From the NCBI RefSeq assembly GCF_041361345.1, contig NZ_JBGKAD010000002.1, positions 248,001 to 312,000 on the forward strand: 64,000 nucleotides of DNA, read 5' to 3'. How positions within the stretch are numbered: position 1 is the stretch's first letter; each line of letters starts with the position of its first letter. The notes below the pieces were generated by a model that had not been told where the DNA came from, ran no database searches, and saw only the letters and a program-made list of their open reading frames with translations. A program made the position numbers and the translations under genes. Below are positions 1 to 64,000 of this stretch, piece by piece. This DNA comes from Halobaculum sp. MBLA0147 (lineage in GTDB: Archaea; Halobacteriota; Halobacteria; Halobacteriales; Haloferacaceae).

Positions 1-111
1 CGTCCCCTGTTCCCGCGACACCTGCTGGGTCGCCTGGGCGAAGCGGCCGAGGTTCAGACCGAGGTGATCCCACTTCGTAGAGTCACGTTGGCTACCCCGC
101 CACGAGCCCAC
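1..111 (-). CDS. Partial CDS, N-terminal fragment running off the left edge
   Basis: On the minus strand an open frame runs from a GTG at about 111 (another lies at 117) to the window edge and reads like coding sequence, with the peptide KWDHLGLNLGRF and then AQATQQVSREQGT. It overlaps the last 20 bases of the FG-GAP gene on the same strand, which would suit translational coupling. The family is not recognised. The start is uncertain because both GTG codons lie inside the upstream gene and no clear ribosome site is seen. Confidence 0.4.
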   Translation of the reverse strand, partial: MGSWRGSQRDSTKWDHLGLNLGRFAQATQQVSREQGT

Positions 112-1360
112 CGTCACCGTCGTACGACAGCGCGACCACGCGCCCGTCGCCGTAGCGGACGAGCACCTCCGCACGCCCGTCGCCGTCCGTGTCCGTGACC
201 GTCGAGAACGTCCAGATCGGCACCGCGCGCTCGTAGACGGCCCGTTGGGCGCCGGTCTCGGGCGAGAGCACCGCCACGCTCCCGTCGTTGGTGACCGCGA
301 CGAGTTCCGTCTCGTCGTCGCCGTCCACGTCACCCGACACGGGCGAAGGTGTCGGGCCGTCGGCGGTCGACACCGTCGTCGACCACTGCGTCGTGCCGCT
401 TGCGCCGTCGAGTGCGAGCACCTCGCCACCCGGCCGGCCGGCAAACAGTTCCACCGCGCCGTCGCCGTCCACGTCGGTCGTCTCGCGCACGCGAACGTTC
501 GTCAGTGACCGCTCCCACTGCGTCTCACCCGTCGCGCCGTCGTATGCGACGACGCCGCCGGTGTCACCCGTGAACAGCTCCAGCGCGGGGTCGTCGTCCG
601 CCTGTCCGACCGCCGCGTACGTCGCGGCCCCCTCGCGAGTCCACTCCACGCTACCCGTGGCGGAGAAGACCACCGGGCCACGGTTCGTCGCGATCAGCAC
701 CTCCGGCGCGTCGTCTGCGTCCAGATCCGCGACGACCGGCGCACGCCAGACGCTCACCGCCGAGCCGTCGACGCCCGCCTCCGCCACGCTCGTCCGCCAC
801 GCGACCGTCCCGTTGCCGTGGACCGCGACGACTTCACCGCCCACGTCACTGGCGACCACTTCGAGTCCGGGGCCGGCAGTCACGTCCGCGACCGTCGGTC
901 GCCCGTAGCCGTACTGCTCGACACCCACGCGCCACTCCTCGGTGCCGTCGGTCGCCGACCGCGCGATCACCGCTCCCTCCGTCGAGGCGACCACCACCTC
1001 GCGAGTGTCGTCGCCGTCCACGTCCGCGATCGCCGGTTCGGTGAGCGCGTGTGTGAAACAGTCACCCGCTGGGACGCCCGCTCGCCACTGTGTGGCGCCT
1101 GTCTCGGGGCGGAGTCTGACGAGTGCACAGGAGGTGTCGGTCAACTGCTCGTCCCCGTTCGGCACCGCCGCGACGGGCGCGACGACGACGTCTCCCGTGG
1201 GACCGACGCCGACGGCGTGGTGGTTGACCTCGTTGGCACGCGGGGTATCGCTGATCCACCGCTCCGCGAGGCCACCGTCGCCCACGCCGAGACCGACGAC
1301 GACGGCCCCCGCGAGGAGTCCGCAGACGGCTACCACCGCGACCAGCGTCCGTCGGTTCAC
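92..1360 (-). CDS. Membrane-anchored FG-GAP/VCBS beta-propeller protein
   Basis: A 422-residue protein with one N-terminal hydrophobic segment (about residues 5-28), probably an anchor, and then a repeat domain facing outside. At least five calcium-loop repeats of the form D-x-D-G-D-x-x-x-E are visible (for example DVDGDDTREVVV, DLDADDAPEVLI, DTDGDGRAEVLV), interspersed with PQQ-like TGxTQW strands. This is the pattern of FG-GAP/VCBS propellers used in extracellular binding. The frame stays open upstream to 1624, but that part is antisense to the divergent gene and Arg/Pro-rich. I chose the GTG at 1360, whose product begins VNRRTLVAVV just before the membrane segment. It is divergent from the membrane protein at 1468. 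The ligand is unknown. Confidence 0.75.
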   Translation of the reverse strand: MNRRTLVAVVAVCGLLAGAVVVGLGVGDGGLAERWISDTPRANEVNHHAVGVGPTGDVVVAPVAAVPNGDEQLTDTSCALVRLRPETGATQWRAGVPAGDCFTHALTEPAIADVDGDDTREVVVASTEGAVIARSATDGTEEWRVGVEQYGYGRPTVADVTAGPGLEVVASDVGGEVVAVHGNGTVAWRTSVAEAGVDGSAVSVWRAPVVADLDADDAPEVLIATNRGPVVFSATGSVEWTREGAATYAAVGQADDDPALELFTGDTGGVVAYDGATGETQWERSLTNVRVRETTDVDGDGAVELFAGRPGGEVLALDGASGTTQWSTTVSTADGPTPSPVSGDVDGDDETELVAVTNDGSVAVLSPETGAQRAVYERAVPIWTFSTVTDTDGDGRAEVLVRYGDGRVVALSYDGDGGLVAG

Positions 1361-1467
1361 GGCCGTCGTAGACGACTCGTCGGTAAGTACCTGCTCGTCT
1401 CGTCCGGGCGGACGGACGGTGGAGTGGAACCGTGTCGATTTAACCGTCGTGTCACGGAGTGTGCTCG

Positions 1468-2922
1468 ATGCGAACGTCGGAATCGGGGAGCGACGGGGCG
1501 GTTCGGGCGTGTGTGGTTCGGCTCCTCGGAGTCTCCGTCGCCGTCGCGGCGCTGTGTACGGTCGCCGTCGCCCCGGCGGCGGCACACGACGTGACCGGGT
1601 CGCGGTTCGCAGCGCCGCTCCCACTCCCGTGGCTGTTGGCTGGCGCCGGTGCGACCGTGGCGGTGACGGCGCTGTGGCTCGGCGTCACCGACGCCGACGC
1701 GGCTCGACTCGAGACGCCGCCACTCGGAACGGTCGGACCACGGATCACTGGACTCGGTCGCGTGGCGGGGCGTGGACTCTTCCTCGTCGCGGTCCTCGCC
1801 GTGCTCGCGAGTGGGTTCTTCGGACGCCGAGTCGCGACGGCGAACTTCGCGACGGTGTTCACGTGGCCGGTGTGGTTCCGTGGACTCGCCGCACTGTCCG
1901 TGCTCGTCGGGTCGCCGTGGCCGGCGCTGTCTCCGTGGCGGACGCTGTACGACGGCCTGTGTCGACTGGAGGGTGGCGAGGTAGCGCTCGCCGGCGACGG
2001 CGGCGCCGAGTGGACGACACGACTCGGGCACTGGCCGGCGCTTCTGGGGGTCGTTCTCCTCGTCGGTGTCGTCGAGACACTCACCGTGATCCCGCGCTCC
2101 CCGCCGTTGACGGCTGCCGTCGTCGCCGGCTACGGGCTGTTCGTGCTCGGCGGCGCGGTCGTCGTCGGACCGATCTGGTTCGATCGCGCCGATCCCCTCG
2201 CGGTGCTCTACCGGCTGTTCGGGCGGGTCGCACCAGTTCGGACGGAGCGAACGGCCGACGGCGGGCTCGTGGTCGGACTGCGGTCTCCGTGGCGGGGGTG
2301 TCTCGATCCGGCTCCGGACACCGCGACCGTGGTCACCGTCGTGGCGGCGGTGTACACGGTCAGTTTCGACGGGTTCGCGAACACGCGAGTGTACCAGTCG
2401 CTGGCGGTGGCCGCTCGCGGCGCACTCGGCGTCGGACCGGAGGTTCGGATTCTCCTGTACGCGCTCGGGCTCGCCGGGTTCGTCGCGACGTTCTACGGGA
2501 CCACGCGACTCGTGTCGTCGCTCGGAGGTCGTGCGGGAGACGGTGAGACCGCGACCGTGTCTGTCGCCCGCGCGTTCGCGCCGACGGTGCTCCCCATCGC
2601 CGCCGCGTACGAGGTGGCGCACAACTACACGTACGTGATCGGCAGCCTCGGACGACTCGTCGCCGTGGCGTCGGACCCCGTCCTCGCGGGTCGAGTCCTC
2701 GACCCGCTCGGGTGGCTACCACTCCCCGCGTTCTGGGGGTCACAGGTGGTCCTGATCGTCGTCGGTCACCTGATCGCGGTGGTCGCCGCACACCGCGTCG
2801 CCGTGACTCGGTTCCGGACGCTGCGAGCCGCTCGGCGTGGACACGTACCGTTGACTCTCCTGATGATCGCCTACACTGTAGTCTCGCTGTGGATCGTCTC
2901 CCGTCCCGTCGTGGGAGGGTGA
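1468..2922 (+). CDS. Polytopic membrane protein, about 11 TM segments
   Basis: A 484-residue integral membrane protein with about eleven hydrophobic segments. The first follows a short charged N terminus and ends at APAAAH, so it may be cleaved. Conserved-looking elements are SPWPALSPWRTLYDG (about residue 150), AHNYTYV (about 388) and a C-terminal MIAYTVVSLWIVSRP. The family resembles conserved multi-pass proteins sometimes labelled fenitrothion hydrolase in actinobacteria and haloarchaea, but that name says little about function and I do not assert it. The ATG at 1468 sits 27 bases after a TTTAA box, which supports a leaderless start. The next gene in the same direction encodes a P19-like metal-binding lipoprotein, so a link to metal transport is possible. 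Confidence 0.7.
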   Translation: MRTSESGSDGAVRACVVRLLGVSVAVAALCTVAVAPAAAHDVTGSRFAAPLPLPWLLAGAGATVAVTALWLGVTDADAARLETPPLGTVGPRITGLGRVAGRGLFLVAVLAVLASGFFGRRVATANFATVFTWPVWFRGLAALSVLVGSPWPALSPWRTLYDGLCRLEGGEVALAGDGGAEWTTRLGHWPALLGVVLLVGVVETLTVIPRSPPLTAAVVAGYGLFVLGGAVVVGPIWFDRADPLAVLYRLFGRVAPVRTERTADGGLVVGLRSPWRGCLDPAPDTATVVTVVAAVYTVSFDGFANTRVYQSLAVAARGALGVGPEVRILLYALGLAGFVATFYGTTRLVSSLGGRAGDGETATVSVARAFAPTVLPIAAAYEVAHNYTYVIGSLGRLVAVASDPVLAGRVLDPLGWLPLPAFWGSQVVLIVVGHLIAVVAAHRVAVTRFRTLRAARRGHVPLTLLMIAYTVVSLWIVSRPVVGG

Positions 2923-3038
2923 GGAGTGGGAGTACTCGGGTGGCGACGGGTCTCGGCTCCGTCGTTGCGCTCGGAGAGAGTGACCCATCCACTGGGACCG
3001 AACGGAACCGACTTTCCCGTCGAACACTTCGCTGGGGT

Positions 3039-4115
3039 ATGGACAGACGGAGGTTCCTCGCGACCGCCGGCGCGGCGGGGAGTGCCGCACTGGCGGGGTG
3101 TGGTGGGTTGATCCAGACCCGTCCCGCGCGGACGACGCCGCCGGTGGTCGAGAACCGTCCGGACGGCGTCTACGTCCCGAGTCACGTCGAGGGAATGGAG
3201 ATAGCCGGCGTGACACGGGCCGGCGGTCTGGGGTTCGGGCTGATGTACAGCTACCCCCACCGCTTCTGGAACGTGAACGGGTCGGACGTGTCGAAGACGG
3301 AGATCGACGACGGCGACGAGGTCCACCTGATGGCGAGTGTCTGGGACCGCGAGACGGGGACGGTTCTCCCCGAGACCGGGCTGACGGTCGAGATCACCCG
3401 GGACGACGCGCTCGTCTCACAGGAGACGATCTACCCGATGCTCTCGCAGCCGATGGGGTTCCACTACGGCGCCAACTTCGGTCTGGAGGGTGACGGCACG
3501 TACCAGGTGCGACTGAACGTGGGTGGCGTCCGAACCCGGAAGACCGGTGGGTTCGTCGGGCGGTTCGAGTCGGCGACGACCGCGACGATCGACTTCGACT
3601 ACGAGCGGGCCGTCCGCGACGAGATCAGCTTCGAGCGACTCGGCGACCGGGCGGGCGCTCGGGGTGCCGTCGACCCGATGCAGATGGAGATGTTACCGTC
3701 GTCGACGGCCCCCACGGAGTCGGCACTCCCCGGACGGGTTGTCGGACGAGCGTCGAGTGACGACGTGGTGTTCCTCGTGACGGTGCTCGACAGTCCCCCC
3801 GCCGGGATCGACGCCGACGGGCAGTACCTCGCCGTCTCCGCACGGACACCGTACAACCGGATGGTGATCCCCGCGATGGCCCTGCGCGGGACGCTGACGC
3901 GTGACGGCGAGTCGGTCTTCGACGGAGAACTCGTCCGGACGATCGACCCCGATCTGAACTACCACTACGGCGCGGTCGTCGACGAGGTCACCGCCGGCGA
4001 CGAGTTGACGGTCCAGCCCAGAGTCCAGCCGCAGACGGCGCGCCACGAGGGGTTCGAGACCGCCTTCGGCGGTGTGACGGGTCCGATGTCCGACGTCTCG
4101 CTGACCGTCGAGTGA
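3039..4115 (+). CDS. Tat lipoprotein with P19/Tp34-like Fe2+ transport domain
   Basis: A 358-residue secreted lipoprotein. The N terminus DRRRFLATAG carries a twin-arginine motif and ends in the lipobox LAGC at about residue 22. Residues about 50-190 resemble the periplasmic P19/Tp34 iron-transport fold (Pfam Fe2+ transport protein): MEIAGV near the start, then MLSQPMGFHYGANFGL, which matches the family's Met/His metal site, then a Y-x-V-x-L-x-V strand. Residues about 200-358 form a second beta-rich domain also found in haloarchaeal homologues. It probably binds copper or iron at the cell surface. It follows the multi-pass membrane protein by 116 bases in the same direction, so the two may work together. 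The start is fixed by the Tat signal. Confidence 0.75.
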   Translation: MDRRRFLATAGAAGSAALAGCGGLIQTRPARTTPPVVENRPDGVYVPSHVEGMEIAGVTRAGGLGFGLMYSYPHRFWNVNGSDVSKTEIDDGDEVHLMASVWDRETGTVLPETGLTVEITRDDALVSQETIYPMLSQPMGFHYGANFGLEGDGTYQVRLNVGGVRTRKTGGFVGRFESATTATIDFDYERAVRDEISFERLGDRAGARGAVDPMQMEMLPSSTAPTESALPGRVVGRASSDDVVFLVTVLDSPPAGIDADGQYLAVSARTPYNRMVIPAMALRGTLTRDGESVFDGELVRTIDPDLNYHYGAVVDEVTAGDELTVQPRVQPQTARHEGFETAFGGVTGPMSDVSLTVE

Positions 4116-4134
4116 CACGCCCGGGCTCGTCCAC

Positions 4135-4340
4135 GGTCACTCGTTCCGCGTCGCTGGTGGTCGGTCACTCGTTCCACGTCGCTGGTGGTCGGTCACTCGT
4201 TCCACGTCGCTGGTGATCGGTCACCCGTTCCACGTCGCTGGTGATCGGTCACCCGTTCCACGTCGCTGGTGATCGGTCACCCGTTCCACGTCGCTGGTGA
4301 TCGGTCACCCGTTCCACGTCGCTGGTGATCGGTCACTCGT
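4135..4340. repeat. 28-bp tandem repeat, about 7.4 copies
   Basis: The unit begins GTCACTCGTTCCACGTCGCT and is repeated head to tail with few changes (GGTGG/GGTGA and ACTCG/ACCCG variants). It fills most of the gap between the P19-like gene and the orc promoter. There are no spacers, so it is not a CRISPR. It ends about 110 bases before the orc TATA box. Confidence 0.9.
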
Positions 4341-4448
4341 CGTCGACCGAATACATCGGAGCCGGTTCCTGCGATCCTCACCGGGACTGCTAGTGTCGAG
4401 GCGAGTGAGCCTGGCTCTCGACCGAGATACACTTCGACGGAGGTACAA

Positions 4449-4458
4449 CGTTTTTGTA
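4449..4458 (+). promoter_or_regulatory. TATA-like box of orc1/cdc6
   Basis: The T-run in CGTTTTTGTA lies 24-32 bases before the ATG at 4481. This is the spacing expected for a leaderless haloarchaeal transcript and favours that ATG over the GTG at 4469. Confidence 0.6.
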
Positions 4459-4480
4459 CCAGGGGTGAGTGTCCGGGAGT

Positions 4481-6082
4481 ATGGCCGGAGGCGAAGACGA
4501 GACACGGTCGGGAGAAGACGACGGAGACGAGGAGGTGTCGTTGCCGTCGGGTCGAGAGGGCGGTGAGGAGGTCGTGGCGAGTCCAGGTTCGGGGAGTGGT
4601 GAACTCGGCAGTGAAGAGCCGTTGGCGGGACGGGAACAGACGGCGAACGAGGTGTCGTCGGGAGAGGTGTCGTCGGGAGAGGTGTCGTCGGGAGAGGTGT
4701 CGTCGGGAGGAGTGGGAGAGGACGGAGAGTCGACGGACGGTGTGGCCGCTGGCTCGAGTTCGGGGGACGGCGCCCAACAGTCGATCCAGGAGATGCTCCA
4801 CGCCGACGAGACTGCCTCCGTCTTCGCGGACCGGGACCTCGTCGAACCGGACACGATAATCAACGAGGAGCGGATCGTCGGCCGCGACGACCAACTCGAG
4901 TCCGTCGTCTCCTTCCTCCGTCCCGCACTCCAGGGGAACCGCCCACCGAACATGCTGCTGTACGGCCCCGCCGGGACCGGGAAGTCGCTGATCGTCGGCG
5001 CGGTCACCGAACAGATCGTCGAGCTGTGCGAGTCACGCGGCGAACAGTTCGGCGTCGTCGAGATCAACTGTCAGCCGATCAACACCCTCGATCAGGCGGT
5101 GTACGAGTTGGTGAAGACCGTCGCCGACGACGTGGGTGTCGACCCCGGCGTCCCGGAGACGGGTGTCTCGACGCGACGGAAGTACCGCCGGCTGTACGAT
5201 CTCGTCGACGAGCACTACGACTCGGTGATCTTCGTCGTCGACGAGATCGACCTCCTCGTCGGCCGGCAAGACCAGGAGGAGCCCGCGTACTCGAAACTGT
5301 TGTACCAGTTGTCGCGTGCGAGCAACACGAACGAGATCGGCGGCGGCGTGTCGGTCGCGGCGCTCACGAACGACCCCAAGTTCATGGAGGACTTAGACGG
5401 TCGGACGGAGAGTTCGTTCAATCCGCGCGACATCCACTTCCCGGACTACGACGCCAACCAACTGCGCGAGATCCTCCGGAACCGGCGCGACGCGTTCCGC
5501 GACGACGCGCTCAGTGGGGACGTGATCCCACTCGTCGCCGCGTTCGCGGCGCAGAGCCACGGTGACGCCCGGAAGGCGATCGACCTCTTCCGTGGTGCCG
5601 GTGACCTGGCGGACGAACGTGCCGACGACTGCGTCACGGAAGAGCACGTCCGGGACTCGCAAGACGAGGTCGACAAGGACCGCTCGCTGAAGCTGATCGA
5701 GGGACTGACCACCCAGAAGAAGATCTCGTTGTTCGCGACCGCGGCCGTCGCTCACTACTCCAGCGAGACGATGACGGACGTTCCGAGTCCGGTCGGGTTC
5801 CAAGTGTACCAGTGGTTGACGGATCAGTTGGACGCCGACCAGATGACCCGGGAGACGTTCGTGAAGTACGTGAAAGAGTTGTCGACCTACGGATTGATCT
5901 CGACGACACGCGAGAGTCGCGGTCGTGGTGGTGGGATGTACATGGTGTTCAGTTTCACCGGCGACCCAGAGGGGATGCTGGAACGAGTGGTCGAGGACAC
6001 GCGGCTCGAAGACCTCCGCGGAGACGAGGACCTCCTCGCGTCGGTGGTCGACGCGCAACTCGAGCAGTTCGAAGAGAAGTGA
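4481..6082 (+). CDS. orc: Orc1/Cdc6 family replication initiator
   Basis: A 533-residue AAA+ initiator that would bind origin boxes and load the MCM helicase. Residues 1-100 are an acidic, Ser/Gly-rich extension with four SSGEV repeats (15-bp DNA repeats). The AAA+ core follows: sensor-like INEERIVGRD (about 127), Walker A GPAGTGKS (162-169), Walker B VIFVVDEID (about 246), sensor 1 ALTND, and an arginine-rich sensor 2 helix HGDARKAIDLFR. From about 395 a winged-helix domain (QKKISLFATAAVAHY to FSFTGDP) would read origin DNA. It lies next to eight ORB-like motifs at 6244-7661. Its 3' end faces them; in many haloarchaeal origins the initiator gene's promoter side does. The long N-terminal extension is unusual. 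Confidence 0.93.
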   Translation: MAGGEDETRSGEDDGDEEVSLPSGREGGEEVVASPGSGSGELGSEEPLAGREQTANEVSSGEVSSGEVSSGEVSSGGVGEDGESTDGVAAGSSSGDGAQQSIQEMLHADETASVFADRDLVEPDTIINEERIVGRDDQLESVVSFLRPALQGNRPPNMLLYGPAGTGKSLIVGAVTEQIVELCESRGEQFGVVEINCQPINTLDQAVYELVKTVADDVGVDPGVPETGVSTRRKYRRLYDLVDEHYDSVIFVVDEIDLLVGRQDQEEPAYSKLLYQLSRASNTNEIGGGVSVAALTNDPKFMEDLDGRTESSFNPRDIHFPDYDANQLREILRNRRDAFRDDALSGDVIPLVAAFAAQSHGDARKAIDLFRGAGDLADERADDCVTEEHVRDSQDEVDKDRSLKLIEGLTTQKKISLFATAAVAHYSSETMTDVPSPVGFQVYQWLTDQLDADQMTRETFVKYVKELSTYGLISTTRESRGRGGGMYMVFSFTGDPEGMLERVVEDTRLEDLRGDEDLLASVVDAQLEQFEEK

Positions 6083-6126
6083 CTCCCCAGTTCGAAGAGA
6101 AGTGACTCCCCAGTTCGAAGAGAAGT
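6065..6126 (+). repeat. 23-bp tandem repeat across the orc stop codon
   Basis: The unit CAGTTCGAAGAGAAGTGACT plus CCC occurs at 6065, 6088 and (partly) 6111. Each copy encodes QFEEK and a stop in one frame; 23 is not a multiple of three, so the copies fall in different frames. The real protein ends in the first copy. This is a local slippage or duplication product. Confidence 0.9.
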
Positions 6127-6166
6127 GGTCGGAAATTCGAGGAGGCGTAGCCCGATGGGCCGAGAC

Positions 6167-6201
6167 GAGGTGCCGAGTTCCGGGTCGAAACTCGGTGCCT
6201 C
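6167..6201 (+). terminator. Hairpin downstream of orc, possible terminator
   Basis: GAGGTGCCGAGTT (6167-6179) pairs with AACTCGGTGCCTC (6189-6201) over 13 positions, two of them G-U in RNA, with a 9-base loop. It lies 85 bases after the orc stop. No T-run follows, so its role as a terminator is an inference. Confidence 0.4.
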
Positions 6202-6243
6202 CGGAGAGAGTCCCCGTGTGTCCGAAGCGTCAGACGCACGTCA

Positions 6244-6266
6244 CACACCCCGTCGTCGATGTGTAA
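6244..6266 (-). promoter_or_regulatory. ORB 1
   Basis: Plus strand reads CACACCCCGTCGTCGATGTG then TAA. It is the leftmost and most divergent box, with a short C-tract. Confidence 0.65.
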
Positions 6267-6300
6267 GTCGGACGAGGGCGTCGGGATCGTCGTACACGGA

Positions 6301-6321
6301 CCCCCCGTTATCGAAGTGTAA
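6301..6321 (-). promoter_or_regulatory. ORB 2
   Basis: Plus strand reads CCCCCCGTTATCGAAGTGTA then A. It is a full match to the array consensus with the GAAG variant. Confidence 0.8.
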
Positions 6322-6330
6322 CGACGGGGT

Positions 6331-6376
6331 GACACGTAGCGAGTGGAAGCCCACCGCTTCAGAGGTGGGAAGATGT
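6331..6376 (+). mobile_element. Relic right end of an IS200/IS605-type element
   Basis: The segment CGTAGCGAGTGGAAGCCC, a stem CCCACC/GGTGGG (6350-6355 with 6364-6369), then GAAGATGTC. This layout resembles the right ends (and omega-RNA 3' ends) of haloarchaeal IS200/IS605 elements. No transposase or TnpB reading frame is attached. The core resembles the segment at 12056-12105 of this window. It lies inside the origin between ORB 2 and ORB 3. Confidence 0.45.
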
Positions 6377-6454
6377 CGAGCTGCCAGCGAGAGCGGCCGG
6401 TAATCGGTTGCCCGTTCACCGACTAGGACGGAGTCACGGGTGTCAGGCCTCACA

Positions 6455-6475
6455 CCCCCCGTTGTCGATGTGTAA
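6455..6475 (-). promoter_or_regulatory. ORB 3
   Basis: Plus strand reads CCCCCCGTTGTCGATGTGTA then A. The TTG variant replaces TTA. Confidence 0.8.
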
Positions 6476-6550
6476 ACGGTCGGTGTTCGGAGTCCGTGGG
6501 TCGTCTATCACCGACCGAGCACGAGCGGTGTACACGTCGACTGCCAATCA

Positions 6551-6571
6551 CCCCCCGTTTTCGATGTGTAA
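6551..6571 (-). promoter_or_regulatory. ORB 4
   Basis: Plus strand reads CCCCCCGTTTTCGATGTGTA then A. Confidence 0.8.
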
Positions 6572-6640
6572 GTCGCGGACAGATTCCGACACTACCGGCG
6601 AGAGTCGACTGCTCGTGAGGTGAGTGCCTCGACCGAGAAG

Positions 6641-6721
6641 TGGTCTGCCCAGAGAGTTGTCCACCCAGAGAGGTGGTCTGCCCAGAGAGTTGTCCACCCA
6701 GAGAGTTGTCCGCACAGAGGG
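6641..6721. repeat. Degenerate 16/17-bp tandem repeats inside the origin
   Basis: Alternating units GTGGTCTGCCCAGAGA and GTTGTCCACCCAGAGA occur about five times between ORB 4 and ORB 5. They contain no ORB motif. They may be a spacing or accessory-protein element, or plain slippage. Confidence 0.75.
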
Positions 6722-6853
6722 TCGTCCATCTGGGAAAGTCGTTCGACCGAGGAACAACCGTCCGAAAGCCTGTCCGAGTAGAGAACCTCACGACGACGGA
6801 CGTGGGACCGTCATGTAGATGGAACTCGCCGTGTCGGTCGGGCACGACTCCCT

Positions 6854-6874
6854 CCCCCCGTTATCGATGTGTAA
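6854..6874 (-). promoter_or_regulatory. ORB 5
   Basis: Plus strand reads CCCCCCGTTATCGATGTGTA then A, identical over 21 bases to ORB 7 read on the other strand. Confidence 0.85.
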
Positions 6875-7002
6875 ACGCCAGAGAGGGTACCCCGGGTCCC
6901 CGGTGCCCCGGTACTCCGGCCGGCGGGATAGCCCGAACGGACGAGTCGAGGGGCAACCGGTCCCGCACCACCGACTCGCGACGGGTCGGTCCCGAACACC
7001 CA

Positions 7003-7023
7003 CCCCCCGTTATCGAAGTGTAA
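7003..7023 (-). promoter_or_regulatory. ORB 6
   Basis: Plus strand reads CCCCCCGTTATCGAAGTGTA then A. It is the last left-arm box before the core. Confidence 0.85.
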
Positions 7024-7169
7024 ACGGCCAGACGGTGTGGGGGGTGCAGTCGAGTGGGTCGCTGCAGGTGAGATCGGCGCCTCGGACGGGAGAGACCGAG
7101 CAGGAGACGACGGCACGAACGCTACTCGGATGGAAGCGTGCCGCCAACGAGTCCGGTGCGCGTACTCTC

Positions 7170-7340
7170 CTCGGAGATTACTAATTCGAGTACAACCGTG
7201 AGAACCGTCGCCGACAGCTCTAGTATCCACCGAGCGGTGGGCTCGCCAGCGGCGCTGGCGTGCGCCGCTGGCACGACACATTGCACTTGGCGTGCTGTTA
7301 GTCGTATTAGGACATAAAACCACCGTTTGAATGCGGTGGT
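7170..7340. other. Candidate duplex-unwinding element with inverted repeats
   Basis: This holds the most AT-rich patches of the origin (ATTACTAATTCGAG near 7180, TTAGTCGTATTAGGACATAA near 7297). Three inverted repeats are seen: CCACCG-AG-CGGTGG (7227-7240), an 11-bp perfect stem GCCAGCGGCGC with a 6-base loop (7245-7272), and CCACCG-N8-CGGTGG (7321-7340). The first and third share the same arms. The position between oppositely oriented ORBs supports the call. Confidence 0.6.
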
Positions 7341-7455
7341 CAGAGCCGAAAGACGGGGCCGCGATTACTTACAGCCACCTCGAGTCCGGAAAGAGTGCGC
7401 TGAACCCGAACACACCGACACACCCCCGGGGGCCCCTCCCCCACCCTCTGGCCGT

Positions 7456-7476
7456 TTACACATCGATAACGGGGGG
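7456..7476 (+). promoter_or_regulatory. ORB 7 (inverted arm)
   Basis: Plus strand reads TTACACATCGATAACGGGGG then G. It is the exact reverse complement of ORB 5. Confidence 0.85.
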
Positions 7477-7640
7477 GGAGAGGTCACCCGCCGCCGTGAG
7501 TCGTGCCGGAGGTGTCGGAGTGGCTGGGAGGTCCACCACCACCCTTCGCGGGATGAATCGTTCCTCTCGACGGCCCCGTCTCCTTCACTTCGAACCGACA
7601 GAACCGTACTCCCTGGAGAACGCGAATCGCCACCAGCCGA

Positions 7641-7661
7641 TTACACTTCGACAACGGGGTG
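7641..7661 (+). promoter_or_regulatory. ORB 8 (inverted arm)
   Basis: Plus strand reads TTACACTTCGACAACGGGGT then G. The G-tract is shorter than in ORB 7. Confidence 0.75.
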
Positions 7662-7816
7662 TGGGGTCAACCGATCACGAGTCTGGAGAGTCTCACGCTT
7701 CGACGACCTCTCGTCTCGACGAGCCCCCGACGACAGCTACCGATCCCGAGGCTCGCAGCGGTGTTCGCGACACACTCGGAGGAAACACACATACCGATCC
7801 GACACCAGCAGTACCT

Positions 7817-8803
7817 GTGCTCGGCTACGCTGCGATGAACCGGACGCTCAGAGAAGAGACACCGCCAGTCCGGTGCAATCGCAGTATGCGCGAAGCGACG
7901 TTCGAGGACCGCGGTTTGGAGTACGTCGCGGAGTTGGCGGTCCAGAACCTCTCGGATCTCCTGACGACACTGCAGTGGAACGTCCGTCACGGGATCTTCT
8001 TCTACCGGTGTACCTCGAAACTGATCCCGTGGAACCTCCGGTACGAGATCGAACGGCTCCCGCGGTTCGACGAGATCCGACGCCTCGCGGAGCGGATCGG
8101 CGAGTTCGTCGAGACGAACGGTGTCCGTCTCACGTTCCACCCGAACTACTACTGCAAGCTCGCGAGTACGTCGACCGACACTGCCGAACGGTCCGCTCGC
8201 GACCTCGCGAACCACGGCCGGTGGCTCGACCTGATGGGACTCCCGCGGCGGCCGTACTACGGCATCGTCGTCCACGTCGGCGCGACGTACGGAGACCGGG
8301 AGGCGACACTCACAAGATTCTGCGCGCGTGTCGACGACCTCCCGGCGGCCGCGGCCGACCGACTGACCGTCGAGAACGACGACGAGGAGGCACTCTACAG
8401 CGCGGACGAACTGGTCCGTGGGGTCGCGGAGGAGTGTGGTGTGCCGGTGACGCTCGACTACCACCACCACTCGTTCACCGATCGCGGGTACAGCTACCGC
8501 GAGGCGTACGATCTCGCCCGCGAGACGTGGGACGGACCACCAGTGGTCCACCTCTCGGAGGCCGAACGACTACACACGGGCGACACGACGACGAGTCCTC
8601 AGAGCCACGCCGACTACGTCGCCGAAATTCCGGCGTGGCTCCGGGCCAGTGACGCAGACGTGATGCTGGAAGCGCACGCGAAGGAACGAGCCGTGTTGTA
8701 CCACACGCTCGACCACGAGACAGGAGGTCCAGCCGACGACCACGAGACGGGATGTCCGGCCGAGAACCTCGAACACGACGCACCTCCCGACGGTAGCGCG
8801 TGA
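7817..8803 (+). CDS. uvsE: UV damage endonuclease (UVDE/UvsE family)
   Basis: A 328-residue TIM-barrel endonuclease that would nick DNA 5' to UV photoproducts. The product begins VLGYAAMNRTLR, matching the family's N-terminal GYxxxNRTL. FFYRCTSKLIPW, LTFHPNYYCKLAS, VHVGATYGDRE, LTVENDDEE, VTLDYHHHSF and MLEAHAKERA supply the conserved His, Glu and Asp metal ligands in the usual order. The frame is open back to 7331, but that part crosses two ORBs and is not protein-like; the GTG at 7817 fits the family start. The last 25 residues are a variable tail with two DHETG units. It sits directly beside the origin. Confidence 0.9.
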   Translation: MLGYAAMNRTLREETPPVRCNRSMREATFEDRGLEYVAELAVQNLSDLLTTLQWNVRHGIFFYRCTSKLIPWNLRYEIERLPRFDEIRRLAERIGEFVETNGVRLTFHPNYYCKLASTSTDTAERSARDLANHGRWLDLMGLPRRPYYGIVVHVGATYGDREATLTRFCARVDDLPAAAADRLTVENDDEEALYSADELVRGVAEECGVPVTLDYHHHSFTDRGYSYREAYDLARETWDGPPVVHLSEAERLHTGDTTTSPQSHADYVAEIPAWLRASDADVMLEAHAKERAVLYHTLDHETGGPADDHETGCPAENLEHDAPPDGSA

Positions 8804-8920
8804 GCGTTCCGACGGGGAGGTCGTGAACGTCCCCGTGGGGAGGAACAGAGCGTTCCGACGGGAAGGTCGTGAACGTCCCGGTGGGGAGGAGCTGAGCGTT
8901 CCGACGGAAGAGCGTGAGGT
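8802..8920. repeat. 46-bp tandem repeat, about 2.6 copies
   Basis: Units start GAGCGTTCCGACGGGGAGGT at 8802, 8848 and 8894 (last copy partial). It fills the gap between the UVDE gene and the next small membrane-protein gene. There are no unique spacers. Confidence 0.85.
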
Positions 8921-8958
8921 TGACCCGTTCGACGCACGAACCCGACACACTCGCTACG

Positions 8959-9309
8959 ATGGCACGAGACTCGGCTCGGGACACGGATCGGTCAGACTCG
9001 CCCGCCGGAACGGACTCTACCGACCCCACCGCAACCGAGTCCGGTGAGGCCGGGAGCGTCTTCGACACCGAGTTGCTCTCGGATCTGTCCGTCAACGCCG
9101 TCCCGATCGTCATCATCGTCGTCTTTCTCTCTGCCGCGAGCCTGTTCGGACCGATCGGCGGTGGTGGTGAGCGACTGGCACTGTTTCACGGCGCGTTGAT
9201 CGGTGGTGTCGTCCTCGTCAGCGTCGTCGCCGGGTGGGTGATCCGACGCGCAGACGGCCAACTGGAGGGGAGCGCCGCCCAGACGTACGACGACTCGGAG
9301 CGGGAGTGA
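8959..9309 (+). CDS. Small two-TM membrane protein, DUF6684-like
   Basis: A 116-residue protein with a 35-residue acidic Ser/Thr-rich N terminus and two hydrophobic segments (about 47-65 and 75-95) separated by a Gly-rich loop. The motif FDTELLSDLSVNAVPIVII just before the first segment resembles the haloarchaeal DUF6684 family, sometimes found near cytochrome oxidase genes. The frame opens at 8914, but the ATG at 8959 removes a basic stretch and gives a normal acidic N terminus. No oxidase gene is in this window. Confidence 0.6.
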   Translation: MARDSARDTDRSDSPAGTDSTDPTATESGEAGSVFDTELLSDLSVNAVPIVIIVVFLSAASLFGPIGGGGERLALFHGALIGGVVLVSVVAGWVIRRADGQLEGSAAQTYDDSERE

Positions 9310-9451
9310 GTGGGACGGATCGCCTCCTCTCGATCGGTAGACCGGCGTCGCTCCGATCACTCGGAAAGTAAGTCGCCGTCAGACAACACAAAATTCTTGA
9401 CATCGGGTAGAGAAACGGAGCGCTACGTCACTGCGAGGAACTCCCCGACGT

Positions 9452-10726
9452 ATGCCCTCACGAGTACTCACACGGCGCACGACACTCGCAGCAGTGGCCT
9501 CGATCCTCGGTGGTTGTGTCACCAGTGATCCTCGATTCGAGTCGCGGTGCTCGGACGACCCGACCGCATGGTCCCAGTACCGCGGCAGCTCGGATCGGAA
9601 CCTCCGTGTATCGAGGGTGACACCCGCGCGTATCGACCCCGCTCCGAGTCCGTCGTCCGACAGCTCGACATCCACATCGGCGTCCGACACGACTCGGTCC
9701 ACCCAGTCACCGACCCGTGAACGTCTCCCGTCGCTCGACCGTGTCGGCGCGGTCGCGGTCGACGGCGGTCCGAAGTGCCCACCGGCAGTCGTCGACTCGA
9801 CGGCTGTCGTCGGAGTGAACGACGGCGTCGTCGCTACGGACCTCCAGACGGGCAACGTCGTCTGGGAGTACCGACCGGGCGGCCCGAATCGCTTCAACAC
9901 GACACCCGTCGTCCACTGTGGGACGGTACTCGCGTCGAGCACCCACCGTCTGCACGCGCTCGACTTCGAGACGGGGAACCGACGCTGGCGACACGATGTC
10001 TCGGGTGGGCTCCACTTCCCCCGGTCACCGGCAGTCGTCGACGGGCGGCTGTTCGTCCCGGGTGACGGACTCGTCGCCGTCGACGCGCGTACCGGTGAGA
10101 CACTCTGGCAGCGGACCGACTTCGGCCACGTGGCGGCCGTCGCGGCGAGCGCCGACCACGTGATCGCGAGCCTCGAGGACCGCGGGACCGACCCGAGTCC
10201 GGGCGTCGCAGCACTCGACCCCGCCACGGGCGAGACCGTCTGGCGCCGAACCAATGTCGGCCCGGTCGACCGACCGGCGGTCGTGTCGAACGGCAGAGTG
10301 GGGGTCACGACGGAGTCCGACAGTGTCTGGCTCCTCGACGAAACCGACGGGGAGACCGTGACGAGTGTCCTGTTCCTCCGACCGGGTCGCCGGTCGCCAC
10401 TCCCCCCGCCGACACTGGTCGACGACGGTGCCGTCGCGATCGAACGCCGCCTCCCGTCGGGGGTCGTCCGTCGGATCGACGAGCACGGTGACACTCGGTG
10501 GGAGACGGAAGTCGACGGCGCCTCGTTCTCGCCCATCGTCGGCCACGAGTACGTGGCCGTCGCCGGGTCGGGTGGACTGCACCTGCTCGACCGCGAGACC
10601 GGGACGGTGGAACACACGGCACCGCTCCCGGTGGGGAACGTCACCCGCCAGTTCCCGGTCGTCCCGGCCGACGGTCGACTGTTCGTCCCCTCCCACGGGC
10701 AGATCACGTTACACGACTGGGAGTGA
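9452..10726 (+). CDS. PQQ-like beta-propeller lipoprotein
   Basis: A 424-residue protein. The N terminus LTRRTTLAAVASILGGC is a twin-arginine lipoprotein signal with cysteine about residue 22. The mature part has seven or so WD/PQQ-type blades marked by GNVVWEYRPG, GNRRWRHDVSG, GETLWQRTDF, GETVWRRTNV and DTRWETEVDG, each followed by a valine-rich strand, as in BamB and PQQ-dependent dehydrogenase-like propellers. Residues about 55-85 form a Ser/Thr/Asp-rich spacer. It is probably a surface scaffold; no catalytic calcium or PQQ site was identified. A stand-alone gene, with 131 bases to the next start. Confidence 0.8.
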   Translation: MPSRVLTRRTTLAAVASILGGCVTSDPRFESRCSDDPTAWSQYRGSSDRNLRVSRVTPARIDPAPSPSSDSSTSTSASDTTRSTQSPTRERLPSLDRVGAVAVDGGPKCPPAVVDSTAVVGVNDGVVATDLQTGNVVWEYRPGGPNRFNTTPVVHCGTVLASSTHRLHALDFETGNRRWRHDVSGGLHFPRSPAVVDGRLFVPGDGLVAVDARTGETLWQRTDFGHVAAVAASADHVIASLEDRGTDPSPGVAALDPATGETVWRRTNVGPVDRPAVVSNGRVGVTTESDSVWLLDETDGETVTSVLFLRPGRRSPLPPPTLVDDGAVAIERRLPSGVVRRIDEHGDTRWETEVDGASFSPIVGHEYVAVAGSGGLHLLDRETGTVEHTAPLPVGNVTRQFPVVPADGRLFVPSHGQITLHDWE

Positions 10727-10857
10727 GGTGCCGGTGAACGACGCTGTCTCGTCGGTCGACCCCTGGCACGTCGGACGGCTGGGACTCGCAGTCGACCCTC
10801 GACCGCGACTGGACGGACGGCCACAGGTTGATACTCACCCCGCCCCGTGCACACACG

Positions 10858-11601
10858 ATGGAGTCACTCGACCCAGACCTCACCGGGCGGACGGCACTCG
10901 TAACCGGTTCCGCGGACCGTGTCGGACGAGAGATACTGTTGCGACTGGCCGATGCAGGTGCAGACGTGGCGGTACACCACCGATCTAGTTCGACGACAGC
11001 GTCGGAGACGGCGGCAGACGCCCGCGAACGGGGCGTCGACGCGACGGTCGTTCGCGGTGACGTGACAGAGCCAGACGCCGTCGACGCGTTCGTCGGCGAG
11101 TGCGAGTCGGCGCTGGGGACCGTCGACGTGTTGGTCAACGCCGTCGGCCCACTTCCCGGGGGCCGCTGGGACGAACTCTCGTACGACCAGTGGCAGACGA
11201 CGGTCGCGGGTTGTCTGTACGGCACCTACCTCTGTTCACACCGTGTGCTTCCAGCGATGCGCGACGCCGAGTGGGGACGGATCGTCAACTTCGGTGTCGC
11301 GGACGCACGCGACGATCGAGCAGTCCCGGAGAACTTCCCGTACTTCGCCGCGAAGAAGACAGTTCTGCTGTTCACACGAACGCTCGCGTACGACACGCAG
11401 ACGGCCGGGATCACCGTCAACGCCGTCTCGCCGTTCGCCGTCGAGAACACGGTCGTCGACGACGTGGACTACCCGCGTGGCCGACCGGCGTCGTTCGACG
11501 ACGTGGCGGCCCCGATCCTGTTCTTCTGCTCGGCGGCTGCGTCGTACATCTCCGGGCAGAACGTCGCCGTCGACGGTGGTCGGCTACAGGAGGCGAACTG
11601 A
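10858..11601 (+). CDS. SDR-family oxidoreductase
   Basis: A 247-residue Rossmann-fold short-chain dehydrogenase. The cofactor motif is TGSADRVGRE (about residues 17-26), then GDVTEPD and NAVGPLPG (an NxxG-like element), and the catalytic Y-x-x-x-K is in PYFAAKK. The usual active-site Ser after the fifth strand is not seen: the segment reads IVNFGVADARDDR, similar to the IINIG-type subgroup of pteridine-reductase-like SDRs. The C-terminal YISGQNVAVDGG is typical. NADP(H) use is suggested by the basic HHRSS after strand 2. The ATG at 10858 follows a TTGATACT box by about 26 bases. Substrate unknown. Confidence 0.8.
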   Translation: MESLDPDLTGRTALVTGSADRVGREILLRLADAGADVAVHHRSSSTTASETAADARERGVDATVVRGDVTEPDAVDAFVGECESALGTVDVLVNAVGPLPGGRWDELSYDQWQTTVAGCLYGTYLCSHRVLPAMRDAEWGRIVNFGVADARDDRAVPENFPYFAAKKTVLLFTRTLAYDTQTAGITVNAVSPFAVENTVVDDVDYPRGRPASFDDVAAPILFFCSAAASYISGQNVAVDGGRLQEAN

Positions 11602-11697
11602 TCGGCCGTCTCGAACGACGATGGACCTCGAACGTGATCTCGAGTCGGGACACACGCCGATTCACTCGCGCTCTCGGGACTCGTCCGTCCGTCTCGC

Positions 11698-12137
11698 GTG
11701 GCAGAGACGTTCGATTCCGACGATCGGTCCGAACCCGACTGGACAGAGCCACACCGACACCGACCGTGTTCGTCGGTCACGAGTTCGTCGCGTTCGGTGT
11801 CGCCACGCTCGCGGCCGCACGTGTCGGTCGTACACGGAAGACTGCCCTCACCGTCGACGCCGTCGGTGCGTGGTTCGAGGTGTCCGAGTTCCTGTTCGAG
11901 ACCTTCTGGTACGACTGGACGCTCCAGTTCTACTTCGTCGACACCGTCACCGACCGCTGCGTCGACGCGCTCGGTGCCCTCTCGACGGCGACCGTCGTCG
12001 TCGCCGCGTGGTCCGACGAGACACCTCACCCGAGAAGCCGGAGAGACGAGCGACTGAGACGTAGCGAGCGGCAAACGACTGCTTCGGCGGTAAGCGCGAC
12101 GAGTCTACCGGCTCGGCTCACAACTCGGACCGCTTGA
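11698..12137 (+). pseudogene. Possible frameshifted small membrane protein
   Basis: No intact gene accounts for 11602-12117. A GTG-started frame at 11698 gives an acidic N terminus (VAETFDSDDRSEPDWTEP). A different frame from about 11766 gives a hydrophobic, protein-like stretch (GHEFVAFGVATLAAARVG, then FEVSEFLFETFWYDW). Joining them needs a one-base shift near 11755. The second frame runs to 12137 and overlaps the end of the opposite gene by 20 bases, which also looks unnatural. I read this as a decayed gene; it could also be non-coding. Confidence 0.3.
12056..12105 (+). mobile_element. IS200/IS605-type right-end-like relic
   Basis: GACGTAGCGAGCGGCAAACG, then ACTGCTTCGGCGGT and a purine-rich end. 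The first part matches the segment at 6331 (CGTAGCGAG, Y, GG, then AA), suggesting the same element family. No transposase frame remains. Confidence 0.35.
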
Positions 12138-14265
12138 CCAGCGCGTAGACGAACAACGCCGAGAGGACGACGCTGAGGTACGCCTCCAGCGTCGCGAGCA
12201 CCCGCGCCATCGCACCGGCGGGCGCGTTGTTCCCGTAGCCGATGGTGGTATAGGAGACGTAGCTGAAGTGCACCAACTCGAAGAACGTCGCCCGCCCGCT
12301 CTCGGTCGCCAACGCACCGAGCGAGGAGAGTTGTCCGACAGTCGTCGCGAACGTCGGGCCGCCGAAGGCGTACAACGGGACGAACAGCAACGGCGAGACG
12401 AGGAACGCGGCACCGATCCGGAGTGGCCGCATCCCGTGGCCACAGGAGATCCCCAACAGGTAGTTCTCCGCCGCACGACCGAGGTTCTTGACACGAGTCA
12501 CCACGTCGGTCTCTTCGTCGGTGACGACCGACACGTTCTCGCGTCGCGTGAACCGTTGGCGTTTCACGCGGAACTCGCCGGCGATCTTCGTCTCCCCGTC
12601 CTCGCGAGCGGCCTGTTTGGCCTTCAGGTACGTCGTCGCGACGGTCTCGGGTGTCATCGCGACGCTGTACTCCGGGTCGGCCGCGGGTGGTTCGTCGAAC
12701 TCGTGGATCGACCAGTCGTTACGTTCCAGGTACGCCCGGTGGGCGCCGAAGTCGAAGTCGTGGCCGTCGAACTCGGTGAACTCCGTCCGACAGAACCGGA
12801 AGTAGTCGAGTAGCTCGCGCTCGTCGTCCGCGCTGTCGGCGACGAGTCGCACGTCGCCGAGACTCGCCCGCGTGAGGTCGTACCGCACCCACTCGTCGGG
12901 TGGCTGGTGGACGTGGCCGCTGCGGAGCTTCGCTCGCGTGAAGTCGACGTACGCGTCCGTGTCGATCCCGTGTGGCGCGAACGCGACGTTGTCGGTGAAC
13001 TCGGCCTCGGTGAAGTCGATCTCGCCACCGAACGCGGCGTCGGAGAAGTCGGCCGTCCGCGCGGTCACCGACTGGAAGTGTGCGTCCGTCTCGAACCGCA
13101 CTCCCGCGAACCCCGCGTCGGCCTCGACCCGGTTCGCACCGCCGGCGAACTCCGTCCCGTGGAACGCGGCCTCGCGCTCGAAGACGGCGTCGGCGAACCG
13201 GCCGTCGCCACGGAACCGAACCTCCTCGAACACGGCCGGCCCGCCGAACCGGGCGCGGTCGAACCGTGCGTCGTCGTCGAAGGCGGCGTCCGTGAAGTCG
13301 ACACGACTCTCGAAGTGTGCGTCGGCGAACGTCGCGAAGCGGAACCGTGCCGCCTCGAACAGCGCCTCGTCGGCGAACGTCGTCTCCGCGAACGTGGTGT
13401 CGTCCTCGAGCGTGCGCTGGCCGCCTGTGAACGTCGCCCCGCGGAAGTGTGTCGGCCCGTCGAACGCGACGGCGTCGAAGGCGGCGTCTTCTTCGACGGT
13501 GATCTCGTCGAAGTCGGCAGCCGCGGCGAACTCGGCGTCGGTGAACTCGGCGTCGCCGTCGAACAGCGCCTCCTCGAAGCGTGCCCGCTCTTCGAAGACA
13601 CACTCCTCGAAGTGGACGTAGCCGAACGTCGTCTGTCGGAAGTTCGCCTCGCCGACGAACCGGGCGCCGGTGAAACTAGTGTTGTCGTCCAGCAGGTTCG
13701 AGTCGCCGTAGAACTCGGCGGCACGCGCCGTACAGTCGTCGTGGAACGTGGCCCGGTCGACCGTCACGTCGCGCCGGAACTCCCCCTCGTCCAGGTCGAC
13801 TGGGCCCTCGAACGTCGCCGCCTCGAACGCCACCTCGTCCTCGAACCGCGTCTCGAACGTCGACACGGGGCCCTCGAACGTCGCGTTCGACGCCCGGACG
13901 TCCTCGTGGAGCGTCGCCTCGTCAAAGGAGAGTTCGCCGACGGTCGCGTCGTCGAGACGGATCGGGACTCCTAGTAACGCCTCCTCGGCGGAGAACGCCT
14001 CGACGGTCGCCTCGCGGAGGTCCAGCGGGTGTCTGTCGTCCGGGTCGATCTGGAGGCGATCGACCGACAGCGCCGGGAGGGTGACACCACGGAGGTCCTT
14101 GTCCGCGGCGTCGCCGTGGCGTGCGACGGCGAGGAACGCCTCGCGGACGGTCTCGTCGTCGACACCCCGCTCTGCCCGTTCCGCAGGCGACATGTGGAGG
14201 ACCGCCGTGTCGACCCCGGCGACCGGCCCGTCGCCGGCGGCGGCCGACTGGCTCTGGTCGGACAT
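12118..14265 (-). CDS. Pentapeptide-repeat potassium channel
   Basis: A 715-residue protein. Residues about 70-560 are built from A-x-F-x-x units (ATFEGPV, AEFTDAEF, ARFGGPA and many more), a pentapeptide-repeat beta-helix that should lie in the cytoplasm. The C-terminal part has two membrane segments, around LVSPLLFVPLYAFGG and VLSALFVYALV, around a pore loop with the selectivity filter YTTIGYGNN, so it is a two-TM potassium channel. A short basic linker (VKRQRFTRREN) joins the halves. The helix may gate the pore or bind a partner. The start at 14265 lies 22-32 bases after CTTTTTCAAT, so it is leaderless. The unusual domain order is clear in the sequence. Confidence 0.85.
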   Translation of the reverse strand: MSDQSQSAAAGDGPVAGVDTAVLHMSPAERAERGVDDETVREAFLAVARHGDAADKDLRGVTLPALSVDRLQIDPDDRHPLDLREATVEAFSAEEALLGVPIRLDDATVGELSFDEATLHEDVRASNATFEGPVSTFETRFEDEVAFEAATFEGPVDLDEGEFRRDVTVDRATFHDDCTARAAEFYGDSNLLDDNTSFTGARFVGEANFRQTTFGYVHFEECVFEERARFEEALFDGDAEFTDAEFAAAADFDEITVEEDAAFDAVAFDGPTHFRGATFTGGQRTLEDDTTFAETTFADEALFEAARFRFATFADAHFESRVDFTDAAFDDDARFDRARFGGPAVFEEVRFRGDGRFADAVFEREAAFHGTEFAGGANRVEADAGFAGVRFETDAHFQSVTARTADFSDAAFGGEIDFTEAEFTDNVAFAPHGIDTDAYVDFTRAKLRSGHVHQPPDEWVRYDLTRASLGDVRLVADSADDERELLDYFRFCRTEFTEFDGHDFDFGAHRAYLERNDWSIHEFDEPPAADPEYSVAMTPETVATTYLKAKQAAREDGETKIAGEFRVKRQRFTRRENVSVVTDEETDVVTRVKNLGRAAENYLLGISCGHGMRPLRIGAAFLVSPLLFVPLYAFGGPTFATTVGQLSSLGALATESGRATFFELVHFSYVSYTTIGYGNNAPAGAMARVLATLEAYLSVVLSALFVYALVKRSEL

Positions 14266-14427
14266 ACGTGCCACGACGGACCCGGGATTGAAAAAGGCCA
14301 CCCGGTGTGTCCGGAGTGATACGCTCCGGTCACGTGGTCTCGGTACTGCTCGGGAGCGATCTATCGACACTCCGGCGACCCAGAGTCATCCACCGAGGCC
14401 CGGTGATCGGAATCGGGGGAGTCCGCC

Positions 14428-14460
14428 GACAAGCCCGCCCTTCAGGGGTGAGTAGCTGCC
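14428..14460 (+). mobile_element. IS200/IS605-type right-end-like relic
   Basis: GACAAGCCCGCCCTTCAGGG followed by GTGAGTAGCTGCC resembles haloarchaeal IS200/IS605 right ends (GAAGCCC, stem, TTCA loop, then GTAG). It overlaps the stop codon of the DUF2617-like gene on the other strand. No transposase is present. Confidence 0.4.
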
Positions 14461-14999
14461 CCGTCGACGTCACTCTCGGTGTCCGACAGCAGCCGCAACG
14501 AGGTCCGACTGAACACCGTCAGGTCGTACTCGGGGTACGTGTGGTAGGTCTCGAAGCGCCGCTCGCCCACGTCGACCGTCGTCACCGCCTCGGGCTCGAA
14601 CCGGTGACAGAGGTCGAACGACTCCTCGTCGGGGAACGCGGCCAGCGGCCGCCGCTCGACCACCGTCTCCGCCCGGAGCCGGTCGGTCTCGTGGACCAGG
14701 CGACGCGTCTCGCCCGCCGGATCGAGGGTGACCGGCGTGCCGTCGCGGTCGACCGGGGCACACGAGGAGAGTTCGTAGAAGTCCAGTGCGGGCGCGGCGA
14801 CGGCGTGCGAGTTCCCGATCACGCGGAAGGTGAACGGCACTCCCAACACCGATCGCTCACAGGCATCGTAGACGGTCACGTCCGTCGTCGGCGGCTCGCT
14901 CGCGTGGACGAACGTGAGCGTCTCAGTCGGGGTCGGTGTCCCCGCCGGGGCCGAGTTCTCCGCCGGGATCGGCGTCCCCGTCGGGGTCTCGTCGCTCAT
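14442..14999 (-). CDS. DUF2617-like protein
   Basis: A 185-residue soluble protein with a Pro/Thr-rich N terminus. The core contains TFVHASEPP, SVLGVPFTFRVIGNSH, APALDFYELSSC and YHTYPEYDLTVFS, which I recognise as DUF2617-like. In actinobacteria DUF2617 genes are commonly next to membrane spermidine synthases, and here too the next upstream gene on the same strand is such a synthase (73 bases apart). Function unknown; it may act with the synthase. I chose the ATG at 14999 because an upstream ATG adds only a basic tail. The gene end overlaps a relic insertion-element end. Confidence 0.65.
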   Translation of the reverse strand: MSDETPTGTPIPAENSAPAGTPTPTETLTFVHASEPPTTDVTVYDACERSVLGVPFTFRVIGNSHAVAAPALDFYELSSCAPVDRDGTPVTLDPAGETRRLVHETDRLRAETVVERRPLAAFPDEESFDLCHRFEPEAVTTVDVGERRFETYHTYPEYDLTVFSRTSLRLLSDTESDVDGAATHP

Positions 15000-15072
15000 C
15001 GGCCACCTCTCGTCTCGGACGGCAGTCGCCACCCGGCGTGCGTGTCACCCACACCTCGTGTGTTCCGGATCA

Positions 15073-16782
15073 CTACTCGATCACGATGTCGTAGTTCGGG
15101 TCGAAGACACTGTTCGGCTCGACACCTCGGTACCGCGGGAGTCGCCGCCACTCCACCGGCCCGATTCGGTCCGCGTGCCGCCGGACGTACTCACCCTCCG
15201 CCCGGTCGAGGTCGAACGCGGGCGTCGGGCCGTCCGAGAGCACGTAGAACCGCTCGCCGCGCTCCTCGTCGCCGTCACCGTCCAAGTCCTCGTACACGTC
15301 GTACGGCGCGAACCTGTCGAACCCGGCTGCATGCACCGTGTTGACGTACGCCGCGTGGTGCTCGGCGTCAGCGTACTTCGAGTACGTCCACGTCGCGACC
15401 AACCCCCGCTCGGTGAGGTGTCCACGGAGCAGCCGGTAGAACTCCGTCGAGTACAGTCCGAGCGCGTCGTCGCTGCGGGCACCCGGCAGGTCCAACAGGA
15501 TCAGGTCGTACCGCCGCTCGCTTCCGCGGAGGTACTCCACGGCGTCGCCGACGGTCGTGTTCAGACGGTCGTACCGGTACGCCTCGTCGTTGAACTGGCG
15601 GACGTACGGGTCCTCGCGGGCGTACTGCAGGAACTCCCCGTCGATGTCCACCTGGTCCACGTCGGCGTCGTAGCGCCTGAGGTGGTCGACCGCGACGTAG
15701 TCGCCGCCGCCCACGAGCAACACGTCCAGCGACGACCGGTTCTCGTAGGCCGACACCGGCACGTCGACCAACCCGGCGTGGTAGGAGTCGACCCAGCTGT
15801 CACACAACTGGATCGCGCCGTCGAGCCGGAGACACCGCTCGGTGCCCTCGTGTGCCGTCACGTTCCGGTCGTAGACGGTGATCCGCTGGTACGCCGTCGT
15901 ACGGTACTCGCGGACCGTCACGTCGACGTTTCCGGGGCGGTACTCGCTGGTGATCTCGTCTTCGACGTACGACCCGGTGACGTACCGGTCGACGGTCTGC
16001 CCGTTCGCGACGAGGCCGGCGTAGCTCCCGCTGACGAGCAACCCGACGACGACCAGCACGCGCCAGCGACCGGCACTCGGCCGCGAGAGGCGCGTCACGT
16101 CCGAGAGCGTCCAGGCGGCGAACGTCAGCGCCGCGAGCGCGTTCAGCAACCCCAACGCGAGCACGCTGACGACGAGTCCGTGGTCGGGGTACAACACCAG
16201 CGCGTACACGACGGTGCCGGCGAGACTCCCGAGGTAGTCGACGCCGAGCACCTCCGAGAGCGCGTCGTTGTCCGACGGTTCGACGGCGAACAACACGCCG
16301 AGGACACGCGCGGCCCCACGTCGCGGCAGATGCCCGAGTCGACCGAACACGCCGCCGTCGCGGTCCGCGACGAGATCCTCCAACAGCGGGATCTCGAACC
16401 CGGACAGCAGTCCGACGACGAGGATCGGGACGTGTGAGACTGCTAACCCGAGTTCGTACTTCCCGGGGAACGTCACCGCCGGGAAGGCGTTGACGCCGAC
16501 GATCAACCCCGCACCCAGCGGCCCGGCGAGGGCGAGGTACACCTCCGTCCGGAGGAAGTTCGACTCCGTGTCCCCCAACTGCGGAGAGAGGAACGCGCCG
16601 ACACCCAGCGAGAACATGTACAGTCCGATGGTGATGGAGTAGCGGAGGACGGTCCCGCCGTAGAACACGGTGAGGAACTCCGAGTAGACGAGCTCGTACG
16701 CGATGGAACAGAACGCCACCACGAAGGTCAAGCCGAGCTTCACTCGCCGGTCAGTCAGCAGGCCGAAGGTACTCGCTGTCAT
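15073..16782 (-). CDS. Spermidine synthase-like protein with N-terminal membrane domain
   Basis: A 569-residue two-part protein. Residues 1-270 hold about seven membrane segments (SIAYELVYSEFLTVF, ITIGLYMFSLGVGAFLSP and others). Residues about 290-569 are a SpeE-type aminopropyltransferase fold: a beta-rich N part, then LDVLLVGGGDYVAVDHLRR (nucleotide motif), VDQVDIDGEFL (acidic ribose ligand), VGDAVEYL and YDLILLDLPGAR. The GGGD motif and the acidic residue after strand 2 fit the family, but polyamine activity is unproven and the neighbours (DUF2617, lipoprotein) suggest a membrane or envelope role. The ATG at 16782 starts MTASTFGLLTDRRVK just before the first helix. Confidence 0.8.
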   Translation of the reverse strand: MTASTFGLLTDRRVKLGLTFVVAFCSIAYELVYSEFLTVFYGGTVLRYSITIGLYMFSLGVGAFLSPQLGDTESNFLRTEVYLALAGPLGAGLIVGVNAFPAVTFPGKYELGLAVSHVPILVVGLLSGFEIPLLEDLVADRDGGVFGRLGHLPRRGAARVLGVLFAVEPSDNDALSEVLGVDYLGSLAGTVVYALVLYPDHGLVVSVLALGLLNALAALTFAAWTLSDVTRLSRPSAGRWRVLVVVGLLVSGSYAGLVANGQTVDRYVTGSYVEDEITSEYRPGNVDVTVREYRTTAYQRITVYDRNVTAHEGTERCLRLDGAIQLCDSWVDSYHAGLVDVPVSAYENRSSLDVLLVGGGDYVAVDHLRRYDADVDQVDIDGEFLQYAREDPYVRQFNDEAYRYDRLNTTVGDAVEYLRGSERRYDLILLDLPGARSDDALGLYSTEFYRLLRGHLTERGLVATWTYSKYADAEHHAAYVNTVHAAGFDRFAPYDVYEDLDGDGDEERGERFYVLSDGPTPAFDLDRAEGEYVRRHADRIGPVEWRRLPRYRGVEPNSVFDPNYDIVIE

Positions 16783-16942
16783 CTCTCGGGTGTCGTGTCG
16801 CGTCGCGATCCGCCGCCAGTGGTCGGAGCCAGGACGACGCGGACCCGCCGGCGCGCACGTCGCGGACAGTCCGGCGACGTTCCGCGGACCCGACGCCGCA
16901 CACGTCGTCGACGGTCCGGTGGAGTCTCGCGCACCGGGCGAC

Positions 16943-17689
16943 TCACAGCCGCGGTTTCACGTGCCAGGCCTTGTCGACGATCCACGATCCCTCGTTGTCG
17001 ACCTCGAGGTCGGCACCTTGCCACCCGAAGTCGGCGGTCCCCTCGGCGTGGACGAGGTGGACGCCGACGCGGTACCAGCCCTCGGCCGGCCCGTCGGTGG
17101 GCGACACGGCCGCGAGCCGTGCCGTCAGCTCGGTCCCGGGTTCGGGGTCGTCCCACACTTTCCCCTCGGGGACGTACCCCGGCCCGGGCGGATCGTCCTC
17201 GTACTCGCTCTCGCGGCCGAGGTACTCGACGCCGATCCGGTCCACGTCGGCGGGGTACTCCTCGATCTCTTGGGCGTGGTTCTCGCGCCACTCGTCGTCG
17301 TCGTCGCTGCCGTGCCAGACTGCCCAGCCGTGCCGGCCCGTCGGCGCACTCCTGTATCCCCCGGCCCCGCGACCGGTCGCACCCCGACCACCGCCACCCT
17401 TCTGGGCGCTCGCGACGCCGATCGGGGACAGTGCGCCGAGCGCGGCACCGAGGTCGACGGTCGATCCGCCGCGCTTCGAGTCGAGAGCACCGCTCGCACC
17501 GACGTCCTTCCGCGACTCGACGAACGGCTGGGAGACCAACTCGATCTGGAGGGTGGCGTCGGCGATCGACACGTCCTCGAACACGCGCGACTCGCGGGGC
17601 GGCGGCGCCGGGTCCCCGCCGAGACAGCCGGCGAGTCCGGCTCCGGCGAGCAGTCCGGCAGTTCCTCGGAGGGCGTCTCGTCTGCGCAT
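16943..17689 (-). CDS. Lipoprotein of the spermidine-synthase cluster
   Basis: A 248-residue secreted protein. MRRRDALRGTAGLL and LAGAGLAGC form a Tat-type lipoprotein signal with cysteine about residue 22. The mature part has an amphipathic segment, a Gly/Arg-rich stretch (KGGGGRGATGRGAGGYRSAP), an acidic segment ending EYPADVDRIGVEYLG, and a C-terminal beta domain (YRVGVHLVHAEG, DLEVDNEGSWIVDKAW). Family not firmly recognised. It lies 160 bases upstream of the synthase gene on the same strand, and cluster membership suggests a shared role. The ATG at 17689 is chosen to give the signal peptide. Confidence 0.65.
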   Translation of the reverse strand: MRRRDALRGTAGLLAGAGLAGCLGGDPAPPPRESRVFEDVSIADATLQIELVSQPFVESRKDVGASGALDSKRGGSTVDLGAALGALSPIGVASAQKGGGGRGATGRGAGGYRSAPTGRHGWAVWHGSDDDDEWRENHAQEIEEYPADVDRIGVEYLGRESEYEDDPPGPGYVPEGKVWDDPEPGTELTARLAAVSPTDGPAEGWYRVGVHLVHAEGTADFGWQGADLEVDNEGSWIVDKAWHVKPRL

Positions 17690-17898
17690 GTTCGTCGGTG
17701 AGGGTAGTGGCTGGTAAGTCTCTTTCCCCGTGTCTCGCGAGGAGTGACGCTCTGACACCGCCAGCGGACGGCGTCACGACCTCCGACGGCCGTCCACAGC
17801 CTGCGACCGACGGGAGTCGAGCGTCGACCGTCTCAGAGCGCCGAGACCCCCGAACACTACGCCGGCATTGAAGTACCGGCACCGCCACGGCTCCGACG

Positions 17899-18852
17899 AT
17901 GACAGACTGGGACCCGAAACCAGAACAGGTGACCGGCGACGCCCGTCTCGTCGGAGACACCGAACCGGTCGGCCTCGGCGACACGGAGGACGTGTTCGTC
18001 CACGGGGACGCCGTCGGCGGCGACCTCCACGTCGCGGACGGCGAGTACGTGTTCACCGACGTCCCGACGGAGAGCGAGGGGGTGACACCGCCGACCGTCG
18101 ACCGAGCCGTCACGGGCGAGGAGGACGGCTACGTCGAGGACGTGGCCGACGACGTGGTGTTGCGTGGCGTCGAAGACGTGTTCGTCCACCACGACGGAGC
18201 GAACGCCCTCCGTGCCGGCGGTGCCGAACAGGTGTACCACGACGGCGACGCACAGCCGACGAAGCTGCCACAGTCGTACGAGGTGACACTCTCCGGCTGG
18301 AACCACACGCGGGAGGTGCGAGACCCGCGCGACGGCGTCGCAATCCTCGGCGCCACCAACGAACTCACGGTGCGCGACCTCGCCCACGACGCGACGGTGT
18401 ACGTGGTCGGGTGGGGCAACGAGGTCCACCTCGAAGGGAGAGACGCCGAGGCGTCCGTGTTCTTCGTCGGCCGCGACAACACGGTCCACGTCGGCCCGTA
18501 CCTCTCGGCGACCGCCGCCGCCGAGAGCGGCTTCGACAACGAGATCGACCGGGCACCGATCCCCGCCTCCGCCGTGATCCAGACGTCGAAGGAGGAGGCG
18601 CACGCCGACGCCACGTTCGGTCGCCACAAACTCACTTGGCAAGAGCCGGTCGACGACGAGCAGTGGTGCCCCAACTGCGGCAGCGAGGCCGACGCGGTGA
18701 TCCGTCGCCGACAGCGGGACGCTCTCTTCCTGTTCGGGGTCCCGATCCGCACCTACGACGACGGCGGCGAGAGCTTCGAGTGTGAACACTGTACGAGACA
18801 CCTCGGCGAAGTGTCGCTGACGGAGTCGGAACGCCGCGACGCACTCCGGTAG
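17899..18852 (+). CDS. Acidic protein with C-terminal zinc ribbon
   Basis: A 317-residue protein, divergent from the lipoprotein. Residues 1-230 are repetitive beta-type sequence with recurring V-F-V-H/H-x-D elements (DVFVHGDAVGGDLHV, DVFVHHDGAN, VFFVGRDNTVHVG), like a single-stranded beta-helix. Near residue 255 CPNCGSEAD and 38 residues later CEHCTRHLG form a four-cysteine zinc ribbon. The family is not recognised. Proximity to the spermidine-synthase cluster is the only clue to function. The ATG is preceded by TTGAAGTACC at about 26-31 bases, a plausible TATA box. Confidence 0.65.
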   Translation: MTDWDPKPEQVTGDARLVGDTEPVGLGDTEDVFVHGDAVGGDLHVADGEYVFTDVPTESEGVTPPTVDRAVTGEEDGYVEDVADDVVLRGVEDVFVHHDGANALRAGGAEQVYHDGDAQPTKLPQSYEVTLSGWNHTREVRDPRDGVAILGATNELTVRDLAHDATVYVVGWGNEVHLEGRDAEASVFFVGRDNTVHVGPYLSATAAAESGFDNEIDRAPIPASAVIQTSKEEAHADATFGRHKLTWQEPVDDEQWCPNCGSEADAVIRRRQRDALFLFGVPIRTYDDGGESFECEHCTRHLGEVSLTESERRDALR

Positions 18853-18964
18853 CCGGCACCGGCGACTACCCCGCTCGCGGTCGGTCTGGAGCCCCGTGAC
18901 ACCGACGGAGTGTGCGAGAACGAAGCCAGTAGTTCTAAGTCCGCACCTCGACACCGAAATCTCG

Positions 18965-19324
18965 ATGCTCTCACTCGATCTCTTGGACCGTCGCATCTTG
19001 CGGAACAACGACCCGGAGGAGTTCACGCGACTGTGGTTGATCCCGACGGCGACGTACGGCGTCGGCGACATCGTCACCACCGTCGCACTGCTCCAGTTCG
19101 TCCCGTGGGTCACCGAGGCGAACGTGTTGCTCCGGAGTGTCGTCGGCGCGTACGGACGGGCCGGGCTGGTGGGATTGAAACTGGCGGTGTTCCTGCTCTC
19201 GATCGCCGTGTCGGTGTACGGTGACCGCGTCGACGACCGGTTCGTCTACTACCTCCCGCCGGTCGCGCTGTCGCTGTTCGGCGCCTTCGCGACCGCGTTC
19301 AACGTCAGGTTGTTCCTCCGGTGA
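18965..19324 (+). CDS. DUF5658-like membrane protein
   Basis: A 119-residue protein with three or four hydrophobic segments. The motif YGVGDIVTTVALLQ followed by E-A-N-V-L-L and GLVGLKLAVFLLSIA resembles the DUF5658 family of small haloarchaeal and bacterial membrane proteins. The ATG at 18965 (MLSLDLLDRRIL) is the first sensible start. Function unknown. Confidence 0.65.
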   Translation: MLSLDLLDRRILRNNDPEEFTRLWLIPTATYGVGDIVTTVALLQFVPWVTEANVLLRSVVGAYGRAGLVGLKLAVFLLSIAVSVYGDRVDDRFVYYLPPVALSLFGAFATAFNVRLFLR

Positions 19325-19376
19325 CGCCCGCGGTGATCCCCTCCGACGGCGAACTCGGTCGTTCACGCTCGGTCGG

Positions 19377-20375
19377 TCAGGCGATCTCGACGAGCGTGAA
19401 CCCGAAGTCGACGACGACGGAGTCGGTCTGCACCTCGTTACCGACGCTGGCGGGGAGTCGGTACTGCACGACGAGTTCGGCCTCCTCTCCGGGTCCGAGT
19501 TCCGTCACGTCGATCTCTCTCCCTTCGAGCGACTCGACCGGCACGTACCCGGAGTCGTCGTCGAACAGCGGCTCGCGCTCGCCGTCTTCCACGACGAGGA
19601 GCTTCACCTGGAGTGCCTCGTCCAACTCGCCGGCCCCACGGCCGGGATCGCCACCCGTGTCGTCGACGGCTCGTTCCGGCTCCGTTCGACCGTTCTCGTA
19701 GCTCACGACGCTCACGTTGGTGATGTTCAACTCCCCCGCCACGTCGCCGTCGTTCTCGATGACACCGCTCGCGGTCCAGTTCCCACCGGGAACCGGTTGG
19801 TCGACGCCGGTCGAGGCGTTTCCGTCGCCGCGCTCCTCGTCACCGGCTTCAAAGAGGTCGCCGAACAGACCCCCGTCGTCGCTCTCGTCTCCGTCGTCGC
19901 CCGACTCGTCGGGTTCGAGATCGAGGTCGAACTCCGGGCTCGACTCCTCGAAGAACGTGTCGTCACTGTCGTCCTCGTCGTCACTCGACTCGCCGGGTGT
20001 CGGTGTCCGGGTGGGCGTCGAGGGCTGTTCCGTCGACTGCGTCGACGACGGGGTGTCGTCTCCCGGATCGCCCCCTCCGGGAGTCAGCGTGTTCGGTCCC
20101 GGTGTCGTCGCGGTGCCGGTCTCGTCGTCGGCGCCACCGTCTGTGCTCTGCCCGGTCGGCGAGGTGTCCGTCGGTGTCTGACCCGGTGTCGCGGACGGCG
20201 TCTGCGTGGGCGTCGGCGTCGCCGCCGGTCCGCCGGCGTCCGAACTCCCGAACTGTTGAACGAACCCGGCACCGGTACCGAGTGCGATCAGCGCGACGAG
20301 ACCGATGACGATCAGCCGCCGGCTGCGCCCCGGAGAGGGGAGTTGCTCTCTGATCGCGTCGAGTCGATCGGTCAT
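19377..20375 (-). CDS. Membrane-anchored TasA/camelysin-like protein with long acidic linker
   Basis: A 332-residue protein and last gene of the SipW operon. A membrane segment at about residues 21-42 is followed by a 130-residue Thr/Pro- then Asp/Ser-rich linker, which may be glycosylated and would span the S-layer. Residues about 190-332 form a beta domain sharing motifs with the TasA-like gene at 24315: GGDPGRGAGELDEAL, then GYVPVESLEG and QVQTD-type VGNEVQTDSVVVDF near the end. It overlaps the preceding gene by ATGA (20372-20375), so translation is coupled. It probably anchors or caps the filament made from the other cluster members; that role is inferred from domains and position. Confidence 0.7.
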   Translation of the reverse strand: MTDRLDAIREQLPSPGRSRRLIVIGLVALIALGTGAGFVQQFGSSDAGGPAATPTPTQTPSATPGQTPTDTSPTGQSTDGGADDETGTATTPGPNTLTPGGGDPGDDTPSSTQSTEQPSTPTRTPTPGESSDDEDDSDDTFFEESSPEFDLDLEPDESGDDGDESDDGGLFGDLFEAGDEERGDGNASTGVDQPVPGGNWTASGVIENDGDVAGELNITNVSVVSYENGRTEPERAVDDTGGDPGRGAGELDEALQVKLLVVEDGEREPLFDDDSGYVPVESLEGREIDVTELGPGEEAELVVQYRLPASVGNEVQTDSVVVDFGFTLVEIA

Positions 20376-21298
20376 CGTAGATCACCTCTCTCAGCCGTGT
20401 GGGACCCGCTGCCGGTCTCGATCCACCCCGACCGCGACACTGCAGCTGTGACCTCCCGCTCGGCCGAGACGCTCGTCGAAGGGGTGTGTTCACCTGTGTC
20501 TGGTTTCAGACCGTCCCACTGGTCTCGACTCTCGTTGTCTCCGTCGGCTCCGTCTCCCTCGCTGTCACTGTCGCCTCCACCACCACCATCTGTGCCGGCT
20601 CCGTCCCCGTCGTCGTCTCCATCGCTGTCGCCTCCACCACCACCATCTGTGCCGGCTCCGTCCCCGTCGTCGTCTCCATCGCTGTCGCCTTCACCACCAC
20701 CGTCTGTGCCGGCTCCGTCCCCGTCGTCGTCTCCATCGCTGTCGCCTTCACCACCACCGTCTGTGCCGGCTCCGTCTCCATCGCCGTCTCCGTCGCTGCC
20801 ACTGCCCCCTTCGTCGCCACCACTGTTCTCGTTACCCTCGTCGCTGCCACCGTTTCCGTCTTCTTCGGTGTCACCTCCATCGCCTGGGTCGTCGGGATCA
20901 GTGTCGTCTTTGTCGGCCTCACCGTTGCTCTCGTCACCCGACCCGTTCTCCGAACCCCCACCACTCCCGCCGAGCCCACTGGTCGGAGCGTTCCCCGCTG
21001 CACTCGCTGGGCTCCCAGATGCCCGTCGCTCGTCACCCCGTTTCTCCGACGACTGTCCGCCGTCCGTTCCGCCGCCCGACGACTTAACACTGCTCGCTCG
21101 GTCACTCGCCGGCGCGTTACCCGCAGCACTGCCAGCGTCGTTCCCGGCGACCTCCCACGTCCCCGCCGTGACGCTCCCGGTCGCGGTCCCGCCGTCGACG
21201 AACACGGCGAACGTCGTCCCGGTCGTTCCGGCGGCGACCGTGACACAGACCACGACCGAGAGTGCGGCGAGTGCTCGCAACGGTGTCGGACGGCTCAT
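20372..21298 (-). CDS. SipW-signal protein with acidic Gly/Asp repeats
   Basis: A 308-residue exported protein. The N terminus has a hydrophobic stretch and then TTFAVFVDGGTATGSVTAG, the hallmark segment after SipW-type cleavage (AxFxD then VxAGTxE). The rest is low-complexity: Ser/Gly/Asn-rich, then acidic Gly/Asp with 19-residue repeats of the type DGDGAGTDGGGEGDSDGDD. No folded domain is seen, so it is probably a flexible surface or matrix component. It overlaps sipW by ATGA upstream and the next gene by ATGA downstream, so all three are one translation-coupled operon. Confidence 0.7.
   Translation of the reverse strand: MSRPTPLRALAALSVVVCVTVAAGTTGTTFAVFVDGGTATGSVTAGTWEVAGNDAGSAAGNAPASDRASSVKSSGGGTDGGQSSEKRGDERRASGSPASAAGNAPTSGLGGSGGGSENGSGDESNGEADKDDTDPDDPGDGGDTEEDGNGGSDEGNENSGGDEGGSGSDGDGDGDGAGTDGGGEGDSDGDDDGDGAGTDGGGEGDSDGDDDGDGAGTDGGGGGDSDGDDDGDGAGTDGGGGGDSDSEGDGADGDNESRDQWDGLKPDTGEHTPSTSVSAEREVTAAVSRSGWIETGSGSHTAERGDLR
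20570..20800. repeat. 57-bp in-frame tandem repeat, about 4 copies
   Basis: The landmark TCTGTGCCGGCTCCGTC recurs at 20589, 20646, 20703 and 20760, a period of 57 bases, encoding a 19-residue acidic Gly-rich unit. Copies two and three are nearly identical at the DNA level, so the array is young or homogenised and probably variable in length between strains. Confidence 0.85.
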
Positions 21299-21816
21299 TC
21301 TGTGGTCTCCCCCGACGCCCCCTCCTCGGCGTCGCGTAGCAGAGCGTACAACTCGCTCCCCACCAGTAGTAATCCGGGGACTACCACCAGCGCAACCGTC
21401 CCCGCAGTCGTCCCGGCGAACGTCACTGCCCGCCCGATCAGCGGGATGTGGAAGGAGACGACCCCGACGACCGCAGACGGCTCTACCAGTTCCGGATCGG
21501 GGTCTTCGTTCGCGTCTCCCTTTGTCCGGAACGCACGCGTCCCGTCGCGCTCGACGACTTCGATCACCCGATGTGTGACGAGGCGGCCGTCCGCCTCGCC
21601 AGACCGGAACGTGATCACGTCACCCTCGCCGATCTGGGACGGCTGGCGGTCGGCGACGATCACCACGTCCCCGGCGTCGATCGTCGGCGCCATACTGTCG
21701 GAGAGGACGACGTAGCTCTGACTCGCGCCGACGACTTGCGGGACGGCGTAGACGATGAAGGGGAGTATCGCCAGGACGAGGGCAATAAACCCGACCCGCT
21801 GTAGTGTCTCACGCAT
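21295..21816 (-). CDS. sipW: SipW-type (ER-type) signal peptidase I
   Basis: A 173-residue membrane peptidase that would cleave signal peptides of the TasA-like proteins in this cluster. One N-terminal and one C-terminal membrane segment flank the catalytic part. The Ser is in VVLSDSMAPTIDAGD (about residue 41). The base is His, in GRLVTHRVIEV, as in ER/SipW-type enzymes rather than bacterial Lys. A conserved Asp is in KGDANEDPD. A ribosome site GGAGGTGA lies about 9 bases before the ATG, and a TTATAGC box is about 30 bases upstream, so sipW has its own promoter. It overlaps the downstream gene by 4 bases. Confidence 0.9.
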   Translation of the reverse strand: MRETLQRVGFIALVLAILPFIVYAVPQVVGASQSYVVLSDSMAPTIDAGDVVIVADRQPSQIGEGDVITFRSGEADGRLVTHRVIEVVERDGTRAFRTKGDANEDPDPELVEPSAVVGVVSFHIPLIGRAVTFAGTTAGTVALVVVPGLLLVGSELYALLRDAEEGASGETTE

Positions 21817-21870
21817 CCGTTCTGCTCACCTCCGGAATCATTGCGCCTCTGCTATAACTGACGTACTGAC

Positions 21871-22758
21871 TCATGAGCGAATGATCACCTCGTAGTCTAT
21901 CGTCGCTGTCTGGCCGGCGAAGGGTTTGCCGCCAGAACGGACTCGCCAGTCAACGACCATGTCGGTCGCCGTCTGACCTTCGCCACCAATGCTGACCTCG
22001 GAGTAGTCGGTCACCGTACCGTCCGAAGGGTCGTCAACGAGAGCACCGACGGTGCCGGGCTGGATGATCCACCTGATGGTGCTGTCCGCTCGCCCGACTC
22101 CGAATTCGACAGTGAGTGCGCCTCGGAGACTCGCCGCTCTCTGTGGAGGTGAACCCATGTTGCCCTCAGGTGATTTTCCATCGGCACAGTTGTTTCCGTT
22201 GTGATATGTCCGTCCGGCATTTTGAACATGTCGGTAGACTTTATTCAGCAGTTTAAACCAAGCAACTATTCGGAGATCGCCTCTGTGATTAATGCCCTTC
22301 TTTAGATCTGCTCCGGTGACCTGCCCCTCAGCAGAGTCCTCACTCGACTCGCCGACGACGTTGAGAGGGAAATCAGCCGTTAAGTTCAAAATGACGAACG
22401 CGCTACCGCATACGCCGAACTTGACCTTCTTTACGCCAAAGTCCCCGTTCGCTCCGCTGGGCTCTGTAACGGAAACGGCGTTGACTTGGTTGCCAAGTTT
22501 GCTAGGAAACCTGCCAGTACTCTTGACTTCGAGTGAGTCTCTGCCCTTATTGCCGTCCGCGACATCTTCGACAGTGGGTGAGGAGTCCCGATTAATCGAG
22601 AGTTCGACTGACCCAGCCCCAATGGTCACCTCGACAGTTTCAGAGTCATTAAACAATGCCTCTGTCCCCGCGCCGGCGGCGCTCAACGAGTTGCCGATAG
22701 TGGCGATACTCGTCAGTAGCCGCCGTCGCGAGAGTCCGGGATGGGTACCATCTGACAT
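21871..22758 (-). CDS. SipW-dependent exported protein with low-GC body
   Basis: A 295-residue protein. MSDGTHPGLSRRRLLT plus a hydrophobic run ending GAGTEALFNDSETVEVTIG is the N-terminal pattern of haloarchaeal SipW/TasA-type proteins. The body is beta-rich (ADFPLNVVGESSEDS, WFKLLNKVYRHVQN, VGRADSTIRWIIQP, TIDYEVIIRS). The centre of the gene (about 22100-22650) is clearly less GC-rich than the surroundings, with codons such as AAA and ATT that are rare nearby, whereas the signal part is normal. This suggests replacement of the mature part by transferred DNA. A start at 22812 is possible, but 22758 gives the typical MSD start. An AT-rich promoter zone lies at 22813-22860. Confidence 0.7.
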   Translation of the reverse strand: MSDGTHPGLSRRRLLTSIATIGNSLSAAGAGTEALFNDSETVEVTIGAGSVELSINRDSSPTVEDVADGNKGRDSLEVKSTGRFPSKLGNQVNAVSVTEPSGANGDFGVKKVKFGVCGSAFVILNLTADFPLNVVGESSEDSAEGQVTGADLKKGINHRGDLRIVAWFKLLNKVYRHVQNAGRTYHNGNNCADGKSPEGNMGSPPQRAASLRGALTVEFGVGRADSTIRWIIQPGTVGALVDDPSDGTVTDYSEVSIGGEGQTATDMVVDWRVRSGGKPFAGQTATIDYEVIIRS

Positions 22759-22860
22759 TGTTTCTGCTTCGTCCGGAAGACCCACCGGCGGAATCGAACT
22801 GGCGAGAAGCATGGGTGGGCCGAATATAGTTATATCAATCTGGATATCATATTTGATATT

Positions 22861-24165
22861 TTAAGGTTCGAGATCAATATTTAGCTTCTCTCCTGTTGTG
22901 AGTTCAACGGTGATATCGTCAATCCAAGCCTCTAGTTCGGGCGATCCGCTGTTGGTCTGAAGCGAAAGTGCCATCACCTCCTGGTTTTGATAATTGAATG
23001 TTGACGACAAGCTGCTATCGTAGTTGTTCCAGTTGATGGAGTCGCTCTGAAGCTCGTTGAGCGTTGGGAGATCGGGACCACCGACACTATTGCCATCCTT
23101 GTGTCCGCTGTCGTCAAAGACCAGGGTGTTCGAGGCGCTGTCTCTAGTACTGAACCTGTTCCATTCCTCGGGGGTGAAATTCGCGCCATCGCTGCCGTTG
23201 GCCTCCGCCGGCAGCGCAACCAAACGGCTGTCGTACCAACCGCCATCGTTCCCATCATTCTCCGGACGGGTGTATATTAGGAGGTAAATGTCATTTCCGT
23301 TGAGTGAAGTAGGCTCATAGAGCGAATAGGAAATCTCTCCGATCTCACCAATTGTATAGCCAGAAAGCGTCGAGATTGAGGAGAAGTCGCCGGCGAAGTA
23401 GAAGCCCTGCTTGTAACTATCATTGTCCTCGGAATGGTCGACAGTCCCCCATGCGCCGCTACCGCTCTGAGCGATGTCGGACGTTGTATCCCAGGGATTT
23501 GCAAATCCATCACCCTCACCGTAGACGGTGTCAGCCGTTAGAACGACATCTTTGCCCTGGGCTTCCTGAAGTAATTCAAAAGTAAAATCGATGGAAACAC
23601 TGTCGGTTTGAACCTCGTTCCCGGCGTTTTCATCAATTTCCCACCCGATCTCAAACTCTTCCGTTGAGTTATTACCGGGAAGGGACTTATTTGGGTTGAA
23701 TTGAACATTTTCCATCTCGGGTGCAGACCCGGTTGCGAACTCGTCGCCACCAAAGCCTAACGTGAGGTTGAGATGCTCACCAAGCTCCCCGGAACCTTTT
23801 GATGAATCACCAGCTTGTTTTTCTGGCTCAGCTAGACCATTTTCATCACTCGAAACTGATCTAACGTTAAGGTTCAAGAACCCATTAATGCTTCCAACAT
23901 TTTTAAGAGTCCTTGTACCTGTTCCTGACTGTCCAGGGCGCGCTTTAGTAACACTTAGCGTTGTGGTATTAGTCCCATTATTGCCGCCAGCAGCGAGATC
24001 GAGAGTACCCGCTTGAACACTGTTTCCATTACTTTCCTCCGAGTCGCTGAACAGCGCGAACGTCCCCGCACCGGTGGCGGCGGACGCGGCGCCGACTGTC
24101 AGTGCACCGCCGAGCACGCGGCGGCGAGTCAACTCGAACGTCGTACCGCTGTCGTCGTCGGACAT
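22861..24165 (-). CDS. TasA-like filament protein fused to a lectin-like domain, chimeric composition
   Basis: A 434-residue exported protein. MSDDDSGTTFELTRRRVLGG and GTFALFSDSEESNGNSVQAG form the SipW-type signal and first strand. Residues about 45-205 are a TasA/camelysin-like beta domain (GSINGFLNLNVRSVS, GNEVQTDSVSIDF). Residues about 205-434 are an extra beta-sandwich with many Asn, Ser and Trp (GWYDSRLVALPAEANG, ELEAWIDDITVEL), like carbohydrate-binding or LamG-type folds. The signal region (24045-24165) has local GC-rich composition, but the rest is much lower in GC with AT-rich codons. The join near residue 40 implies that a foreign mature part was recombined onto a resident signal sequence. 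Confidence 0.75.
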   Translation of the reverse strand: MSDDDSGTTFELTRRRVLGGALTVGAASAATGAGTFALFSDSEESNGNSVQAGTLDLAAGGNNGTNTTTLSVTKARPGQSGTGTRTLKNVGSINGFLNLNVRSVSSDENGLAEPEKQAGDSSKGSGELGEHLNLTLGFGGDEFATGSAPEMENVQFNPNKSLPGNNSTEEFEIGWEIDENAGNEVQTDSVSIDFTFELLQEAQGKDVVLTADTVYGEGDGFANPWDTTSDIAQSGSGAWGTVDHSEDNDSYKQGFYFAGDFSSISTLSGYTIGEIGEISYSLYEPTSLNGNDIYLLIYTRPENDGNDGGWYDSRLVALPAEANGSDGANFTPEEWNRFSTRDSASNTLVFDDSGHKDGNSVGGPDLPTLNELQSDSINWNNYDSSLSSTFNYQNQEVMALSLQTNSGSPELEAWIDDITVELTTGEKLNIDLEP

Positions 24166-24272
24166 AGTCGATCGATCCCCGTGACGGGGAGTCCCACCGA
24201 CGGAGTCGAACCGTCGCCCCTCTCGGGGACACCGGCGTGGGTTACCTGGCGTGAACGCCGTGTATCATCTCG

Positions 24273-24294
24273 CGTGTACGCTCTCGCGTACACG
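24273..24294 (-). terminator. Perfect hairpin between two TasA-like genes
   Basis: CGTGTACGC (24273-24281) and GCGTACACG (24286-24294) form a perfect 9-bp stem with a TCTC loop (plus-strand reading). It lies just past the stop of the 24315 gene and before the 24165 gene, both on the minus strand, so it may end or stabilise transcript ends between them. Confidence 0.5.
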
Positions 24295-24314
24295 TGACTC
24301 GCTAGTGGCTGACC

Positions 24315-24968
24315 TCAGTCGGACACCGTCTGCGTCAACTCGAACGTCGCGGTCACCTCAACGCGATCCGTCCGGACGCGATTGCTCGCGTCCGTCGGCA
24401 GGCGGTACGTCGTCTCCACGACCACGTCGCCACCGGCCGGGAGCGCGACCCTCCCGAGTTCTTCCCCGACCGGCACGTCCGCGACGGTCGCGAACTCGTC
24501 TGCGCCGCCGACGAAGTGCGCGACTGGCGGCTCGTCGGAGTCGCGGCGGACGGCGATCCGCAACTCCAACACCGACGACAACTCCCCGGCACCGCGACCG
24601 GGGTCACCGCCCGTCTCGTCCCCGGCCTCCAGCTCGGGCTTCTCGCGGCCGTTCTCGAGGTCCCGAACGTCGTCGATACCGAACGCGAGTTCACCCGGAA
24701 TCGACCCCTCGTTGGAGACGAGGAGTTCACGCCCTCCGGTCTCCTCGGGCTCGACACTGGTCGCGTCCGGCCCGATCAGTGCCCGCTCGTCGTTCGACCC
24801 GATGTCGAGATCCAGCGTCCCCGCACGCACCGTGTTCCCGGAACTCGTCTCCGCGTCGCGGAACACCGCGTACGTCCCCGCACCGGCACCGCTCCCGGCC
24901 GCTCCGAGACCGGCCACCGCCGCGAGGACCCGCCGACGCGTGAGGGGTACCGACTCGTTTCCGACCAT
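24315..24968 (-). CDS. TasA/camelysin-like SipW-dependent protein
   Basis: A 217-residue exported protein. The signal region has LTRRRVLAAVAGLG and then GTYAVFRDAETSSGNTVRAG, typical for SipW substrates. The mature domain (TLDLDIG, GSIPGELAFGIDDV, GGDPGRGAGELSSVL, VVETTYRLPTDASNRVRTD) shares motif order with the protein at 19377. Bacterial TasA and archaeal bundling-pilus subunits have this fold and assemble by donor-strand exchange. Composition is locally normal, unlike the next two genes, so this may be the resident subunit. The ATG at 24968 (MVGNESVPLTRRR) is preferred over 24989. Confidence 0.75.
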   Translation of the reverse strand: MVGNESVPLTRRRVLAAVAGLGAAGSGAGAGTYAVFRDAETSSGNTVRAGTLDLDIGSNDERALIGPDATSVEPEETGGRELLVSNEGSIPGELAFGIDDVRDLENGREKPELEAGDETGGDPGRGAGELSSVLELRIAVRRDSDEPPVAHFVGGADEFATVADVPVGEELGRVALPAGGDVVVETTYRLPTDASNRVRTDRVEVTATFELTQTVSD

Positions 24969-25445
24969 CGCTCTCGTGGGAGTACCCAACGACCCCCACC
25001 GTACTTGTTATGAGTTCTGAGAACTCGGTCAAGAACGGAGAGAAGATCGGAACGACCGGCGAGAACGGACACAAGCGCAGCCGGAACGCTCATCAATCGA
25101 TCCCTACCGAACGTTCAAACGAGGCCTTCGATCCCCGTCCGAGACGGTCAAGCGGTGCTTGAACGGCCGCTACGGGCCGTTCTCTCCACTTTCACCCACC
25201 GAGACCGCCACCGCATCTCGTTCGACACCCACCTCCGTCGACCGACCTCCCACGGGCGGACACGCCCCGTCCACGACACCACTCTCTCCGACTCTGGATA
25301 CCCACGCTCCCGACTCGACCCGGCAAGTGTCGCCGTACGAGACAATTAATACCGGACGTATTATACCGAGAATGTGGCTAATTCTACTCGTTTATGATAT
25401 GTTCGGTTCGGAGATATTATACCCCCGCTACACGAGAGACACGGT
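24969..25445. promoter_or_regulatory. Divergent regulatory region between filament cluster and DUF7344 gene
   Basis: 477 bases without a convincing gene. It becomes AT-rich toward 25340-25425. TAATACCGGACGTATTA (about 25347-25363) is a near-perfect palindrome and a candidate operator. ATATTATA at 25414-25421 lies 25-32 bases before the ATG at 25446, giving a leaderless promoter for the regulator. A tract near 25005-25015 (TTATGAGTTCTGAG) could serve the minus-strand genes. Short ORFs here are basic and not protein-like. Confidence 0.55.
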
Positions 25446-26024
25446 ATGGGAAGTCGAGCACGACTGCTCCAGGGGCAGGGGTCGAACCAGAGCGAAGAGG
25501 AGGTGTTGTTCGACATCCTCTCGAACCGGCGACGACGCTACGCAGTGTTCGCGATCAGCGGGACCGAAGAGGTGGAGTTGGGTGACCTGGCCGAGCGGAT
25601 CGCGGCGTGGGAGAACGAGCAGCCAGAGTCGGCGGTGACCAGTGACGAGCGGAAACGGGTGTACACGTCGCTCCAGCAGTCGCACATCCCGAAACTGGCC
25701 GAAGCGGGGCTCGTCGACTACGACGACCGGGCGTCCGTCGTTCGTCCACAGCCGACGCTCGAGGAGTACGAGGTGTACATGGAGGTGGTACGGGGCCGCG
25801 AGATGCCGTGGAACCAGTACTACCTCGGCCTCTCGGGCGTCTCGCTCGCGCTGCTCTTCGCCGTCGTCACCGACGCCGTCCCGTTCGACGCACTCCCGGA
25901 CGTGGCGTGGCTGGCGGCGGTCGTGGTCGCGTTCTCCGTCTCTGCGCTGGCCCACACGTACTACGTCGGCGGGACGAAGCTGAGCGGCGACGGGACGCCC
26001 CCGGAAGTCGAGATCGAGGAGTGA
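25446..26024 (+). CDS. DUF7344-type winged-helix regulator with two TM segments
   Basis: A 192-residue protein. Residues about 18-105 match the haloarchaeal DUF7344 winged helix: EEEVLFDILSNRRRRYAVF, then LGDLAERIAAWE, RKRVYTSLQQSHIPKLAEAGLVDYD. Residues about 125-175 form two membrane segments, and a short acidic tail follows. It is a probable membrane-tethered transcription regulator. It is divergent from the SipW/TasA-like cluster, so control of that cluster is a reasonable inference. The TATA box at 25414 supports the ATG. Confidence 0.8.
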   Translation: MGSRARLLQGQGSNQSEEEVLFDILSNRRRRYAVFAISGTEEVELGDLAERIAAWENEQPESAVTSDERKRVYTSLQQSHIPKLAEAGLVDYDDRASVVRPQPTLEEYEVYMEVVRGREMPWNQYYLGLSGVSLALLFAVVTDAVPFDALPDVAWLAAVVVAFSVSALAHTYYVGGTKLSGDGTPPEVEIEE

Positions 26025-26082
26025 CCGCCTCGTCACCCGACACGCACCACTCCCCCGCCGGAACGGTGTGAGGACGGGCCGC

Positions 26083-27069
26083 TCACTCCGTGACGACCGC
26101 GACGGACACCACCGGGTCGGGCGTGCGACACAGTTCGGCCCACGACGACGACCCGGTCTCGCGGCGGTAGCACACTCCCTCGGCGCGGTCCGGTTCGTCC
26201 ACGTCCGCCGTCGCCGTGCCGGCGTACAGCCACCCTCCTTCGGCCGACAGCGCCCACGTGTACGCCGTCGTGTCTGGGGTCGGTGCGGCACGGAGTGGAC
26301 ACCGCCCGTCGCCGATCGCGAACACGAGCGCCTCCGCGTCGGCACCCGGCCAGTCACCGGGCATGTGTCGTCCCCCACTCGTGTACAGCGTGCCGTCGAG
26401 GCGAGCGAACTCGTGGAAGTAGGTGTACCCTTGGAACAGTTGTCCGGTGTCGAGCCGTCGCCAGGACACTCCGTCGTCTGTCGTCCGGTAGAGTCCGTGA
26501 CCCGTCGCCGCCACCCACTCGCCGTCGGGTGTTCTGTGGAGGTCGTGGACGTCCTCGGCGAGCCCCTGGTGTCGCGACTCCCACGCCCCGTCTGCGAGAT
26601 GAAACACACCCGTCCGTTCGACCGCGACCGCGAGCCCGTCGTCCGTCCGGAGTGTGTCGGAGACGCGTCCACCGGCCTCGGAGACGACGACCGCCGAGCC
26701 GTCGATCCACCGTCGCGCAGGGTCCAAATCGGGCAGTTCGACCGTCTCCCACCGCTCGCCGTCGGGCGACCTGTGGACCGCGAGTGGAGCTCGCCCTCCG
26801 ACGACGAACCCCTCGCCGTCGACGTGGAGGTGTGTCGGCTCGTCCGTCGGGACCGGAATCGACTCGACGTGGGTCGGTGACGACTCGCTCGTTCCGGAAG
26901 TCTCCACCCGATACACACCGTCGGACCCACGACAGTACAGGCTGCCGTCGTGGCTGTCGACACCGACGGGTCCGCTCGGGCCGGGAACACGGACTGGCTC
27001 GGAGTCGTCGACCTCCGCTCCGGTGAGCCGGTAGAGGCCGTCTCTCGTCCCGAGGTACACGTGGGTCAC
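26083..27069 (-). CDS. BNR-repeat beta-propeller protein (second of a pair)
   Basis: A 328-residue soluble propeller. Asp-box/BNR-like repeats are visible: THVYLGTRDGLYRL, GSLYCRGSDGVYRV, HLHVDGEGFVVGG, VHRSPDGERWETV, LYRTTDDGVSWRRLD and GWLYAGTATADV. This is the layout of sortilin/exo-alpha-sialidase-like propellers, but no sialidase active-site set was identified. The GTG at 27069 overlaps the stop of the upstream paralogue in a GTGA arrangement, so the two are translationally coupled. The frame is open to 27216, but that part lies within the previous gene. No signal peptide, so cytoplasmic. Function unknown. Confidence 0.75.
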   Translation of the reverse strand: MTHVYLGTRDGLYRLTGAEVDDSEPVRVPGPSGPVGVDSHDGSLYCRGSDGVYRVETSGTSESSPTHVESIPVPTDEPTHLHVDGEGFVVGGRAPLAVHRSPDGERWETVELPDLDPARRWIDGSAVVVSEAGGRVSDTLRTDDGLAVAVERTGVFHLADGAWESRHQGLAEDVHDLHRTPDGEWVAATGHGLYRTTDDGVSWRRLDTGQLFQGYTYFHEFARLDGTLYTSGGRHMPGDWPGADAEALVFAIGDGRCPLRAAPTPDTTAYTWALSAEGGWLYAGTATADVDEPDRAEGVCYRRETGSSSWAELCRTPDPVVSVAVVTE

Positions 27070-28178
27070 GCGTCCACCTCCGTCTCCGGTGCCACCGCGA
27101 GACTCTTCACCCGGCTCGGGAGCGAGACGGGGCACCGCTCGACACCGCCGACGTCGACACGGAGGAGACCACCGTCTCTCGTACCCCCGAAGAGACGACC
27201 TGCGAGACTCGCCCACGACAGCGGGAACGCCGCACCCACCTCGTGGAGGATCTGTCGCCGGTGACCGTCGTAGCGGGCGACCACGGCCGCGACGTCGTCC
27301 TCGTACGTCACCAGTCCGTCGTTCAGCGCGGCGGTCACCAGCTCCCCGTCGTGAACGGCCACCTCTCGGTGGTAGCCGAACCGGAACCGATCCGTGTCGG
27401 TGTCCAGCCGCACCCAGCGGGCCTGCTCCGTCGGCTCCGGCTCGTCACCGTGTGCGCCCGAGGTCCAAGCGGTGTCCGCGGAGCCGGCCGCTCCGCCTCG
27501 AGTGGCACGCGTCTGGTACAGTCCGCCGCCGGTGGCCGCGACGAGCCGAGCGCCGTCGTCGGCGTACCGGAGGTGGTGAACGTCGTCGTGGAGACCGACA
27601 CCGAACGACTGCCACGACTCACCCCCGTCCGTCGTCCCGAACGCACCCTCGGACTCGACGCCGACGACGATCCGGTCTGGATCGCCCGGGTGGACTGCGA
27701 CGGTCCGCACCTGCGGCTCGAACGGCCCCGGTGTCGACCAGTCGCTCGCCGCCGCGAGCCGAGCGAACGCGACGTTCGCTCGCCAGTCACCCGGTGTCGC
27801 CGCTCGCTCGCTCCCGACCGCCACCTGCGCGGGACGGACCCCCGCGTAGAGTCGCCCCGACGACGGATCGTGTGTCACCGAGACGACGGTCCGGTCTCCG
27901 AGTCCGGTGGACTGCCACGTCTCCCCGTCGCGGGACCGATAGAGGCCGTCGGCTGTCGCCGCGTACACCGCCTCCTCGGTCCGGCACACCTGGTGGACGG
28001 TGTCGGTGTCGAGGACACACGCCGTCGCTCCGTCGAACTCGACTCGGTAGAGCCCGTCTCTGGTGCCCGCGAGGAGGACGACCTCGCTCGCAGTGTCGGG
28101 GCGTACCACGCCACGTCCTGCGTCTAGACTGTCGCCACTTCCGACCGCGTCGAGTCGCTCGGTATCTGTTCCGGTCAT
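27066..28178 (-). CDS. BNR-repeat beta-propeller protein (first of a pair)
   Basis: A 370-residue paralogue of the next gene. After an acidic 30-residue leader come VLLAGTRDGLYRVEF, AVYAATADGLYRSRDGETW, AFGTTDGGESWQSFG, ATGGGLYQTRATR and LFGGTRDGGLLRVD, all BNR/Asp-box type. No export signal. Duplication and 4-base coupling with its neighbour suggest the two propellers act together, perhaps as a heterodimeric scaffold or sensor. Upstream, CTATAAC (about 28279-28285, minus strand) is the only TATA-like element and lies 100 bases away. Confidence 0.75.
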   Translation of the reverse strand: MTGTDTERLDAVGSGDSLDAGRGVVRPDTASEVVLLAGTRDGLYRVEFDGATACVLDTDTVHQVCRTEEAVYAATADGLYRSRDGETWQSTGLGDRTVVSVTHDPSSGRLYAGVRPAQVAVGSERAATPGDWRANVAFARLAAASDWSTPGPFEPQVRTVAVHPGDPDRIVVGVESEGAFGTTDGGESWQSFGVGLHDDVHHLRYADDGARLVAATGGGLYQTRATRGGAAGSADTAWTSGAHGDEPEPTEQARWVRLDTDTDRFRFGYHREVAVHDGELVTAALNDGLVTYEDDVAAVVARYDGHRRQILHEVGAAFPLSWASLAGRLFGGTRDGGLLRVDVGGVERCPVSLPSRVKSLAVAPETEVDA

Positions 28179-28604
28179 CGGCCCGCCTCACTCTCCCGCC
28201 ACGCGGACTCCCGGTCGTCCCCGCGCCGCGCCGCTCGTGTGTTCGTCCATCTCGGTCCCCCAGTCGTCGGGACTCGTGTTATAGTTTGGTCCACAGCCAT
28301 CGGTAGTGTTCGGGTATAGCGGTGCCGTGTGGGAGGTCAAGAGAGACGGTGAGACACCGGTACGTTTCCGCCAGCCGGGAGCACCCGCCGGACGACGAGA
28401 TCGTCAGTTCCCACGTCACTCACATCCGAGCGACAGGGTGGGACGGCTCACAGGCGCAGTTCGATCTCGTCGGTCGGGACGTCATCCGGCGAGGACTCGC
28501 CCGTGTTCCACGTCCGCTCGACGAGCAGCAACCTGGTATCGAACGTTCCAGTGTCGTGGCAGATTGGTCGGTGGTTTTCACCCTGCCGTTTCGAACGAAC
28601 TCCG
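28179..28604. other. Intergenic region, 426 bases, no confident gene
   Basis: Two weak coding signals exist. On the plus strand a GTG frame near 28350 gives VRHRYVSASREHPPDDEIVS and then HVTHIRATGWDG. On the minus strand a frame ending at 28448 gives FDTRLLLVERTWNTG and an acidic tail. Neither has a clear start, promoter or family. A TATA-like TTATAGT is at 28278. GGTTTTCACC near 28572 is the probable promoter of the next gene. Confidence 0.4.
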
Positions 28605-29264
28605 ATGGACGAATCGGTTCGCGAGTGTCTCACAGCAGACGGTGAACTCCGTCGATCGCTGGACACACTGATCCGGTACGGTTCTTACGAGCGCGGTGAC
28701 TTCCGTCCCGGGCACGGCGACCTCGACTTCTTCGCCGTATTCGACACCGACCCCCCGGCTGACGTCCTCGAGCGACTCGAAGAGGTACTCCGCGAGTCCA
28801 CGTCCGAGATAGATCACCGAGGGATCGACCTCGCGTGGGAGCACGAGACGAACCTCGGACAGCCAGATGCTGGCGTCCGGTTCAAGTTCCTCTACGTCTA
28901 TCAGTTCGACTTCCGCCGTCATCACACTGTCGTGCTCGGTGACTTCCCGACGATCCCTCGCCGGGAGTTCCGTGAAGCCCTCCCGGGACGACTCGATCGG
29001 ATCGACCAACTCGTCACGGATGCCGGTGACGAAGGCCTTCGAATTCTCGCCGGTGAGGTGGCGCGTCTCCGTGCACTCTGTGCCGGTGCCGACTCACTAC
29101 GAAAGCAGGACGTCGCCGAGACACTCACCGACACCGAACACTCGAAAGCACGACGAGTGTACGAAGCGTACCTCGAAGACGAGGTAGCGCCTTACACGAC
29201 CGAGGAACTCCGCAGGTTCGTCTCTCGCGAGACCGAAGCACTCCGGAGTGACGTGAACGGGTGA
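28605..29264 (+). CDS. Minimal nucleotidyltransferase-like protein
   Basis: A 219-residue soluble protein. LDTLIRYGSYERGDFRPGHG then DLDFFAVFDTD gives the G-S-x(n)-D-L-D motif of the polymerase-beta nucleotidyltransferase superfamily (as in MNT toxin-antitoxin and aminoglycoside nucleotidyltransferases). A helical C-terminal half (LDRIDQLVTDAGDEGLRILA to LRRFVSRETEALR) follows. The ATG at 28605 lies about 30 bases after GGTTTTCACC, so it is leaderless. No HEPN partner gene is adjacent, so a toxin-antitoxin role is not supported. The spacing between GS and DLD is longer than usual. Confidence 0.65.
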   Translation: MDESVRECLTADGELRRSLDTLIRYGSYERGDFRPGHGDLDFFAVFDTDPPADVLERLEEVLRESTSEIDHRGIDLAWEHETNLGQPDAGVRFKFLYVYQFDFRRHHTVVLGDFPTIPRREFREALPGRLDRIDQLVTDAGDEGLRILAGEVARLRALCAGADSLRKQDVAETLTDTEHSKARRVYEAYLEDEVAPYTTEELRRFVSRETEALRSDVNG

Positions 29265-29444
29265 CCCGACAGGCAGCAGGGCGGCGGCTCGAACGATGGG
29301 ACTGGACCGAGAGGCGGGGAGACCGACCCGACACCGGTCAGGGTTCGACGACTCCCGCGAACACAGTCGTTCACTTTCGTGCGGTTCTCGCAGAGTGACA
29401 GTCGTCGAAACCTACCCCTCTACTGCCGACCGGACACGACGACG

Positions 29445-30100
29445 ATGCCCCCCACGTCGTTTCCCGATACCATCGACTGGGACGAACACTGGAGGACGAC
29501 CGACCGGCAAAAGCTCACCGAGATGCGTGCCGCGGGCGAGCGAATGGCTCGTCGGATCGAGACGTATTTCGACTCTGTCCCGGAGTCTCTCGCAGATGTC
29601 GGGTGTGGACCTGCGTTCATGTTGTTCGAGTTGGCCGACACACACCCAGACGTAGAGTTGTTCGGCTACGACGCCGCGGCATCCGTCTGTCGGGAGAATC
29701 GCACGCTCGTCCGGACCCGTGGCTTGGAGAACGTCTCTTTCGGACGGGGCGCTCTCCCGGAACTGTCCACAGATCGACAATACGCGTGTGTCACTTGTAT
29801 CGCGACGCTTCACTACGTCGCCGATATCGAGACTGCAGTCGAGACTCTACTCGCACACGTCGAGCCCGGCGGGACACTGGTGTTCAACTACCCCAACGAG
29901 CACACTCGTCGGCAGTATCGTGAAGACCCTGCGACGGATCCCGAACGGTTCGAACTGGTGTTGGCGGGCGAGAACCTGCTGACGTACGAGCGAATCCGGG
30001 AGATCACCGGCCGACGCCCGCGGAGCTTCTGGAAGGCTGTCGACGAGGACGACTGGCGCTCCGTCGGTCGCGTGAATCCGGCGTGGTCATCACGACGTAG
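29445..30100 (+). pseudogene. SAM-dependent methyltransferase, C-terminal frameshift
   Basis: A class I methyltransferase. Residues about 45-60 read LADVGCGPAFMLFEL (SAM motif I), then VELFGYDAA, NVSFGRGALPEL and EPGGTLVFNYPNE. The frame from the ATG at 29445 stays open to 30419, where it would be antisense to tbsP. Shortly after WRSVGRVNP, one added G (GGCG to GGGCG near 30081) would give NPGVVITT and a stop at 30098-30100, a normal ending. So either the gene carries a one-base deletion or the sequence has an error. With the present sequence the protein gains about 106 spurious residues. Substrate unknown. Confidence 0.7.
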
Positions 30101-30196
30101 CGTCTGCGAGACCGAACTTCGACCCGACCGACGGAAGTGTGGGCTCGCGAGATCGTCACCCAGTGAACAGAGTCGGCCGGGATGGATCGATCGTGG

Positions 30197-31012
30197 TCAG
30201 TCCGACCGAGTCTTCTCTCGTGCGACGGTCGCGAACTCGTCGAGTGACGCACTCGCGAGGTCGTCGTCGGCCAGGAGGAGCCGCAGTCGTGGGCGACCCA
30301 CGTCGATCGGCACTTTCTCCGTGGTGATCAGCCCGAGATCCTCGATGTCCGTCTTCGTCCGGGAGAAGGTCGCCTTCGACGCGACGCCGGTGTCCTCGCC
30401 CCACTTCGAGATGTCGTAGAGTTGGGCCTCGTTGCGAGCGGCCACCAGCAGTGCGAGTGACACAGCGTCGATCGTGTCGTCGCTCACCTCGTCCAGCGTG
30501 GCGAGCACGGTCTCGAAGTCCTCGCGGACGGCCTCGCTCACGTCGACACCGAGTTGCTCCATCGCACGCGTCCGACCCGGCGTCCGGAGCCCGAACGACT
30601 CGGCCTCGTCGAACCGGTCTCGGTACGTGGTGAACACGTCCGCGACGACGGTGTCGTCGTCCGCGGGGATGGCGACTGGTCGGAGCTGCTCGCTGTCGAG
30701 TACGGCGAACAGTGCCTCCCCCGTCACCAGGAGTGTCGACTCTCGGGTCCCCGTGAGAACACGCAGCGTGAGGCGGTCGGCCTCCACGTGGTCTGCGAGG
30801 TCCGAGGCGACGAGGAAGTCGTTCCGGACAGTCTTCAGCGGCTCCTCGCGCGCGAGCACGTCCAGCCGCTCCGGGAGGGCGTCTGTCTCCAGCCGCCCGA
30901 GCGCCGCCAACAGTGAAGCCGGCGGATCGACGAGCAGTGTGTCGCCGTCCGTGTCGGCGAACAGCGTCGCGAGCAGGTCCGCTCGCGTCTCCGCAGTCGT
31001 GTGGTCTGACAT
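30197..31012 (-). CDS. tbsP: TbsP-like transcription regulator (DUF5821)
   Basis: A 271-residue protein. An N-terminal domain (TLLVDPPASLLAALG to RTLRVLTGTRESTLLVTGE) is followed by a helical part and a C-terminal winged helix, with SLALLVAARNEAQLYDISKW, then GEDTGVASKATFSRTKTDIE, DLGLITTEKVPIDVGRPRLRL. This last block is nearly diagnostic for haloarchaeal TbsP, which works with TrmB in control of sugar/gluconeogenesis genes such as gapII in Haloferax. The frame is open to 31855, but the ATG at 31012 gives the standard MSD start. The methyltransferase read-through frame overlaps it antisense at the 3' end. Confidence 0.85.
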   Translation of the reverse strand: MSDHTTAETRADLLATLFADTDGDTLLVDPPASLLAALGRLETDALPERLDVLAREEPLKTVRNDFLVASDLADHVEADRLTLRVLTGTRESTLLVTGEALFAVLDSEQLRPVAIPADDDTVVADVFTTYRDRFDEAESFGLRTPGRTRAMEQLGVDVSEAVREDFETVLATLDEVSDDTIDAVSLALLVAARNEAQLYDISKWGEDTGVASKATFSRTKTDIEDLGLITTEKVPIDVGRPRLRLLLADDDLASASLDEFATVAREKTRSD

Positions 31013-31260
31013 GTCGACCCACAGTTGGTGGGTACGGTACTTACTATTAGCGATAGTGTCGTGATGATGTAAGACAGAAACATAACTGGAACTATACGAC
31101 GCGAGCGTACGAACAGGGTGACGGTGGACTAACCGACGGATCTGCCCCGGGTCGCAGCCGTTCGTCCGCGGCCGTGAGTCCCGGTCGTCGGTACACCGTC
31201 GTCGTGGCGACGAGCGGGTCGATCGACTCGGTGACGGGCTCGGGTCGGCTCGCGAACCCA

Positions 31261-31338
31261 CCCCACCGTGTCCGCAGTTCTGCACGACAGAGACCACAGG
31301 AGTCCGTCCCTCTGGGACCCCACCGTGTCCGCAGTTCT
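31261..31338. repeat. Direct repeat of 21 bases in an intergenic region
   Basis: CCCCACCGTGTCCGCAGTTC then T occurs at 31261-31281 and 31318-31338 (57 bases apart). The gap 31013-31411 otherwise holds no gene. AT-rich patches near 31045-31085 are the likely tbsP promoter, and GACTAACC at 31380 the promoter of the next gene. Confidence 0.7.
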
Positions 31339-31411
31339 CGACGGCCTTTCGATCAGGCGTTCGCCGACCCGTCTCCCAACGACTAACCGCCCGGGCGGAC
31401 ACCGTCTGCGT

Positions 31412-31801
31412 ATGAGCAGCGACGGTGACGAACTCGTGGTTCAGTTGGACCCGGACACGGCCGACGCGGTCGGAGCGTACGCAGAGGAACACGACCTCTC
31501 GGAGGCGGCGGCCGTCCACCACGCCGTCGACGACCACCTCCGCCGACCGACGCCGGACGGCGGCGAGGTGCTCGAACGGTTGGACCGCACTGTCGACCGC
31601 CTCGATCGAATCGAGGCCCGTCAGCGCCGCACGGAACAGTTGCAGTTCCGCTACCGCGTCGGACTCGTCGGTTCGATCGTCCTCTTCGTCGCGTTCTCCC
31701 TGTTCGACCTCCCGACCGTCTCCGTGGCTCTCGCCGGTGCCGCACTCTCGATCCTCGTCCTCGAGGCGACTCTCTCGCAAGCACTGGCCGGTCTCCGGTA
31801 G
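31412..31801 (+). CDS. Small membrane protein with RHH-like N terminus and coiled coil
   Basis: A 129-residue protein. Residues 1-45 (LVVQLDPDTADAVGAYAEEH, then DLSEAAAVHHAVDDHL) resemble a ribbon-helix-helix DNA-binding unit. Residues 50-75 (EVLERLDRTVDRLDRIEARQ) form a coiled coil. Two membrane segments follow. It may be a membrane-bound regulator. The ATG at 31412 follows GACTAACC by about 27 bases. Confidence 0.6.
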   Translation: MSSDGDELVVQLDPDTADAVGAYAEEHDLSEAAAVHHAVDDHLRRPTPDGGEVLERLDRTVDRLDRIEARQRRTEQLQFRYRVGLVGSIVLFVAFSLFDLPTVSVALAGAALSILVLEATLSQALAGLR

Positions 31802-31953
31802 CCGGTACTGGGGGTCCGACCACTGCTGCCGTGTGCGAGCGGGTGCGACGTGCACTGGGACACTACTCCACGCCCTCGTCCCCCTCGCCGGTCACTCCGA
31901 GAGTGACGCGCGTTCGACTTCTGTATCGTACTCTACGGTTTACAAACCGGTCG

Positions 31954-32823
31954 TCACAGTGGCCGAACCACGATCCGTCCGTCGTCGACGGCCAACCGGA
32001 GTCGGTCACCGCCCGCACCGACCCGTCCGCGGAGTGTGTCGTCGCCGGTCGACTCGACGCTGTCGACTGCGCCGTCCGCGAACTGGACGTTCCCGTCGTC
32101 GGACTCCGCCACTATCGTGGCGTCGAGTCCCGGAGCGACTCGGACGACGATGCGGCCGTCGTCACACTCGACGGTGGTGTCGCCGTCCGTCCCGCCGACT
32201 GCGAGGTCGACGCTGGCGTCGCCGCCGGTCACGTCGCCGAGTCGGACGGGAGACGCTGCTTCGATCGACCCGTCGTCGATCTCGCCACGGAGCCCGTCGA
32301 CGCCGTCGACCGTCACGTCGCCGTCTTCGACGTCGATGTCGGCGGTACCCGAGAGATTCGTCACGGTTATCCTCCCGTCGTCGCCGTCGACACGACCGAT
32401 CTCCACGCCCGCGGGAACACGCACGTCGAGACGTTCGACGCCACCTCCGACGACACCGAACTGTATGCCAGAGGTGTACTCCCCGCCGACGTTCAACACC
32501 CCGCCGGACACTTCTCGGGTCACCGAGACCTCGGAGAGCTTCGTCTGCCCGATGGCGTACTTCTCGGCCTCGATCCGGACCGTCGACTCGTCCCACTGGC
32601 GGACCGTCGTCTCTGCGTCGTCCACCGAGACTGCGAGTTCGTCGACGTCGTCGGCCGAGAGTGTGTGCTCGACGGTCGCCGTCTCGCGCTCGTCGTCGGA
32701 GGGCCCGACACATCCCGCGAGGCCGACCGCCGCCACACTCCCGACTGCACCGAGGACCGTTCGCCGTGTCGTCTCTCGTCGCTGTGTCTGTCTCACGCTC
32801 TCGCAGAGACTCCGGTGGGACAT
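31954..32823 (-). CDS. DUF4097-like beta-helical Tat lipoprotein
   Basis: A 289-residue exported protein. ETTRRTVLGAVGSVAAVGLA, then GC, is a Tat-type lipobox. The mature part is a solenoid of short strands: VRVPAGVEIGRVDGDDGRIT, then DIDVEDGDVTVDGVDGLRGE and so on, with the D-D-G-R/D-D-G-N turns of DUF4097 adhesin-like proteins. It ends in DGRIVVRPL. Start may be the ATG at 32823 or the in-frame GTG at 32796 (VRQTQRRETTRR); both keep the signal. Role at the cell surface unknown. Confidence 0.75.
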   Translation of the reverse strand: MSHRSLCESVRQTQRRETTRRTVLGAVGSVAAVGLAGCVGPSDDERETATVEHTLSADDVDELAVSVDDAETTVRQWDESTVRIEAEKYAIGQTKLSEVSVTREVSGGVLNVGGEYTSGIQFGVVGGGVERLDVRVPAGVEIGRVDGDDGRITVTNLSGTADIDVEDGDVTVDGVDGLRGEIDDGSIEAASPVRLGDVTGGDASVDLAVGGTDGDTTVECDDGRIVVRVAPGLDATIVAESDDGNVQFADGAVDSVESTGDDTLRGRVGAGGDRLRLAVDDGRIVVRPL

Positions 32824-33220
32824 GAACCGACGAGGTGGCTCTCTCGAACTGTACCACTGTCTCACCACCTGTGACACCTCCAGTTCGGTACCGAAGCGGA
32901 CGTGTCCTGCGATCCGACACCGGAGTCGTGACCGTCGCGTGTGGAGTGACACAAACTGCTCGCCGGCCGCGTCTCGGTGAGTGGATCTCTCCGCCCCGTC
33001 TCGCACACGGTCGTCGACCCCGGTGGTGAGAGAACTCCGCCCGCCCGTCGAGTCGACCACTGCCGATCCGGCCTTCGAGACCACCGCCGTCGGCTGTGGG
33101 AGGGTCGACGAGCTCAAGGCGAACCAGACCGCGTCGACCAGCACTGGAGCCGCGCTGCCCGGTAGTACGCTCACCTCGACCGACGCGTCCTCGGCGCTGC
33201 TGTTGCACCCGCACCCGCAA

Positions 33221-33340
33221 CTCCAGAGCTTCGGGACGCTGGTCGTGCTCGCGTTGGCGCTGTCGTTCGTCGTCGCGCTGTTCGTCCTCCCGAGTCTCCT
33301 CGCACTCTGGGCGCGGTACGCCCCGGTGGTGTCGACGCGG
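33221..33340 (+). pseudogene. Relic of an RND/MMPL exporter C terminus
   Basis: In the plus frame the segment LQSFGTLVVLALALSFVVAL followed by FVLPSLLALWARYAP matches the last membrane helix of MMPL/RND-type exporters (FG, then VxPSLLxLWAR). The sequence before it (to about 32980) is not hydrophobic and no other helices remain. The frame then runs into the CNNM gene. It is a truncated remnant. Confidence 0.55.
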
Positions 33341-33474
33341 CGACGGGATCGACCACCGTGGCTCCGAGTGACGACTGAGCGACCCGCTCGACGGGTCGTT
33401 CTGGTCTCGGTACAGCGGTCCGCAGTGTGCCGATTCACAAGGGTTAATCTGCTCGTCGGGCAAGTCCGACCGCT

Positions 33475-34860
33475 ATGGATCCACCCGTGTTCGCACTGGC
33501 CTCCGGGGGCGGTGTGCCGCTGTACACCGTCCCGGTCCTGGGTATCGAACTGGGACAGACGGCGTTCACTGGGATCGGCGTACTGATGATCCTGTTCCTC
33601 ATCATGGGATCGGGATTCTTCTCGTCGTCGGAGATCGCGCTGTTCTCGTTGCCGGCCCACCAGGTCGACGCGATGGTCGAGCAGGGGAAACGCGGCGCAC
33701 GGGTGGTGCAGTCGCTCAAAGAGGACCCCCACCGACTACTCGTGACGATCCTGGTCGGGAACAACCTCGTCAACATCACGATGTCGTCGATCTCGACGAC
33801 GATCGTCGGGTTCTACTTCGACGCGGGGACCGCGGTACTCGTCTCCTCGTTCGGGATCACGTCGCTCGTCTTGCTGTTCGGGGAGAGTGCGCCGAAGAGC
33901 TACGCCGTCGAGAACACCGACTCGTGGGCCCGCACCGTCGCGCCGGGACTGAAGATCGTCGGGAAGATACTGTTCCCGCTGATCACGCTGTTCTACTACC
34001 TCACGAAGACCGTCAACAAGATCACGGGCGGCAACTCGGCGATCGAGTCGTCGTACGTCTCTCGTGAGGAGATCCGGAACATGATCGAGACGGGGCAACG
34101 CGAGGACATCCTCGACGAGGACGAACACCAGATGCTCCAGCGGACGCTGGAGTTCAACGAGACGACCGCCAAGGAGGTGATGACGCCCCGACTCGACATG
34201 ACCGCGGTCCCCGAGGACGCGACGGTCGAGTCGGCGATCCGGACCGCTATCGAGTCCGGCCACGCCCGCCTGCCGGTGTACGACGACTCGCTGGACAACG
34301 TGACCGGCGTCTTCGACGTGCGCGAACTCCGCGAGGCCGACTACGACACGTTCGACGAGTTGACCGTGTCGGACGTGATCGAGCAGACGCTGCACGTCCC
34401 CGAGTCGAAGAACGTCGACGACCTGCTCTCGGAGATGCGCGAGAAGCGGGTCCACATGGTCGTCGTGATCGACGAGTTCGGCGCCACGGAGGGGTTGATC
34501 ACGATGGAGGACGTGACCGAGGAGATCGTCGGCGAGATCCTCGTCGGCGACGAGGACCACCCGATCGAGTTCGTCGACGACGACACCGTCTTGGTCCAGG
34601 GTGACGTGCGGATCGAGGCGGTCAACGAGGCACTCGACGTGGACCTCCCCGAGGGCGCGGAGTTCGAGACCATCGCCGGGTCGATGTTCAACCGCGCCGG
34701 CCGGCTCGTCGAACAGGGTGAGGAGTTCGAGTACGAGAACGTCACCGTCCGCGCCGAGCAGGTGTCGGACACCCGCATCCAGGAGGTCCGCGTGAGTGTG
34801 GACCGCGAGGTGCCCGACGCCGTCGAAGACGTGGCGACGAGCGACGCAGAGTCCGACTGA
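33475..34860 (+). CDS. CNNM/CorC-type transporter with CBS pair (hemolysin C family)
   Basis: A 461-residue membrane protein. DUF21/CNNM domain at about 25-200 with MGSGFFSSSEIALFSLP, VGNNLVNITMSSIST and LLFGESAPKSYA (conserved small residues and Glu of the CNNM pore). Two CBS domains at about 225-345 (MTPRLDMTAVPEDATVESA; HMVVVIDEFGATEGLITMED) and a CorC_HlyC domain at 355-440 (EGAEFETIAGSMFNRAGRL). The family exports or exchanges Mg2+ and other divalent ions. GGTTAATC lies 26-33 bases before the ATG, so it is leaderless. Complete by length and motifs. Confidence 0.9.
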   Translation: MDPPVFALASGGGVPLYTVPVLGIELGQTAFTGIGVLMILFLIMGSGFFSSSEIALFSLPAHQVDAMVEQGKRGARVVQSLKEDPHRLLVTILVGNNLVNITMSSISTTIVGFYFDAGTAVLVSSFGITSLVLLFGESAPKSYAVENTDSWARTVAPGLKIVGKILFPLITLFYYLTKTVNKITGGNSAIESSYVSREEIRNMIETGQREDILDEDEHQMLQRTLEFNETTAKEVMTPRLDMTAVPEDATVESAIRTAIESGHARLPVYDDSLDNVTGVFDVRELREADYDTFDELTVSDVIEQTLHVPESKNVDDLLSEMREKRVHMVVVIDEFGATEGLITMEDVTEEIVGEILVGDEDHPIEFVDDDTVLVQGDVRIEAVNEALDVDLPEGAEFETIAGSMFNRAGRLVEQGEEFEYENVTVRAEQVSDTRIQEVRVSVDREVPDAVEDVATSDAESD

Positions 34861-34976
34861 GCGACACACCGCTCGGCGGTTCTCGACGCCGACCGACCCG
34901 GTGGGCGACCACTGCCCGCGAGCCACCGAGGTACAAGCTTCTTCAGGCTCCGTCGTCGCATCTCCGGTACCGAACC

Positions 34977-35846
34977 ATGTACGACGACGTACTCGTCCCG
35001 TACGACGGGAGCGACGGTGCCGCAGAGGTGCTCCACCACGCGAGCCAACTCGCACTCTGGGCAGACGCGGAGATACACGTCCTCTACGTCGCCGACACGA
35101 CCCGAGACAGCGTCACGGTCGTCGAGGGGCAGACGGTCGACGCCCTCGTCCAGGAGGGCGAGGACACGATCGAGGAGGCGGAACGCACGCTGGACTCGCT
35201 GGGTGTCGCTTACGACACCGACGTGGTCCAGGGGAACCCCGCACCGACCATCGTCGACTACGCCGAAGAGTTCGATCAAGATCTGATCGTGATGCCGACA
35301 CACGGTCGTGAGGGGCTCTCGCGGTACCTGATCGGCAGCGTCTCCGAGAAGGTCGTCCGGCTGTCGTCGGTCCCCGTTCTCTCGGTCAGGATGCAGCAGG
35401 ACGAGTCACTGGAGTTCCCGTACGAGCGGATTCTCGTCCCGACCGACGGGAGCGAGGCGGCGACACGCGCCGCGACCCACCTCGTCCAGTTCGCCGCCGC
35501 GTCGGACGCCACGCTCCACGTGCTCTCGGTCGTCGACGACGACGGCCTCGGCGTGGACCTCCGGGCGACGGAGTCCGGCGAGGAGAGCGAGGCCGCCGCA
35601 CGAGAGGCCGTCGACGCGGTCGCCGACGAGGCGGCCGCACACGACGTGGAGGTGGTCGAGCACGTCGAACACGGGAGTCCGGTCGAGGAGATTCTCGACG
35701 GTGTCGAGGCGAACGACGTGCACGCCGTCGGGATGGGGACGACGGGGCGTCGCGGGACGGACCGCATCCTCCTCGGGAGCGTCGCCGAGAAGACCGTCCG
35801 CTCCGCGCCGGTGCCAGTACTGACGGTGGCGAACCCGGCGGAGTGA
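34977..35846 (+). CDS. Tandem universal stress protein (UspA)
   Basis: A 289-residue protein made of two UspA domains. Domain 1 starts YDDVLVPYDGSDGA and ends in the ATP-binding-type motif GREGLSRYLIGSVSEKVVR. Domain 2 starts YERILVPTDGSEAA and ends GTTGRRGTDRILLGSVAEKT then VRSAPVPVLTV. Both have the G-x2-G-x9-G-S/T pattern of ATP-binding Usp proteins. Cytoplasmic stress-related role. It has its own upstream region of 116 bases. Confidence 0.9.
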   Translation: MYDDVLVPYDGSDGAAEVLHHASQLALWADAEIHVLYVADTTRDSVTVVEGQTVDALVQEGEDTIEEAERTLDSLGVAYDTDVVQGNPAPTIVDYAEEFDQDLIVMPTHGREGLSRYLIGSVSEKVVRLSSVPVLSVRMQQDESLEFPYERILVPTDGSEAATRAATHLVQFAAASDATLHVLSVVDDDGLGVDLRATESGEESEAAAREAVDAVADEAAAHDVEVVEHVEHGSPVEEILDGVEANDVHAVGMGTTGRRGTDRILLGSVAEKTVRSAPVPVLTVANPAE

Positions 35847-35853
35847 CCGGGGC

Positions 35854-36084
35854 TCAGTAGAGCCGGCGCGTCGTCCGCCCCGGCTCGGCCGCGGTGTCGG
35901 CCGTCTCCTCGTCCGTCGGCGGGACACGCGTCGTCGTCCAGATCGGATCGGCGTCGGTGCCGTTCTCGATAGTGCTGCCAGTGCTGTTCTGGGCGGTGCT
36001 GTCAGTGGTGCTCTCGGTCGGATCGTCGGTCGATCTCACAGTGTGTCTCCGTCGCGCAGAGACACGGAAGTAGTGTTCGGGCAT
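35854..36084 (-). CDS. Small hypothetical protein, Thr/Ser-rich
   Basis: A 76-residue frame from the ATG at 36084: basic start (MPEHYFRVSARRRHTVRS), then Thr/Ser/Asp-rich sequence. It is acidic overall in the second half, as expected for this organism. No family, signal or promoter is evident, and it could be non-coding. It lies tail-to-tail with uspA. Confidence 0.35.
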   Translation of the reverse strand: MPEHYFRVSARRRHTVRSTDDPTESTTDSTAQNSTGSTIENGTDADPIWTTTRVPPTDEETADTAAEPGRTTRRLY

Positions 36085-36180
36085 ACAGTGGGGTGACGAT
36101 GCGATTCTGGGGGGACTCGGGTGAGGATACCACTCTGGAAAGACTCGGGTGACCATTCTACTCTGAATACACTCCGAGGT
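36085..36180. repeat. Degenerate tandem repeat of about 29 bp
   Basis: GACTCGGGTGA recurs at 36114 and 36143 with ACTCCGAGGTG at 36171, each followed by a CCACTCTGG/CTACTCTGA-like segment. The following 36181-36321 also carries a near repeat of GTGGTTCGA. No gene is seen in this interval. Confidence 0.55.
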
Positions 36181-36321
36181 GTGCAGACACGCGACACGTC
36201 TCCGTACACGTTCGCACTCCGACGTGCTGTGGTTCGATGCGCTCGCACCCCGGCACGCCGTGGTTCGACCCTCTCGTCCCTCCGAACGACGGCGAGTTCG
36301 GACGACCGATCGCCACCCGAC

Positions 36322-36843
36322 TCAGACGACTCCGGCGGCCAACAGCCCCGCGTCGACGAGCAAGACGACAGAACAGACGGCCGCGGCGAGGGCGTACGGT
36401 CGGAGAGTATCCGCCAACGCCGCTGGATTCGAGCCGTCCGATTCCATCTCGAATCGCTCGAGGAAGTACGTCGCGAGCGACACCTCGCCAATCTCCCGGC
36501 TGACGGCGAGCACACCCAGTTCGACGAGCCCGTTCGTGAGTCCCCACGCGATGCCCATGACGAGTACGAGCCACCCGCGGGGTGTCGACAGGAGCGTCTC
36601 GACGGCGTAGAGCCGCCAGAGCTGGTAGCCGCCGGTGATCGGGAGGACGACGCCCGTCAGTCGGGTGATCTGGAGGACGCCGTCGACGGTGTGCTCGAAG
36701 GCGGCACGACTCAGCCCGCCGCGTTGCGCCGTCGGCACGACGAACGCGGCGACGTAACAGACGTTCCCGGTCCACAGCGCCCCAGAGAGGACGTGCGAGA
36801 CGTACGAGACGAGCCACACCCAGTCGGCACCCGTGAGTTCCAT
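36322..36843 (-). CDS. Four/five-TM membrane protein, DUF2269/CopD-like
   Basis: A 173-residue integral membrane protein: helices near residues 8-30, 55-75 (less clear), 83-105 and 145-170. Motifs WVWLVSYVSHVLSGALWTGN (a His and Trp-Gly in the first helix) and ITGGYQLWRL resemble haem- or copper-associated membrane families such as CopD/DUF2269. The acidic N terminus and ATG at 36843 are clear. Ligand not established. Confidence 0.65.
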   Translation of the reverse strand: MELTGADWVWLVSYVSHVLSGALWTGNVCYVAAFVVPTAQRGGLSRAAFEHTVDGVLQITRLTGVVLPITGGYQLWRLYAVETLLSTPRGWLVLVMGIAWGLTNGLVELGVLAVSREIGEVSLATYFLERFEMESDGSNPAALADTLRPYALAAAVCSVVLLVDAGLLAAGVV

Positions 36844-37194
36844 CGTGTCGCGTTCGGTTCCACCGACGTTTCCGTCTCTGTAGCTCTCTCAATTCAGTGC
36901 AAGACCACTCCCACTCGCACTCTCGACAGGTCCTCACACGGTCGGAGCCACCGCCCTCGACTCCGAACGGAGGTGTTCACCGGTGAGCTCTTCGAGACCG
37001 ACCGAGCACAGTGGAACCACCCGGTCGTCGGCGAGGGAGTCGACCGACGACTAGCAGACAGGGTACCAGACGGCGAACGAATCGATCGACACTCGCCTCG
37101 GTTCCGGAACTCTCACCGACGCACCTCGTCGCTCGCACAGGTCGAGGGTCGTCCCTGCACTCGATACCGGAGCGAGTGGGCCGGTGGACACGGA
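36844..37194. other. Intergenic region, 351 bases
   Basis: No gene with acidic composition or family motif is found here. The stretch near 36885-36905 (CTCTCTCAATTCAGTGCAAG) is the most AT-rich and could hold the promoter of the minus-strand membrane-protein gene. The rest shows no repeat or hairpin that stands out. Confidence 0.4.
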
Positions 37195-39330
37195 CTACTC
37201 ACCCCGCTCGACGTCGGTTATCTCGAACCGTGCACCGCCTCGTCGCCCGTCTACTACACGTATCGTCCACTCGTGAGCGGAGACGATCTGGCGGACACTC
37301 GCGAGTCCGACCCCGCTCCCTTCTCCCTTCGTCGTGTATCCTGGCATGAACACTTTGTCGCGTTCTGCTTCTGGGATTCCTGGACCGTCGTCTTCGATGA
37401 AGAACCCTCCGTCGAGACCTCCGATCCACACTGTGGTGTCTGGAGGGCCGTGCTCGACAGTGTTCGAGAGAATGTTCTGGAACAGTCGGCGAAGGGCGTC
37501 TGGATCTGCTTCGACGTCTGGTGCATCTTGGATGCGAACCGAGTGTTCCTCTGGCAGTTGGACCGACGTCTGGACCTCCCGACCGATCTGCTCGATGTCG
37601 ACCGGTTCGGTGTCTCGGACGACCTCCTGTGTGCGGAGTACCTCGACGAGGCTCTCCCTGAGAGTGTCCGTCCGGTCGATCGCGTCGAGTGCTCGTTCCA
37701 CGTGTTCCATATCCTCAGTCTCGAGAGCGAGTTCTGCTCGCCCACGCGCCGCCTGGAGTGGCGTCTGGAGATCGTGGGAGACGGCCGTAGCGAGTTCGTC
37801 GAACCGCTCGCTCTGTTCTTCGAACCGTCGCTCGCGTCGCTTCCGATCGGTGATGTCACGTGTCGCACCGACGATCGTCTCGACGGTGTCGTCGACGGTG
37901 ATCGGCGTGATCTGAGTCGACCAGTACGTCGTCTCGCCGTCGACGTGGGACTCTTCCTCGTACTCGAGTGTCTCACGTTCGTAGACGCACTGCTCGTACT
38001 TCTGTTCCGTCCGAGTCGCTCGCTCGCCTTCGAACACTTCCTCTGGTGTCCGACCGATCAGTTCGTCGGCCGAGAGACCGACCCGCTCTTGGAACGCTGG
38101 ATTGGCACGTTCGATCTCGTACTCGTCGTCGACGTCGACGAGGAACAGAGCGTCCTGTGCGTTCTGAATCACGGTTTCGGCTCGCTCGAGACGCTCTCTC
38201 CGTTCTCTCCGGTCGGTCACGTCGCGTAAGACACCGTCGAGGTACTCCTCACCGTCTTCTACCGTCGCTCGCATCGTCACCTCGACCCACATCTCGTCTC
38301 CCGACAGCGTCTGCATCTCCACCTGATACCCGCTCACCGATCCCTCGGATCGCACCCGTCGGAGTAGTTGCTCTCGATCTGCCGTGTCGACGTACAGCTC
38401 CGTCACCTTCCTGTCTTCCAGTTCGTCTCTGGAGTCCGCATCGAACACGGCCACCGTCTCGTCGTTCATACTGACGAACCGCCCGTCGTGTGTCGTCCGG
38501 AACACGGCGGCCGGGAGATTCTCTACGATCTGCTCGTACCGTTCGAGCAGGTGTTCGCGGTGCTTTCGCTCGGTGACGTCGCGGGTGAACCCGACGACAC
38601 TCTTGACCGATCCGCCGTCGTCGAAGACGGGTTCGCCCTGCACCCACACCCACCCCGTCTCTCCGTCACCACGGACGATCCGATACTCGATGTCGACCGG
38701 CTCTCCGTTCGACATCTGTTCCATCGCTTCTCTGACGAACTCGCGATCGTCGGGGTGGACTCCCTGCAAGAAATCACGTGGATCCTCTTTGATCGCCGCC
38801 GTCGGCCTGTCCCAAACCTCCTCGTATCCGGAGATGAACAACAACTCCTCCCACTCGCTGTCGAAGACCCAGACACAGTGCGGTGTACTCTCGGCGAGGT
38901 TCTGAAGCCGTCGTCGTGTCTCCTCGGCCTCCTTCGTGGACTGGTACTGTTCGACTGCGTTCCGCACGCGGTTCGCGAGAATCTCGTACTGCTCGGTCCC
39001 CTTCCCTTTCTGTAGGTAGTCTGTCGCCCCTTTGGAGATCGCCTCGCCGGCTATCTCTTCGCTCCCTTTGCCAGTGTAGAGGACGAACGGGAGGTCGGGG
39101 TAGTCGTCACGAACCGCTTCCAGGAAGTCGAGGCCGGTCGTGGCCGGCATATCGTAATCGCTCACGACACAGTCGACCGCGGTCTCGTTCCGCAGCTTCT
39201 GTATACCCTCTTCCGGACTCGTCTCGGTGAGGACTTCGAACTCGTCGTCTAGCCGTTCGAGATAGTCTGCCACGAACTCGCCGAAGCTGGGCTCGTCGTC
39301 GACGTGGAGGATCCTGATTGACGGATCCAT
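37195..39330 (-). CDS. Hybrid sensor histidine kinase: receiver, three PAS, HisKA, HATPase
   Basis: A 711-residue cytoplasmic signalling protein without membrane segments. Receiver domain 1-125: ILHVDDEPS, phospho-acceptor in VVSDYDMPATTG, K in YTGKGS. Three PAS/PAC units follow, each ending GxxRDVT/D (FTRDVTERK, VLRDVTDRR, ATRDITDRK). The HisKA box is AVSHDLQTPLQAARGR (H about 512). The ATPase has N box LFQNILSNTVEHG, G1 DDGPGIP and G2 GEGSGVGLASVRQI. A TATA box TTATTTATTA (39354-39364) sits 24-34 bases before the ATG, so it is leaderless. Input signal unknown; no separate response regulator is next to it. Confidence 0.92.
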   Translation of the reverse strand: MDPSIRILHVDDEPSFGEFVADYLERLDDEFEVLTETSPEEGIQKLRNETAVDCVVSDYDMPATTGLDFLEAVRDDYPDLPFVLYTGKGSEEIAGEAISKGATDYLQKGKGTEQYEILANRVRNAVEQYQSTKEAEETRRRLQNLAESTPHCVWVFDSEWEELLFISGYEEVWDRPTAAIKEDPRDFLQGVHPDDREFVREAMEQMSNGEPVDIEYRIVRGDGETGWVWVQGEPVFDDGGSVKSVVGFTRDVTERKHREHLLERYEQIVENLPAAVFRTTHDGRFVSMNDETVAVFDADSRDELEDRKVTELYVDTADREQLLRRVRSEGSVSGYQVEMQTLSGDEMWVEVTMRATVEDGEEYLDGVLRDVTDRRERRERLERAETVIQNAQDALFLVDVDDEYEIERANPAFQERVGLSADELIGRTPEEVFEGERATRTEQKYEQCVYERETLEYEEESHVDGETTYWSTQITPITVDDTVETIVGATRDITDRKRRERRFEEQSERFDELATAVSHDLQTPLQAARGRAELALETEDMEHVERALDAIDRTDTLRESLVEVLRTQEVVRDTEPVDIEQIGREVQTSVQLPEEHSVRIQDAPDVEADPDALRRLFQNILSNTVEHGPPDTTVWIGGLDGGFFIEDDGPGIPEAERDKVFMPGYTTKGEGSGVGLASVRQIVSAHEWTIRVVDGRRGGARFEITDVERGE

Positions 39331-39378
39331 AGCAGTCCGTTACCGTCGCCATCTAATAAATAACGGGTAGACATGGAA

Positions 39379-39552
39379 CTAAGTTCGTATTAATTTATGC
39401 TGTGGAATCCCGGACAGCGCGGCGTAAGACGAGACGCTCACCACAGTGTCAACGAGGTTCACGATCCACTGTTGATCGATTCGTAGTAACGAGTCCACTC
39501 GAGTTCGAACCTCTCGAGTTTCCCGGCGTTTGTTCGGTCGGATGGATCCCAT
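39379..39552 (-). CDS. Possible 57-residue small protein
   Basis: A frame from the ATG at 39552 to a stop at 39379 gives MGSIRPNKRRETREV, then RTRVDSLLRIDQQWIVNLVD and a mildly hydrophobic end. The start is basic and the helix-like middle looks protein-like, but no family, promoter or ribosome site is seen. It could be a remnant of a longer gene. The surrounding 39331-39749 has no other convincing gene; its left end holds the kinase promoter. Confidence 0.25.
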   Translation of the reverse strand: MGSIRPNKRRETREVRTRVDSLLRIDQQWIVNLVDTVVSVSSYAALSGIPQHKLIRT

Positions 39553-39749
39553 ACAGTCGACGAGAACACACCAACAGGCTCACCCTACCAACGACTTGTC
39601 AGACGAGTGGTTCGGTTCTCGAACGACTGTCGGGCGACGACACGACCGTGAGTCGACCTCGTGTCGTTTGTCCGGTTCGAATCGTTGCTGTGCGGGGCGA
39701 TCTGACATCGTCGTCCGTTCACTGTCGGTCCTACCAGTGTTGGCGGTGG

Positions 39750-41153
39750 TCACCGCTCGGGACTCAGTGCCTCCGCGAGCCCGTCGCCCAGTACGTTCGC
39801 GGCGAAGACGACGGCGACGAGCGCGAGCGCCGGCACTCCGGCGACCCAGCGTGCGACCGGGAACCCACTGGACAGTAACCCACGGTAGATCAACTGCCCG
39901 AGCGAGACGACGGACGGGTCGCCGAGTGTCGCCAGCGGCGTGCCGGGGGAGTCGATGGGGATGGCGACGAACGAGACGGACGCCTCGATCACGACGAACA
40001 GCGGCACCTGCGTCGCGAGTGTCGTCACCACCGTGGGTGTCAGGTTCGGGAGGAGGTGCCGCCGGAGTACTGCCCAGTCGTCGAGTCCACCCGCGACGGC
40101 GGCCTCGACGTACCCCTCCTCGCGACGCTGTCGGAGTTCGGCGTCGACGGTGCGCGTGAGACTCCCCCACCCGACGAGTCCCAGCGTGACGACCAACAGG
40201 ACGAGTCGCCCCTCCACGACCAGCCAGAACACGAGGAGGTACACCAGGATGGCCGGGAGCGTCTGGAACAGTTCGGCGACGTACCGCACCACGGTTCGCA
40301 CTCGCCCGCCGACGGTGGCGGCGACCGACCCCGCCGCGACGCCCGTCGGGACGACGATCGCCGTCGAGGCGAGCACGACGACGAGCGAGGTGCGGAGCCC
40401 ACGTACCAGCAACGCGACGACACTCTTCCCGTCGCGGTCCGTCGTCCCGAGTGGGTACTGCCAACTCCCGCGACACTGGCCGTCGACGACGGGCCCGACA
40501 CACCGAGAGACGAACGCGGCGTCGACCGATCCCCACACCGGCGGCTGTGCACGGTCGAGTGCCGAGAACTGCGGCGGTGGGACGAGGACCGGCCCGAGGA
40601 GTCCGGCGAGACCGAACAGCACCAGCACCACGGCGCCGCCCAGTGCGAGCCGGCGACGACGGACACCCTGCCACACCGCACGTCGCCGCTCGCTCGTCTC
40701 CGGGACGACCGCGACGACGACGGGGACGACGACCGTGAGCGACCACGCGAACAACCACTGGACGGCGGAGAGGTCGCGGGTGATCGAGGCGCCGACTGGT
40801 GGAGAGACGCCGAGGAGCGCCTCGGCAACTGCCAGGACCGCGACGGTCGCCGAGAGACACACCACGGAGACCGCTCTCCACGAGACGGTGCGACCGTCTC
40901 GATCGACCCGGTCCCAGTCGACGGTGGTGAACTCGGCGACACTCTCCGCTGCGGACCGCGGTGTCGAGTCACGCACATCCGTCGCCTGTGGTGTCGAGTT
41001 CCCCCCCTCCGCTGCTCGCGGTGTCGAGTTACGGCCGTCCGCCGCCCGCAGTGTCGAGTTACGCCCGTCCGTCGCCCGCGGTGTCGAGTCGCGCTCGTCG
41101 CTCTCACCGTGTGCCGCCCTCTCGTCCGGCTCGTCCGCTGGCTCTCTCGTCAC
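39750..41153 (-). CDS. Dipeptide/oligopeptide-type ABC permease (DppC-like)
   Basis: A 467-residue permease. An unusual 80-residue hydrophilic N terminus contains five 10-residue repeats of the type DGRNSTPRAA. Membrane segments start at about 92. The binding-protein-dependent permease core is at about 255-450 with the EAA loop EEGYVEAAVAGGLDDWAVLR followed by RHLLPN and a C-terminal helix before GDGLAEAL. The loop before it (VPPPQFSALDRAQPPVWGS, PLGTTDRDGKSV) matches DppC/OppC. The gene begins with GTG at 41153. The matching DppB-like gene is divergent at 41547, and no ATPase or binding protein is in the window. Confidence 0.8.
   Translation of the reverse strand: MTREPADEPDERAAHGESDERDSTPRATDGRNSTLRAADGRNSTPRAAEGGNSTPQATDVRDSTPRSAAESVAEFTTVDWDRVDRDGRTVSWRAVSVVCLSATVAVLAVAEALLGVSPPVGASITRDLSAVQWLFAWSLTVVVPVVVAVVPETSERRRAVWQGVRRRRLALGGAVVLVLFGLAGLLGPVLVPPPQFSALDRAQPPVWGSVDAAFVSRCVGPVVDGQCRGSWQYPLGTTDRDGKSVVALLVRGLRTSLVVVLASTAIVVPTGVAAGSVAATVGGRVRTVVRYVAELFQTLPAILVYLLVFWLVVEGRLVLLVVTLGLVGWGSLTRTVDAELRQRREEGYVEAAVAGGLDDWAVLRRHLLPNLTPTVVTTLATQVPLFVVIEASVSFVAIPIDSPGTPLATLGDPSVVSLGQLIYRGLLSSGFPVARWVAGVPALALVAVVFAANVLGDGLAEALSPER
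40950..41099. repeat. 30-bp in-frame tandem repeat in the dppC-like gene
   Basis: Five copies encode residues about 19-68. On the plus strand each carries GTGTCGAGTTACGCCCGTCC or a close variant. Copy number is a multiple of codons, so length changes keep the frame. Confidence 0.75.
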
Positions 41154-41546
41154 GGCCGTCGGGTGCTACTACGCACGGGAGAAGTGTGTTTCGCTCGATC
41201 TCACCGCTCTCGAGGGGTGCGTCGGACGCGACGGGCTCGATCACCGTCTCTGGAGGGTGTCACCGTCGGCACGTCACCAGTCTCCCGAGACCAGTGTCAG
41301 TCGTCCGACACCGGGCCCCCAGCGTGTCCCGACATCGTGATCGTTCGTTTAGGTGGTGCCCTCCCGATTCGTCCAGCGTGGAGACACAGGCGCCGAATCG
41401 ACCGAGACGGCGCAGGAACATTCAACACGGTGCGGTCACAGCGACCGCTCGTGTCGTCGAGACGTGTCACACTGACGGAGCGACCCGGGACTGTCGGAAG
41501 GACACCGTCACGACCCGGTGTCGGTCTCGAGCGGAGGTGAGTCTTC
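41154..41546. other. Divergent region between the two permease genes
   Basis: 393 bases without a convincing gene. A strong ribosome-binding site GGAGGTGA (41533-41540) precedes the GTG of the DppB-like gene by six bases, which is unusual here since most genes look leaderless. It implies a transcript with a leader or an upstream co-transcribed short ORF. Confidence 0.5.
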
Positions 41547-42533
41547 GTGCGTAGACTGTCACTCCTCGCCCGGATCGGCCGGACGCTCTCCGTCGTCCCG
41601 CTGGTCTACACGCTCGCGTTCCTCGCGCAGTCGTTCGTCCCGAACCGCAACCTCGGCAGCTTCGGCTACGCCCCGACGTTCGAGGGCGTCCGCACGTCCC
41701 CGGACCCGATGTTCGCTCGCCGCGACGTATCTCTCCTGGACAGCTACGTCGAGTGGGCGGTGCGACTCCTCACCGGCGAGTGGGGCACTGTCGGCGGACC
41801 GGACACGCGGGCCGCGACGGCGCTCGTGGGCGACGCGCTCGGGTTCACGGCCGTGTACTTCCTCCCGGCACTGCTGGTCGCGCTGCTGTTCGGGACGGGT
41901 GTGCAGTTGTACGCGGCCGCCAGCGACCGGACACTCGACGCGTGGACGCGACCGCTGGCGGTCCTCGTCGTCAGCGTGCCGGCGTTCCTGTTCGCGTACC
42001 TGGCGAACACGTTCGTCCCGGTCTTCCTCGCGGAGACGACCCAGTTGACGGTGATCGGGACCGGGTACAGGCCCTCTCTGTCGCCACTCGCACCGCGGAA
42101 CCTCCTCCCCGCGGCGACGCCGTTCGCAGCGACGCTGGTCGTGTTGTTCGGGATCCAGAGTCGGTACGCCGGCACGGAGTTGGCAGAGTACGCAGATCGG
42201 CCGTTCGTCAAGATCGCCCGTGCGAAGGGTGCCGGGCCGCTCCGCGTGGCGGTCCACCTCCTCCCACACGCCGCCGCTCGACTGGCGACGCTGCTGTTGT
42301 CCGAGGCGTTCGGCGCCGTGCTCGTGGCCGGCTACGTGATCGAGTGGGCGACCTCGACCCCCGGGATCTTCGCGCTGACCATCGAGGCGGTGGCGTCGCG
42401 GCGCCCGGGACTCGTGTTCCCGGTGGTGTTGCTCCCGGTGGTGGTCGTCGTCACCGTCAATCTCCTCCAAGAACTGTACTACCTGTTGTTCGACCCGCGT
42501 GTCGACGCCGGCGACGGGGAGACGAGCGGATGA
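41547..42533 (+). CDS. Dipeptide/oligopeptide-type ABC permease (DppB-like)
   Basis: A 328-residue permease with six membrane segments. After the first helix (SVVPLVYTLAFLAQSFVPN) comes a periplasmic-type loop with LLTGEWGTVGG. The core carries the EAA-like loop VKIARAKGAGPLRVAVHLLP, then AGYVIEWATSTPGI and a C-terminal LLQELYYLLFDPRV, all DppB/OppB features. The start is GTG with GGAGGTGA six bases upstream. It should pair with the DppC-like protein encoded divergently. The two-strand arrangement is uncommon for these permeases, so substrate and partner genes lie elsewhere. Confidence 0.8.
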   Translation: MRRLSLLARIGRTLSVVPLVYTLAFLAQSFVPNRNLGSFGYAPTFEGVRTSPDPMFARRDVSLLDSYVEWAVRLLTGEWGTVGGPDTRAATALVGDALGFTAVYFLPALLVALLFGTGVQLYAAASDRTLDAWTRPLAVLVVSVPAFLFAYLANTFVPVFLAETTQLTVIGTGYRPSLSPLAPRNLLPAATPFAATLVVLFGIQSRYAGTELAEYADRPFVKIARAKGAGPLRVAVHLLPHAAARLATLLLSEAFGAVLVAGYVIEWATSTPGIFALTIEAVASRRPGLVFPVVLLPVVVVVTVNLLQELYYLLFDPRVDAGDGETSG

Positions 42534-42606
42534 TCCGAACGGTCACCCGTCTCACCGGTCGACACTCGGCCGCGGGATTGATACTCGCCTCGCCACAGGC
42601 ACGCCC

Positions 42607-43584
42607 GTGTCTCCGTTCACGACCGACGAGGTACGCGCCGCCGCGGCGACGCTCCGTCCCGGCGCGACCGTCGAGTCCGTCTCCGAGATCGCTCCGGGGA
42701 AGAACGCGGTCTATCACGTGCGGTTCGACGACCGCGAGACGGTGCTGAAACTCGGGACGGAGTCGCCGGAGCGCGTCCGCGCCGAACCCGCCGTGATCGC
42801 GCTCGTCGCCGACGCGACGACCGTCCCCGTCCCGACGGTCGTGGCCGCGAGTGACGAGGTGCTCTCGGTCCCGTGTGTTCTGTTCGACCGTGTGGCCGGT
42901 GAGACCGTCGACGACCTCTCGCCGGACCTATCGTCGGCGACGTTGGCGCGTGTCGCCGACGCGGCCGGGCGGCACCTCGCGTCGCTCCACGAGTCGACCT
43001 CGTTCGACGGGGTCGGGCCGCTGGTACCCGACGACACGGGCCCGACTCCCGGTGGCCCCGACCGTGGGTGGCAGTCGCTGTTGTGCCGGACCGCCACGGC
43101 GAAGATCGACCGGCTCCCGGCCTCGTTCGACGATCACCGCGACGCGATCCGAGACGGCGTGGAGCGGGTTCTCGCCGCTTGGGACGGACCGGACGGAGTC
43201 GACTCGGTGCTCGCCCACATGGACTACCGCCCGGCGAATCTCGTGTTGGACACGGGTGCGGAGCCGGTGGTCCGGGCGGTGCTCGACTGGGGCGGGGCCG
43301 CGGCGGCGCCACCGGCGTACGAACTCGCACACGTCGAGACGCTCCTGACCGCGTGGCCCGGTGTCGACGACCCGCCCCGACTGCGCGACCCGCTCCGGGC
43401 GAGCTACACGACCGTCGCCGGCGTGGACTCGTTCCCCGACGTTCCGGCGGTGTACCGACTCGACGCGACGCTCCGCGTCGGGAAACACCTCGAACTCTTC
43501 GCCGACAGACGATCCGACGTGTCGACGGCGACGCTGGCCGAGGACACGCTCGACAGTCTCCGCTCGTTCGGTGTGCTCGAGTGA
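42607..43584 (+). CDS. APH-family phosphotransferase
   Basis: A 325-residue kinase-fold protein. An N lobe with GKNAVYHVRFDDRETVLKLG (Lys of strand 3), then PCVLFDRVAGETVDDL (hinge). The C lobe has the Brenner motif HMDYRPANLVLD and metal motif VLDWGGAA. These are aminoglycoside/homoserine-kinase-type residues, with Met in place of the usual Gly after the catalytic His. The true substrate may be a metabolite or antibiotic. GTG at 42607 follows TTGATAC by 23-29 bases; the ORF's upstream part overlaps the permease end and is not conserved-looking. Confidence 0.8.
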   Translation: MSPFTTDEVRAAAATLRPGATVESVSEIAPGKNAVYHVRFDDRETVLKLGTESPERVRAEPAVIALVADATTVPVPTVVAASDEVLSVPCVLFDRVAGETVDDLSPDLSSATLARVADAAGRHLASLHESTSFDGVGPLVPDDTGPTPGGPDRGWQSLLCRTATAKIDRLPASFDDHRDAIRDGVERVLAAWDGPDGVDSVLAHMDYRPANLVLDTGAEPVVRAVLDWGGAAAAPPAYELAHVETLLTAWPGVDDPPRLRDPLRASYTTVAGVDSFPDVPAVYRLDATLRVGKHLELFADRRSDVSTATLAEDTLDSLRSFGVLE

Positions 43585-43697
43585 GCGCAGTTCACACGCG
43601 ACCGGGTGTCGCGTCCGGGTCGCGGGCGGTGTCTCGCCGTCTCGGAGTGTCGCGCTGCATTGCAAACCTACTTGTGCGCGTGGAACCGAAAATTAGT

Positions 43698-43766
43698 ATG
43701 TACACGGTAGATCACGTCGCGTCTCGGTTCTCGGGGCGGTCGGTCGTCTGCGGAGGCAGAGAGTGA
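43698..43766 (+). CDS. 22-residue leader peptide coupled to the VEET-repeat gene
   Basis: ATG at 43698 gives MYTVDHVASRFSGRSVVCGG then RE and a stop at 43764-43766. The stop overlaps the GTG start at 43763 as GTGA, and GGAGG at 43752-43756 lies within the leader. This is a typical layout for translational coupling. Whether the peptide itself matters is unknown. Confidence 0.45.
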   Translation: MYTVDHVASRFSGRSVVCGGRE

Positions 43767-44827
43767 ACCCTGGTCACGTCGACTCGATCGTCGACCTGAC
43801 GTACGGGTTGTTGATCGCGGTCTCGGTCGGACTGATCGTCCTCGCGGGCGACGCCGTCGGGTTGGCGTTCGGCTTCGGTGTGTTGGCGTCGTACGTCCTC
43901 CACGTCGGGTGGAAGATGGCACGGTTCGACCCGAACTGGATGACCACGGCGGTCGAAGAGACGGTCGAAGAGACCGTCGGCGAGGCGGTCGAGGAGACCG
44001 TCGAAGACACTGTCGAGGACACGGTCGGCGAGACTGTCGACCAGTCCGTCGAGGAGGCCGTCGGCGCGTCCGTCGAAGAGACGGTGGAAGACACGGTGGA
44101 GGCGACGGTGGAAGACACGGTCGAGGAGACGGTGGGTGAGAAGGTGGAGGAGACCGTCGAGGACACGGTCGGCGAGACCGTCGACGCGTCCGTCGAGGAG
44201 GCGGTCGGTGAGGCGGTCGAAGAGACGGTGGAGCAGACGATGGAGGAGACGGTCGAAGAGACGGTCGAGAAGACGGTCGACGAGTCCGTCGAGGACACCG
44301 TGGGTGACGCGGTCGAAGAATCCGTCGAGGACACCGTCGAGGAGACGGTACAAGAGGCAGTGGGTGAGAGAGTTGAAGAGACAGTCGAGGAGACGGTGGG
44401 GGATACTGTCGAAGAGACGGTCGAGGAGACGGTCGGCGACACTGTCGAAGAGACTGTCGACGAGAAGGTCGAAGAGACGGTTGGCAACACCGTAGAGAAG
44501 ACGGTCGGTGATTCAGTCGAAGAGGCGGTCGAAGAGACAGTCGGTGAGAAGGTGGAAGAGACGGTCGGTGACTCCGTAGAGGTGGCGGTCGAGGAGACAG
44601 TCGGTGAGAAGGTGGAAGAGACGGTCGGTGACGCGGTCGAGGAGACGGTCGAGGCGAAACTCGAGGAGCAGGATGCATCGACGACCGACGACGAAACTGA
44701 CGGAGAGACGGCCGGCACGAACGGATCGGACGGAGACGACGACGCGAACGGAGACGACGACGCGAACGGAGACGACGGCGCGAACGGAGACGAGACCGAC
44801 GCGACGGACGCGGGAGACGAGCAGTGA
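43763..44827 (+). CDS. Membrane protein with about 60 tetrapeptide V-E-E-T repeats
   Basis: A 354-residue protein. Two hydrophobic segments at about 10-28 and 30-48 (GLLIAVSVGLIVLAG and VGLAFGFGVLASYVLHVG) are followed from residue 60 to about 305 by an uninterrupted four-residue repeat, V-E-x-T or V-G-x-x (VEETVEDTVGETVD and so on). An acidic tail of Asp/Asn/Gly repeats (NGDDDANGDDDANG) ends it. The valine every four residues would make a long amphipathic rod. The start GTG has a GGAGG ribosome site. It overlaps the PiT transporter gene by GTGA, so the two are made together; a regulatory or scaffold role is inferred. Confidence 0.75.
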   Translation: MNPGHVDSIVDLTYGLLIAVSVGLIVLAGDAVGLAFGFGVLASYVLHVGWKMARFDPNWMTTAVEETVEETVGEAVEETVEDTVEDTVGETVDQSVEEAVGASVEETVEDTVEATVEDTVEETVGEKVEETVEDTVGETVDASVEEAVGEAVEETVEQTMEETVEETVEKTVDESVEDTVGDAVEESVEDTVEETVQEAVGERVEETVEETVGDTVEETVEETVGDTVEETVDEKVEETVGNTVEKTVGDSVEEAVEETVGEKVEETVGDSVEVAVEETVGEKVEETVGDAVEETVEAKLEEQDASTTDDETDGETAGTNGSDGDDDANGDDDANGDDGANGDETDATDAGDEQ

Positions 44828-45966
44828 TCTCGCTGTTGTTGGTCGTCGGCGTGCTCGTCGCGATGTTCGTCGCGTTCAACATCGGCGGGTCGACCACCGG
44901 TCCGGCGTTCGGCCCGGCGGTCGGCGCCGGTGCGATCTCCAAACCCGTCGCGGCGGGGCTGATGGGCGTGTTCTTCTTCCTCGGCGCGTGGACGCTGGGG
45001 CGCAACGTCGTGACGAAACTGGGCTCGGAACTGGTCGTCGACACCGGCGTGTTCACCCTGACGACCTCGATCACGGTGTTGTTCTTCATCGGCGTCGCGC
45101 TGCTGGTCGGGAACGTCTTCGGCGTCCCGGCGTCGACGTCGATGACCGCCGTCGGCGCTATCGCCGGCCTCGGACTCGCCGGCGGCGTCCTCGATTTCGC
45201 CGTCATGGGCGAGATCGTCGTCTGGTGGGTCGTCTCGCCCATCGTCGGCTTCTGGGTCTCGCTGATCGTCGGGCGCTACGTCTACGACCGCCTGGACGAA
45301 CTGGTGGCGATGGAACGGAGCGAGGGACCGCTGTTCACAGTCGACCGGTCCGGCTCGGTGCCGGTTCCGCGTGTTCACCGGACGACCAACCGCCGGGAGT
45401 TGGCCGGCACCGCGACGGTCGTCGGCATCGGCTGTCTGATGGCCTTCTCGTCTGGCACGTCGAACATCGCCAACGCCGTCGCGCCGCTCGTCGGCAGCGG
45501 GAACCTGGCGATGAACCCCGCCATCGCACTCGGCGGGCTCGCGGTCACCGTCGGGGCGTTCACGATCGCGCGCCGGACGCTGGAGACGATGGGCAGCGAC
45601 ATCACGGAACTCCCGCTCACCGCGGCGATCGTCGTCGCCGCCGTCTCCTCGACGCTGGTGGTGTTCCTCTCGGCGCTGGGCATCCCGGCGAGTTTCGTCA
45701 TCATCGCGACGATGTCCGTCGTCGGCCTCGGGTGGGGTCGTGCGACCAGGCGCGTACCCGCGCCGGCGGTCGTGACGGGTGACGGGGAATCCGACGACCC
45801 GCTGCGCGAGGGGACCGACACCGACGCGACGGAGGTGCCGAACCCGAGCGCCCTGTTCGACCCGCTGACGACCGCACGGATCGTCCTGATGCAGAACGTA
45901 GTGCCCGTCGTCGCGACCGTCGGCGCGTACCTGACGTTCCGGTACGTCCCGATCTTCGGGTTCTGA
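44824..45966 (+). CDS. PiT-family inorganic phosphate transporter
   Basis: A 380-residue transporter with about ten membrane segments in two inverted halves. The signature appears twice: FNIGGSTTGPAFGPAVGAGA near the start and CLMAFSSGTSNIANAVAPLV in the middle, where Gly-x-Asn/Asp-type residues line the Na+/phosphate site. The first half has Gly-Gly-Ser in place of the usual GANDxAN, so the site is diverged. The start GTG at 44824 overlaps the repeat-protein stop. It probably takes up phosphate coupled to Na+. Confidence 0.85.
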   Translation: MISLLLVVGVLVAMFVAFNIGGSTTGPAFGPAVGAGAISKPVAAGLMGVFFFLGAWTLGRNVVTKLGSELVVDTGVFTLTTSITVLFFIGVALLVGNVFGVPASTSMTAVGAIAGLGLAGGVLDFAVMGEIVVWWVVSPIVGFWVSLIVGRYVYDRLDELVAMERSEGPLFTVDRSGSVPVPRVHRTTNRRELAGTATVVGIGCLMAFSSGTSNIANAVAPLVGSGNLAMNPAIALGGLAVTVGAFTIARRTLETMGSDITELPLTAAIVVAAVSSTLVVFLSALGIPASFVIIATMSVVGLGWGRATRRVPAPAVVTGDGESDDPLREGTDTDATEVPNPSALFDPLTTARIVLMQNVVPVVATVGAYLTFRYVPIFGF

Positions 45967-46170
45967 TCGGATCTGTTCGAATTGCTGCCCGAACGGCACA
46001 CCCCTCGCGGTCACGAGTCGATCGGTCGGTGTCGCCTTCGCAGCGACACGTCGAAGGACTCGACAGATCGTGACACGTCTCACGACGTTCGAGCGGCAAC
46101 ACTCCTCGGTCCCCGGCACGAGCCCCCGGTTCCACACCCCGTTTGTCGGAGCAGTGCCTGGTACACGACG

Positions 46171-46797
46171 ATGTCCGACGAGACCGAACACGACCACGAG
46201 AATGATCACGAACACGACCACGTCCACGAGCGGATCGACGAGGACGTGACGGAGCGAGAAGACTGGGCGCGGCGGCGACGGCGTGACATCCCGACCGGCG
46301 AGAACCTCCTCGTGATCGCCTGTATGGACGAACGCATCCCCGTCGAGGAGGTGTTGGGACTGGAGTTGGGTGACGCACAGATCTTCCGGAACGCCGGGGG
46401 GAAGGTGACGGCCGACGTGATCCGCTCGGCGGCACTGACGACGAACTTCTTCGACACCGACGAGATCGTCGTCGTCAACCACACGGACTGCGGGATGATG
46501 AGCGCCCCCGACGAGGCGATCAGAGAGGGACTCGAGGCCCAGACCGGCGGGCTCGACGACGCCGACATCGACCCGTCTCTGCCTGAGTTGTCGCTGGGTG
46601 ACGCGGACGTGATGGACTGGATCAAGACGACGGACGACATCGACGAGGCGTGTGCCGCCCAGGTCGCGTACCTCGAACAGTCGTCGTTCGTCCCGGACGA
46701 CGTGACGATCACGGGGTACGTCTACGAGGTCGAGTCCGGCGAACTCCGCCAGCCTGGCGACCGGATCGCAGAGGAGATCAGCGAACGGCGGGTCTGA
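46171..46797 (+). CDS. Beta-class carbonic anhydrase
   Basis: A 208-residue enzyme that would interconvert CO2 and bicarbonate. Zinc ligands and the Asp/Arg dyad are in ACMDERIP (Cys, Asp, Arg) and VNHTDCGMMS (His, Cys). RNAGGKVTADVIRS is the conserved loop between them. The first 25 residues are unusually rich in His and Glu/Asp (EHDHENDHEHDHVHE), a possible zinc reservoir. The ATG at 46171 is the natural start; the upstream frame is not protein-like. Complete. Confidence 0.92.
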   Translation: MSDETEHDHENDHEHDHVHERIDEDVTEREDWARRRRRDIPTGENLLVIACMDERIPVEEVLGLELGDAQIFRNAGGKVTADVIRSAALTTNFFDTDEIVVVNHTDCGMMSAPDEAIREGLEAQTGGLDDADIDPSLPELSLGDADVMDWIKTTDDIDEACAAQVAYLEQSSFVPDDVTITGYVYEVESGELRQPGDRIAEEISERRV

Positions 46798-46874
46798 CGG
46801 GTCGGATGGGCGTTTGGACCGCTGCGTGTCGGGGAGGGCGCGGGCGCACTGCCCCAGTGGCCGCTCACCGAGGC

Positions 46875-47542
46875 TTACCTCCGTCGGGTCCGGAAGGCGT
46901 CGTCACCGTATGGCCGGAAGTCAACGTCGAACGTCCACACGTCGGAGTTCTGCTCGACGAGGCGGTGGAACTCCGCCGCGATCGCATCCGGATCGGCGCG
47001 CTTCTCGGCCAGCACGTCCTCGGAGACATCTGGCCCGTCGACCCAGCCGTCGACGGACGCGTGGACGACGTGGACGCCCTCGGGAGCGAGCTGCTCGGCC
47101 GTCTTCCGTGCGACCCACTTGGCGAAGTCGCCCGTGTTGAGGATCACCGTCGCCCCACCGTCCAGTAAGTCCGAGAGCATCGTGTCGACGACGAGCCCAA
47201 CCCGTACTCGACGGTCTCGACAGTCGTCCGCAACGCCTCGGGATCGTCGTCCGACGGGCCACTCCAGTTCGGCACCGGCGTGTTGTGGACGTACACGTCG
47301 ACGCTCCCGAACGTTTCGTGGAGCTCCTCGACGGCCGACGCGACGGCGTCCGGCTCGGTCACGTCCACGCGCTGTGCGATCACGTCGCCCGGCGTCTCCG
47401 ACTGGAGGTCCGCTGCGAACTCCTCTGTGAACGACTCACTCCGCGCCCACAACGCCACCCGATCCCCCTCGGACGCGAAGCGTCGTGCGACCGACTCGCC
47501 GATCGTCGGGCCAGTGCCACCGACCACTACGGTACGAGTCAC
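46875..47542 (-). pseudogene. SDR-family oxidoreductase split by a frameshift
   Basis: A GTG at 47542 starts VTRTVVVGGTGPTIGESVAR, a Rossmann cofactor motif, then DVTEPDAV and VYVHNTPVPNWSG. The frame then shifts at about 47200: the second half (GLVVDTMLSDLLDGGATVIL then NTGDFAKWVARKTAEQ, EGVHVVHASVDGWVDGP) continues in another frame to 46875. One missing base after VEYG (TACGG|GTTGGG) explains it. The normal catalytic Y-x-x-x-K is replaced by F-A-K-W-V-A-R-K, as in some SDR subfamilies. It is either a recent pseudogene or a sequence error. Confidence 0.75.
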
Positions 47543-47668
47543 GAGCCGTCGTGAGTGCGCCGGGCACTCGAACCCAGTGAGGTCGCGCGTCCGGACGCAC
47601 GACCGCATCCGTGAACCTCACCGGAGACACTGTGTGAACCTCACCGGAGGCCAGCCACGTGATCCCGG

Positions 47669-49516
47669 TCAGACCACGTCGATGGCGCCGAGCATCCCGC
47701 CGCCCTCATGGACCTCACACAGGTAGAACTGTTGGCCGGTGTCGTCGAACGACTGCGAGAACGTCGTGTCGGTGTCGCTTGTCGGGTCGCCGCTGTCGAA
47801 GTCGGAACTGGAGTCGTTCGTCGAGGCGACGTTGTGTGTGCCACCCATCCACTCCCAGTCGACGGTCGTCCCGGCGTCGATTCGCAGCGCGGGCGGGTCG
47901 AACGCGAGGCCGTCGCCACCGACGGCGACTGTCACCGAGTCCTGGCCCGTCGCGTCCTGGATCGACCCGTCGTAGCCGTTGGCGTCCGCGAGGAACGAGT
48001 CGATCTCCGCGGGAACCTCCATCCCACCGCCACCACCGGACATGTCGCCACCGCCCATCCCGCCGGTGTCCTGGGTGAGCAGCAACTCGAACTGCGTGTC
48101 GGCGGGTTCGTCGTCCGGCGTGAGGTAGCCGACCGCGAACGCGGAGTACACCTGTCCGCCGGCGAGACTCACGTCGGAGCTGGCGACCACGTCGCCGTCG
48201 TTGCTCTCGGTGTCGCCACGGATGTCGAGCGTGTAGTCGCCCGCCGGCACCTCGACCGTCGTCGAGTCGCCGTAGGCGACGCCGTCGAAGACCGGGTCGC
48301 CGTTGGACGCAAGCGTCACGTCTACCGCCGGCGCGTCCGGGGACGCGTGGAGGAGTCGGACCCGCGCGGTGTCGTCCGCCGGGCTGTCGTTGTCGTCGCG
48401 CAACACGAGCGGAGTGAACGCCTCGTCTGCGTCGTCGCCGATCTCACCCGTCGCCGCGACGGTGTAGTCGGCACCACCGATCACCGACACGGGCCCCGAG
48501 AAGACGGTCGTGTCGGGGCTACCGGCGGGTGTGATTTCCACCTGTCGTTCGCCGGCCGGGACGTCGAGGTACCCCCCGACGGTGCCGAACGCCACGTCCG
48601 AGACCGCTCTGGAGCCGTCCACGTACACGTCCACGTTGGGCGCGTTCGGCGAGAGGTGGGCGACGCGAACCTGTGCAGGTGTGACCGGCGGGTTCACGAC
48701 GCCGCCGGCGGAGTCGTTCGACACGAGCAGGTCGAACGGTGTGTCTGCCGGTTCGTCGTCTGCTGTCAGATAGCCAGCCGCGTACGCCGTGTACACGGTG
48801 TTCTCCGAGAGACTCACCTCGTAGGCGGACACCACGTCGCCGTCGTTCCCCTCGGTGTCGCCGCGTACCTCGAGCGTGTAGTCGCCGGCCGGCACCTCGA
48901 CCGTCGCCGAGTCGCCGTAGGCGACGCCGTCGAAGACCGCGTCGCCGTTGGCGGCGAGTGTCACGTCTACGGCGGGCGCGTCCGGCGCCGCGTGGAGGAG
49001 CCGCACCCGTGCGGTGTCTTCGCCCGGGTTACTCACGTCGTCCTCGAGGACGAGCGGTTCGAACGGCTGGTCGGCGTCGTCGCCGATCTCGCCCGTCGCC
49101 GCGACGGTGTAGGCGGTCCCGGCCTCCACCGGGACGGCCCCCGAGAAGACGGTCGTGTCCGCGTCGCCGGCGGGTGTGATCTCTATCTGTCGGTCGCCGG
49201 CCGGCACGCTAAGATAGCTGCTCACCGCGCCGAAGGCGACATCCTCGAGTACGGCCGTGCCGTCGGCGTACACGTCTACGTTGGGCGCGTTCGGCGAGAG
49301 GTGAGCGACGCGCAGCGAGCCGGTCGGTGCGGCGGTCGGTGTGTCCGTCGGCTCCGGGGTCGCCGTCGGTGTCGGCGTCCCCTCCGAGGTCGGAGTGGAC
49401 TCCTCCGTCGGAGAGTCCGTCTCGTCCGACCCCTGCCCGCCACACCCCGCGAGCCCGACCGCGACACCCGTACCGATTCCGGTGAGAACGCGTCGTCGCG
49501 TCTTGTCGTCTGACAT
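47669..49516 (-). CDS. Lipoprotein with DUF4397 repeats and a C-terminal halocyanin-like copper domain
   Basis: A 615-residue secreted protein. KTRRRVLTGIGTG and VGLAGC give a Tat lipoprotein signal, followed by a Thr/Pro linker. Four DUF4397-type units then come in two near-identical pairs: VRVAHLSPNAPNVDVY (two copies) and VRLLHA/SPDAPAVDVTLA (two copies), with a tandem period of about 220 residues. A Gly/Met-rich linker leads to a cupredoxin at about 520-615 with copper ligands His in GTHNVAS, Cys and His in YLCEVHEGGGM, and Met. Electron transfer tethered to an adhesin-like stalk is the likely role. The start at 49516 gives MSDDKTRRR. Confidence 0.85.
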   Translation of the reverse strand: MSDDKTRRRVLTGIGTGVAVGLAGCGGQGSDETDSPTEESTPTSEGTPTPTATPEPTDTPTAAPTGSLRVAHLSPNAPNVDVYADGTAVLEDVAFGAVSSYLSVPAGDRQIEITPAGDADTTVFSGAVPVEAGTAYTVAATGEIGDDADQPFEPLVLEDDVSNPGEDTARVRLLHAAPDAPAVDVTLAANGDAVFDGVAYGDSATVEVPAGDYTLEVRGDTEGNDGDVVSAYEVSLSENTVYTAYAAGYLTADDEPADTPFDLLVSNDSAGGVVNPPVTPAQVRVAHLSPNAPNVDVYVDGSRAVSDVAFGTVGGYLDVPAGERQVEITPAGSPDTTVFSGPVSVIGGADYTVAATGEIGDDADEAFTPLVLRDDNDSPADDTARVRLLHASPDAPAVDVTLASNGDPVFDGVAYGDSTTVEVPAGDYTLDIRGDTESNDGDVVASSDVSLAGGQVYSAFAVGYLTPDDEPADTQFELLLTQDTGGMGGGDMSGGGGGMEVPAEIDSFLADANGYDGSIQDATGQDSVTVAVGGDGLAFDPPALRIDAGTTVDWEWMGGTHNVASTNDSSSDFDSGDPTSDTDTTFSQSFDDTGQQFYLCEVHEGGGMLGAIDVV

Positions 49517-49769
49517 ACACTGGAACACTACACCCACTCATTCATAGGTCCTTTCGGGATTCCGACTAAAGTCTCACCCAAATTCGACCCGATTCGTTTT
49601 TGACGGTCTCTGTAGGCTGTCTGTGGCAGATAGAAACGAAGTGGTTACGATAGAGAAGTTGATATGTGAGTGATAGTCCGGACCAGACGACACCCGTCAC
49701 CGACGAGGACCACCGGCTCCACTCCGACGACTGGAGAGGAGCCGACCGACGAGTCGGCGGCTAGCGGGG

Positions 49770-50291
49770 TCACTCGGAGGTCACAGATTCCGTCTGGGTC
49801 TCCTGTCCGAGTCTAGTGATCTCGATCGGTTCGTCACTCTCCTCTCCACTGCCGACGGCGACGACGACGTTCGTCTCTTCCGTGTCGGGCACATCGACAT
49901 CCGTACTCGCCTCTCTCACGCCGTCGACCGCAGACCCCTCGTCGAGACTGATCGCGACGGTGTGTGTCCCGGTCGCGGAGAACACGTCGTCGTACCGGGC
50001 CACGCCGACCTCCGCGTCCGGCTCCGTCCTCGTCCCCGTCGCCGTCCCCTGTTGCGTCTGTCGCTCCGACACGAGATCGAACGTCTCGTCGAGCACCGTC
50101 CCGCCGTCCGGCCCCGTGACAGTGACAGTTCCGGCGATTCGCCGATCGGTACCGTTGACGACGTTGACCTCTTGGAACACACTCGAGACGGCCGACTCGA
50201 GGATTCCAGAACAACCGGCTGTGGCGGCGACGGTCGCAGTCGATACACCGGCGAGGAGTCGCCGTCGAGAGCAGTTCGTGTGCACACACAC
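49770..50291 (-). CDS. Tat lipoprotein, beta-rich
   Basis: A 173-residue protein. CSRRRLLAGVSTATVAATAG then C is the signal and lipobox (cysteine about 27). The mature part has strands such as FQEVNVVNGTDRRIAGTVTV and GTHTVAISLDEG with an acidic tail, a small immunoglobulin-like fold typical of haloarchaeal surface lipoproteins. The start is the GTG at 50291 or at 50285. CTATACC about 25 bases upstream supports a leaderless start. No family name is offered. Confidence 0.65.
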   Translation of the reverse strand: MCVHTNCSRRRLLAGVSTATVAATAGCSGILESAVSSVFQEVNVVNGTDRRIAGTVTVTGPDGGTVLDETFDLVSERQTQQGTATGTRTEPDAEVGVARYDDVFSATGTHTVAISLDEGSAVDGVREASTDVDVPDTEETNVVVAVGSGEESDEPIEITRLGQETQTESVTSE

Positions 50292-50457
50292 CCCGTCGGT
50301 CCGAGGAGGTATAGTCCGTCCTCAGTTTCTCTCGGGGCGAAACACGGCCCCGACGAGACGCGGCGAGCGATGGTTCGTCGACGGCGAGAGTGACACTGCT
50401 CGGACGGGGGTGAGACGACCACTGTGGGGTGATACTCTACAGATGAGCAAGGCGAGT

Positions 50458-50481
50458 GCCTCGGGGCTTTGACCCCGAGGC
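50458..50481 (+). terminator. Perfect 9-bp hairpin downstream of CPBP gene 1
   Basis: GCCTCGGGG (50458-50466), loop CTTTGA, CCCCGAGGC (50473-50481). A second imperfect hairpin (TCGAGGTGAG with CTCACCCTCGA) follows at about 50495-50525. They lie in the 264-base gap after the end of the minus-strand CPBP gene, so they may act as a terminator; insertion-element ends can look similar. Confidence 0.45.
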
Positions 50482-50555
50482 GGTTCACAGGCAGTCGAGG
50501 TGAGTGCCTCGGTGCTCACCCTCGAGGTACCCGACGACACTCACGTCACTGCCGG

Positions 50556-51419
50556 TCACCGACTCGAATCGGTCGCTCGTCGGTCCGTGGTGGCGCCTCC
50601 CGGTGTTACCCGGACCCGTGGTGTCACGCTCGTCCTCGCCGTCACTCGCCTGTAGACGCCGACGATTCCGAAGTACGTGACACCGATCGCGACGAAGAAC
50701 GCCGTCTTCGCCGTGCCGTCCCAGGTGAACCCGTCGACGAGCAGCGGCCAGGTGTTGCCGAGTCCGTGGAGGAGGCCGACGAAGTAGAGGTTCTCCGTCA
50801 ACTCGTACACGAGACCGAACCCGACTCCAGAGAGCGTGAGCACGAGGAGTGTCCCGACGACCGACGTCCCGCTCACGTACCCGCCCTCGACGAGTACTCG
50901 CGGAACGTGAGCGAGTCCGAACAGGGCGCCGGCGACGACGATCGCTGTCCCTCTGCTCACCCACCCGTTCGCACCGAGAACGCTCCGTACCTTGTTCTGG
51001 AGGTAGCCGCGAACCACGAACTCCTCGACGAACGCGTAGCCGAACGACGCCACGAGCCCGCCGAGCGCGACCGGCCAGAGTACGTCGAGACCCCACGCGT
51101 TACCGCTCGCGGTCGCGATACCGACGCCCACGACGTTGAGTCCGACCCAGACGGCGAGGAACGCGATGGCGCCAGGAAGTAGGAAGCGCTTGGCAAGCCC
51201 GATATCACTCGGGCTGGCGTCGTCTCTGTACAAGAACACCGCACCGATAGCTGCGAACCCGAGGAACCACACCGCCTCAACGGCGTTCCGAACCAGTTCT
51301 GGCTCCGCTGGGACGGCAGTGTCGACCCAGTGGTTGACCGCGAAGTACACTACCAGCACGAGGAGGAACCCGACTACCCCAGTGACTCGTCCGTCGATCG
51401 AAACGTGTCTCGTCGTCAT
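50556..51419 (-). CDS. CPBP (CAAX/Abi) intramembrane protease 1
   Basis: A 287-residue membrane protein with about eight hydrophobic segments. Catalytic motifs of the CPBP/Rce1 family: EEFVVRGYLQNK (EExxxR), FGLAHVPRVL (FxxxH) and LLHGLGNTWP (HxxxN-like). The family cleaves or binds prenylated or bacteriocin-type peptides. ATG at 51419; a Ser/Thr/Arg-rich C-terminal tail follows the last helix. It is 5 kb from the other four CPBP genes of this window. Confidence 0.85.
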   Translation of the reverse strand: MTTRHVSIDGRVTGVVGFLLVLVVYFAVNHWVDTAVPAEPELVRNAVEAVWFLGFAAIGAVFLYRDDASPSDIGLAKRFLLPGAIAFLAVWVGLNVVGVGIATASGNAWGLDVLWPVALGGLVASFGYAFVEEFVVRGYLQNKVRSVLGANGWVSRGTAIVVAGALFGLAHVPRVLVEGGYVSGTSVVGTLLVLTLSGVGFGLVYELTENLYFVGLLHGLGNTWPLLVDGFTWDGTAKTAFFVAIGVTYFGIVGVYRRVTARTSVTPRVRVTPGGATTDRRATDSSR

Positions 51420-51589
51420 CGTGGGTCGTCATTCGCTCCGGAGCGACGTATGAGGGGGTCGTGGCCTGTCACGACGACAGACCGAAACAAGAACTAAGTG
51501 ACTCGACACCAGCCAGGGGAATCTGCCCCCGACACGTCTCCAGACCGTCCACCACAAGTACTATGTCGCTCTCACCGGGACATCGAACT

Positions 51590-52033
51590 ATGCTGCCCTC
51601 CACCGCTCGACAAGTGTGGTCGTCCGCCACGTGGCGGTACGCCCTCACAGCCGGTCTCGCGTCGGTCCCACTCACGCTCGCTCTCAGCTGGCGAACACCC
51701 AGTGAGTCGTGGAACCTCGCGGGTGTGGCTTTCGCCGCTCTCGTCGCCGGATATTTCGCGAAACGCCGCGGCCTCGAGAGTACAGCCGTCGGCACCCGTA
51801 CCGGTGTGATCGGCGGCCTGCCCGTCCTGTCGTCGGTTCCAGATCTCTTCACGTACGTTCTCGGACTGCCTCAGCCCGCCTGGTTCACCGCGGTCGCGGG
51901 CGTGACGCTGGTTGTGTTCGTCCCCCTCTTGTTCGGATTCGCCGCGCTCGTCGGTGCGCTCGCGGGACGACTCGGCGGCTGGCTCGCAACACAGAGAGGA
52001 CACCCCCGACGACAGATCGAGGTCGGATCGTAG
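51590..52033 (+). CDS. DUF5518-like four-TM protein
   Basis: A 147-residue membrane protein: YALTAGLASVPLTLALSW, LAGVAFAALVAGYFA, GVIGGLPVLSSVPDLF and VTLVVFVPLLFGFAALVGAL then AGRLGGWLA. The Gly-rich helices fit the DUF5518 group of haloarchaeal small membrane proteins. The ATG at 51590 follows ACAAGTACTA at about 30 bases; an upstream ATG at 51563 is also possible. Function unknown. Confidence 0.65.
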   Translation: MLPSTARQVWSSATWRYALTAGLASVPLTLALSWRTPSESWNLAGVAFAALVAGYFAKRRGLESTAVGTRTGVIGGLPVLSSVPDLFTYVLGLPQPAWFTAVAGVTLVVFVPLLFGFAALVGALAGRLGGWLATQRGHPRRQIEVGS

Positions 52034-52178
52034 TCGCGGACGGCGTCGACCCGAGTTGGTGAATACTTCTGGATCGGGTCCCGAGGCACTCGGCCTACTC
52101 CGCCCGTCGAGGTCACAACTACCGTCCGTGAGAAGCTCCCCAGGGATTGAAGCACGGGCCACACCTCGCCGTAGTTCG

Positions 52179-52568
52179 ATGTCGAACGGTGTCCAGACCC
52201 TCGCGCTCCAAGCGACCGACGTGGTCGCGACCGGCGCCTTCGCCCTCCAACTCGTACTCGCTGTCGCACAACTGGCGGGGACGTGGGCGGTGTTCTCAAA
52301 AGCGGGTCACGGCGGATGGAAAGCTCTCGTCCCAGTGTACAACTTCTACGTGATGCTCCAAATCGGTGACAACGCGTGGTGGTGGCTCCTCGTGTTGTTC
52401 GTCCCCATCGTACAACTGTACGCACTGTACAAGATCCAGGCCGGTGTCGCTCGCGCGTTCGGCAGAGGGATCGGGTTCGCGTTGGGACTCGTGTTCCTCG
52501 GCTTCGTCTTCTACCCGCTGCTAGGGTTCGGCGACGCACAGTACCGCGACCCCAGTGGTGTTGCGTGA
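52179..52568 (+). CDS. DUF5684-like membrane protein
   Basis: A 129-residue protein with three or four membrane segments. The motif GTWAVFSKAGHGGWKALVPV then YNFYVMLQIGDNAWWWLLVL followed by ARAFGRGIGFALGLVFLGF is that of DUF5684/YIP1-like small proteins, where a Lys-Ala-Gly-x-x-G-W-x-x-L-I/V-P-x-Y-N element is nearly invariant. The ATG at 52179 starts MSNGVQTLALQ. Function unknown. Confidence 0.75.
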   Translation: MSNGVQTLALQATDVVATGAFALQLVLAVAQLAGTWAVFSKAGHGGWKALVPVYNFYVMLQIGDNAWWWLLVLFVPIVQLYALYKIQAGVARAFGRGIGFALGLVFLGFVFYPLLGFGDAQYRDPSGVA

Positions 52569-52762
52569 CCACGTCTCTCGGTCTCCGTCGGCGTCGTCGG
52601 CCACACCAGTGGCGGTGGCTACGGGCGATACACCCGTCGAGAGCCGTGTGCCCGCTCGAGTTCCGGTAATCGGCTACGGCCGACCCGTGTGTGACCAGTT
52701 CACTAACAGTCCCGTTTGAGCCACACGAGACTTATGACGAACGCCCCGCTGGTGACGGCTGG

Positions 52763-53764
52763 ATGTCACGTACAACGACAGGCTCGGGAGGAGCCGCCTA
52801 CGTCCTCGCGATCGTAGTCGGACTCCTCGTGAGTGCGGTCCTCGCTCCGGTCGCCTTCCAGGCGACCCAACCCGCCGACCCCGACCGCGTCATGGTGCTC
52901 TCCTACGACGGGAGGATCACCGGGACGCAGGTCGACGAGGCGGTCGACTCCCTCCGCGAGGCACGGACGAACGGGTCGATCAGAGGCGTCGTGATCGAGA
53001 TGAACAGCCCCGGCGGCGGTGTGACCGCCTCCGAACGACTGTACAAGGCGGTGAAACACACTAGCAACGAACTGCCGGTCGCCGTCGCCGTGAAGGCACA
53101 GGCGGCCTCGGGCGGCTACTACGGCTCCATCGCCGCGGACCGGATCTTCACGCAGCCGTCCGCTGTGGTCGGAAGCGTCGGCGTGCGCACGCCGAAGGCC
53201 GTCGACTTCCCGAGTTCGATCGTTCGGAGCAGCCCGGACAAAGCTGAGAACCGCGACGAGACCACGCGGCGGACCGTCGAGGAACTCCAGGGGACGTTCG
53301 TCGCGAGCGTCCTGAAGGAGCGCGGGCCGAACTCCGACCACGGCGGGACCACGATCCAGGTCGACCGGTCGGAAGTCGAGATGGCACACACTTACCTCGG
53401 ATCGCGGGCCGTGGAGAACGGCTTCGCCGACGAGCTCGGCGACACCCGCGACGCGACCGCCTGGGTCGCGGACCAGGCCGGACTCGACTCCTACGAGATT
53501 GTTCGGAAAGATACGAGCGTGTTCGGCGGGCTCTTCCTCCTCCAGACCAGCGAGGGGACACAGGTCGTCGTGAAGGACGACGGGGTGCTTCGAACACCGC
53601 AGACACAGTACTACGCCCTGTCGGTCGAACAGCTCCCGACCATCGTCGCCAGCGAGTACGACGGTGTCGGGTCTGCAACGATCGACGACAGTGAATCGGA
53701 GTCCGACGAGTCGGCCCCGTCTGCGCGTGACGGGGCCCCCGCACTCGGAGGTGTCGACGCATGA
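52763..53764 (+). CDS. S49-family membrane peptidase (SppA-like)
   Basis: A 333-residue membrane-anchored peptidase. One N-terminal helix (YVLAIVVGLLVSAVLAPV), then an SppA-type Clp/crotonase fold: VMVLSYDGRITG, GVVIEMNSPGGGVTASE (oxyanion Gly), and the catalytic Ser in KAQAASGGYYGS. A Lys general base could not be assigned with certainty. It would cleave membrane or signal peptides. The ATG at 52763 is preceded by ACTTATGA about 30 bases upstream; the 52691 start adds an unlikely leader. Its stop overlaps the next gene by ATGA, so the two are coupled. Confidence 0.8.
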   Translation: MSRTTTGSGGAAYVLAIVVGLLVSAVLAPVAFQATQPADPDRVMVLSYDGRITGTQVDEAVDSLREARTNGSIRGVVIEMNSPGGGVTASERLYKAVKHTSNELPVAVAVKAQAASGGYYGSIAADRIFTQPSAVVGSVGVRTPKAVDFPSSIVRSSPDKAENRDETTRRTVEELQGTFVASVLKERGPNSDHGGTTIQVDRSEVEMAHTYLGSRAVENGFADELGDTRDATAWVADQAGLDSYEIVRKDTSVFGGLFLLQTSEGTQVVVKDDGVLRTPQTQYYALSVEQLPTIVASEYDGVGSATIDDSESESDESAPSARDGAPALGGVDA

Positions 53765-54741
53765 GTGACAGACTCAAGGCCGCCGGTCTGACGGTGGCCA
53801 TCGTGGTCGTGGTGGTCGGCGCGGCAGCCGTCCTCCCGATGGTACAGGGTCAGTCGACCGGCACGCCCGAGCAGCCGGCGGAGTTGGACACCTCGCAGTA
53901 CGAACCCGACAACGCACTGATCGAACCCGGCCCCGAGAGCGGGCAGATCGAGATGTCCGCCGACGCGGAGCCGAAGACCATCGTCTTCGACGTGGGCCAC
54001 GAGAACGACATCGAGCGGAGTGAGATCGCACCGCTTGTTGACACGCTCGTCGCCAACGGGCACACGGTTCGGTTCTTCGACCCGCGTGCCGACCCGCGCG
54101 TCGACCTAAACACGTCGCTGTCGAAGGCGGACGCCTTCGTCACTGTGAACCCACGGTCGCGGTTCTCGGCGAGTCAGCGCCGGGGGCTCCGTAACTTCAC
54201 GGACAGCGGCGGGCGGCTGATGGTGATGATGGACCCGGCCGAGTCGACGGCCTCCTTCGGATTCTTCGGCTTCGGTGGCGGCTCGCAGTCCAGTTCGAGC
54301 GCGACGGGCGTCACCTCGGAGTACGGCGTCTCGACCGGTCCGAGCGAGTTGTTCAACATCTCGGCCGACGGGCGTCACTACTCTCGGATCGCGACGACCG
54401 GTGCCGGCGGCACGCTCGGTGAGGGTGTCGACCGCGTGGTGATGGACGACGCCGTCCCCGTCGCCGTCGGTGGCGACGCGACGGTCGCCGTCCGTACGGC
54501 CGGCGAAGTGACCATCGAGTCCAACCGCCGCAGCGGGCGCTATCCGGTCGCGGCGACGAACGGCAACGTCTCCGTGATCGGTGACGCGACGTTCCTGCAG
54601 CCGGACGACGCGTACGTCGCCGACAACGAGGTGCTGATCGGCAACGTCGCCGACTTCCTCGTCTCCGGCGAGAAGATCGACGAGAACGCACCGGTGAAAG
54701 ACTCCGACGGCGAGGGTCGTCGCGGTCCCCCGCGTCGCTGA
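53761..54741 (+). CDS. DUF4350-like membrane protein
   Basis: A 326-residue protein. One N-terminal helix (LTVAIVVVVVGAAAVLPMV), then a GATase-like alpha/beta domain (KTIVFDVGHENDIERSEIAP, NGHTVRFFDPRAD, RLMVMMDPAEST, NVSVIGDATFLQPDDAYVAD, EVLIGNVADFLVSGE). The F-D-x-G-H-x-N motif is typical of DUF4350 proteins. It overlaps the S49 peptidase gene by four bases, so they probably act together at the membrane. A basic tail (RRGPPRR) ends it. Confidence 0.75.
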   Translation: MSDRLKAAGLTVAIVVVVVGAAAVLPMVQGQSTGTPEQPAELDTSQYEPDNALIEPGPESGQIEMSADAEPKTIVFDVGHENDIERSEIAPLVDTLVANGHTVRFFDPRADPRVDLNTSLSKADAFVTVNPRSRFSASQRRGLRNFTDSGGRLMVMMDPAESTASFGFFGFGGGSQSSSSATGVTSEYGVSTGPSELFNISADGRHYSRIATTGAGGTLGEGVDRVVMDDAVPVAVGGDATVAVRTAGEVTIESNRRSGRYPVAATNGNVSVIGDATFLQPDDAYVADNEVLIGNVADFLVSGEKIDENAPVKDSDGEGRRGPPRR

Positions 54742-54886
54742 GTCGAGTCACACCTTCCCCCGACCGTTCTTTCCCCGTACAAGTACACCTCGCACGTCGA
54801 AGAGATCGAGCACGACGAAACGCGTCTCACATCCGCTGAGACGGACCACATACTTTTGTGTGGGTGAGAGGACGACCCGACAGACG

Positions 54887-55708
54887 ATGCCGCGTAACCT
54901 GTCGATCGGTCTCGTAGTCGTTCTGCTGGTCACCGTCCTCGCAGGGTGCGGCGCGCAGCCGCCGACGGTTCGGTTCGCCGAGGTCGGGGACAACGAGTCG
55001 ATCGCCGACGAGACGTCCGACGCACTCGAGTCGGTCGCACCGCCACTCCGACCGATCGTCACCGACGACGAGACAGTGTACTCCTCGCTGGAGTACTCGA
55101 CTGAGGATGGACAGACAGTGTCGCACAACGGCACGTACTACACCACCGAGAAGACGCGAGCCGGTGTCCAGACGGTCACCGTCGTGACGGTCACCGCCGA
55201 GTCCACCGCTGACTCACCAGACTACTCACTCGACACGCTCTCGCGTCGAGACGAGGCACTATTCAAACGGACACTTCGATCGGGTGAGACCCCCTCGAAC
55301 GCCTCCATCGTGTACACACCACGCCAGGTCGACGACTCCGTGATCGTCGGGTCGGACTCACCCGTCGTGATCGGCACACCGACCGAGACGTTCGTCTTCG
55401 ATGTCACCAAGACGGAGACAGAGACGCGGCCACGCTACCGCTACACTGCGACACAGATCGCCAACTCGACCGACGAGTACGTCGCCTATCTCTATCGAAA
55501 TAAACTCGTTCGACTCGACTTCGAGAACAACAGTGCTGTCAACCAGGCGATCGGGGAGGAAGCGTACTACGGGGACACCGAGGACTTCGCCGAACTGAAC
55601 CGATCACTCCCTCGCGAGCGAGCACTCGTGCACACTAGCTACTCGGGCCGGTGGCTGGTGACGTACAACGGCACAACCTACTACGCGAGGTTGTCCTTCT
55701 TCAACTAG
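54887..55708 (+). CDS. Sec-type lipoprotein, family not recognised
   Basis: A 273-residue protein. MPRNLSIGLVVVLLVTVLAG then C is a Sec-type lipoprotein signal (cysteine about residue 21). The mature part is beta-rich and Thr/Tyr-rich (QTVSHNGTYYTTEKT, TFVFDVTKTETETRPRYRY, WLVTYNGTTYYARL). The ATG at 54887 follows TACTTTTG by about 32 bases. It lies 145 bases after the DUF4350 gene in the same direction. Confidence 0.65.
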   Translation: MPRNLSIGLVVVLLVTVLAGCGAQPPTVRFAEVGDNESIADETSDALESVAPPLRPIVTDDETVYSSLEYSTEDGQTVSHNGTYYTTEKTRAGVQTVTVVTVTAESTADSPDYSLDTLSRRDEALFKRTLRSGETPSNASIVYTPRQVDDSVIVGSDSPVVIGTPTETFVFDVTKTETETRPRYRYTATQIANSTDEYVAYLYRNKLVRLDFENNSAVNQAIGEEAYYGDTEDFAELNRSLPRERALVHTSYSGRWLVTYNGTTYYARLSFFN

Positions 55709-55806
55709 GAGTCTCGCCTACTTCTGGGATCGGTGGGTTCTTCGGACTCGTTCGCTCTCGACACGCTGTCGATAGGTATACGTCGAGTACCGACGACCTG
55801 CCCACC

Positions 55807-56268
55807 GTGCCCTCCAGACGCGAGACGATCGCGAGTGTCGCTGGTGTCGTGACGCTAACTGCCGGCTGTAGCGGTGACGACGACCCGCCCGTCCGGTGTT
55901 CCAGTCGCGGGGTGGCGAGCGAGTCAGAGCACCTGCGACAGGTCGCCGTACTCCGCGGCGACGAACGGGTGGCTCTCGGGGTGGTCGTCTCGAGACAGGC
56001 CGCGCGCGACGACAGGTTCCACGCGATCCGCATCCGAGACGCAGCGGACGAACTCGTCGCCTCGATTCCACTCTTCGCCAATCGGGATATGAGCCGTCTT
56101 GAGCATAGCGACTACGGTATCCTCACCGAGGGAAGCGGGGAACTCTACGCAGTATCACTTGGACGTCCGCCGGTCCACGGCGAGTTCACGGTCGCGTTGG
56201 TCGACACCGACGGAGAACCGCTCGCTACCTCGACCGAACAGTTCAATTGCTACACCGCCACGCTGTAG
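55807..56268 (+). CDS. Small lipoprotein
   Basis: A 153-residue protein from a GTG at 55807. SRRETIASVAGVVTLTAGCS is a Tat-type signal with lipobox (cysteine about 19). The mature part has a small beta domain (QVAVLRGDERVALGVVVSRQ, GELYAVSLGRPPVHGEFTVA then LVDTDGEPLATS). GGTATACG sits 25-32 bases before the GTG, so it is leaderless. No family is recognised. It is close in size and type to the lipoprotein at 49770. Confidence 0.65.
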   Translation: MPSRRETIASVAGVVTLTAGCSGDDDPPVRCSSRGVASESEHLRQVAVLRGDERVALGVVVSRQAARDDRFHAIRIRDAADELVASIPLFANRDMSRLEHSDYGILTEGSGELYAVSLGRPPVHGEFTVALVDTDGEPLATSTEQFNCYTATL

Positions 56269-56412
56269 CCATCACGTTGGAACGGTCGGGCCGGGACGGC
56301 GAACTCGCTCGGCGGTGAACGGGGTGAGGTGCGGCGAGTGGTGTAGCCGACCGTGACCCTTCGGTACTTCCACGCGCGCCAGTCACCTCGTGGACCCAGC
56401 GTTCGACCGAGC

Positions 56413-56456
56413 TGTACGGCAGTACAACATCGGAGAGATCTCTGTACGCCCGTACA
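56413..56456. promoter_or_regulatory. Twin palindromic operator TGTAC-N4-GTACA
   Basis: Two perfect inverted repeats, TGTACGGCAGTACA (56413-56426) and TGTACGCCCGTACA (56443-56456), are 30 bases centre to centre, about three helical turns. The TATA box of the downstream leader ORF/CPBP gene begins 35 bases after the second site. They are good candidate binding sites for a dimeric regulator acting from upstream of the basal promoter. Confidence 0.65.
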
Positions 56457-56490
56457 CAGGTGTTTCGGGGCGCGAACGGTGCAGACGGCA

Positions 56491-56498
56491 CTATACCC
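56491..56498 (+). promoter_or_regulatory. TATA box of the CPBP 2 transcript
   Basis: CTATACCC lies 23-30 bases before the ATG at 56521, which places the transcript start at or near that ATG. Confidence 0.6.
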
Positions 56499-56520
56499 AC
56501 TGCTCGACACGACACTGTCG

Positions 56521-56628
56521 ATGACACGGCGCGACATCGGTCGAGAGGACGCACGAACCGACGAGATCGACCGCGGTGCGGAGGATGAGCCACACGGTGC
56601 TCTCGGGTACCGGGAGGGTGCACGATGA
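56521..56628 (+). CDS. 35-residue leader ORF coupled to CPBP protease 2
   Basis: From the ATG at 56521 the frame gives MTRRDIGREDARTDEIDRGA and then EDEPHGALGYREGAR, with a stop at 56626-56628 overlapping the ATG of the protease at 56625 (ATGA). It is hydrophilic, with no signal or membrane part. It could simply couple translation, or be a peptide processed or sensed by the protease. The TATA box spacing supports its start. Confidence 0.5.
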   Translation: MTRRDIGREDARTDEIDRGAEDEPHGALGYREGAR

Positions 56629-57389
56629 GTACCGCCTCCGATCGAGGGCTCTCGGCCGCCGTTCCGGATCGTGCGACGGCTCGGGCGGTGCTCGCGGCAC
56701 TCGGACTCGCCGTCGGCGGGCTCGTCGCGGGCATCGCGGGGGTGTTCACCTTCTCGACGATTCGGGAAGCCGTCGGGATCGCCGGCACACCGGTCGGTGA
56801 CGCCTTCGGCAGTGGGATTCAGCTCGGCTTCGGTGCACTCGCTCTCGTGTTCCTCGCGGTCGCGGACGACCCGCGACGCTACGTCGGGATTCGGTGGCCG
56901 ACACTGGAAGACGTCGGCTGGACGCTCGCGACGCCGGTCGCGATCACACTCGTCGGCTGGACCTTCCTCGCGATCCAGTCGGCACTCGGCGTCGAGACCG
57001 GTTCGCACGCGGGCTCGGAGGGTATCCTCGACGTCGGTGTCGTCTTCGCGGAGCAGCCGATCGTCTGGGTGCTGGTGCTCGGGTGGCTGTTCCTGGTCGC
57101 GGCACCGATGGAGGAACTCCTCTACCGTGGCATCGTCCAGGGACGAGTCCGACCGCACCTCGGGACCGCCGGGACGGTTCTCGTGGCCGCTGCCGCGTTC
57201 GGACTGATGCACGCACTGCCAGTGGTGTTCGGCGGTGTCGCCGAGGCGTCGCTCGCGTTCCTCCGCACCGCGATCGGCGGAGTCGTCTGGGGGTACGCCT
57301 ACGAGCGGACGCGGAACCTCGCCGTGACGGCCGTCGCGCACGCGTCTGTGTGGGTCGTGAACTACGAGGTGGTGCTCTCGCTCGTCTGA
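56625..57389 (+). CDS. CPBP (CAAX/Abi) intramembrane protease 2
   Basis: A 254-residue membrane protein with about seven helices. EELLYRGIVQGRV (EExxxR), FGLMHALPVV (FxxxH) and VAHASVWVVNY (HxxxxxxN region) are the family motifs. A short leader ORF overlaps its start by four bases, and two palindromic sites lie upstream. It probably cleaves a membrane or lipid-linked peptide. Complete; C terminus is short and hydrophobic. Confidence 0.85.
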   Translation: MSTASDRGLSAAVPDRATARAVLAALGLAVGGLVAGIAGVFTFSTIREAVGIAGTPVGDAFGSGIQLGFGALALVFLAVADDPRRYVGIRWPTLEDVGWTLATPVAITLVGWTFLAIQSALGVETGSHAGSEGILDVGVVFAEQPIVWVLVLGWLFLVAAPMEELLYRGIVQGRVRPHLGTAGTVLVAAAAFGLMHALPVVFGGVAEASLAFLRTAIGGVVWGYAYERTRNLAVTAVAHASVWVVNYEVVLSLV

Positions 57390-57490
57390 CCCGCGGACGA
57401 CGAGCGGTTTCCACGACCGCGACTCGACGGGACTTCCGTCGCGCCGTCGCCACGACGGCGCGTCCGGGACGAGACCCCGTCCAGCTTCGG

Positions 57491-58183
57491 TTAGAGCCGT
57501 TCCCAGACCGACCGGAGCGTGGCCGCCGGACCGTCGACGAACTCGCGGAGCTTGGGCACGAGATCGTACTTCACGCTGCGAGCGGCGAGAATACCGAGTC
57601 CGATGGCCAACGCCGACCCGCCGAACACGAGTGAGACGAACGCGATCGCGCCGTCGACTCCCGGCGGCACGGTGCCGAACGGGACGGGGACCAGCAGGAC
57701 ACCCGGGAGCGCGAGCGCGGTCCCGATCTTCAACGCCAACTCCGATCGACGCTTCCACGCGGAGGGGTCGCCGGCGGCCGCCAGTTCGGCCGCGGCGGCA
57801 CTCTCCACCTCCTCGCGCGTCCGGAGGTCGATCGACTCGAGCGTCCGCTCCTCGCGCTCGGTGTCGACCTCGTCGACGCGCTCGCGTGCTCGCTCGATCA
57901 CGGCCGCTCGTTCGACGCCGTGGATCTCCCGGAGTCGCTCGTGGACGACCAGCATCGCGGCGAGAGAGCGTTCCACCGTCTCCTCGTCGGTGTCCTCGAA
58001 GGCCGCCGCCAGTTCGTCGTCGGGGTAGGCGACGAGGTGGTCGAAGTCCCGGACGCCTGCAGACAGCCGCTGGCGGACGCGCTGGCGACCACGGCGCCGC
58101 TTCGCGCCGTCGACGCTCTCGAAGTCTTCGGGAACCCGCTCACGCTGCGTGTTGGTCAGTAGCGACGCCGGGTCGTCGGCCAT
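57491..58183 (-). CDS. Helical protein with C-terminal membrane pair
   Basis: A 230-residue protein. The first 150 residues are charged and helical (RRRGRQRVRQRLSAGVRDFD, VERSLAAMLVVHERLREIHG, ERARERVDEVDTEREERTLE), likely a coiled-coil cytoplasmic domain. Two membrane segments at about 150-205 (ALALPGVLLVPVPFG; IAFVSLVFGGSALAIGLGIL) precede a short tail. ATG at 58183 lies 24-31 bases after CTTTTTGT, so it is leaderless. It is downstream of the ABC exporter operon on the same strand (173-base gap). Function unknown. Confidence 0.65.
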   Translation of the reverse strand: MADDPASLLTNTQRERVPEDFESVDGAKRRRGRQRVRQRLSAGVRDFDHLVAYPDDELAAAFEDTDEETVERSLAAMLVVHERLREIHGVERAAVIERARERVDEVDTEREERTLESIDLRTREEVESAAAAELAAAGDPSAWKRRSELALKIGTALALPGVLLVPVPFGTVPPGVDGAIAFVSLVFGGSALAIGLGILAARSVKYDLVPKLREFVDGPAATLRSVWERL

Positions 58184-58356
58184 ACGCGTCGTGTGGGAGC
58201 ACGAGCACAAAAAGCCCGGAGCGGGATCACGGCACGGGCAAACGGTCGGCACCGATCGCGCGACGCCACGAGACGTGCCGGCGGCGGTCGTGTGACTCCA
58301 CGAGATGTGCCGGCGGGGAGAGTGAGGCGACGACGGCCCACGTCAGAGTGGGCGCG

Positions 58357-59013
58357 TCACCGCACCAACTGTTCCGTATCGACACGAGTGGCTGCGACGT
58401 ACGCCGCGGCGCCGAGACACGCGAGGAGTCCGCAGACGACGGCACCGACGAGCACTGCCGAGTGACTGGTCCCGACACCGACACGTCGCGGGACGGAGAC
58501 GACGAGCACCAGAACGGCGAACGAGAGTGCCGTACCCACCCGTGGTCGACGGACTCTGAGGTAGAGGAGCGTGACCAGCGCCGCCAGCGGGAGCATCGCC
58601 GCGCCGACGACCGCGACGGGAGCCACAACCTGCCAGACGGCCAGTCCCGGTGTCGTGACCCACAGTCCGGCCGCGACGATCGACGCTGCCGCCGTCCCCC
58701 ACAGCGCGACGGGAGCGGCTCTCACGACCAGCAACGTCGGGAACGAGACCGGGTAGACGAGCAGCCGGCGGTAGACGCCGGCGAGAGAGTCTTCGATCGC
58801 CGTGTACGCTCCGAGGAGGAAGACGACGGTCGTCGCGGCGAACGTCGAGACGACACCGACGTACCCCGCCACGGCGAGTGGACCACCCAGTGCCGGACGG
58901 AGCGACACGATCGGATTCTGGAGTGTCAACGACACACCGAGGAGGAGTGAGATACCGATCCCGGGCTGCCACAGTTCACCGCACTCGTTCGCGACCTGTC
59001 GGAGTACACGCAC
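58357..59013 (-). CDS. ABC-2-type exporter membrane subunit B
   Basis: A 218-residue protein with six hydrophobic segments. The cytoplasmic-loop motif YRRLLVYPVSFPTLLVVRAA is shared with the preceding gene (YHRLLVYPVSFSRLLLVKTL), so the two are paralogues. It starts with GTG at 59013, six bases after the stop of subunit A. It would form the channel with subunit A and the ATPase encoded at 59685-60566. The substrate is unknown; small membrane subunits of this size are typical of peptide or bacteriocin-type exporters. Confidence 0.75.
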   Translation of the reverse strand: MRVLRQVANECGELWQPGIGISLLLGVSLTLQNPIVSLRPALGGPLAVAGYVGVVSTFAATTVVFLLGAYTAIEDSLAGVYRRLLVYPVSFPTLLVVRAAPVALWGTAAASIVAAGLWVTTPGLAVWQVVAPVAVVGAAMLPLAALVTLLYLRVRRPRVGTALSFAVLVLVVSVPRRVGVGTSHSAVLVGAVVCGLLACLGAAAYVAATRVDTEQLVR

Positions 59014-59019
59014 TCGTGA

Positions 59020-59688
59020 TCACCCAACGACGAGTCGTTCGAGGTCGAGGCCGATCAGTGCGACGGCCGCGACCCCGTACGAGACGACGACCGCCGCGAC
59101 ACCGCCGAGCGCGAGCGTGACCGGTGACGCCGACACCGCGAGGGGTCCGAGCCGCGAGAGGACGACGCCTCCGGACACGACGGCGAACACTACGACGGTA
59201 CCGATCCGCGGGTCGTCGATCCAGAGGTACCAGAGCGTGACGAGTACCGCGACCGGGACGACGGCGACGCCGACGACGGCGACCGCCGCGAGCACCGTCA
59301 CGAGACGCAGTCTCGGCAGCGAGTAGTACGCGACGCCTCCGAGTACGAGCGCGGCGCCAGTACCACACACTGCGACGGGCAGCGTCTTGACGAGCAGGAG
59401 TCGAGAGAACGAGACGGGGTAGACGAGCAGCCGGTGGTAGACGTTCTCGGCGTCGTCCTCGACGGCCGCGTACGCACTCGACAGGAAGACGACGAACGCT
59501 GCTCCGAACGCCGGCACCGCGACGGCGTACACGGTGACGAGCCACGCTGGCCCACCGGCGGCCACCGCCCGTGTGACGACTCGATCCGGCCGCTGTACGA
59601 GGAAGACACCGACGAGTACGACTGCGAGTCCGGCACTCACACGCCAGACGTTCCGGAGTTCGACCCACAACTGCCGTCCGACGTTCAC
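59020..59688 (-). CDS. ABC-2-type exporter membrane subunit A
   Basis: A 222-residue six-helix protein paralogous to subunit B. Key segments are AAFVVFLSSAYAAVEDDAEN then VYHRLLVYPVSFS, and VAVLVTLWYLWIDDPRIGT. GTG at 59688 overlaps the ATPase stop by GTGA, so translation is coupled. ABC-2 family membership rests on the neighbours and topology. Confidence 0.75.
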   Translation of the reverse strand: MNVGRQLWVELRNVWRVSAGLAVVLVGVFLVQRPDRVVTRAVAAGGPAWLVTVYAVAVPAFGAAFVVFLSSAYAAVEDDAENVYHRLLVYPVSFSRLLLVKTLPVAVCGTGAALVLGGVAYYSLPRLRLVTVLAAVAVVGVAVVPVAVLVTLWYLWIDDPRIGTVVVFAVVSGGVVLSRLGPLAVSASPVTLALGGVAAVVVSYGVAAVALIGLDLERLVVG

Positions 59689-60566
59689 GACTGGTCCTCC
59701 GGCGTCAACGCGAAGTACAACGCTTCCAAGTCGATCTGTTCGACGTCCTGCGAGTCGACCAGGTCCCCCGACCCAGCGGGTTCGGTGTCACCGGAGCCGG
59801 CCGCCGCACCGTCGGGCCAGTACAACTCGACCCCCGGTGCGACCCGTTCGCCTGCGAGCTCGGACTGTCGATCTCGGACGACCTGTAGTGAGTCGTCGAG
59901 TCTCGTCTCGAGAACTGTCCGGCCGTCACGGACGATACCGACGCGATCACAGACGCGCTGGACGTCCGACAGTGCGTGCGAACTGAACAGGATCGACCGA
60001 TCGGACGACTCCACGAGCTGCAACACGGTCTCGCGTGACTCCGGGTCCAGGCCCGAGACGGGTTCGTCCAAGACGAGCACGTCCGGGTCCGAGAGCAACG
60101 CGTCGGCGATCGACACCTTCCGTTTCATTCCCTTCGAGAGGGTGTCGAACGGCTCGCTCGCGACGGACGGGTCGAGACGGACTCGGTCGAGACACGACTC
60201 GATCCTGGCCGGCGGGAGTTCGTGCACGTGACACGTCACGAGCAGGTTGTCTCGCACGGTCCACGACGGCTTGAGCGTCTCGCTCTCGAAGACGACACCG
60301 ACCTCTCGCAAGGCGTCGTCTCCCGGGGGTTCGCCGAGGAGGCGGACTCGGCCCTCGTCTGGCTGTCGGAGTCCGAGGATCGTCTCGATCGTCGTCGTCT
60401 TGCCCGCACCGTTGGGGCCGAGCAACCCGTACACGTCGCCCTCTCGGAGTGTGAGTGACACGTCCCGCAACACATCGACACCGTCGATCGCCTTCGAGAC
60501 GCCGGTCACCGAGACGACCGGCTCTCCCGACACTCGTCGGCCGTCGACAGTGGTGTCCGATCGCAT
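59685..60566 (-). CDS. ABC transporter ATP-binding protein
   Basis: A 293-residue ATPase of the ABC-2/NatA/CcmA type. Walker A GPNGAGKTTTIE (about 50), Q-loop region VVFESETLKPSWTVRDN, signature DTLSKGMKRKVSIA (about 140), Walker B DVLVLDEPVSGLD and H-loop SSHALSDV. A C-terminal extension of about 70 residues is typical for this subfamily. ATG at 60566; no clear TATA box. It is the first gene of a three-gene coupled operon and divergent from CPBP protease 3. Confidence 0.9.
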   Translation of the reverse strand: MRSDTTVDGRRVSGEPVVSVTGVSKAIDGVDVLRDVSLTLREGDVYGLLGPNGAGKTTTIETILGLRQPDEGRVRLLGEPPGDDALREVGVVFESETLKPSWTVRDNLLVTCHVHELPPARIESCLDRVRLDPSVASEPFDTLSKGMKRKVSIADALLSDPDVLVLDEPVSGLDPESRETVLQLVESSDRSILFSSHALSDVQRVCDRVGIVRDGRTVLETRLDDSLQVVRDRQSELAGERVAPGVELYWPDGAAAGSGDTEPAGSGDLVDSQDVEQIDLEALYFALTPEDQS

Positions 60567-60899
60567 CGTCGTGTCTGATCGTTGGCTCGTGTCCGTCGAT
60601 CTGTCTCGGTGTTCGACCTCTGCCGGTGGCTGCGCTCGCTCGCGTCGCCGCTCGGCACCCGTCTCGTGAGGGTCGACCGTCGTGGTCGACGACCACCCCT
60701 CGTCGCGAGTGCCGAGTGGTCGTCGGGTCGGCGGTACGGCCGACTGCGTAATGTACGTTGTGTGGTTCGTGACGGCGCAGTGATCGCCGTGTCGTGTTCT
60801 CGGTCGTCGACTCGGTCGCCCACCGTCCGAGACGTGGCTTCAGCCGCTGAAGCCGCTGCTTCCGATTGTTGTCCCCTCGACTCGTGTGCGTAGGTACGG
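60567..60899. promoter_or_regulatory. Divergent region between the ABC operon and CPBP 3
   Basis: 333 bases without a convincing gene. A perfect 9-bp inverted repeat GGCTTCAGC-C-GCTGAAGCC lies at 60836-60854, about 45 bases before the CPBP 3 ATG, followed by GCTGCTTCCG. It could be an operator or an RNA hairpin in the leader. GCGTAATGTACGTTG (about 60747-60761) contains a TGTAC half-site like that at 56413, but without the other half. Confidence 0.5.
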
Positions 60900-61898
60900 A
60901 TGACCCGATCGACCGAGACGACTGCGGAACGGGAGACGACAGAACCGAGCACCACCACTGGTGAGACGAGCGACGACGGGGTGACCGGAGTCGTCGGCAC
61001 ACTCCTGTGGAACGATACGGAGTCACGTCCGCGTGCACCGGTTCGAGTCCTCGGGGTGTACGTGGCCTCGTTCGTCGGCATATTCCTCCTCCCCGGTCTC
61101 CTGCTGACCGGGATCTCACTCCCTCCCTCGGTGAACGGTGCCGCGACCAACCTCGTCGCTGCCGGGGTCGCGCTGGCTATCGTCGTCGTCTCTGCGAAGT
61201 ACGTCGACGGGCGAACGCTGGCGGCGTACGGACTGGCTCGGTCGCCGGCGACGGTTCGAGACTTCCTCGCCGGAGGGCTCGTCGGCACACTCGGGGCGGC
61301 GACGACACTGTCGGTGAGCCTCGTCGCCGGCTGGGCGACGGTCGCCGCGGTGTTTTCGCCGGGGACCGGCTCGACCACGTCGCCGTTCGGTCTCGCGATG
61401 CTCGGATACGTCTGCCAGTGGCTGTTCGTCGCGTTCTGGGAGGAGCTGATCTTCCGTGGGCTGATCACGACGTACACCGTCGAGGGACTCCGGGACCGTC
61501 TGTCGGATCGGCGGGCACTCGTCGGAGGCGTCGTCGTGGCAGCGGTGATCTTCAGTGCCGGTCACTTCCCGCAGTCGGCGGCAGCGTTCCTCCACAGGGC
61601 TATCTTGGGTGCCGTCCTCGGAGCCGCGTACGTCTGGACGGGGTCACTGGCGCTCCCAGTCGGACTCCACTTCGCGGTGAACTTCACACAGAACAACGTC
61701 TTCGGCCAAGCGGCCGCCGCCGACGGAGCGTCGGTGCTCCCGATGGTGATCCGCCCGACGTTCACCGGGCCAGAGTGGGCGGTGGGGCTGTACGGCGTGG
61801 TCAACGTCGCCGGCGGTCTCCTCCTGCTCGTCGCCGTCGCCGGGTACGTGGTCGTCGTCCACGAGAGTCTCGGTGACCGGCTCCCGTCGACTCTCTGA
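60900..61898 (+). CDS. CPBP (CAAX/Abi) intramembrane protease 3
   Basis: A 332-residue membrane protein with a 35-residue acidic Thr-rich N terminus and about eight helices. Motifs: AFWEELIFRGLITTY (EExxxR), FSAGHFPQSAA (FxxxH-type), VGLHFAVNFTQNN (HxxxN). It is divergent from the ABC exporter operon across a 333-base regulatory gap. Prenyl-protease or peptide-processing activity is inferred from the family. Confidence 0.85.
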   Translation: MTRSTETTAERETTEPSTTTGETSDDGVTGVVGTLLWNDTESRPRAPVRVLGVYVASFVGIFLLPGLLLTGISLPPSVNGAATNLVAAGVALAIVVVSAKYVDGRTLAAYGLARSPATVRDFLAGGLVGTLGAATTLSVSLVAGWATVAAVFSPGTGSTTSPFGLAMLGYVCQWLFVAFWEELIFRGLITTYTVEGLRDRLSDRRALVGGVVVAAVIFSAGHFPQSAAAFLHRAILGAVLGAAYVWTGSLALPVGLHFAVNFTQNNVFGQAAAADGASVLPMVIRPTFTGPEWAVGLYGVVNVAGGLLLLVAVAGYVVVVHESLGDRLPSTL

Positions 61899-61957
61899 TA
61901 CCTCGACCGGACCGTTCGACGGCCGACAGCGACGACACGACACCTCCGCGACGAGCG

Positions 61958-62806
61958 TCAGTCGTCGGCCGTCGCCGGTGCCCGTCCGACGTCGGGATCG
62001 GGCGACGAGTCGGCGAGTCGTTCCCACCCGTCGACGGCCACGATCACGACCACAACTACCACCGCCGCGACCGGCGGTGCGAACTCGGCGAGGCGTTCGA
62101 CGCCGCCAGGAGCCGTGTCTGCCGGGACGATCAGTGGGCCCCAGTTGTGTGCGGCGTGCATGACGAGTGCCAACGCGAGACCGCCGCTGGTCTTGTTGTA
62201 GATCCACGCGAGGAGCACGGAGAACGCGACGATCTCGACGAGGTAGATCGTGAAGCCCTCCACGCTCGACAGGTACCGCTGGAAGTCGAACACGGCGAAG
62301 AACGTGGAGTGCCAGAGCACCCACGCGAGACCGGTGACGACGGCGGCCGTGCCGGCAGCGTACTCCCGCTGGAGTCGCGGCTGCATGAAGCCACGCCACC
62401 CGAACTCCTCGAGTCCGCCCGCCAACAACAGAACGACCAGGAAACTCACGACGAAAGAGACGGGGGATACGTTGAGCAGTTTCACGTCGACTCCACTGGC
62501 GACGTAGACGACGGCACCTGCAGAGTTGAACAGGATCGGCACCGTGAGCGCCACGAGGTAGTACCGTGGTGCGTGCCGGAGTCGTCTCACCTGTCCCAGC
62601 AGGTCACGGACACTGGCGTCCGACAGTCCGGCCGTCACCAAGGCCCCGACGAGTGGCCCCCACGCACGAACCACGATGGCGAGCGTCGGGGGGGAGCGTC
62701 CGTAGAGACTGTACGCGATGGCATCGGCGCCGAGCGACCAACCGAACGTGACGAGCAGAAACGTCACGATCGGGTGACGTTTCACGGCGTCAGTGATCGT
62801 TGACAT
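61958..62806 (-). CDS. CPBP (CAAX/Abi) intramembrane protease 4
   Basis: A 282-residue membrane protein. Motifs: GGLEEFGWRGFMQPRLQ (EExxxR with the Trp-Arg-Gly typical of one CPBP subgroup), VLWHSTFFAV (WHxxF) and VMHAAHNWGP (HxxxN). This GWRG subgroup differs from proteases 2, 3 and 5. Start at 62806 (MSTITDAVKRHP); a further ATG at 62839 is possible. It is convergent with CPBP 3 and divergent from CPBP 5. Confidence 0.85.
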   Translation of the reverse strand: MSTITDAVKRHPIVTFLLVTFGWSLGADAIAYSLYGRSPPTLAIVVRAWGPLVGALVTAGLSDASVRDLLGQVRRLRHAPRYYLVALTVPILFNSAGAVVYVASGVDVKLLNVSPVSFVVSFLVVLLLAGGLEEFGWRGFMQPRLQREYAAGTAAVVTGLAWVLWHSTFFAVFDFQRYLSSVEGFTIYLVEIVAFSVLLAWIYNKTSGGLALALVMHAAHNWGPLIVPADTAPGGVERLAEFAPPVAAVVVVVVIVAVDGWERLADSSPDPDVGRAPATADD

Positions 62807-62880
62807 CGTTGTGACTCGTCGTAGATCACCGACGGGCATAGTACGACATCGGTGTCTGTGGGCCCGCCACCTCGGAGGAA

Positions 62881-62977
62881 GATTTATTACTCTCCTCGGA
62901 GTTCCGCACAGTCTCGACGAGTGTAACCCGACCGAACCTTCATGCCGTGTGGTAGAGAGAGGGTGAACGATGAGTGA
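62881..62977 (+). promoter_or_regulatory. Promoter and short leader ORF of CPBP 5
   Basis: GATTTATTAC (62881-62890) is the strongest TATA-like box nearby and predicts a start near 62910, leaving about 60 bases before the ATG at 62970. Within that leader an ATG at 62942 gives MPCGRERVNDE with a stop at 62975-62977, overlapping the protease start by eight bases. The leader ORF may couple or dampen translation; it may also be chance. Confidence 0.4.
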
Positions 62978-63929
62978 GTCGAGTCCACTCGACGGGATTC
63001 TCAGAGGGAGCGACGACACGCGCCTCCGGGCGACGTGGCGGGTCGTCGCCGCGACGGTCGCTTTCCTCGCGGTGTTCGTCCCACTGGTCGTCGTCGTTCG
63101 AGCAGCTCCGGTCCCCAAGCTGATCAGGAACGCACACGTGATCCTCCCGGCGGCTGCCGGCACTGCCGCGGTCGTCGTCGCCGCGAAGCGGCTCGAAGGC
63201 AGATCTGTCGCTGCCCAGGGGTTCTCGTTCGACCGCCAGTGGTGGGTCGACTTCGTCGGTGGGGTCGGTCTCGGCGTCCTCGCACAGTGTGTCATCCACG
63301 GACTGTGGGTCGCGACGGGAGCAGCCACCGTCGTCGAGACACTCTCCACGGGTGTCGTCTCTGGCGCCGCAGTCGTGGTCCCAGTCGTCGGGGCAGCGAT
63401 CGGGTACCTCGGTATCGGTCTCTGGGAGGAGGCGCTGTACCGCGGTGTGCTCGTCCGAAACGGTGTCGACGGACTCGTCGCGCGTGGGCTCACCCCCCGA
63501 ACGGCAGTGCTCGGTGTCGTCGTCGGCGGTGCCGTGCTCTTCGGCGTCCCGCACGTCTTCGTCCCGGCGGCGGGTGCCTCGGCGACCTTCGCGGCGGTCC
63601 AAGGTGTCGTCGCGGTCGTCTACTACACGGCCGCGTACGTGCTGACGGAACAGCTCGCCTTGCCCGTGGGGCTCCACTTCTCGATGAACTTCATGACCGG
63701 CGCCGTGTTCCCGGCCGCAGACAGTGGCGTGCCAGCACTCGTACGCTTCGATCGAAGCTTCACCGGTGATCCGTCCGTCGTCGGCGTAATGGTAGTCGCG
63801 ACGGTGCTGCTCACGCTCGCTGTCGCCGCGTGGGTCCGGCTCACCCGAGGCGAGGTCTCGGTTCGCGAGTGTTTCGGAACCGACGCTCCACCGACGGGCA
63901 CGGCCGTTCGAGGTGATACCGACGACTGA
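62970..63929 (+). CDS. CPBP (CAAX/Abi) intramembrane protease 5
   Basis: A 319-residue membrane protein with about eight helices. Motifs: LWEEALYRGVLVRNG (EExxxR), FGVPHVFVPAA (FxxxH) and VGLHFSMNFMTGA (HxxxN). It resembles protease 3 in length and C-terminal motif spacing, so the two may be duplicates. ATG at 62970 with a basal promoter at 62881. Its role in the cluster is unknown. Confidence 0.85.
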   Translation: MSESSPLDGILRGSDDTRLRATWRVVAATVAFLAVFVPLVVVVRAAPVPKLIRNAHVILPAAAGTAAVVVAAKRLEGRSVAAQGFSFDRQWWVDFVGGVGLGVLAQCVIHGLWVATGAATVVETLSTGVVSGAAVVVPVVGAAIGYLGIGLWEEALYRGVLVRNGVDGLVARGLTPRTAVLGVVVGGAVLFGVPHVFVPAAGASATFAAVQGVVAVVYYTAAYVLTEQLALPVGLHFSMNFMTGAVFPAADSGVPALVRFDRSFTGDPSVVGVMVVATVLLTLAVAAWVRLTRGEVSVRECFGTDAPPTGTAVRGDTDD

Positions 63930-63947
63930 GCCGACGGCCGTGGCAGT

Positions 63948-64000
63948 TCACCACGAGCCCAGCAGGTGTGTCCTCACGAGGTACTCGCCGGAGGCCACGG
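63948..64000 (-). CDS. Partial CDS, C-terminal end entering from the right edge
   Basis: On the minus strand a frame from the edge reads VASGEYLVRTHLLGSW and stops at 63948-63950. The segment GEYLVRTHLL looks like real protein (a beta-strand end common in small surface proteins), but only about 17 codons are visible, so the family cannot be judged. Confidence 0.4.
   Translation of the reverse strand, partial: VASGEYLVRTHLLGSW

Follow-up and report, generated by a model that had tools for sequence, protein, structure and literature searches.

The DNA analysed here is a window of 64,000 nucleotides (C2:248001-312000) within a 4.29 Mb haloarchaeal genome, and the window features described below lie on its minus strand. 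A gene cluster runs from a TasA-like gene (24315-24968, recognised by the model TIGR04088) through the gene under study, hereafter the target (22861-24165), a second signal gene (21871-22758) and a SipW-like signal peptidase (21295-21816) to two further genes. The target is present as the preliminary description had it, as an open reading frame of 434 aa. The second signal gene also matches TIGR04088 above its cut-off and carries a cargo of its own, the mature part of which has no homologue in the retrieved loci, where the signal alone finds matches; a start at 22758 suits its signal and its leader element (see below) better than the ORF start at 22812. The peptidase scores above the cut-off of TIGR02228, the model for archaeal signal peptidase I, and reaches an E-value of 8.5e-31 against the SipW model NF046067, which is below the cut-off of that model. 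The last gene (19377-20375) has a TasA-like stretch that matches target residues 42-202 (E 8e-11), and the predicted protein of the gene between it and the peptidase (20372-21298) is acidic, rich in Gly and Asp and contains direct repeats. Judged from these matches, the target encodes a TasA-like protein that is secreted, and it is one of a few such genes arrayed beside a SipW-like signal peptidase.

The target codes for a SipW-type signal, a TasA-like domain and a C-terminal module. Its signal was matched by TIGR04088, which describes SipW-dependent-type signals, with 33.5 bits (cut-off 19), and PF12389 (TasA/camelysin) gave an N-terminal match of 32.3 bits, above the gathering cut-off of 22.5. 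A structural model of modest quality, in which only the TasA-like domain reached a pLDDT of about 60-82, placed residues 64-200 near TasA in a Foldseek search (5of2/5of1, E 2.5e-4 to 9.6e-4), in which unrelated chains matched too. The C-terminal module (22864-23556, about 230 residues) was found again at the C-terminus of other proteins, in genomes G239, G136 (two genes), G045, G010 and G022, and it is rare, since one search found it in 5 of 342 genomes, our own counted, and BLAST of the retrieved loci added one more. Although the full-length target model was poor over this part, the module modelled separately as a beta-sandwich (pTM 0.72, mean pLDDT 65). The preliminary description spoke of an extra lectin-like domain, and our results show that the extra module is real and recurs elsewhere, but its likeness to lectins is not established: VIA-align scores reached Z 5.7 at most (below 8), mostly with GH12 glucanases and with one legume lectin at Z 4.9, no Foldseek match was obtained at E <= 0.001, no Pfam family scored above its cut-off in the proteins scanned, and no sequence match to solved structures fell below E 0.06. 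A SipW-type signal peptidase close to secreted proteins of TasA type is likewise described, in PMC9674648, for the tapA-sipW-tasA operon of Bacillus subtilis and for archaeal bundling pili. The haloarchaeal arrays, which are described here from their genes, differ from tapA-sipW-tasA in their many paralogues, varied cargo and tRNA-like leaders.

A break in composition divides the target. Third-position GC (GC3) is 0.85 over codons 1-40 and ranges from 0.10 to 0.55 per 20-codon block over codons 41-200, and the best single changepoint lies at codon 43 (about window position 24037), where GC3 falls from 0.86 to 0.52 with a log-likelihood gain of 10.2, so that codons 1-43 form a GC-rich signal part (24037-24165). 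This is close to the boundary at about 24045 proposed in the preliminary description. The difference in GC3 between signal and mature part (+0.33) is the highest among 153 full-length SipW-signal genes (mean -0.06, SD 0.09, next highest 0.21), and therefore the Ala, Gly and Arg content of such signals does not explain the break; an amino-acid artefact is ruled out both by the use of GC3 and by this rank. The same boundary in homologues would have told against the chimeric reading of the preliminary description, and it was not seen in the related genes L123, L105 and L102 of other genomes.

The closest homologue of the target was found in genome G239, which belongs to another family, with about 72% identity over the aligned residues (about 309/432). 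Its GC3 is low throughout (0.53 over the gene), its leader is unlike that of the target, and no T-arm motif was seen by eye in the 160 nt upstream of it. Because the boundary is absent from the relatives, and because the G239 gene is low in GC3 along its whole length and is preceded by another kind of leader, the target is probably a foreign low-GC cargo, consisting of the TasA-like domain and the C-terminal module, that was placed behind a local leader and signal. The most likely route to such a chimera would be homologous recombination in the conserved DNA of the signal. Horizontal acquisition of the whole gene, whose start would look local by chance, by drift or by gene conversion of the signal, agrees with the fact that the G239 homologue is similar over its full length, signal included (62-80% over the first 50 codons and 72% overall), but we give it roughly one chance in four, since the drop in GC3 is abrupt and the largest among the 153 genes, and since the target has a GC-rich leader of the type common to the family, to which the G239 leader is unrelated.

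The target leader contains a T-arm-like sequence, which is also found upstream of the next gene. In the target, the element (24191-24241; match to the covariance model R1 with E 1.2e-14, with covariation in the family) consists of an acceptor-like helix with 5' strand CCCAC at 24241-24237 and 3' strand at 24197-24191, and of a T-stem (24216-24211 with 24203-24198) closed by a T-loop at 24210-24204. A second hairpin, CCCC...GGGG (24177-24189), lies between the element and the start codon. The weaker element before the second signal gene (22779-22821, R1 match with E 1.3e-11) has acceptor-like strands at 22821-22814 and 22786-22779, a T-loop at 22798-22792 and an imperfect T-stem with 4 of 6 pairs. 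No T-arm was present within 140 nt upstream of the first cluster gene. Perfect matches to the pattern GTTCGAYTCCGNCGGTGGGNCT occur four times in the genome, each of them just upstream of a SipW-signal gene. The element was not called as a tRNA gene by ARAGORN, which found 0 genes in the window, nor as a known Rfam RNA (E <= 5, positions 18000-30000), the one chance-level match, to a CRISPR repeat, lying elsewhere.

A common architecture was derived from 86 leaders, which were kept from 88 with a T-arm because they had a start codon within 80 nt and a score >= 13. An acceptor-like 5' strand, typically GACCCAC, is followed by a linker of variable length that opens with N1-3 GG, by a stem of up to 6 bp with the loop TTCGAYT (84/86), and by an acceptor 3' strand, typically GTGGGTC, after which the next base is T in 79 of the 86. 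The second hairpin precedes the start codon in 83 of the 86 leaders (29% of shuffles), and in 70 of these 83 it ends 6-10 nt before the AUG. When the 5' acceptor strand was chosen by pairing alone the evidence was weak (score >= 14 in 64/86 leaders vs 43% of shuffles), so we rely on the count of the upstream motif CCCA[CT]N1-3GG, present in 67 of the 86 leaders and in 8.1% of shuffles, and on covariation. An alignment of 34 from 42 sequences, in which three near-duplicates were left out together with five sequences, the target among them, whose chosen 5' strand did not look like an acceptor strand, showed changes on both sides in 8 of 13 pairs and a covariation score of 0.250 against 0.117 +/- 0.010 when shuffled, a selection that favours the acceptor helix and affects the T-stem counts less. 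Sliding the partner strand by 1-3 columns in this alignment reduced pairing from 95% to 35-53%. Of five sequences folded singly, one clearly supported the proposed structure (the element at C2:38414, z -1.94), whereas the other four had z-scores of -1.29 to +0.05 and three of the five, including the target and the 5S leader, folded otherwise; the target itself, whose lowest-energy fold differs (z -0.43), offers a 6-bp T-stem and about five acceptor pairs. The family element is composed of acceptor-like and T-arm helices, as supported by covariation.

The element is associated with the position of a gene in its array. In 80 regions, 120 signal genes come after another gene of this kind, and 91 of them carry the element with the strict loop, against 15 of 73 others (Fisher p 4e-14); with the relaxed loop the counts are 98/120 and 17/73, respectively. 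This count leaves out sixteen genes near region ends, and the regions, which also underlie the GC3 ranking, the leader alignment and the test of signal homogenisation, were chosen partly for model matches, so the fractions apply to these regions. The 17 of 73 genes that carry the element without following another signal gene indicate that it is not only a separator of cistrons, and a strictly intercistronic role is weakened by the element-bearing solo genes (13 of 53 signal genes with no near upstream gene on the same strand), which suggests that the element can also act in the simple leader of a solo gene. Among the other coding-like ORFs of the regions a T-arm was located upstream of 11 of 195, ten of which begin like twin-arginine secreted proteins, and the rate at random positions was 1.8%. 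Three element-less signal genes of L125 (G034; minus strand, 6577, 14080 and 16191) share a leader of their own, CTTTGCAAAGG, some 65-75 nt before the start. Several of a group of element-bearing genes with no near upstream gene (L098, L097, L107, L122, L144, L175 and L178) share an AT-rich sequence that resembles ATTAGCTATGG and lies some 60-110 nt upstream of the T-arm; it is possibly a promoter or regulator box.

On a larger scale, an exact-pattern scan of genomes from 84,980 species returned 59 stretches, all haloarchaeal by title, with 74 distinct matches; Halorubrum saccharovorum and Halobacterium bonnevillei are among the carriers. Of the 73 that could be assessed, 64 precede a SipW-type gene, 7 precede a second secreted family and 2 have an unclear context. 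This second family (M-RR...GAFTSV...ADR), seen with the element in L086, L121, L138, L139, L210 and others, matches DUF1102 weakly and below the cut-off (E 0.0027). The covariance model was matched at E <= 1e-7 in 84 of 292 genomes of the host's order, representing 38 of 78 genera. In a sample of 342 genomes from the phylum it was matched in 32, every one of which belongs to that order. Matches below E 1e-6 in our own genome (G000) include contexts other than SipW genes. A strong element at C2:184613-184664 (L046, E 3.8e-13) stands before a pentapeptide-repeat-like ORF, and further matches lie on contig C4, three of them (26524, 27214 and 27727; L113) surrounded by small genes that do not resemble the SipW family; this contig of 227 kb by eye also holds DNA-methyltransferase-like ORFs. 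The sole pattern match on a viral contig (L256 from IMG/VR, 2856-2875) lies 56 nt upstream of an ATG in an AT-rich region and likewise has a CCCAC strand upstream.

The order and spacing of the element match those of the 5S rRNA leader in the same genome, where CCGAC, GTTGGCACA and a 6-bp stem with a 7-nt loop are followed by GTCGG. The 5S t-element of Haloferax is said to have been reported originally as a tRNase Z substrate by Hoelzle et al. in 2008 and 2012, and a later study in Haloferax reportedly lists many further t-elements, some of which were not cut when tested. Like the Haloferax 5S t-element, the present one has acceptor-like and T-arm helices with neither D-stem nor anticodon arm, a GG in the linker and, directly after it, the RNA to be released. 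Unlike it, the present element sits in mRNA leaders of secreted-protein genes with a second hairpin next to it, its cleavage is predicted here, and its loop reads TTCGAYT (84/86) where the 5S copy of our own genome has ATCGTTC. According to passages of PMC4326828, the tRNA-like element before the 5S rRNA of Haloferax volcanii is processed by tRNase Z, and crRNAs flanked by t-elements were released in vivo in Haloferax through RNase P and tRNase Z (PMC4326828 and PMC4946936). In those engineered transcripts, as the same passages describe, t-elements release the RNA between them; the constructs were man-made, whereas the elements described here are natural mRNA leaders. Given the shared order and spacing with the local 5S leader and the Haloferax 5S precedent, the family looks like t-elements used as mRNA leaders, and this conserved leader of haloarchaeal secreted-protein genes would be a variant of a known element. 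No description of a tRNA-like mRNA leader was found in the open literature searched, whose coverage excludes most subscription papers.

By analogy, the role of the element is likely the processing of mRNA 5' ends, and it would contain a putative cutting site. In the target leader an acceptor-like helix comes first, then a linker containing a D-loop-like GG and a canonical T-arm, and after these the second hairpin and the start codon. The cut would be made after the acceptor strand by tRNase Z, possibly together with RNase P, as for the Haloferax 5S t-element, which would free the downstream cistrons from a presumed common transcript of the array and give each mRNA a defined 5' end that lies some 25 nt upstream of the AUG and opens with the second hairpin. 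Separation of cistrons is favoured by the position of the element within arrays. Alternatively, the element could control translation in cis with no cleavage, the tRNA mimic and the second hairpin together gating access of the ribosome. The G-rich 3' arm of the hairpin, which ends 6-10 nt before the AUG in 70 of 83 leaders, and the solo genes with an element in their own leader are in line with such control. We give it roughly one chance in four, since several second hairpins keep the stem and not the G-run (CTCCGG/CCGGAG, CCTGC/GCAGG), since one Haloferax species is said, in the title of PMC3986360, to make no use of Shine-Dalgarno sequences at 5'-UTRs, and since it leaves both the tRNA mimicry and the likeness to the 5S element unexplained.

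The signals themselves evolve partly in concert. A 28-residue signal block was present in 144 of 151 genes, 126 of which met the conditions of the test, and in 92 of these 126 the signal DNA was nearer to a paralogue of the same genome than to the best match of the mature part in another genome. Codon usage accounts for part of this likeness; against a null simulated with the codon use of each genome (200 simulations each), synonymous identity of signals was in excess in 12 of 35 genomes (p < 0.01). Our own genome owes its place among the 12 to a cluster at C2:350-360 kb rather than to the target, whose signal is no closer to a local paralogue (identity 0.63) than to a gene of another genome (0.62), so that a recent exchange is not visible there. 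Across the signal, the 26 homogenised pairs have an identity of about 0.8-0.94, which is near background some 90 nt on and 0.24-0.50 upstream of the start codon; the homogenised tract therefore covers the signal plus some 60-90 nt, and the leader element is not where it begins, so that the element as boundary of exchange is not supported. The cassette exchange suggested in the preliminary description, with a constant secretion tag and a variable cargo, is partly supported, by the chimerism and by the homogenisation of signals, but neither a recent exchange at the target nor a tract beginning at the element was found. No dedicated cassette system is needed for these data, which would be explained by gene conversion, or by homologous recombination within the conserved DNA of the signals. 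A role of the element as recombination site, with the genes as exchangeable cassettes, is very improbable: the constant leader and signal with variable cargo, the homogenised signals of 12 of 35 genomes and the fact that tRNA 3' ends are common integration sites agree with it, but the tracts cover the signal with so little identity upstream, compensatory changes indicate an RNA structure, family scans of six proteins of the window cluster identified no recombinase, and no dedicated site was identified.

Taken together, we lean somewhat towards a joint explanation in which the target is a chimera that arose by recombination in the signal DNA and is expressed behind a t-element leader cut by tRNase Z. 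More broadly, and with slightly less confidence than an even chance, haloarchaea may use widespread natural tRNA mimics as mRNA leaders, with the enzymes of tRNA maturation cutting arrays of secreted filament-protein genes into single mRNAs. The predicted cut site is testable in cultured species. If the proposal is true, processing by tRNase Z would reach beyond a single rRNA leader to mRNA leaders of a class that recurs, and the make-up of the cell surface would depend on tRNA-processing capacity. That the signals of an array can be homogenised while the cargo diverges offers, in turn, a concrete route to new surface proteins.

Follow-up and report, generated by a model that had tools for sequence, protein, structure and literature searches.

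The window analysed here, the whole stretch of 64,000 nucleotides, raises the question of why five genes for CPBP-family membrane proteins, four of them packed around an ABC transporter, should stand together between positions 50556 and 63929, and which of these genes, if any, share a function. The features on which the answer rests are as follows.

50556-51419, minus strand: c1, CPBP protein of 287 aa; PF02517 53 bits
51590-52033, plus strand: DUF5518 membrane protein (PF17647), a recurring island member
52179-52568, plus strand: DUF5684 membrane protein (PF18936), a recurring island member
56625-57389, plus strand: c2, CPBP-family protein of 254 aa, HxxxW subfamily, with EELLYR, FGLMH and HASVW; PF02517 59 bits
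57491-58183, minus strand: ASLLT, 230 aa, basic helical N-domain and C-terminal transmembrane (TM) hairpin, both predicted
58357-59013, minus strand: permease-like membrane protein 2, 218 aa, paralogue of permease 1
59020-59688, minus strand: permease-like membrane protein 1, 222 aa; PF12698 23.5 bits against a cut-off of 31.6
59685-60566, minus strand: ABC ATPase, 293 aa, gene 1 of the three-gene exporter; PF00005 109 bits
60900-61898, plus strand: c3, CPBP protein of 332 aa with canonical motifs; PF02517 63 bits
61958-62806, minus strand: c4, CPBP protein of 282 aa with canonical motifs, MmRce1-like; PF02517 61 bits
62970-63929, plus strand: c5, CPBP protein of 319 aa with canonical motifs; PF02517 36 bits

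In a profile search, all five genes scored between 35.6 and 62.9 bits, above the gathering score of 22.4 for PF02517 (CPBP/Rce1-like), and c2 to c5 lie within 7.3 kb around the ATPase and the two small permeases, so that both the number of CPBPs and their close packing, as given in a preliminary description of this DNA, were borne out. The clustering is not by chance. With 17 CPBPs in the 4.29-Mb genome, five of them fell within 13 kb in none of 100,000 genome-wide trials of random placement, and p was still ~8e-4 when the calculation was restricted to the ten CPBPs of the gene cluster's own 451-kb contig. Elsewhere, a CPBP neighbour within 10 kb was observed in 33 of 170 cases against 8.7 expected, and CPBP clusters with strongly differing gene content were also seen in other haloarchaea (e.g. 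genomes G087 and G063). As the clustering is both real and recurrent, it is not an accident of a single genome. Recent tandem duplication was considered and excluded, since c1 to c5 share at most ~35% identity across any long stretch and each was placed in a different part of the CPBP tree.

The catalytic motifs had been described as intact in all five proteins. This holds for EExxxR and F/WxxxH, which were found in each of them, but HxxxN is kept in c1, c3, c4 and c5 only and is replaced in c2 by HASVW. With the full motif set retained, c3 to c5 are probably active glutamic intramembrane proteases.

The ABC transporter is a less constant companion of these genes than their packing would suggest. 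Its ATPase carries a Walker A motif (GPNGAGKT), a signature (LSKGM) and a Walker B motif (VLVLDE), and the gene overlaps that of permease 1 by 4 bases. The two permeases are hydrophobic and 43% identical to each other; the ABC-2 profile was reached by permease 1 only, under its cut-off, and permease 2 had no match in Pfam. Full relatives of the permease family were found in one of 119 genomes of the same taxonomic family (G035), a distant relative in one further genome of the 391 class genomes, and a single match among 84,980 species genomes scanned. The sister genome G035 holds both the only orthologue of permease 1 and the only full relative of the ABC trio. No CPBP was found within the 20 kb read at the trio-relative loci of G035 and G200, and across the mapped loci ABC ATPases showed no enrichment near CPBPs (3 of the 165 genes close to a CPBP, compared with 18 of the 437 farther off). 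A conserved CPBP–ABC operon was thus ruled out, and the functional link between CPBPs and exporter that had been proposed from the packing was not upheld.

These counts bear directly on the suggestion of a halocin- or pheromone-like system, for which no positive evidence emerged. In bacterial bacteriocin loci, such as those of Skf and plantaricin, CPBP genes adjoin ABC exporters, and a role of CPBPs in self-immunity has been mentioned (PMC12214887). By analogy, the CPBPs of the window would process a peptide or confer self-immunity, while the ABC trio would export the peptide. In support of this notion, the top NCBIfam model of the ATPase is one for lantibiotic protection, although its score is far under the cut-off, G063 has a run of CPBP, permease, ATPase and CPBP, and the partners of ASLLT, whose gene separates c2 from the permeases, alternate between CPBP and ABC proteins. 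Against it stand the near-unique and elsewhere CPBP-free trio, the lack of ATPase enrichment and the lack of a candidate peptide gene: among 739 small intergenic open reading frames from 19 c2/ASLLT loci, no shared family was found beyond low-complexity or repeat-like matches. A literature search on halocins likewise found no link between them and CPBPs. We therefore consider a bacteriocin-like system quite improbable. A reading as anti-phage defence was also dropped, since a PADLOC search for known systems returned nothing specific, only generic ATPase-domain matches to the ABC ATPase.

The ASLLT gene was previously unannotated, and it had been overlooked in the preliminary description. Its product had no match among Pfam, NCBIfam, PADLOC or PDB sequences, and its structural model, of moderate quality (pLDDT 72, pTM 0.44), had no fold match in Foldseek. 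Matches to FliG_C and Mediator (E 0.006–0.6) were weak and judged to be due to chance, and no occurrence in viral contigs was confirmed. With genes in 26 of 391 Halobacteria genomes, ASLLT is, by sequence comparison, a protein family of its own, for which a cytosolic helical domain followed by a TM hairpin is predicted.

Here, it is the neighbourhood of ASLLT, rather than that of the transporter, that proved to be conserved. A CPBP immediately adjoins ASLLT at 14 of 31 mapped loci compared with 8 of 313 control genes (p 2e-11), and an ABC gene does so at 10 of 31 compared with 10 of 313 (p 8e-7). In all, a c2-type CPBP neighbours ASLLT at 17 loci and an ABC-2 exporter at 11 different loci, mostly with divergent transcription of ASLLT and its partner gene. 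The two partner types split with one change on the ASLLT tree, so that a CPBP–ABC theme does exist, albeit an indirect one in which separate clades of one family pair with either a CPBP or an exporter; the ASLLT of the window falls in the all-CPBP set (support 100/99). The distances of c2-type proteins and of ASLLT proteins are correlated (Mantel r 0.61, reached in none of 10,000 permutations) and are without relation to the host family (r 0.04–0.07). Judged from these sequences, c2-type CPBPs and ASLLT are neighbours in many genomes that are inherited and transferred together, and the conserved unit is an HxxxW-type CPBP with ASLLT, not a protease with a transporter. The pairing is incomplete: ten of the 27 HxxxW proteins had no adjacent ASLLT in the stretch read, one of these ten lying at a contig end. 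The window itself also departs from most of its relatives, in that the transcription of c2 and ASLLT converges there. The ABC trio, encoded on the ASLLT strand, is followed after 173 bases by the ASLLT gene. The trio would be a separate exporter and an incidental neighbour of ASLLT, yet this local arrangement means that it may have a role.

Could the CPBPs have been gathered here without any common purpose? The CPBPs would then be independent housekeeping or stress proteases brought together by shuffling on a plasmid-like replicon, with no joint function and with c2–ASLLT as merely a conserved operon-like neighbour pair. The five separate lineages in mixed orientations agree with this, as do the patchy spread of the CPBPs (within the host's family, genomes carry from 2 to 35 of them) and the frequency of CPBP neighbours even in islands as unlike as those of G087 and G063. 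However, the c2–ASLLT pairing is well above controls, and the same subtypes recur jointly. Two Haloarcula plasmids carry the closest kin of c3 (57–59% identity), in each case no more than 4 kb from relatives of ASLLT and c2, as a c3–ASLLT–c2 group. In G033, kin of c2, c4, c5, ASLLT, DUF5518 and DUF5684 stand inside 18 kb, the c4 kin adjoining those of c2 and ASLLT, and in G047 a c2 relative occurs together with a c4-type CPBP. We regard shuffling without joint function as unlikely, though a serious alternative. That the region is instead a haloarchaeal CPBP island, accreted from separate CPBP lineages around a core of c2 and ASLLT that would work as a regulatory pair, seems to us an evenly balanced proposition.

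The active site of c2 is altered throughout its subfamily. The HxxxW motif was present in 27 of 27 CPBPs of the c2 clade and in none of 100 other CPBPs; the c2-type proteins appear in the tree as a single clade with HxxxW replacing HxxxN. In Rce1-type enzymes, the Asn of HxxxN contributes to the oxyanion hole (PMC11980579); in c2, it alone is replaced, and both Glu residues, the Arg and both His residues are retained, including the His of FxxxH, from which c2 may still be an active hydrolase. Profile and fold place c2 in the CPBP family, whereas its status as a canonical protease is putative. In its AF2 model (pLDDT 85; three rows from plasmid records were excluded from the alignment), the closest folds were the Staphylococcus aureus protein SpdC (LyrA; PDB 6u0o), the nearest solved one, with Z 15.2 over 208 residues, and Methanococcus maripaludis MmRce1 (PDB 4cad) with Z 10.8, values that helical bundles inflate and for which Foldseek gave E of only 0.03 and 0.14, respectively. 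MmRce1 shares PF02517 with c1 to c5 and matches c4 by sequence (E 6e-9; c4 scored under the cut-off of NCBIfam model NF041656), but differs from c2-type proteins in the Trp that these carry in place of the oxyanion-hole Asn.

SpdC has been reported to modulate SagB via TM contacts rather than proteolysis (PMC12214887), and the likeness to c2–ASLLT lies in a CPBP-fold membrane protein with a membrane-anchored partner. The differences are considerable: SagB is an extracytoplasmic glucosaminidase, whereas ASLLT is helical and predicted to be cytosolic, no sequence relation was found, and SpdC is a catalytically inactive scaffold, whereas c2 retains EExxxR and FxxxH. Since the modestly predicted fold of ASLLT matches nothing, an adaptor role is one that we infer from its topology and neighbours. 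ASLLT would be anchored in the membrane and would serve on the cytosolic side as an adaptor or regulator, its activity being controlled by the membrane protein with which it is paired. In the CPBP clade, the c2-type partner would cut ASLLT or a client using its altered active site or, closer to SpdC, would act as a scaffold that binds ASLLT through TM helices; an ABC-2 exporter would take the partner's position in the sister clade. The pair would form a mobile regulatory unit within the CPBP island. The more specific proposal of an undescribed haloarchaeal two-component module, with the HxxxW CPBP as an SpdC-like pseudoprotease scaffold or regulator of a dedicated membrane-anchored effector, and with two unrelated membrane machines plugging into one regulator across the two clades, is a tentative one, and more probably wrong than right. 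Haloarchaeal CPBPs, at 2 to 35 per genome, are functionally almost uncharacterised; for one CPBP subfamily, the partner gene dedicated to it and the active-site change specific to it provide a two-gene handle on its function, and a way to ask whether archaeal CPBPs act as scaffolds rather than proteases.

For the canonical proteins c3 to c5, a further possibility is that some are sorting or lipoprotein-processing enzymes akin to myxosortase, which belongs to the CPBPs and has surface proteins as its sorting targets (PMC11980579), in a group without known lipoprotein signal peptidases; lipoprotein biogenesis in archaea lacks homologues in bacteria (PMC12186497). Three lipobox proteins are encoded in the region (49770-50285, 54887-55708 and 55807-56268), but lipoproteins are commonplace in haloarchaea. 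The myxosortases MrtX and MrtJ (NF040593, NF033192) resemble the present system in their CPBP superfamily and in two-gene neighbourhoods of an enzyme with a dedicated partner. Nevertheless, scores against the myxosortase/JDVT-CTERM models were all far under the curated cut-offs (15.8–29 against 75–180 bits), and ASLLT, by inspection, is not a protein with a C-terminal sorting tag. We deem this possibility very improbable.

Among the outer members of the region, c1 probably lies outside the c2–c5 module: its kin in its own genome (C2:52679, 67%), G041 (60%) and G009 (52%) do not adjoin c2 or ASLLT. The kin of c5 share 62% identity in G035 and 37% in the G033 island. Relatives of the DUF5518 protein were found in G033 and G037, within islands that also hold c2 kin, as well as on the plasmid of Haloarcula GH36, and a relative of the DUF5684 protein (50%) immediately adjoins ASLLT in G033.

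In this window, all five CPBP (PF02517) genes of the preliminary description are real, each exceeding the Pfam cut-off, and so are its ABC genes, which encode an ATPase bearing every expected motif and a pair of hydrophobic proteins of 43% mutual identity. Its claim of intact motifs failed for one gene, c2, which carries HASVW in place of HxxxN. The genes concerned are as follows.

50556-51419 (-), c1, CPBP
56625-57389 (+), c2, CPBP
57491-58183 (-), ASLLT, unannotated 230-aa protein
58357-59013 (-), permease-like, ABC trio
59020-59688 (-), permease-like, ABC trio
59685-60566 (-), ATPase, ABC trio
60900-61898 (+), c3, CPBP
61958-62806 (-), c4, CPBP
62970-63929 (+), c5, CPBP

The window covers positions 248001-312000 of a 451-kb contig (C2), which carries ten of the 17 PF02517 genes in this haloarchaeal genome. 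Five CPBPs inside 13 kb arose in 0 of 100,000 random placements of the 17 genes over the whole genome, and given ten on the contig the same clustering has a chance of ~8e-4. Such clusters are a general feature beyond this genome: across 18 further genomes in the same class, of which 17 were from the window's family and two (G033 and G037) were picked for an already known cluster, 33/170 CPBP genes had a second CPBP within 10 kb (8.7 expected), and omitting those two left 26/149 (about 7.6 expected). Genomes of the family carry 2 to 35 CPBPs, and larger arrays than the window's were found, with nine in about 13 kb (G087) and eight in 24 kb (G063). Dense arrays in these genomes (L069, G087:C3:1-20000; L070-L071, G063:C11) lack the ABC trio and ASLLT. 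Two genomes share a conserved gene run (L070:10624-14275 and L074:7005-10698), in which a small membrane protein is joined by a large serine hydrolase-like protein (by eye) and an EEPGWR-type CPBP.

The ABC trio is not a conserved partner of the CPBPs. Within our comparison set, which is a sample, a full permease relative occurred in 1/119 same-family genomes (G035, of the same genus), with a weak relative in G200; the single permease match among 84,980 species was the G035 contig again, and no CPBP lay near these relatives in the stretches read at G035 or G200. Since no small ORF recurred among related loci and the exporter is not conserved, the proposed bacteriocin system, halocin-like or pheromone-like, is left without positive evidence. 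Genes in fetched loci were called by a simple codon-usage script and checked with profile searches.

The conserved partner is the in-between gene, ASLLT, whose 230-aa product starts with MADDPASLLTNTQRERV and had no matching entry in Pfam, NCBIfam, PADLOC or PDB. Its N-terminal part is modeled as all-helical (pLDDT about 90, residues 30-100), followed by two C-terminal TM segments. ASLLT occurs in 26/391 Halobacteria genomes and 16/86 genera, and in a tree of 33 distinct copies, 15 plus the window copy neighbour a CPBP, 11 an ABC ATPase or permease, two a PAP2-like gene (labelled by inspection only) and four neither. Treating loci as independent though the genomes are related, a CPBP adjoined ASLLT in 14/31 cases versus 8/313 control genes in the same loci (p 2e-11), and an ABC gene in 10/31 versus 10/313 (p 8e-7), mostly in divergent orientation. 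In the ASLLT tree, a single change of state parts CPBP-linked from ABC-linked copies; partner choice is a clade trait. The window copy adjoins both c2 and the ABC trio, but it belongs to a seven-copy CPBP-only set (support 100/99; nearest kin a Haloarcula GH36 plasmid copy, 65%), and its kin therefore point to c2. A further CPBP-linked copy, on a Haloarcula halophila plasmid (L177:9329-10340), is split over two reading frames beside an intact CPBP. The window's own genome has a second ASLLT paralogue (L135:7082-10127; L134), which adjoins an ABC ATPase and permease close to an aconitase-like gene; G035 lacks these ABC genes.

Judged by its sequence, c2 belongs to an odd CPBP subfamily. All 27 rows of its clade (SH-like 98) carry HxxxW, while the final position in 100 other CPBPs is W in 0, N in 82 and D in 5; the His and Asn of HxxxN form the oxyanion hole of Rce1-type enzymes (PMC11980579). 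The remaining catalytic residues are retained. The AF2 model (pLDDT 85, pTM 0.83) aligned best with SpdC (Z 15.2), then MmRce1 (Z 10.8), with weak Foldseek E-values. SpdC/LyrA is reported to affect SagB via TM contact, without proteolysis (PMC12214887), and we liken c2 to it as an analogy, not as a claim of membership.

Distance comparisons indicate that c2-type CPBPs and ASLLT are inherited as a pair: across 16 pairs their distances correlated (r 0.61; 0/10,000 permutations), and neither followed host family (r 0.04 and 0.07), which together suggest joint horizontal transfer. Gene content, motifs, pairing and co-inheritance are thus seen directly, whereas the mechanism is inferred: ASLLT may be an anchored cytosolic adaptor or regulator, for which c2 would either serve as a scaffold or, given its altered active site, be a modified hydrolase. 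The CPBPs c3-c5 probably still function as proteases.

Each CPBP has a separate history (FastTree, several long branches). The nearest kin of c3 are two Haloarcula plasmid proteins (57-59%) whose loci also hold ASLLT and a c2 relative, arranged as c3 - DUF7521 - wHTH - glycosyltransferase - ASLLT - c2. G033 gathers kin of c4 (two), c5, DUF5518, DUF5684, ASLLT and c2 in 18 kb; in G047, c2 and a c4-type CPBP adjoin ASLLT, and G037 has c2 with two c3-like genes. Kin of c1 were found outside such islands, and c1 is probably unrelated to the module. A winged-HTH and small DUF7521 membrane protein pair recurs by c3- and c4-type CPBPs (L057, L058, L059, L096, L097, L112, L113, L115, L145, L146), with 8/9 members of the wHTH family no more than two genes away from a CPBP and two Haloarcula plasmids in addition; the window's c3 has no such neighbours.

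Adjoining the CPBP island, an S49/SppA-like peptidase gene has a 4-base overlap with a DUF4350/GldG-like gene (52763-54741), and three predicted lipobox proteins lie near the CPBPs (49770-50285, 54887-55708 and 55807-56268), two with a Tat-like RR leader. At 21295-24968, a signal-peptidase-like gene precedes repeated related secreted-looking proteins in a local G+C dip (52%), and C2:347-356 kb holds genes resembling this set.
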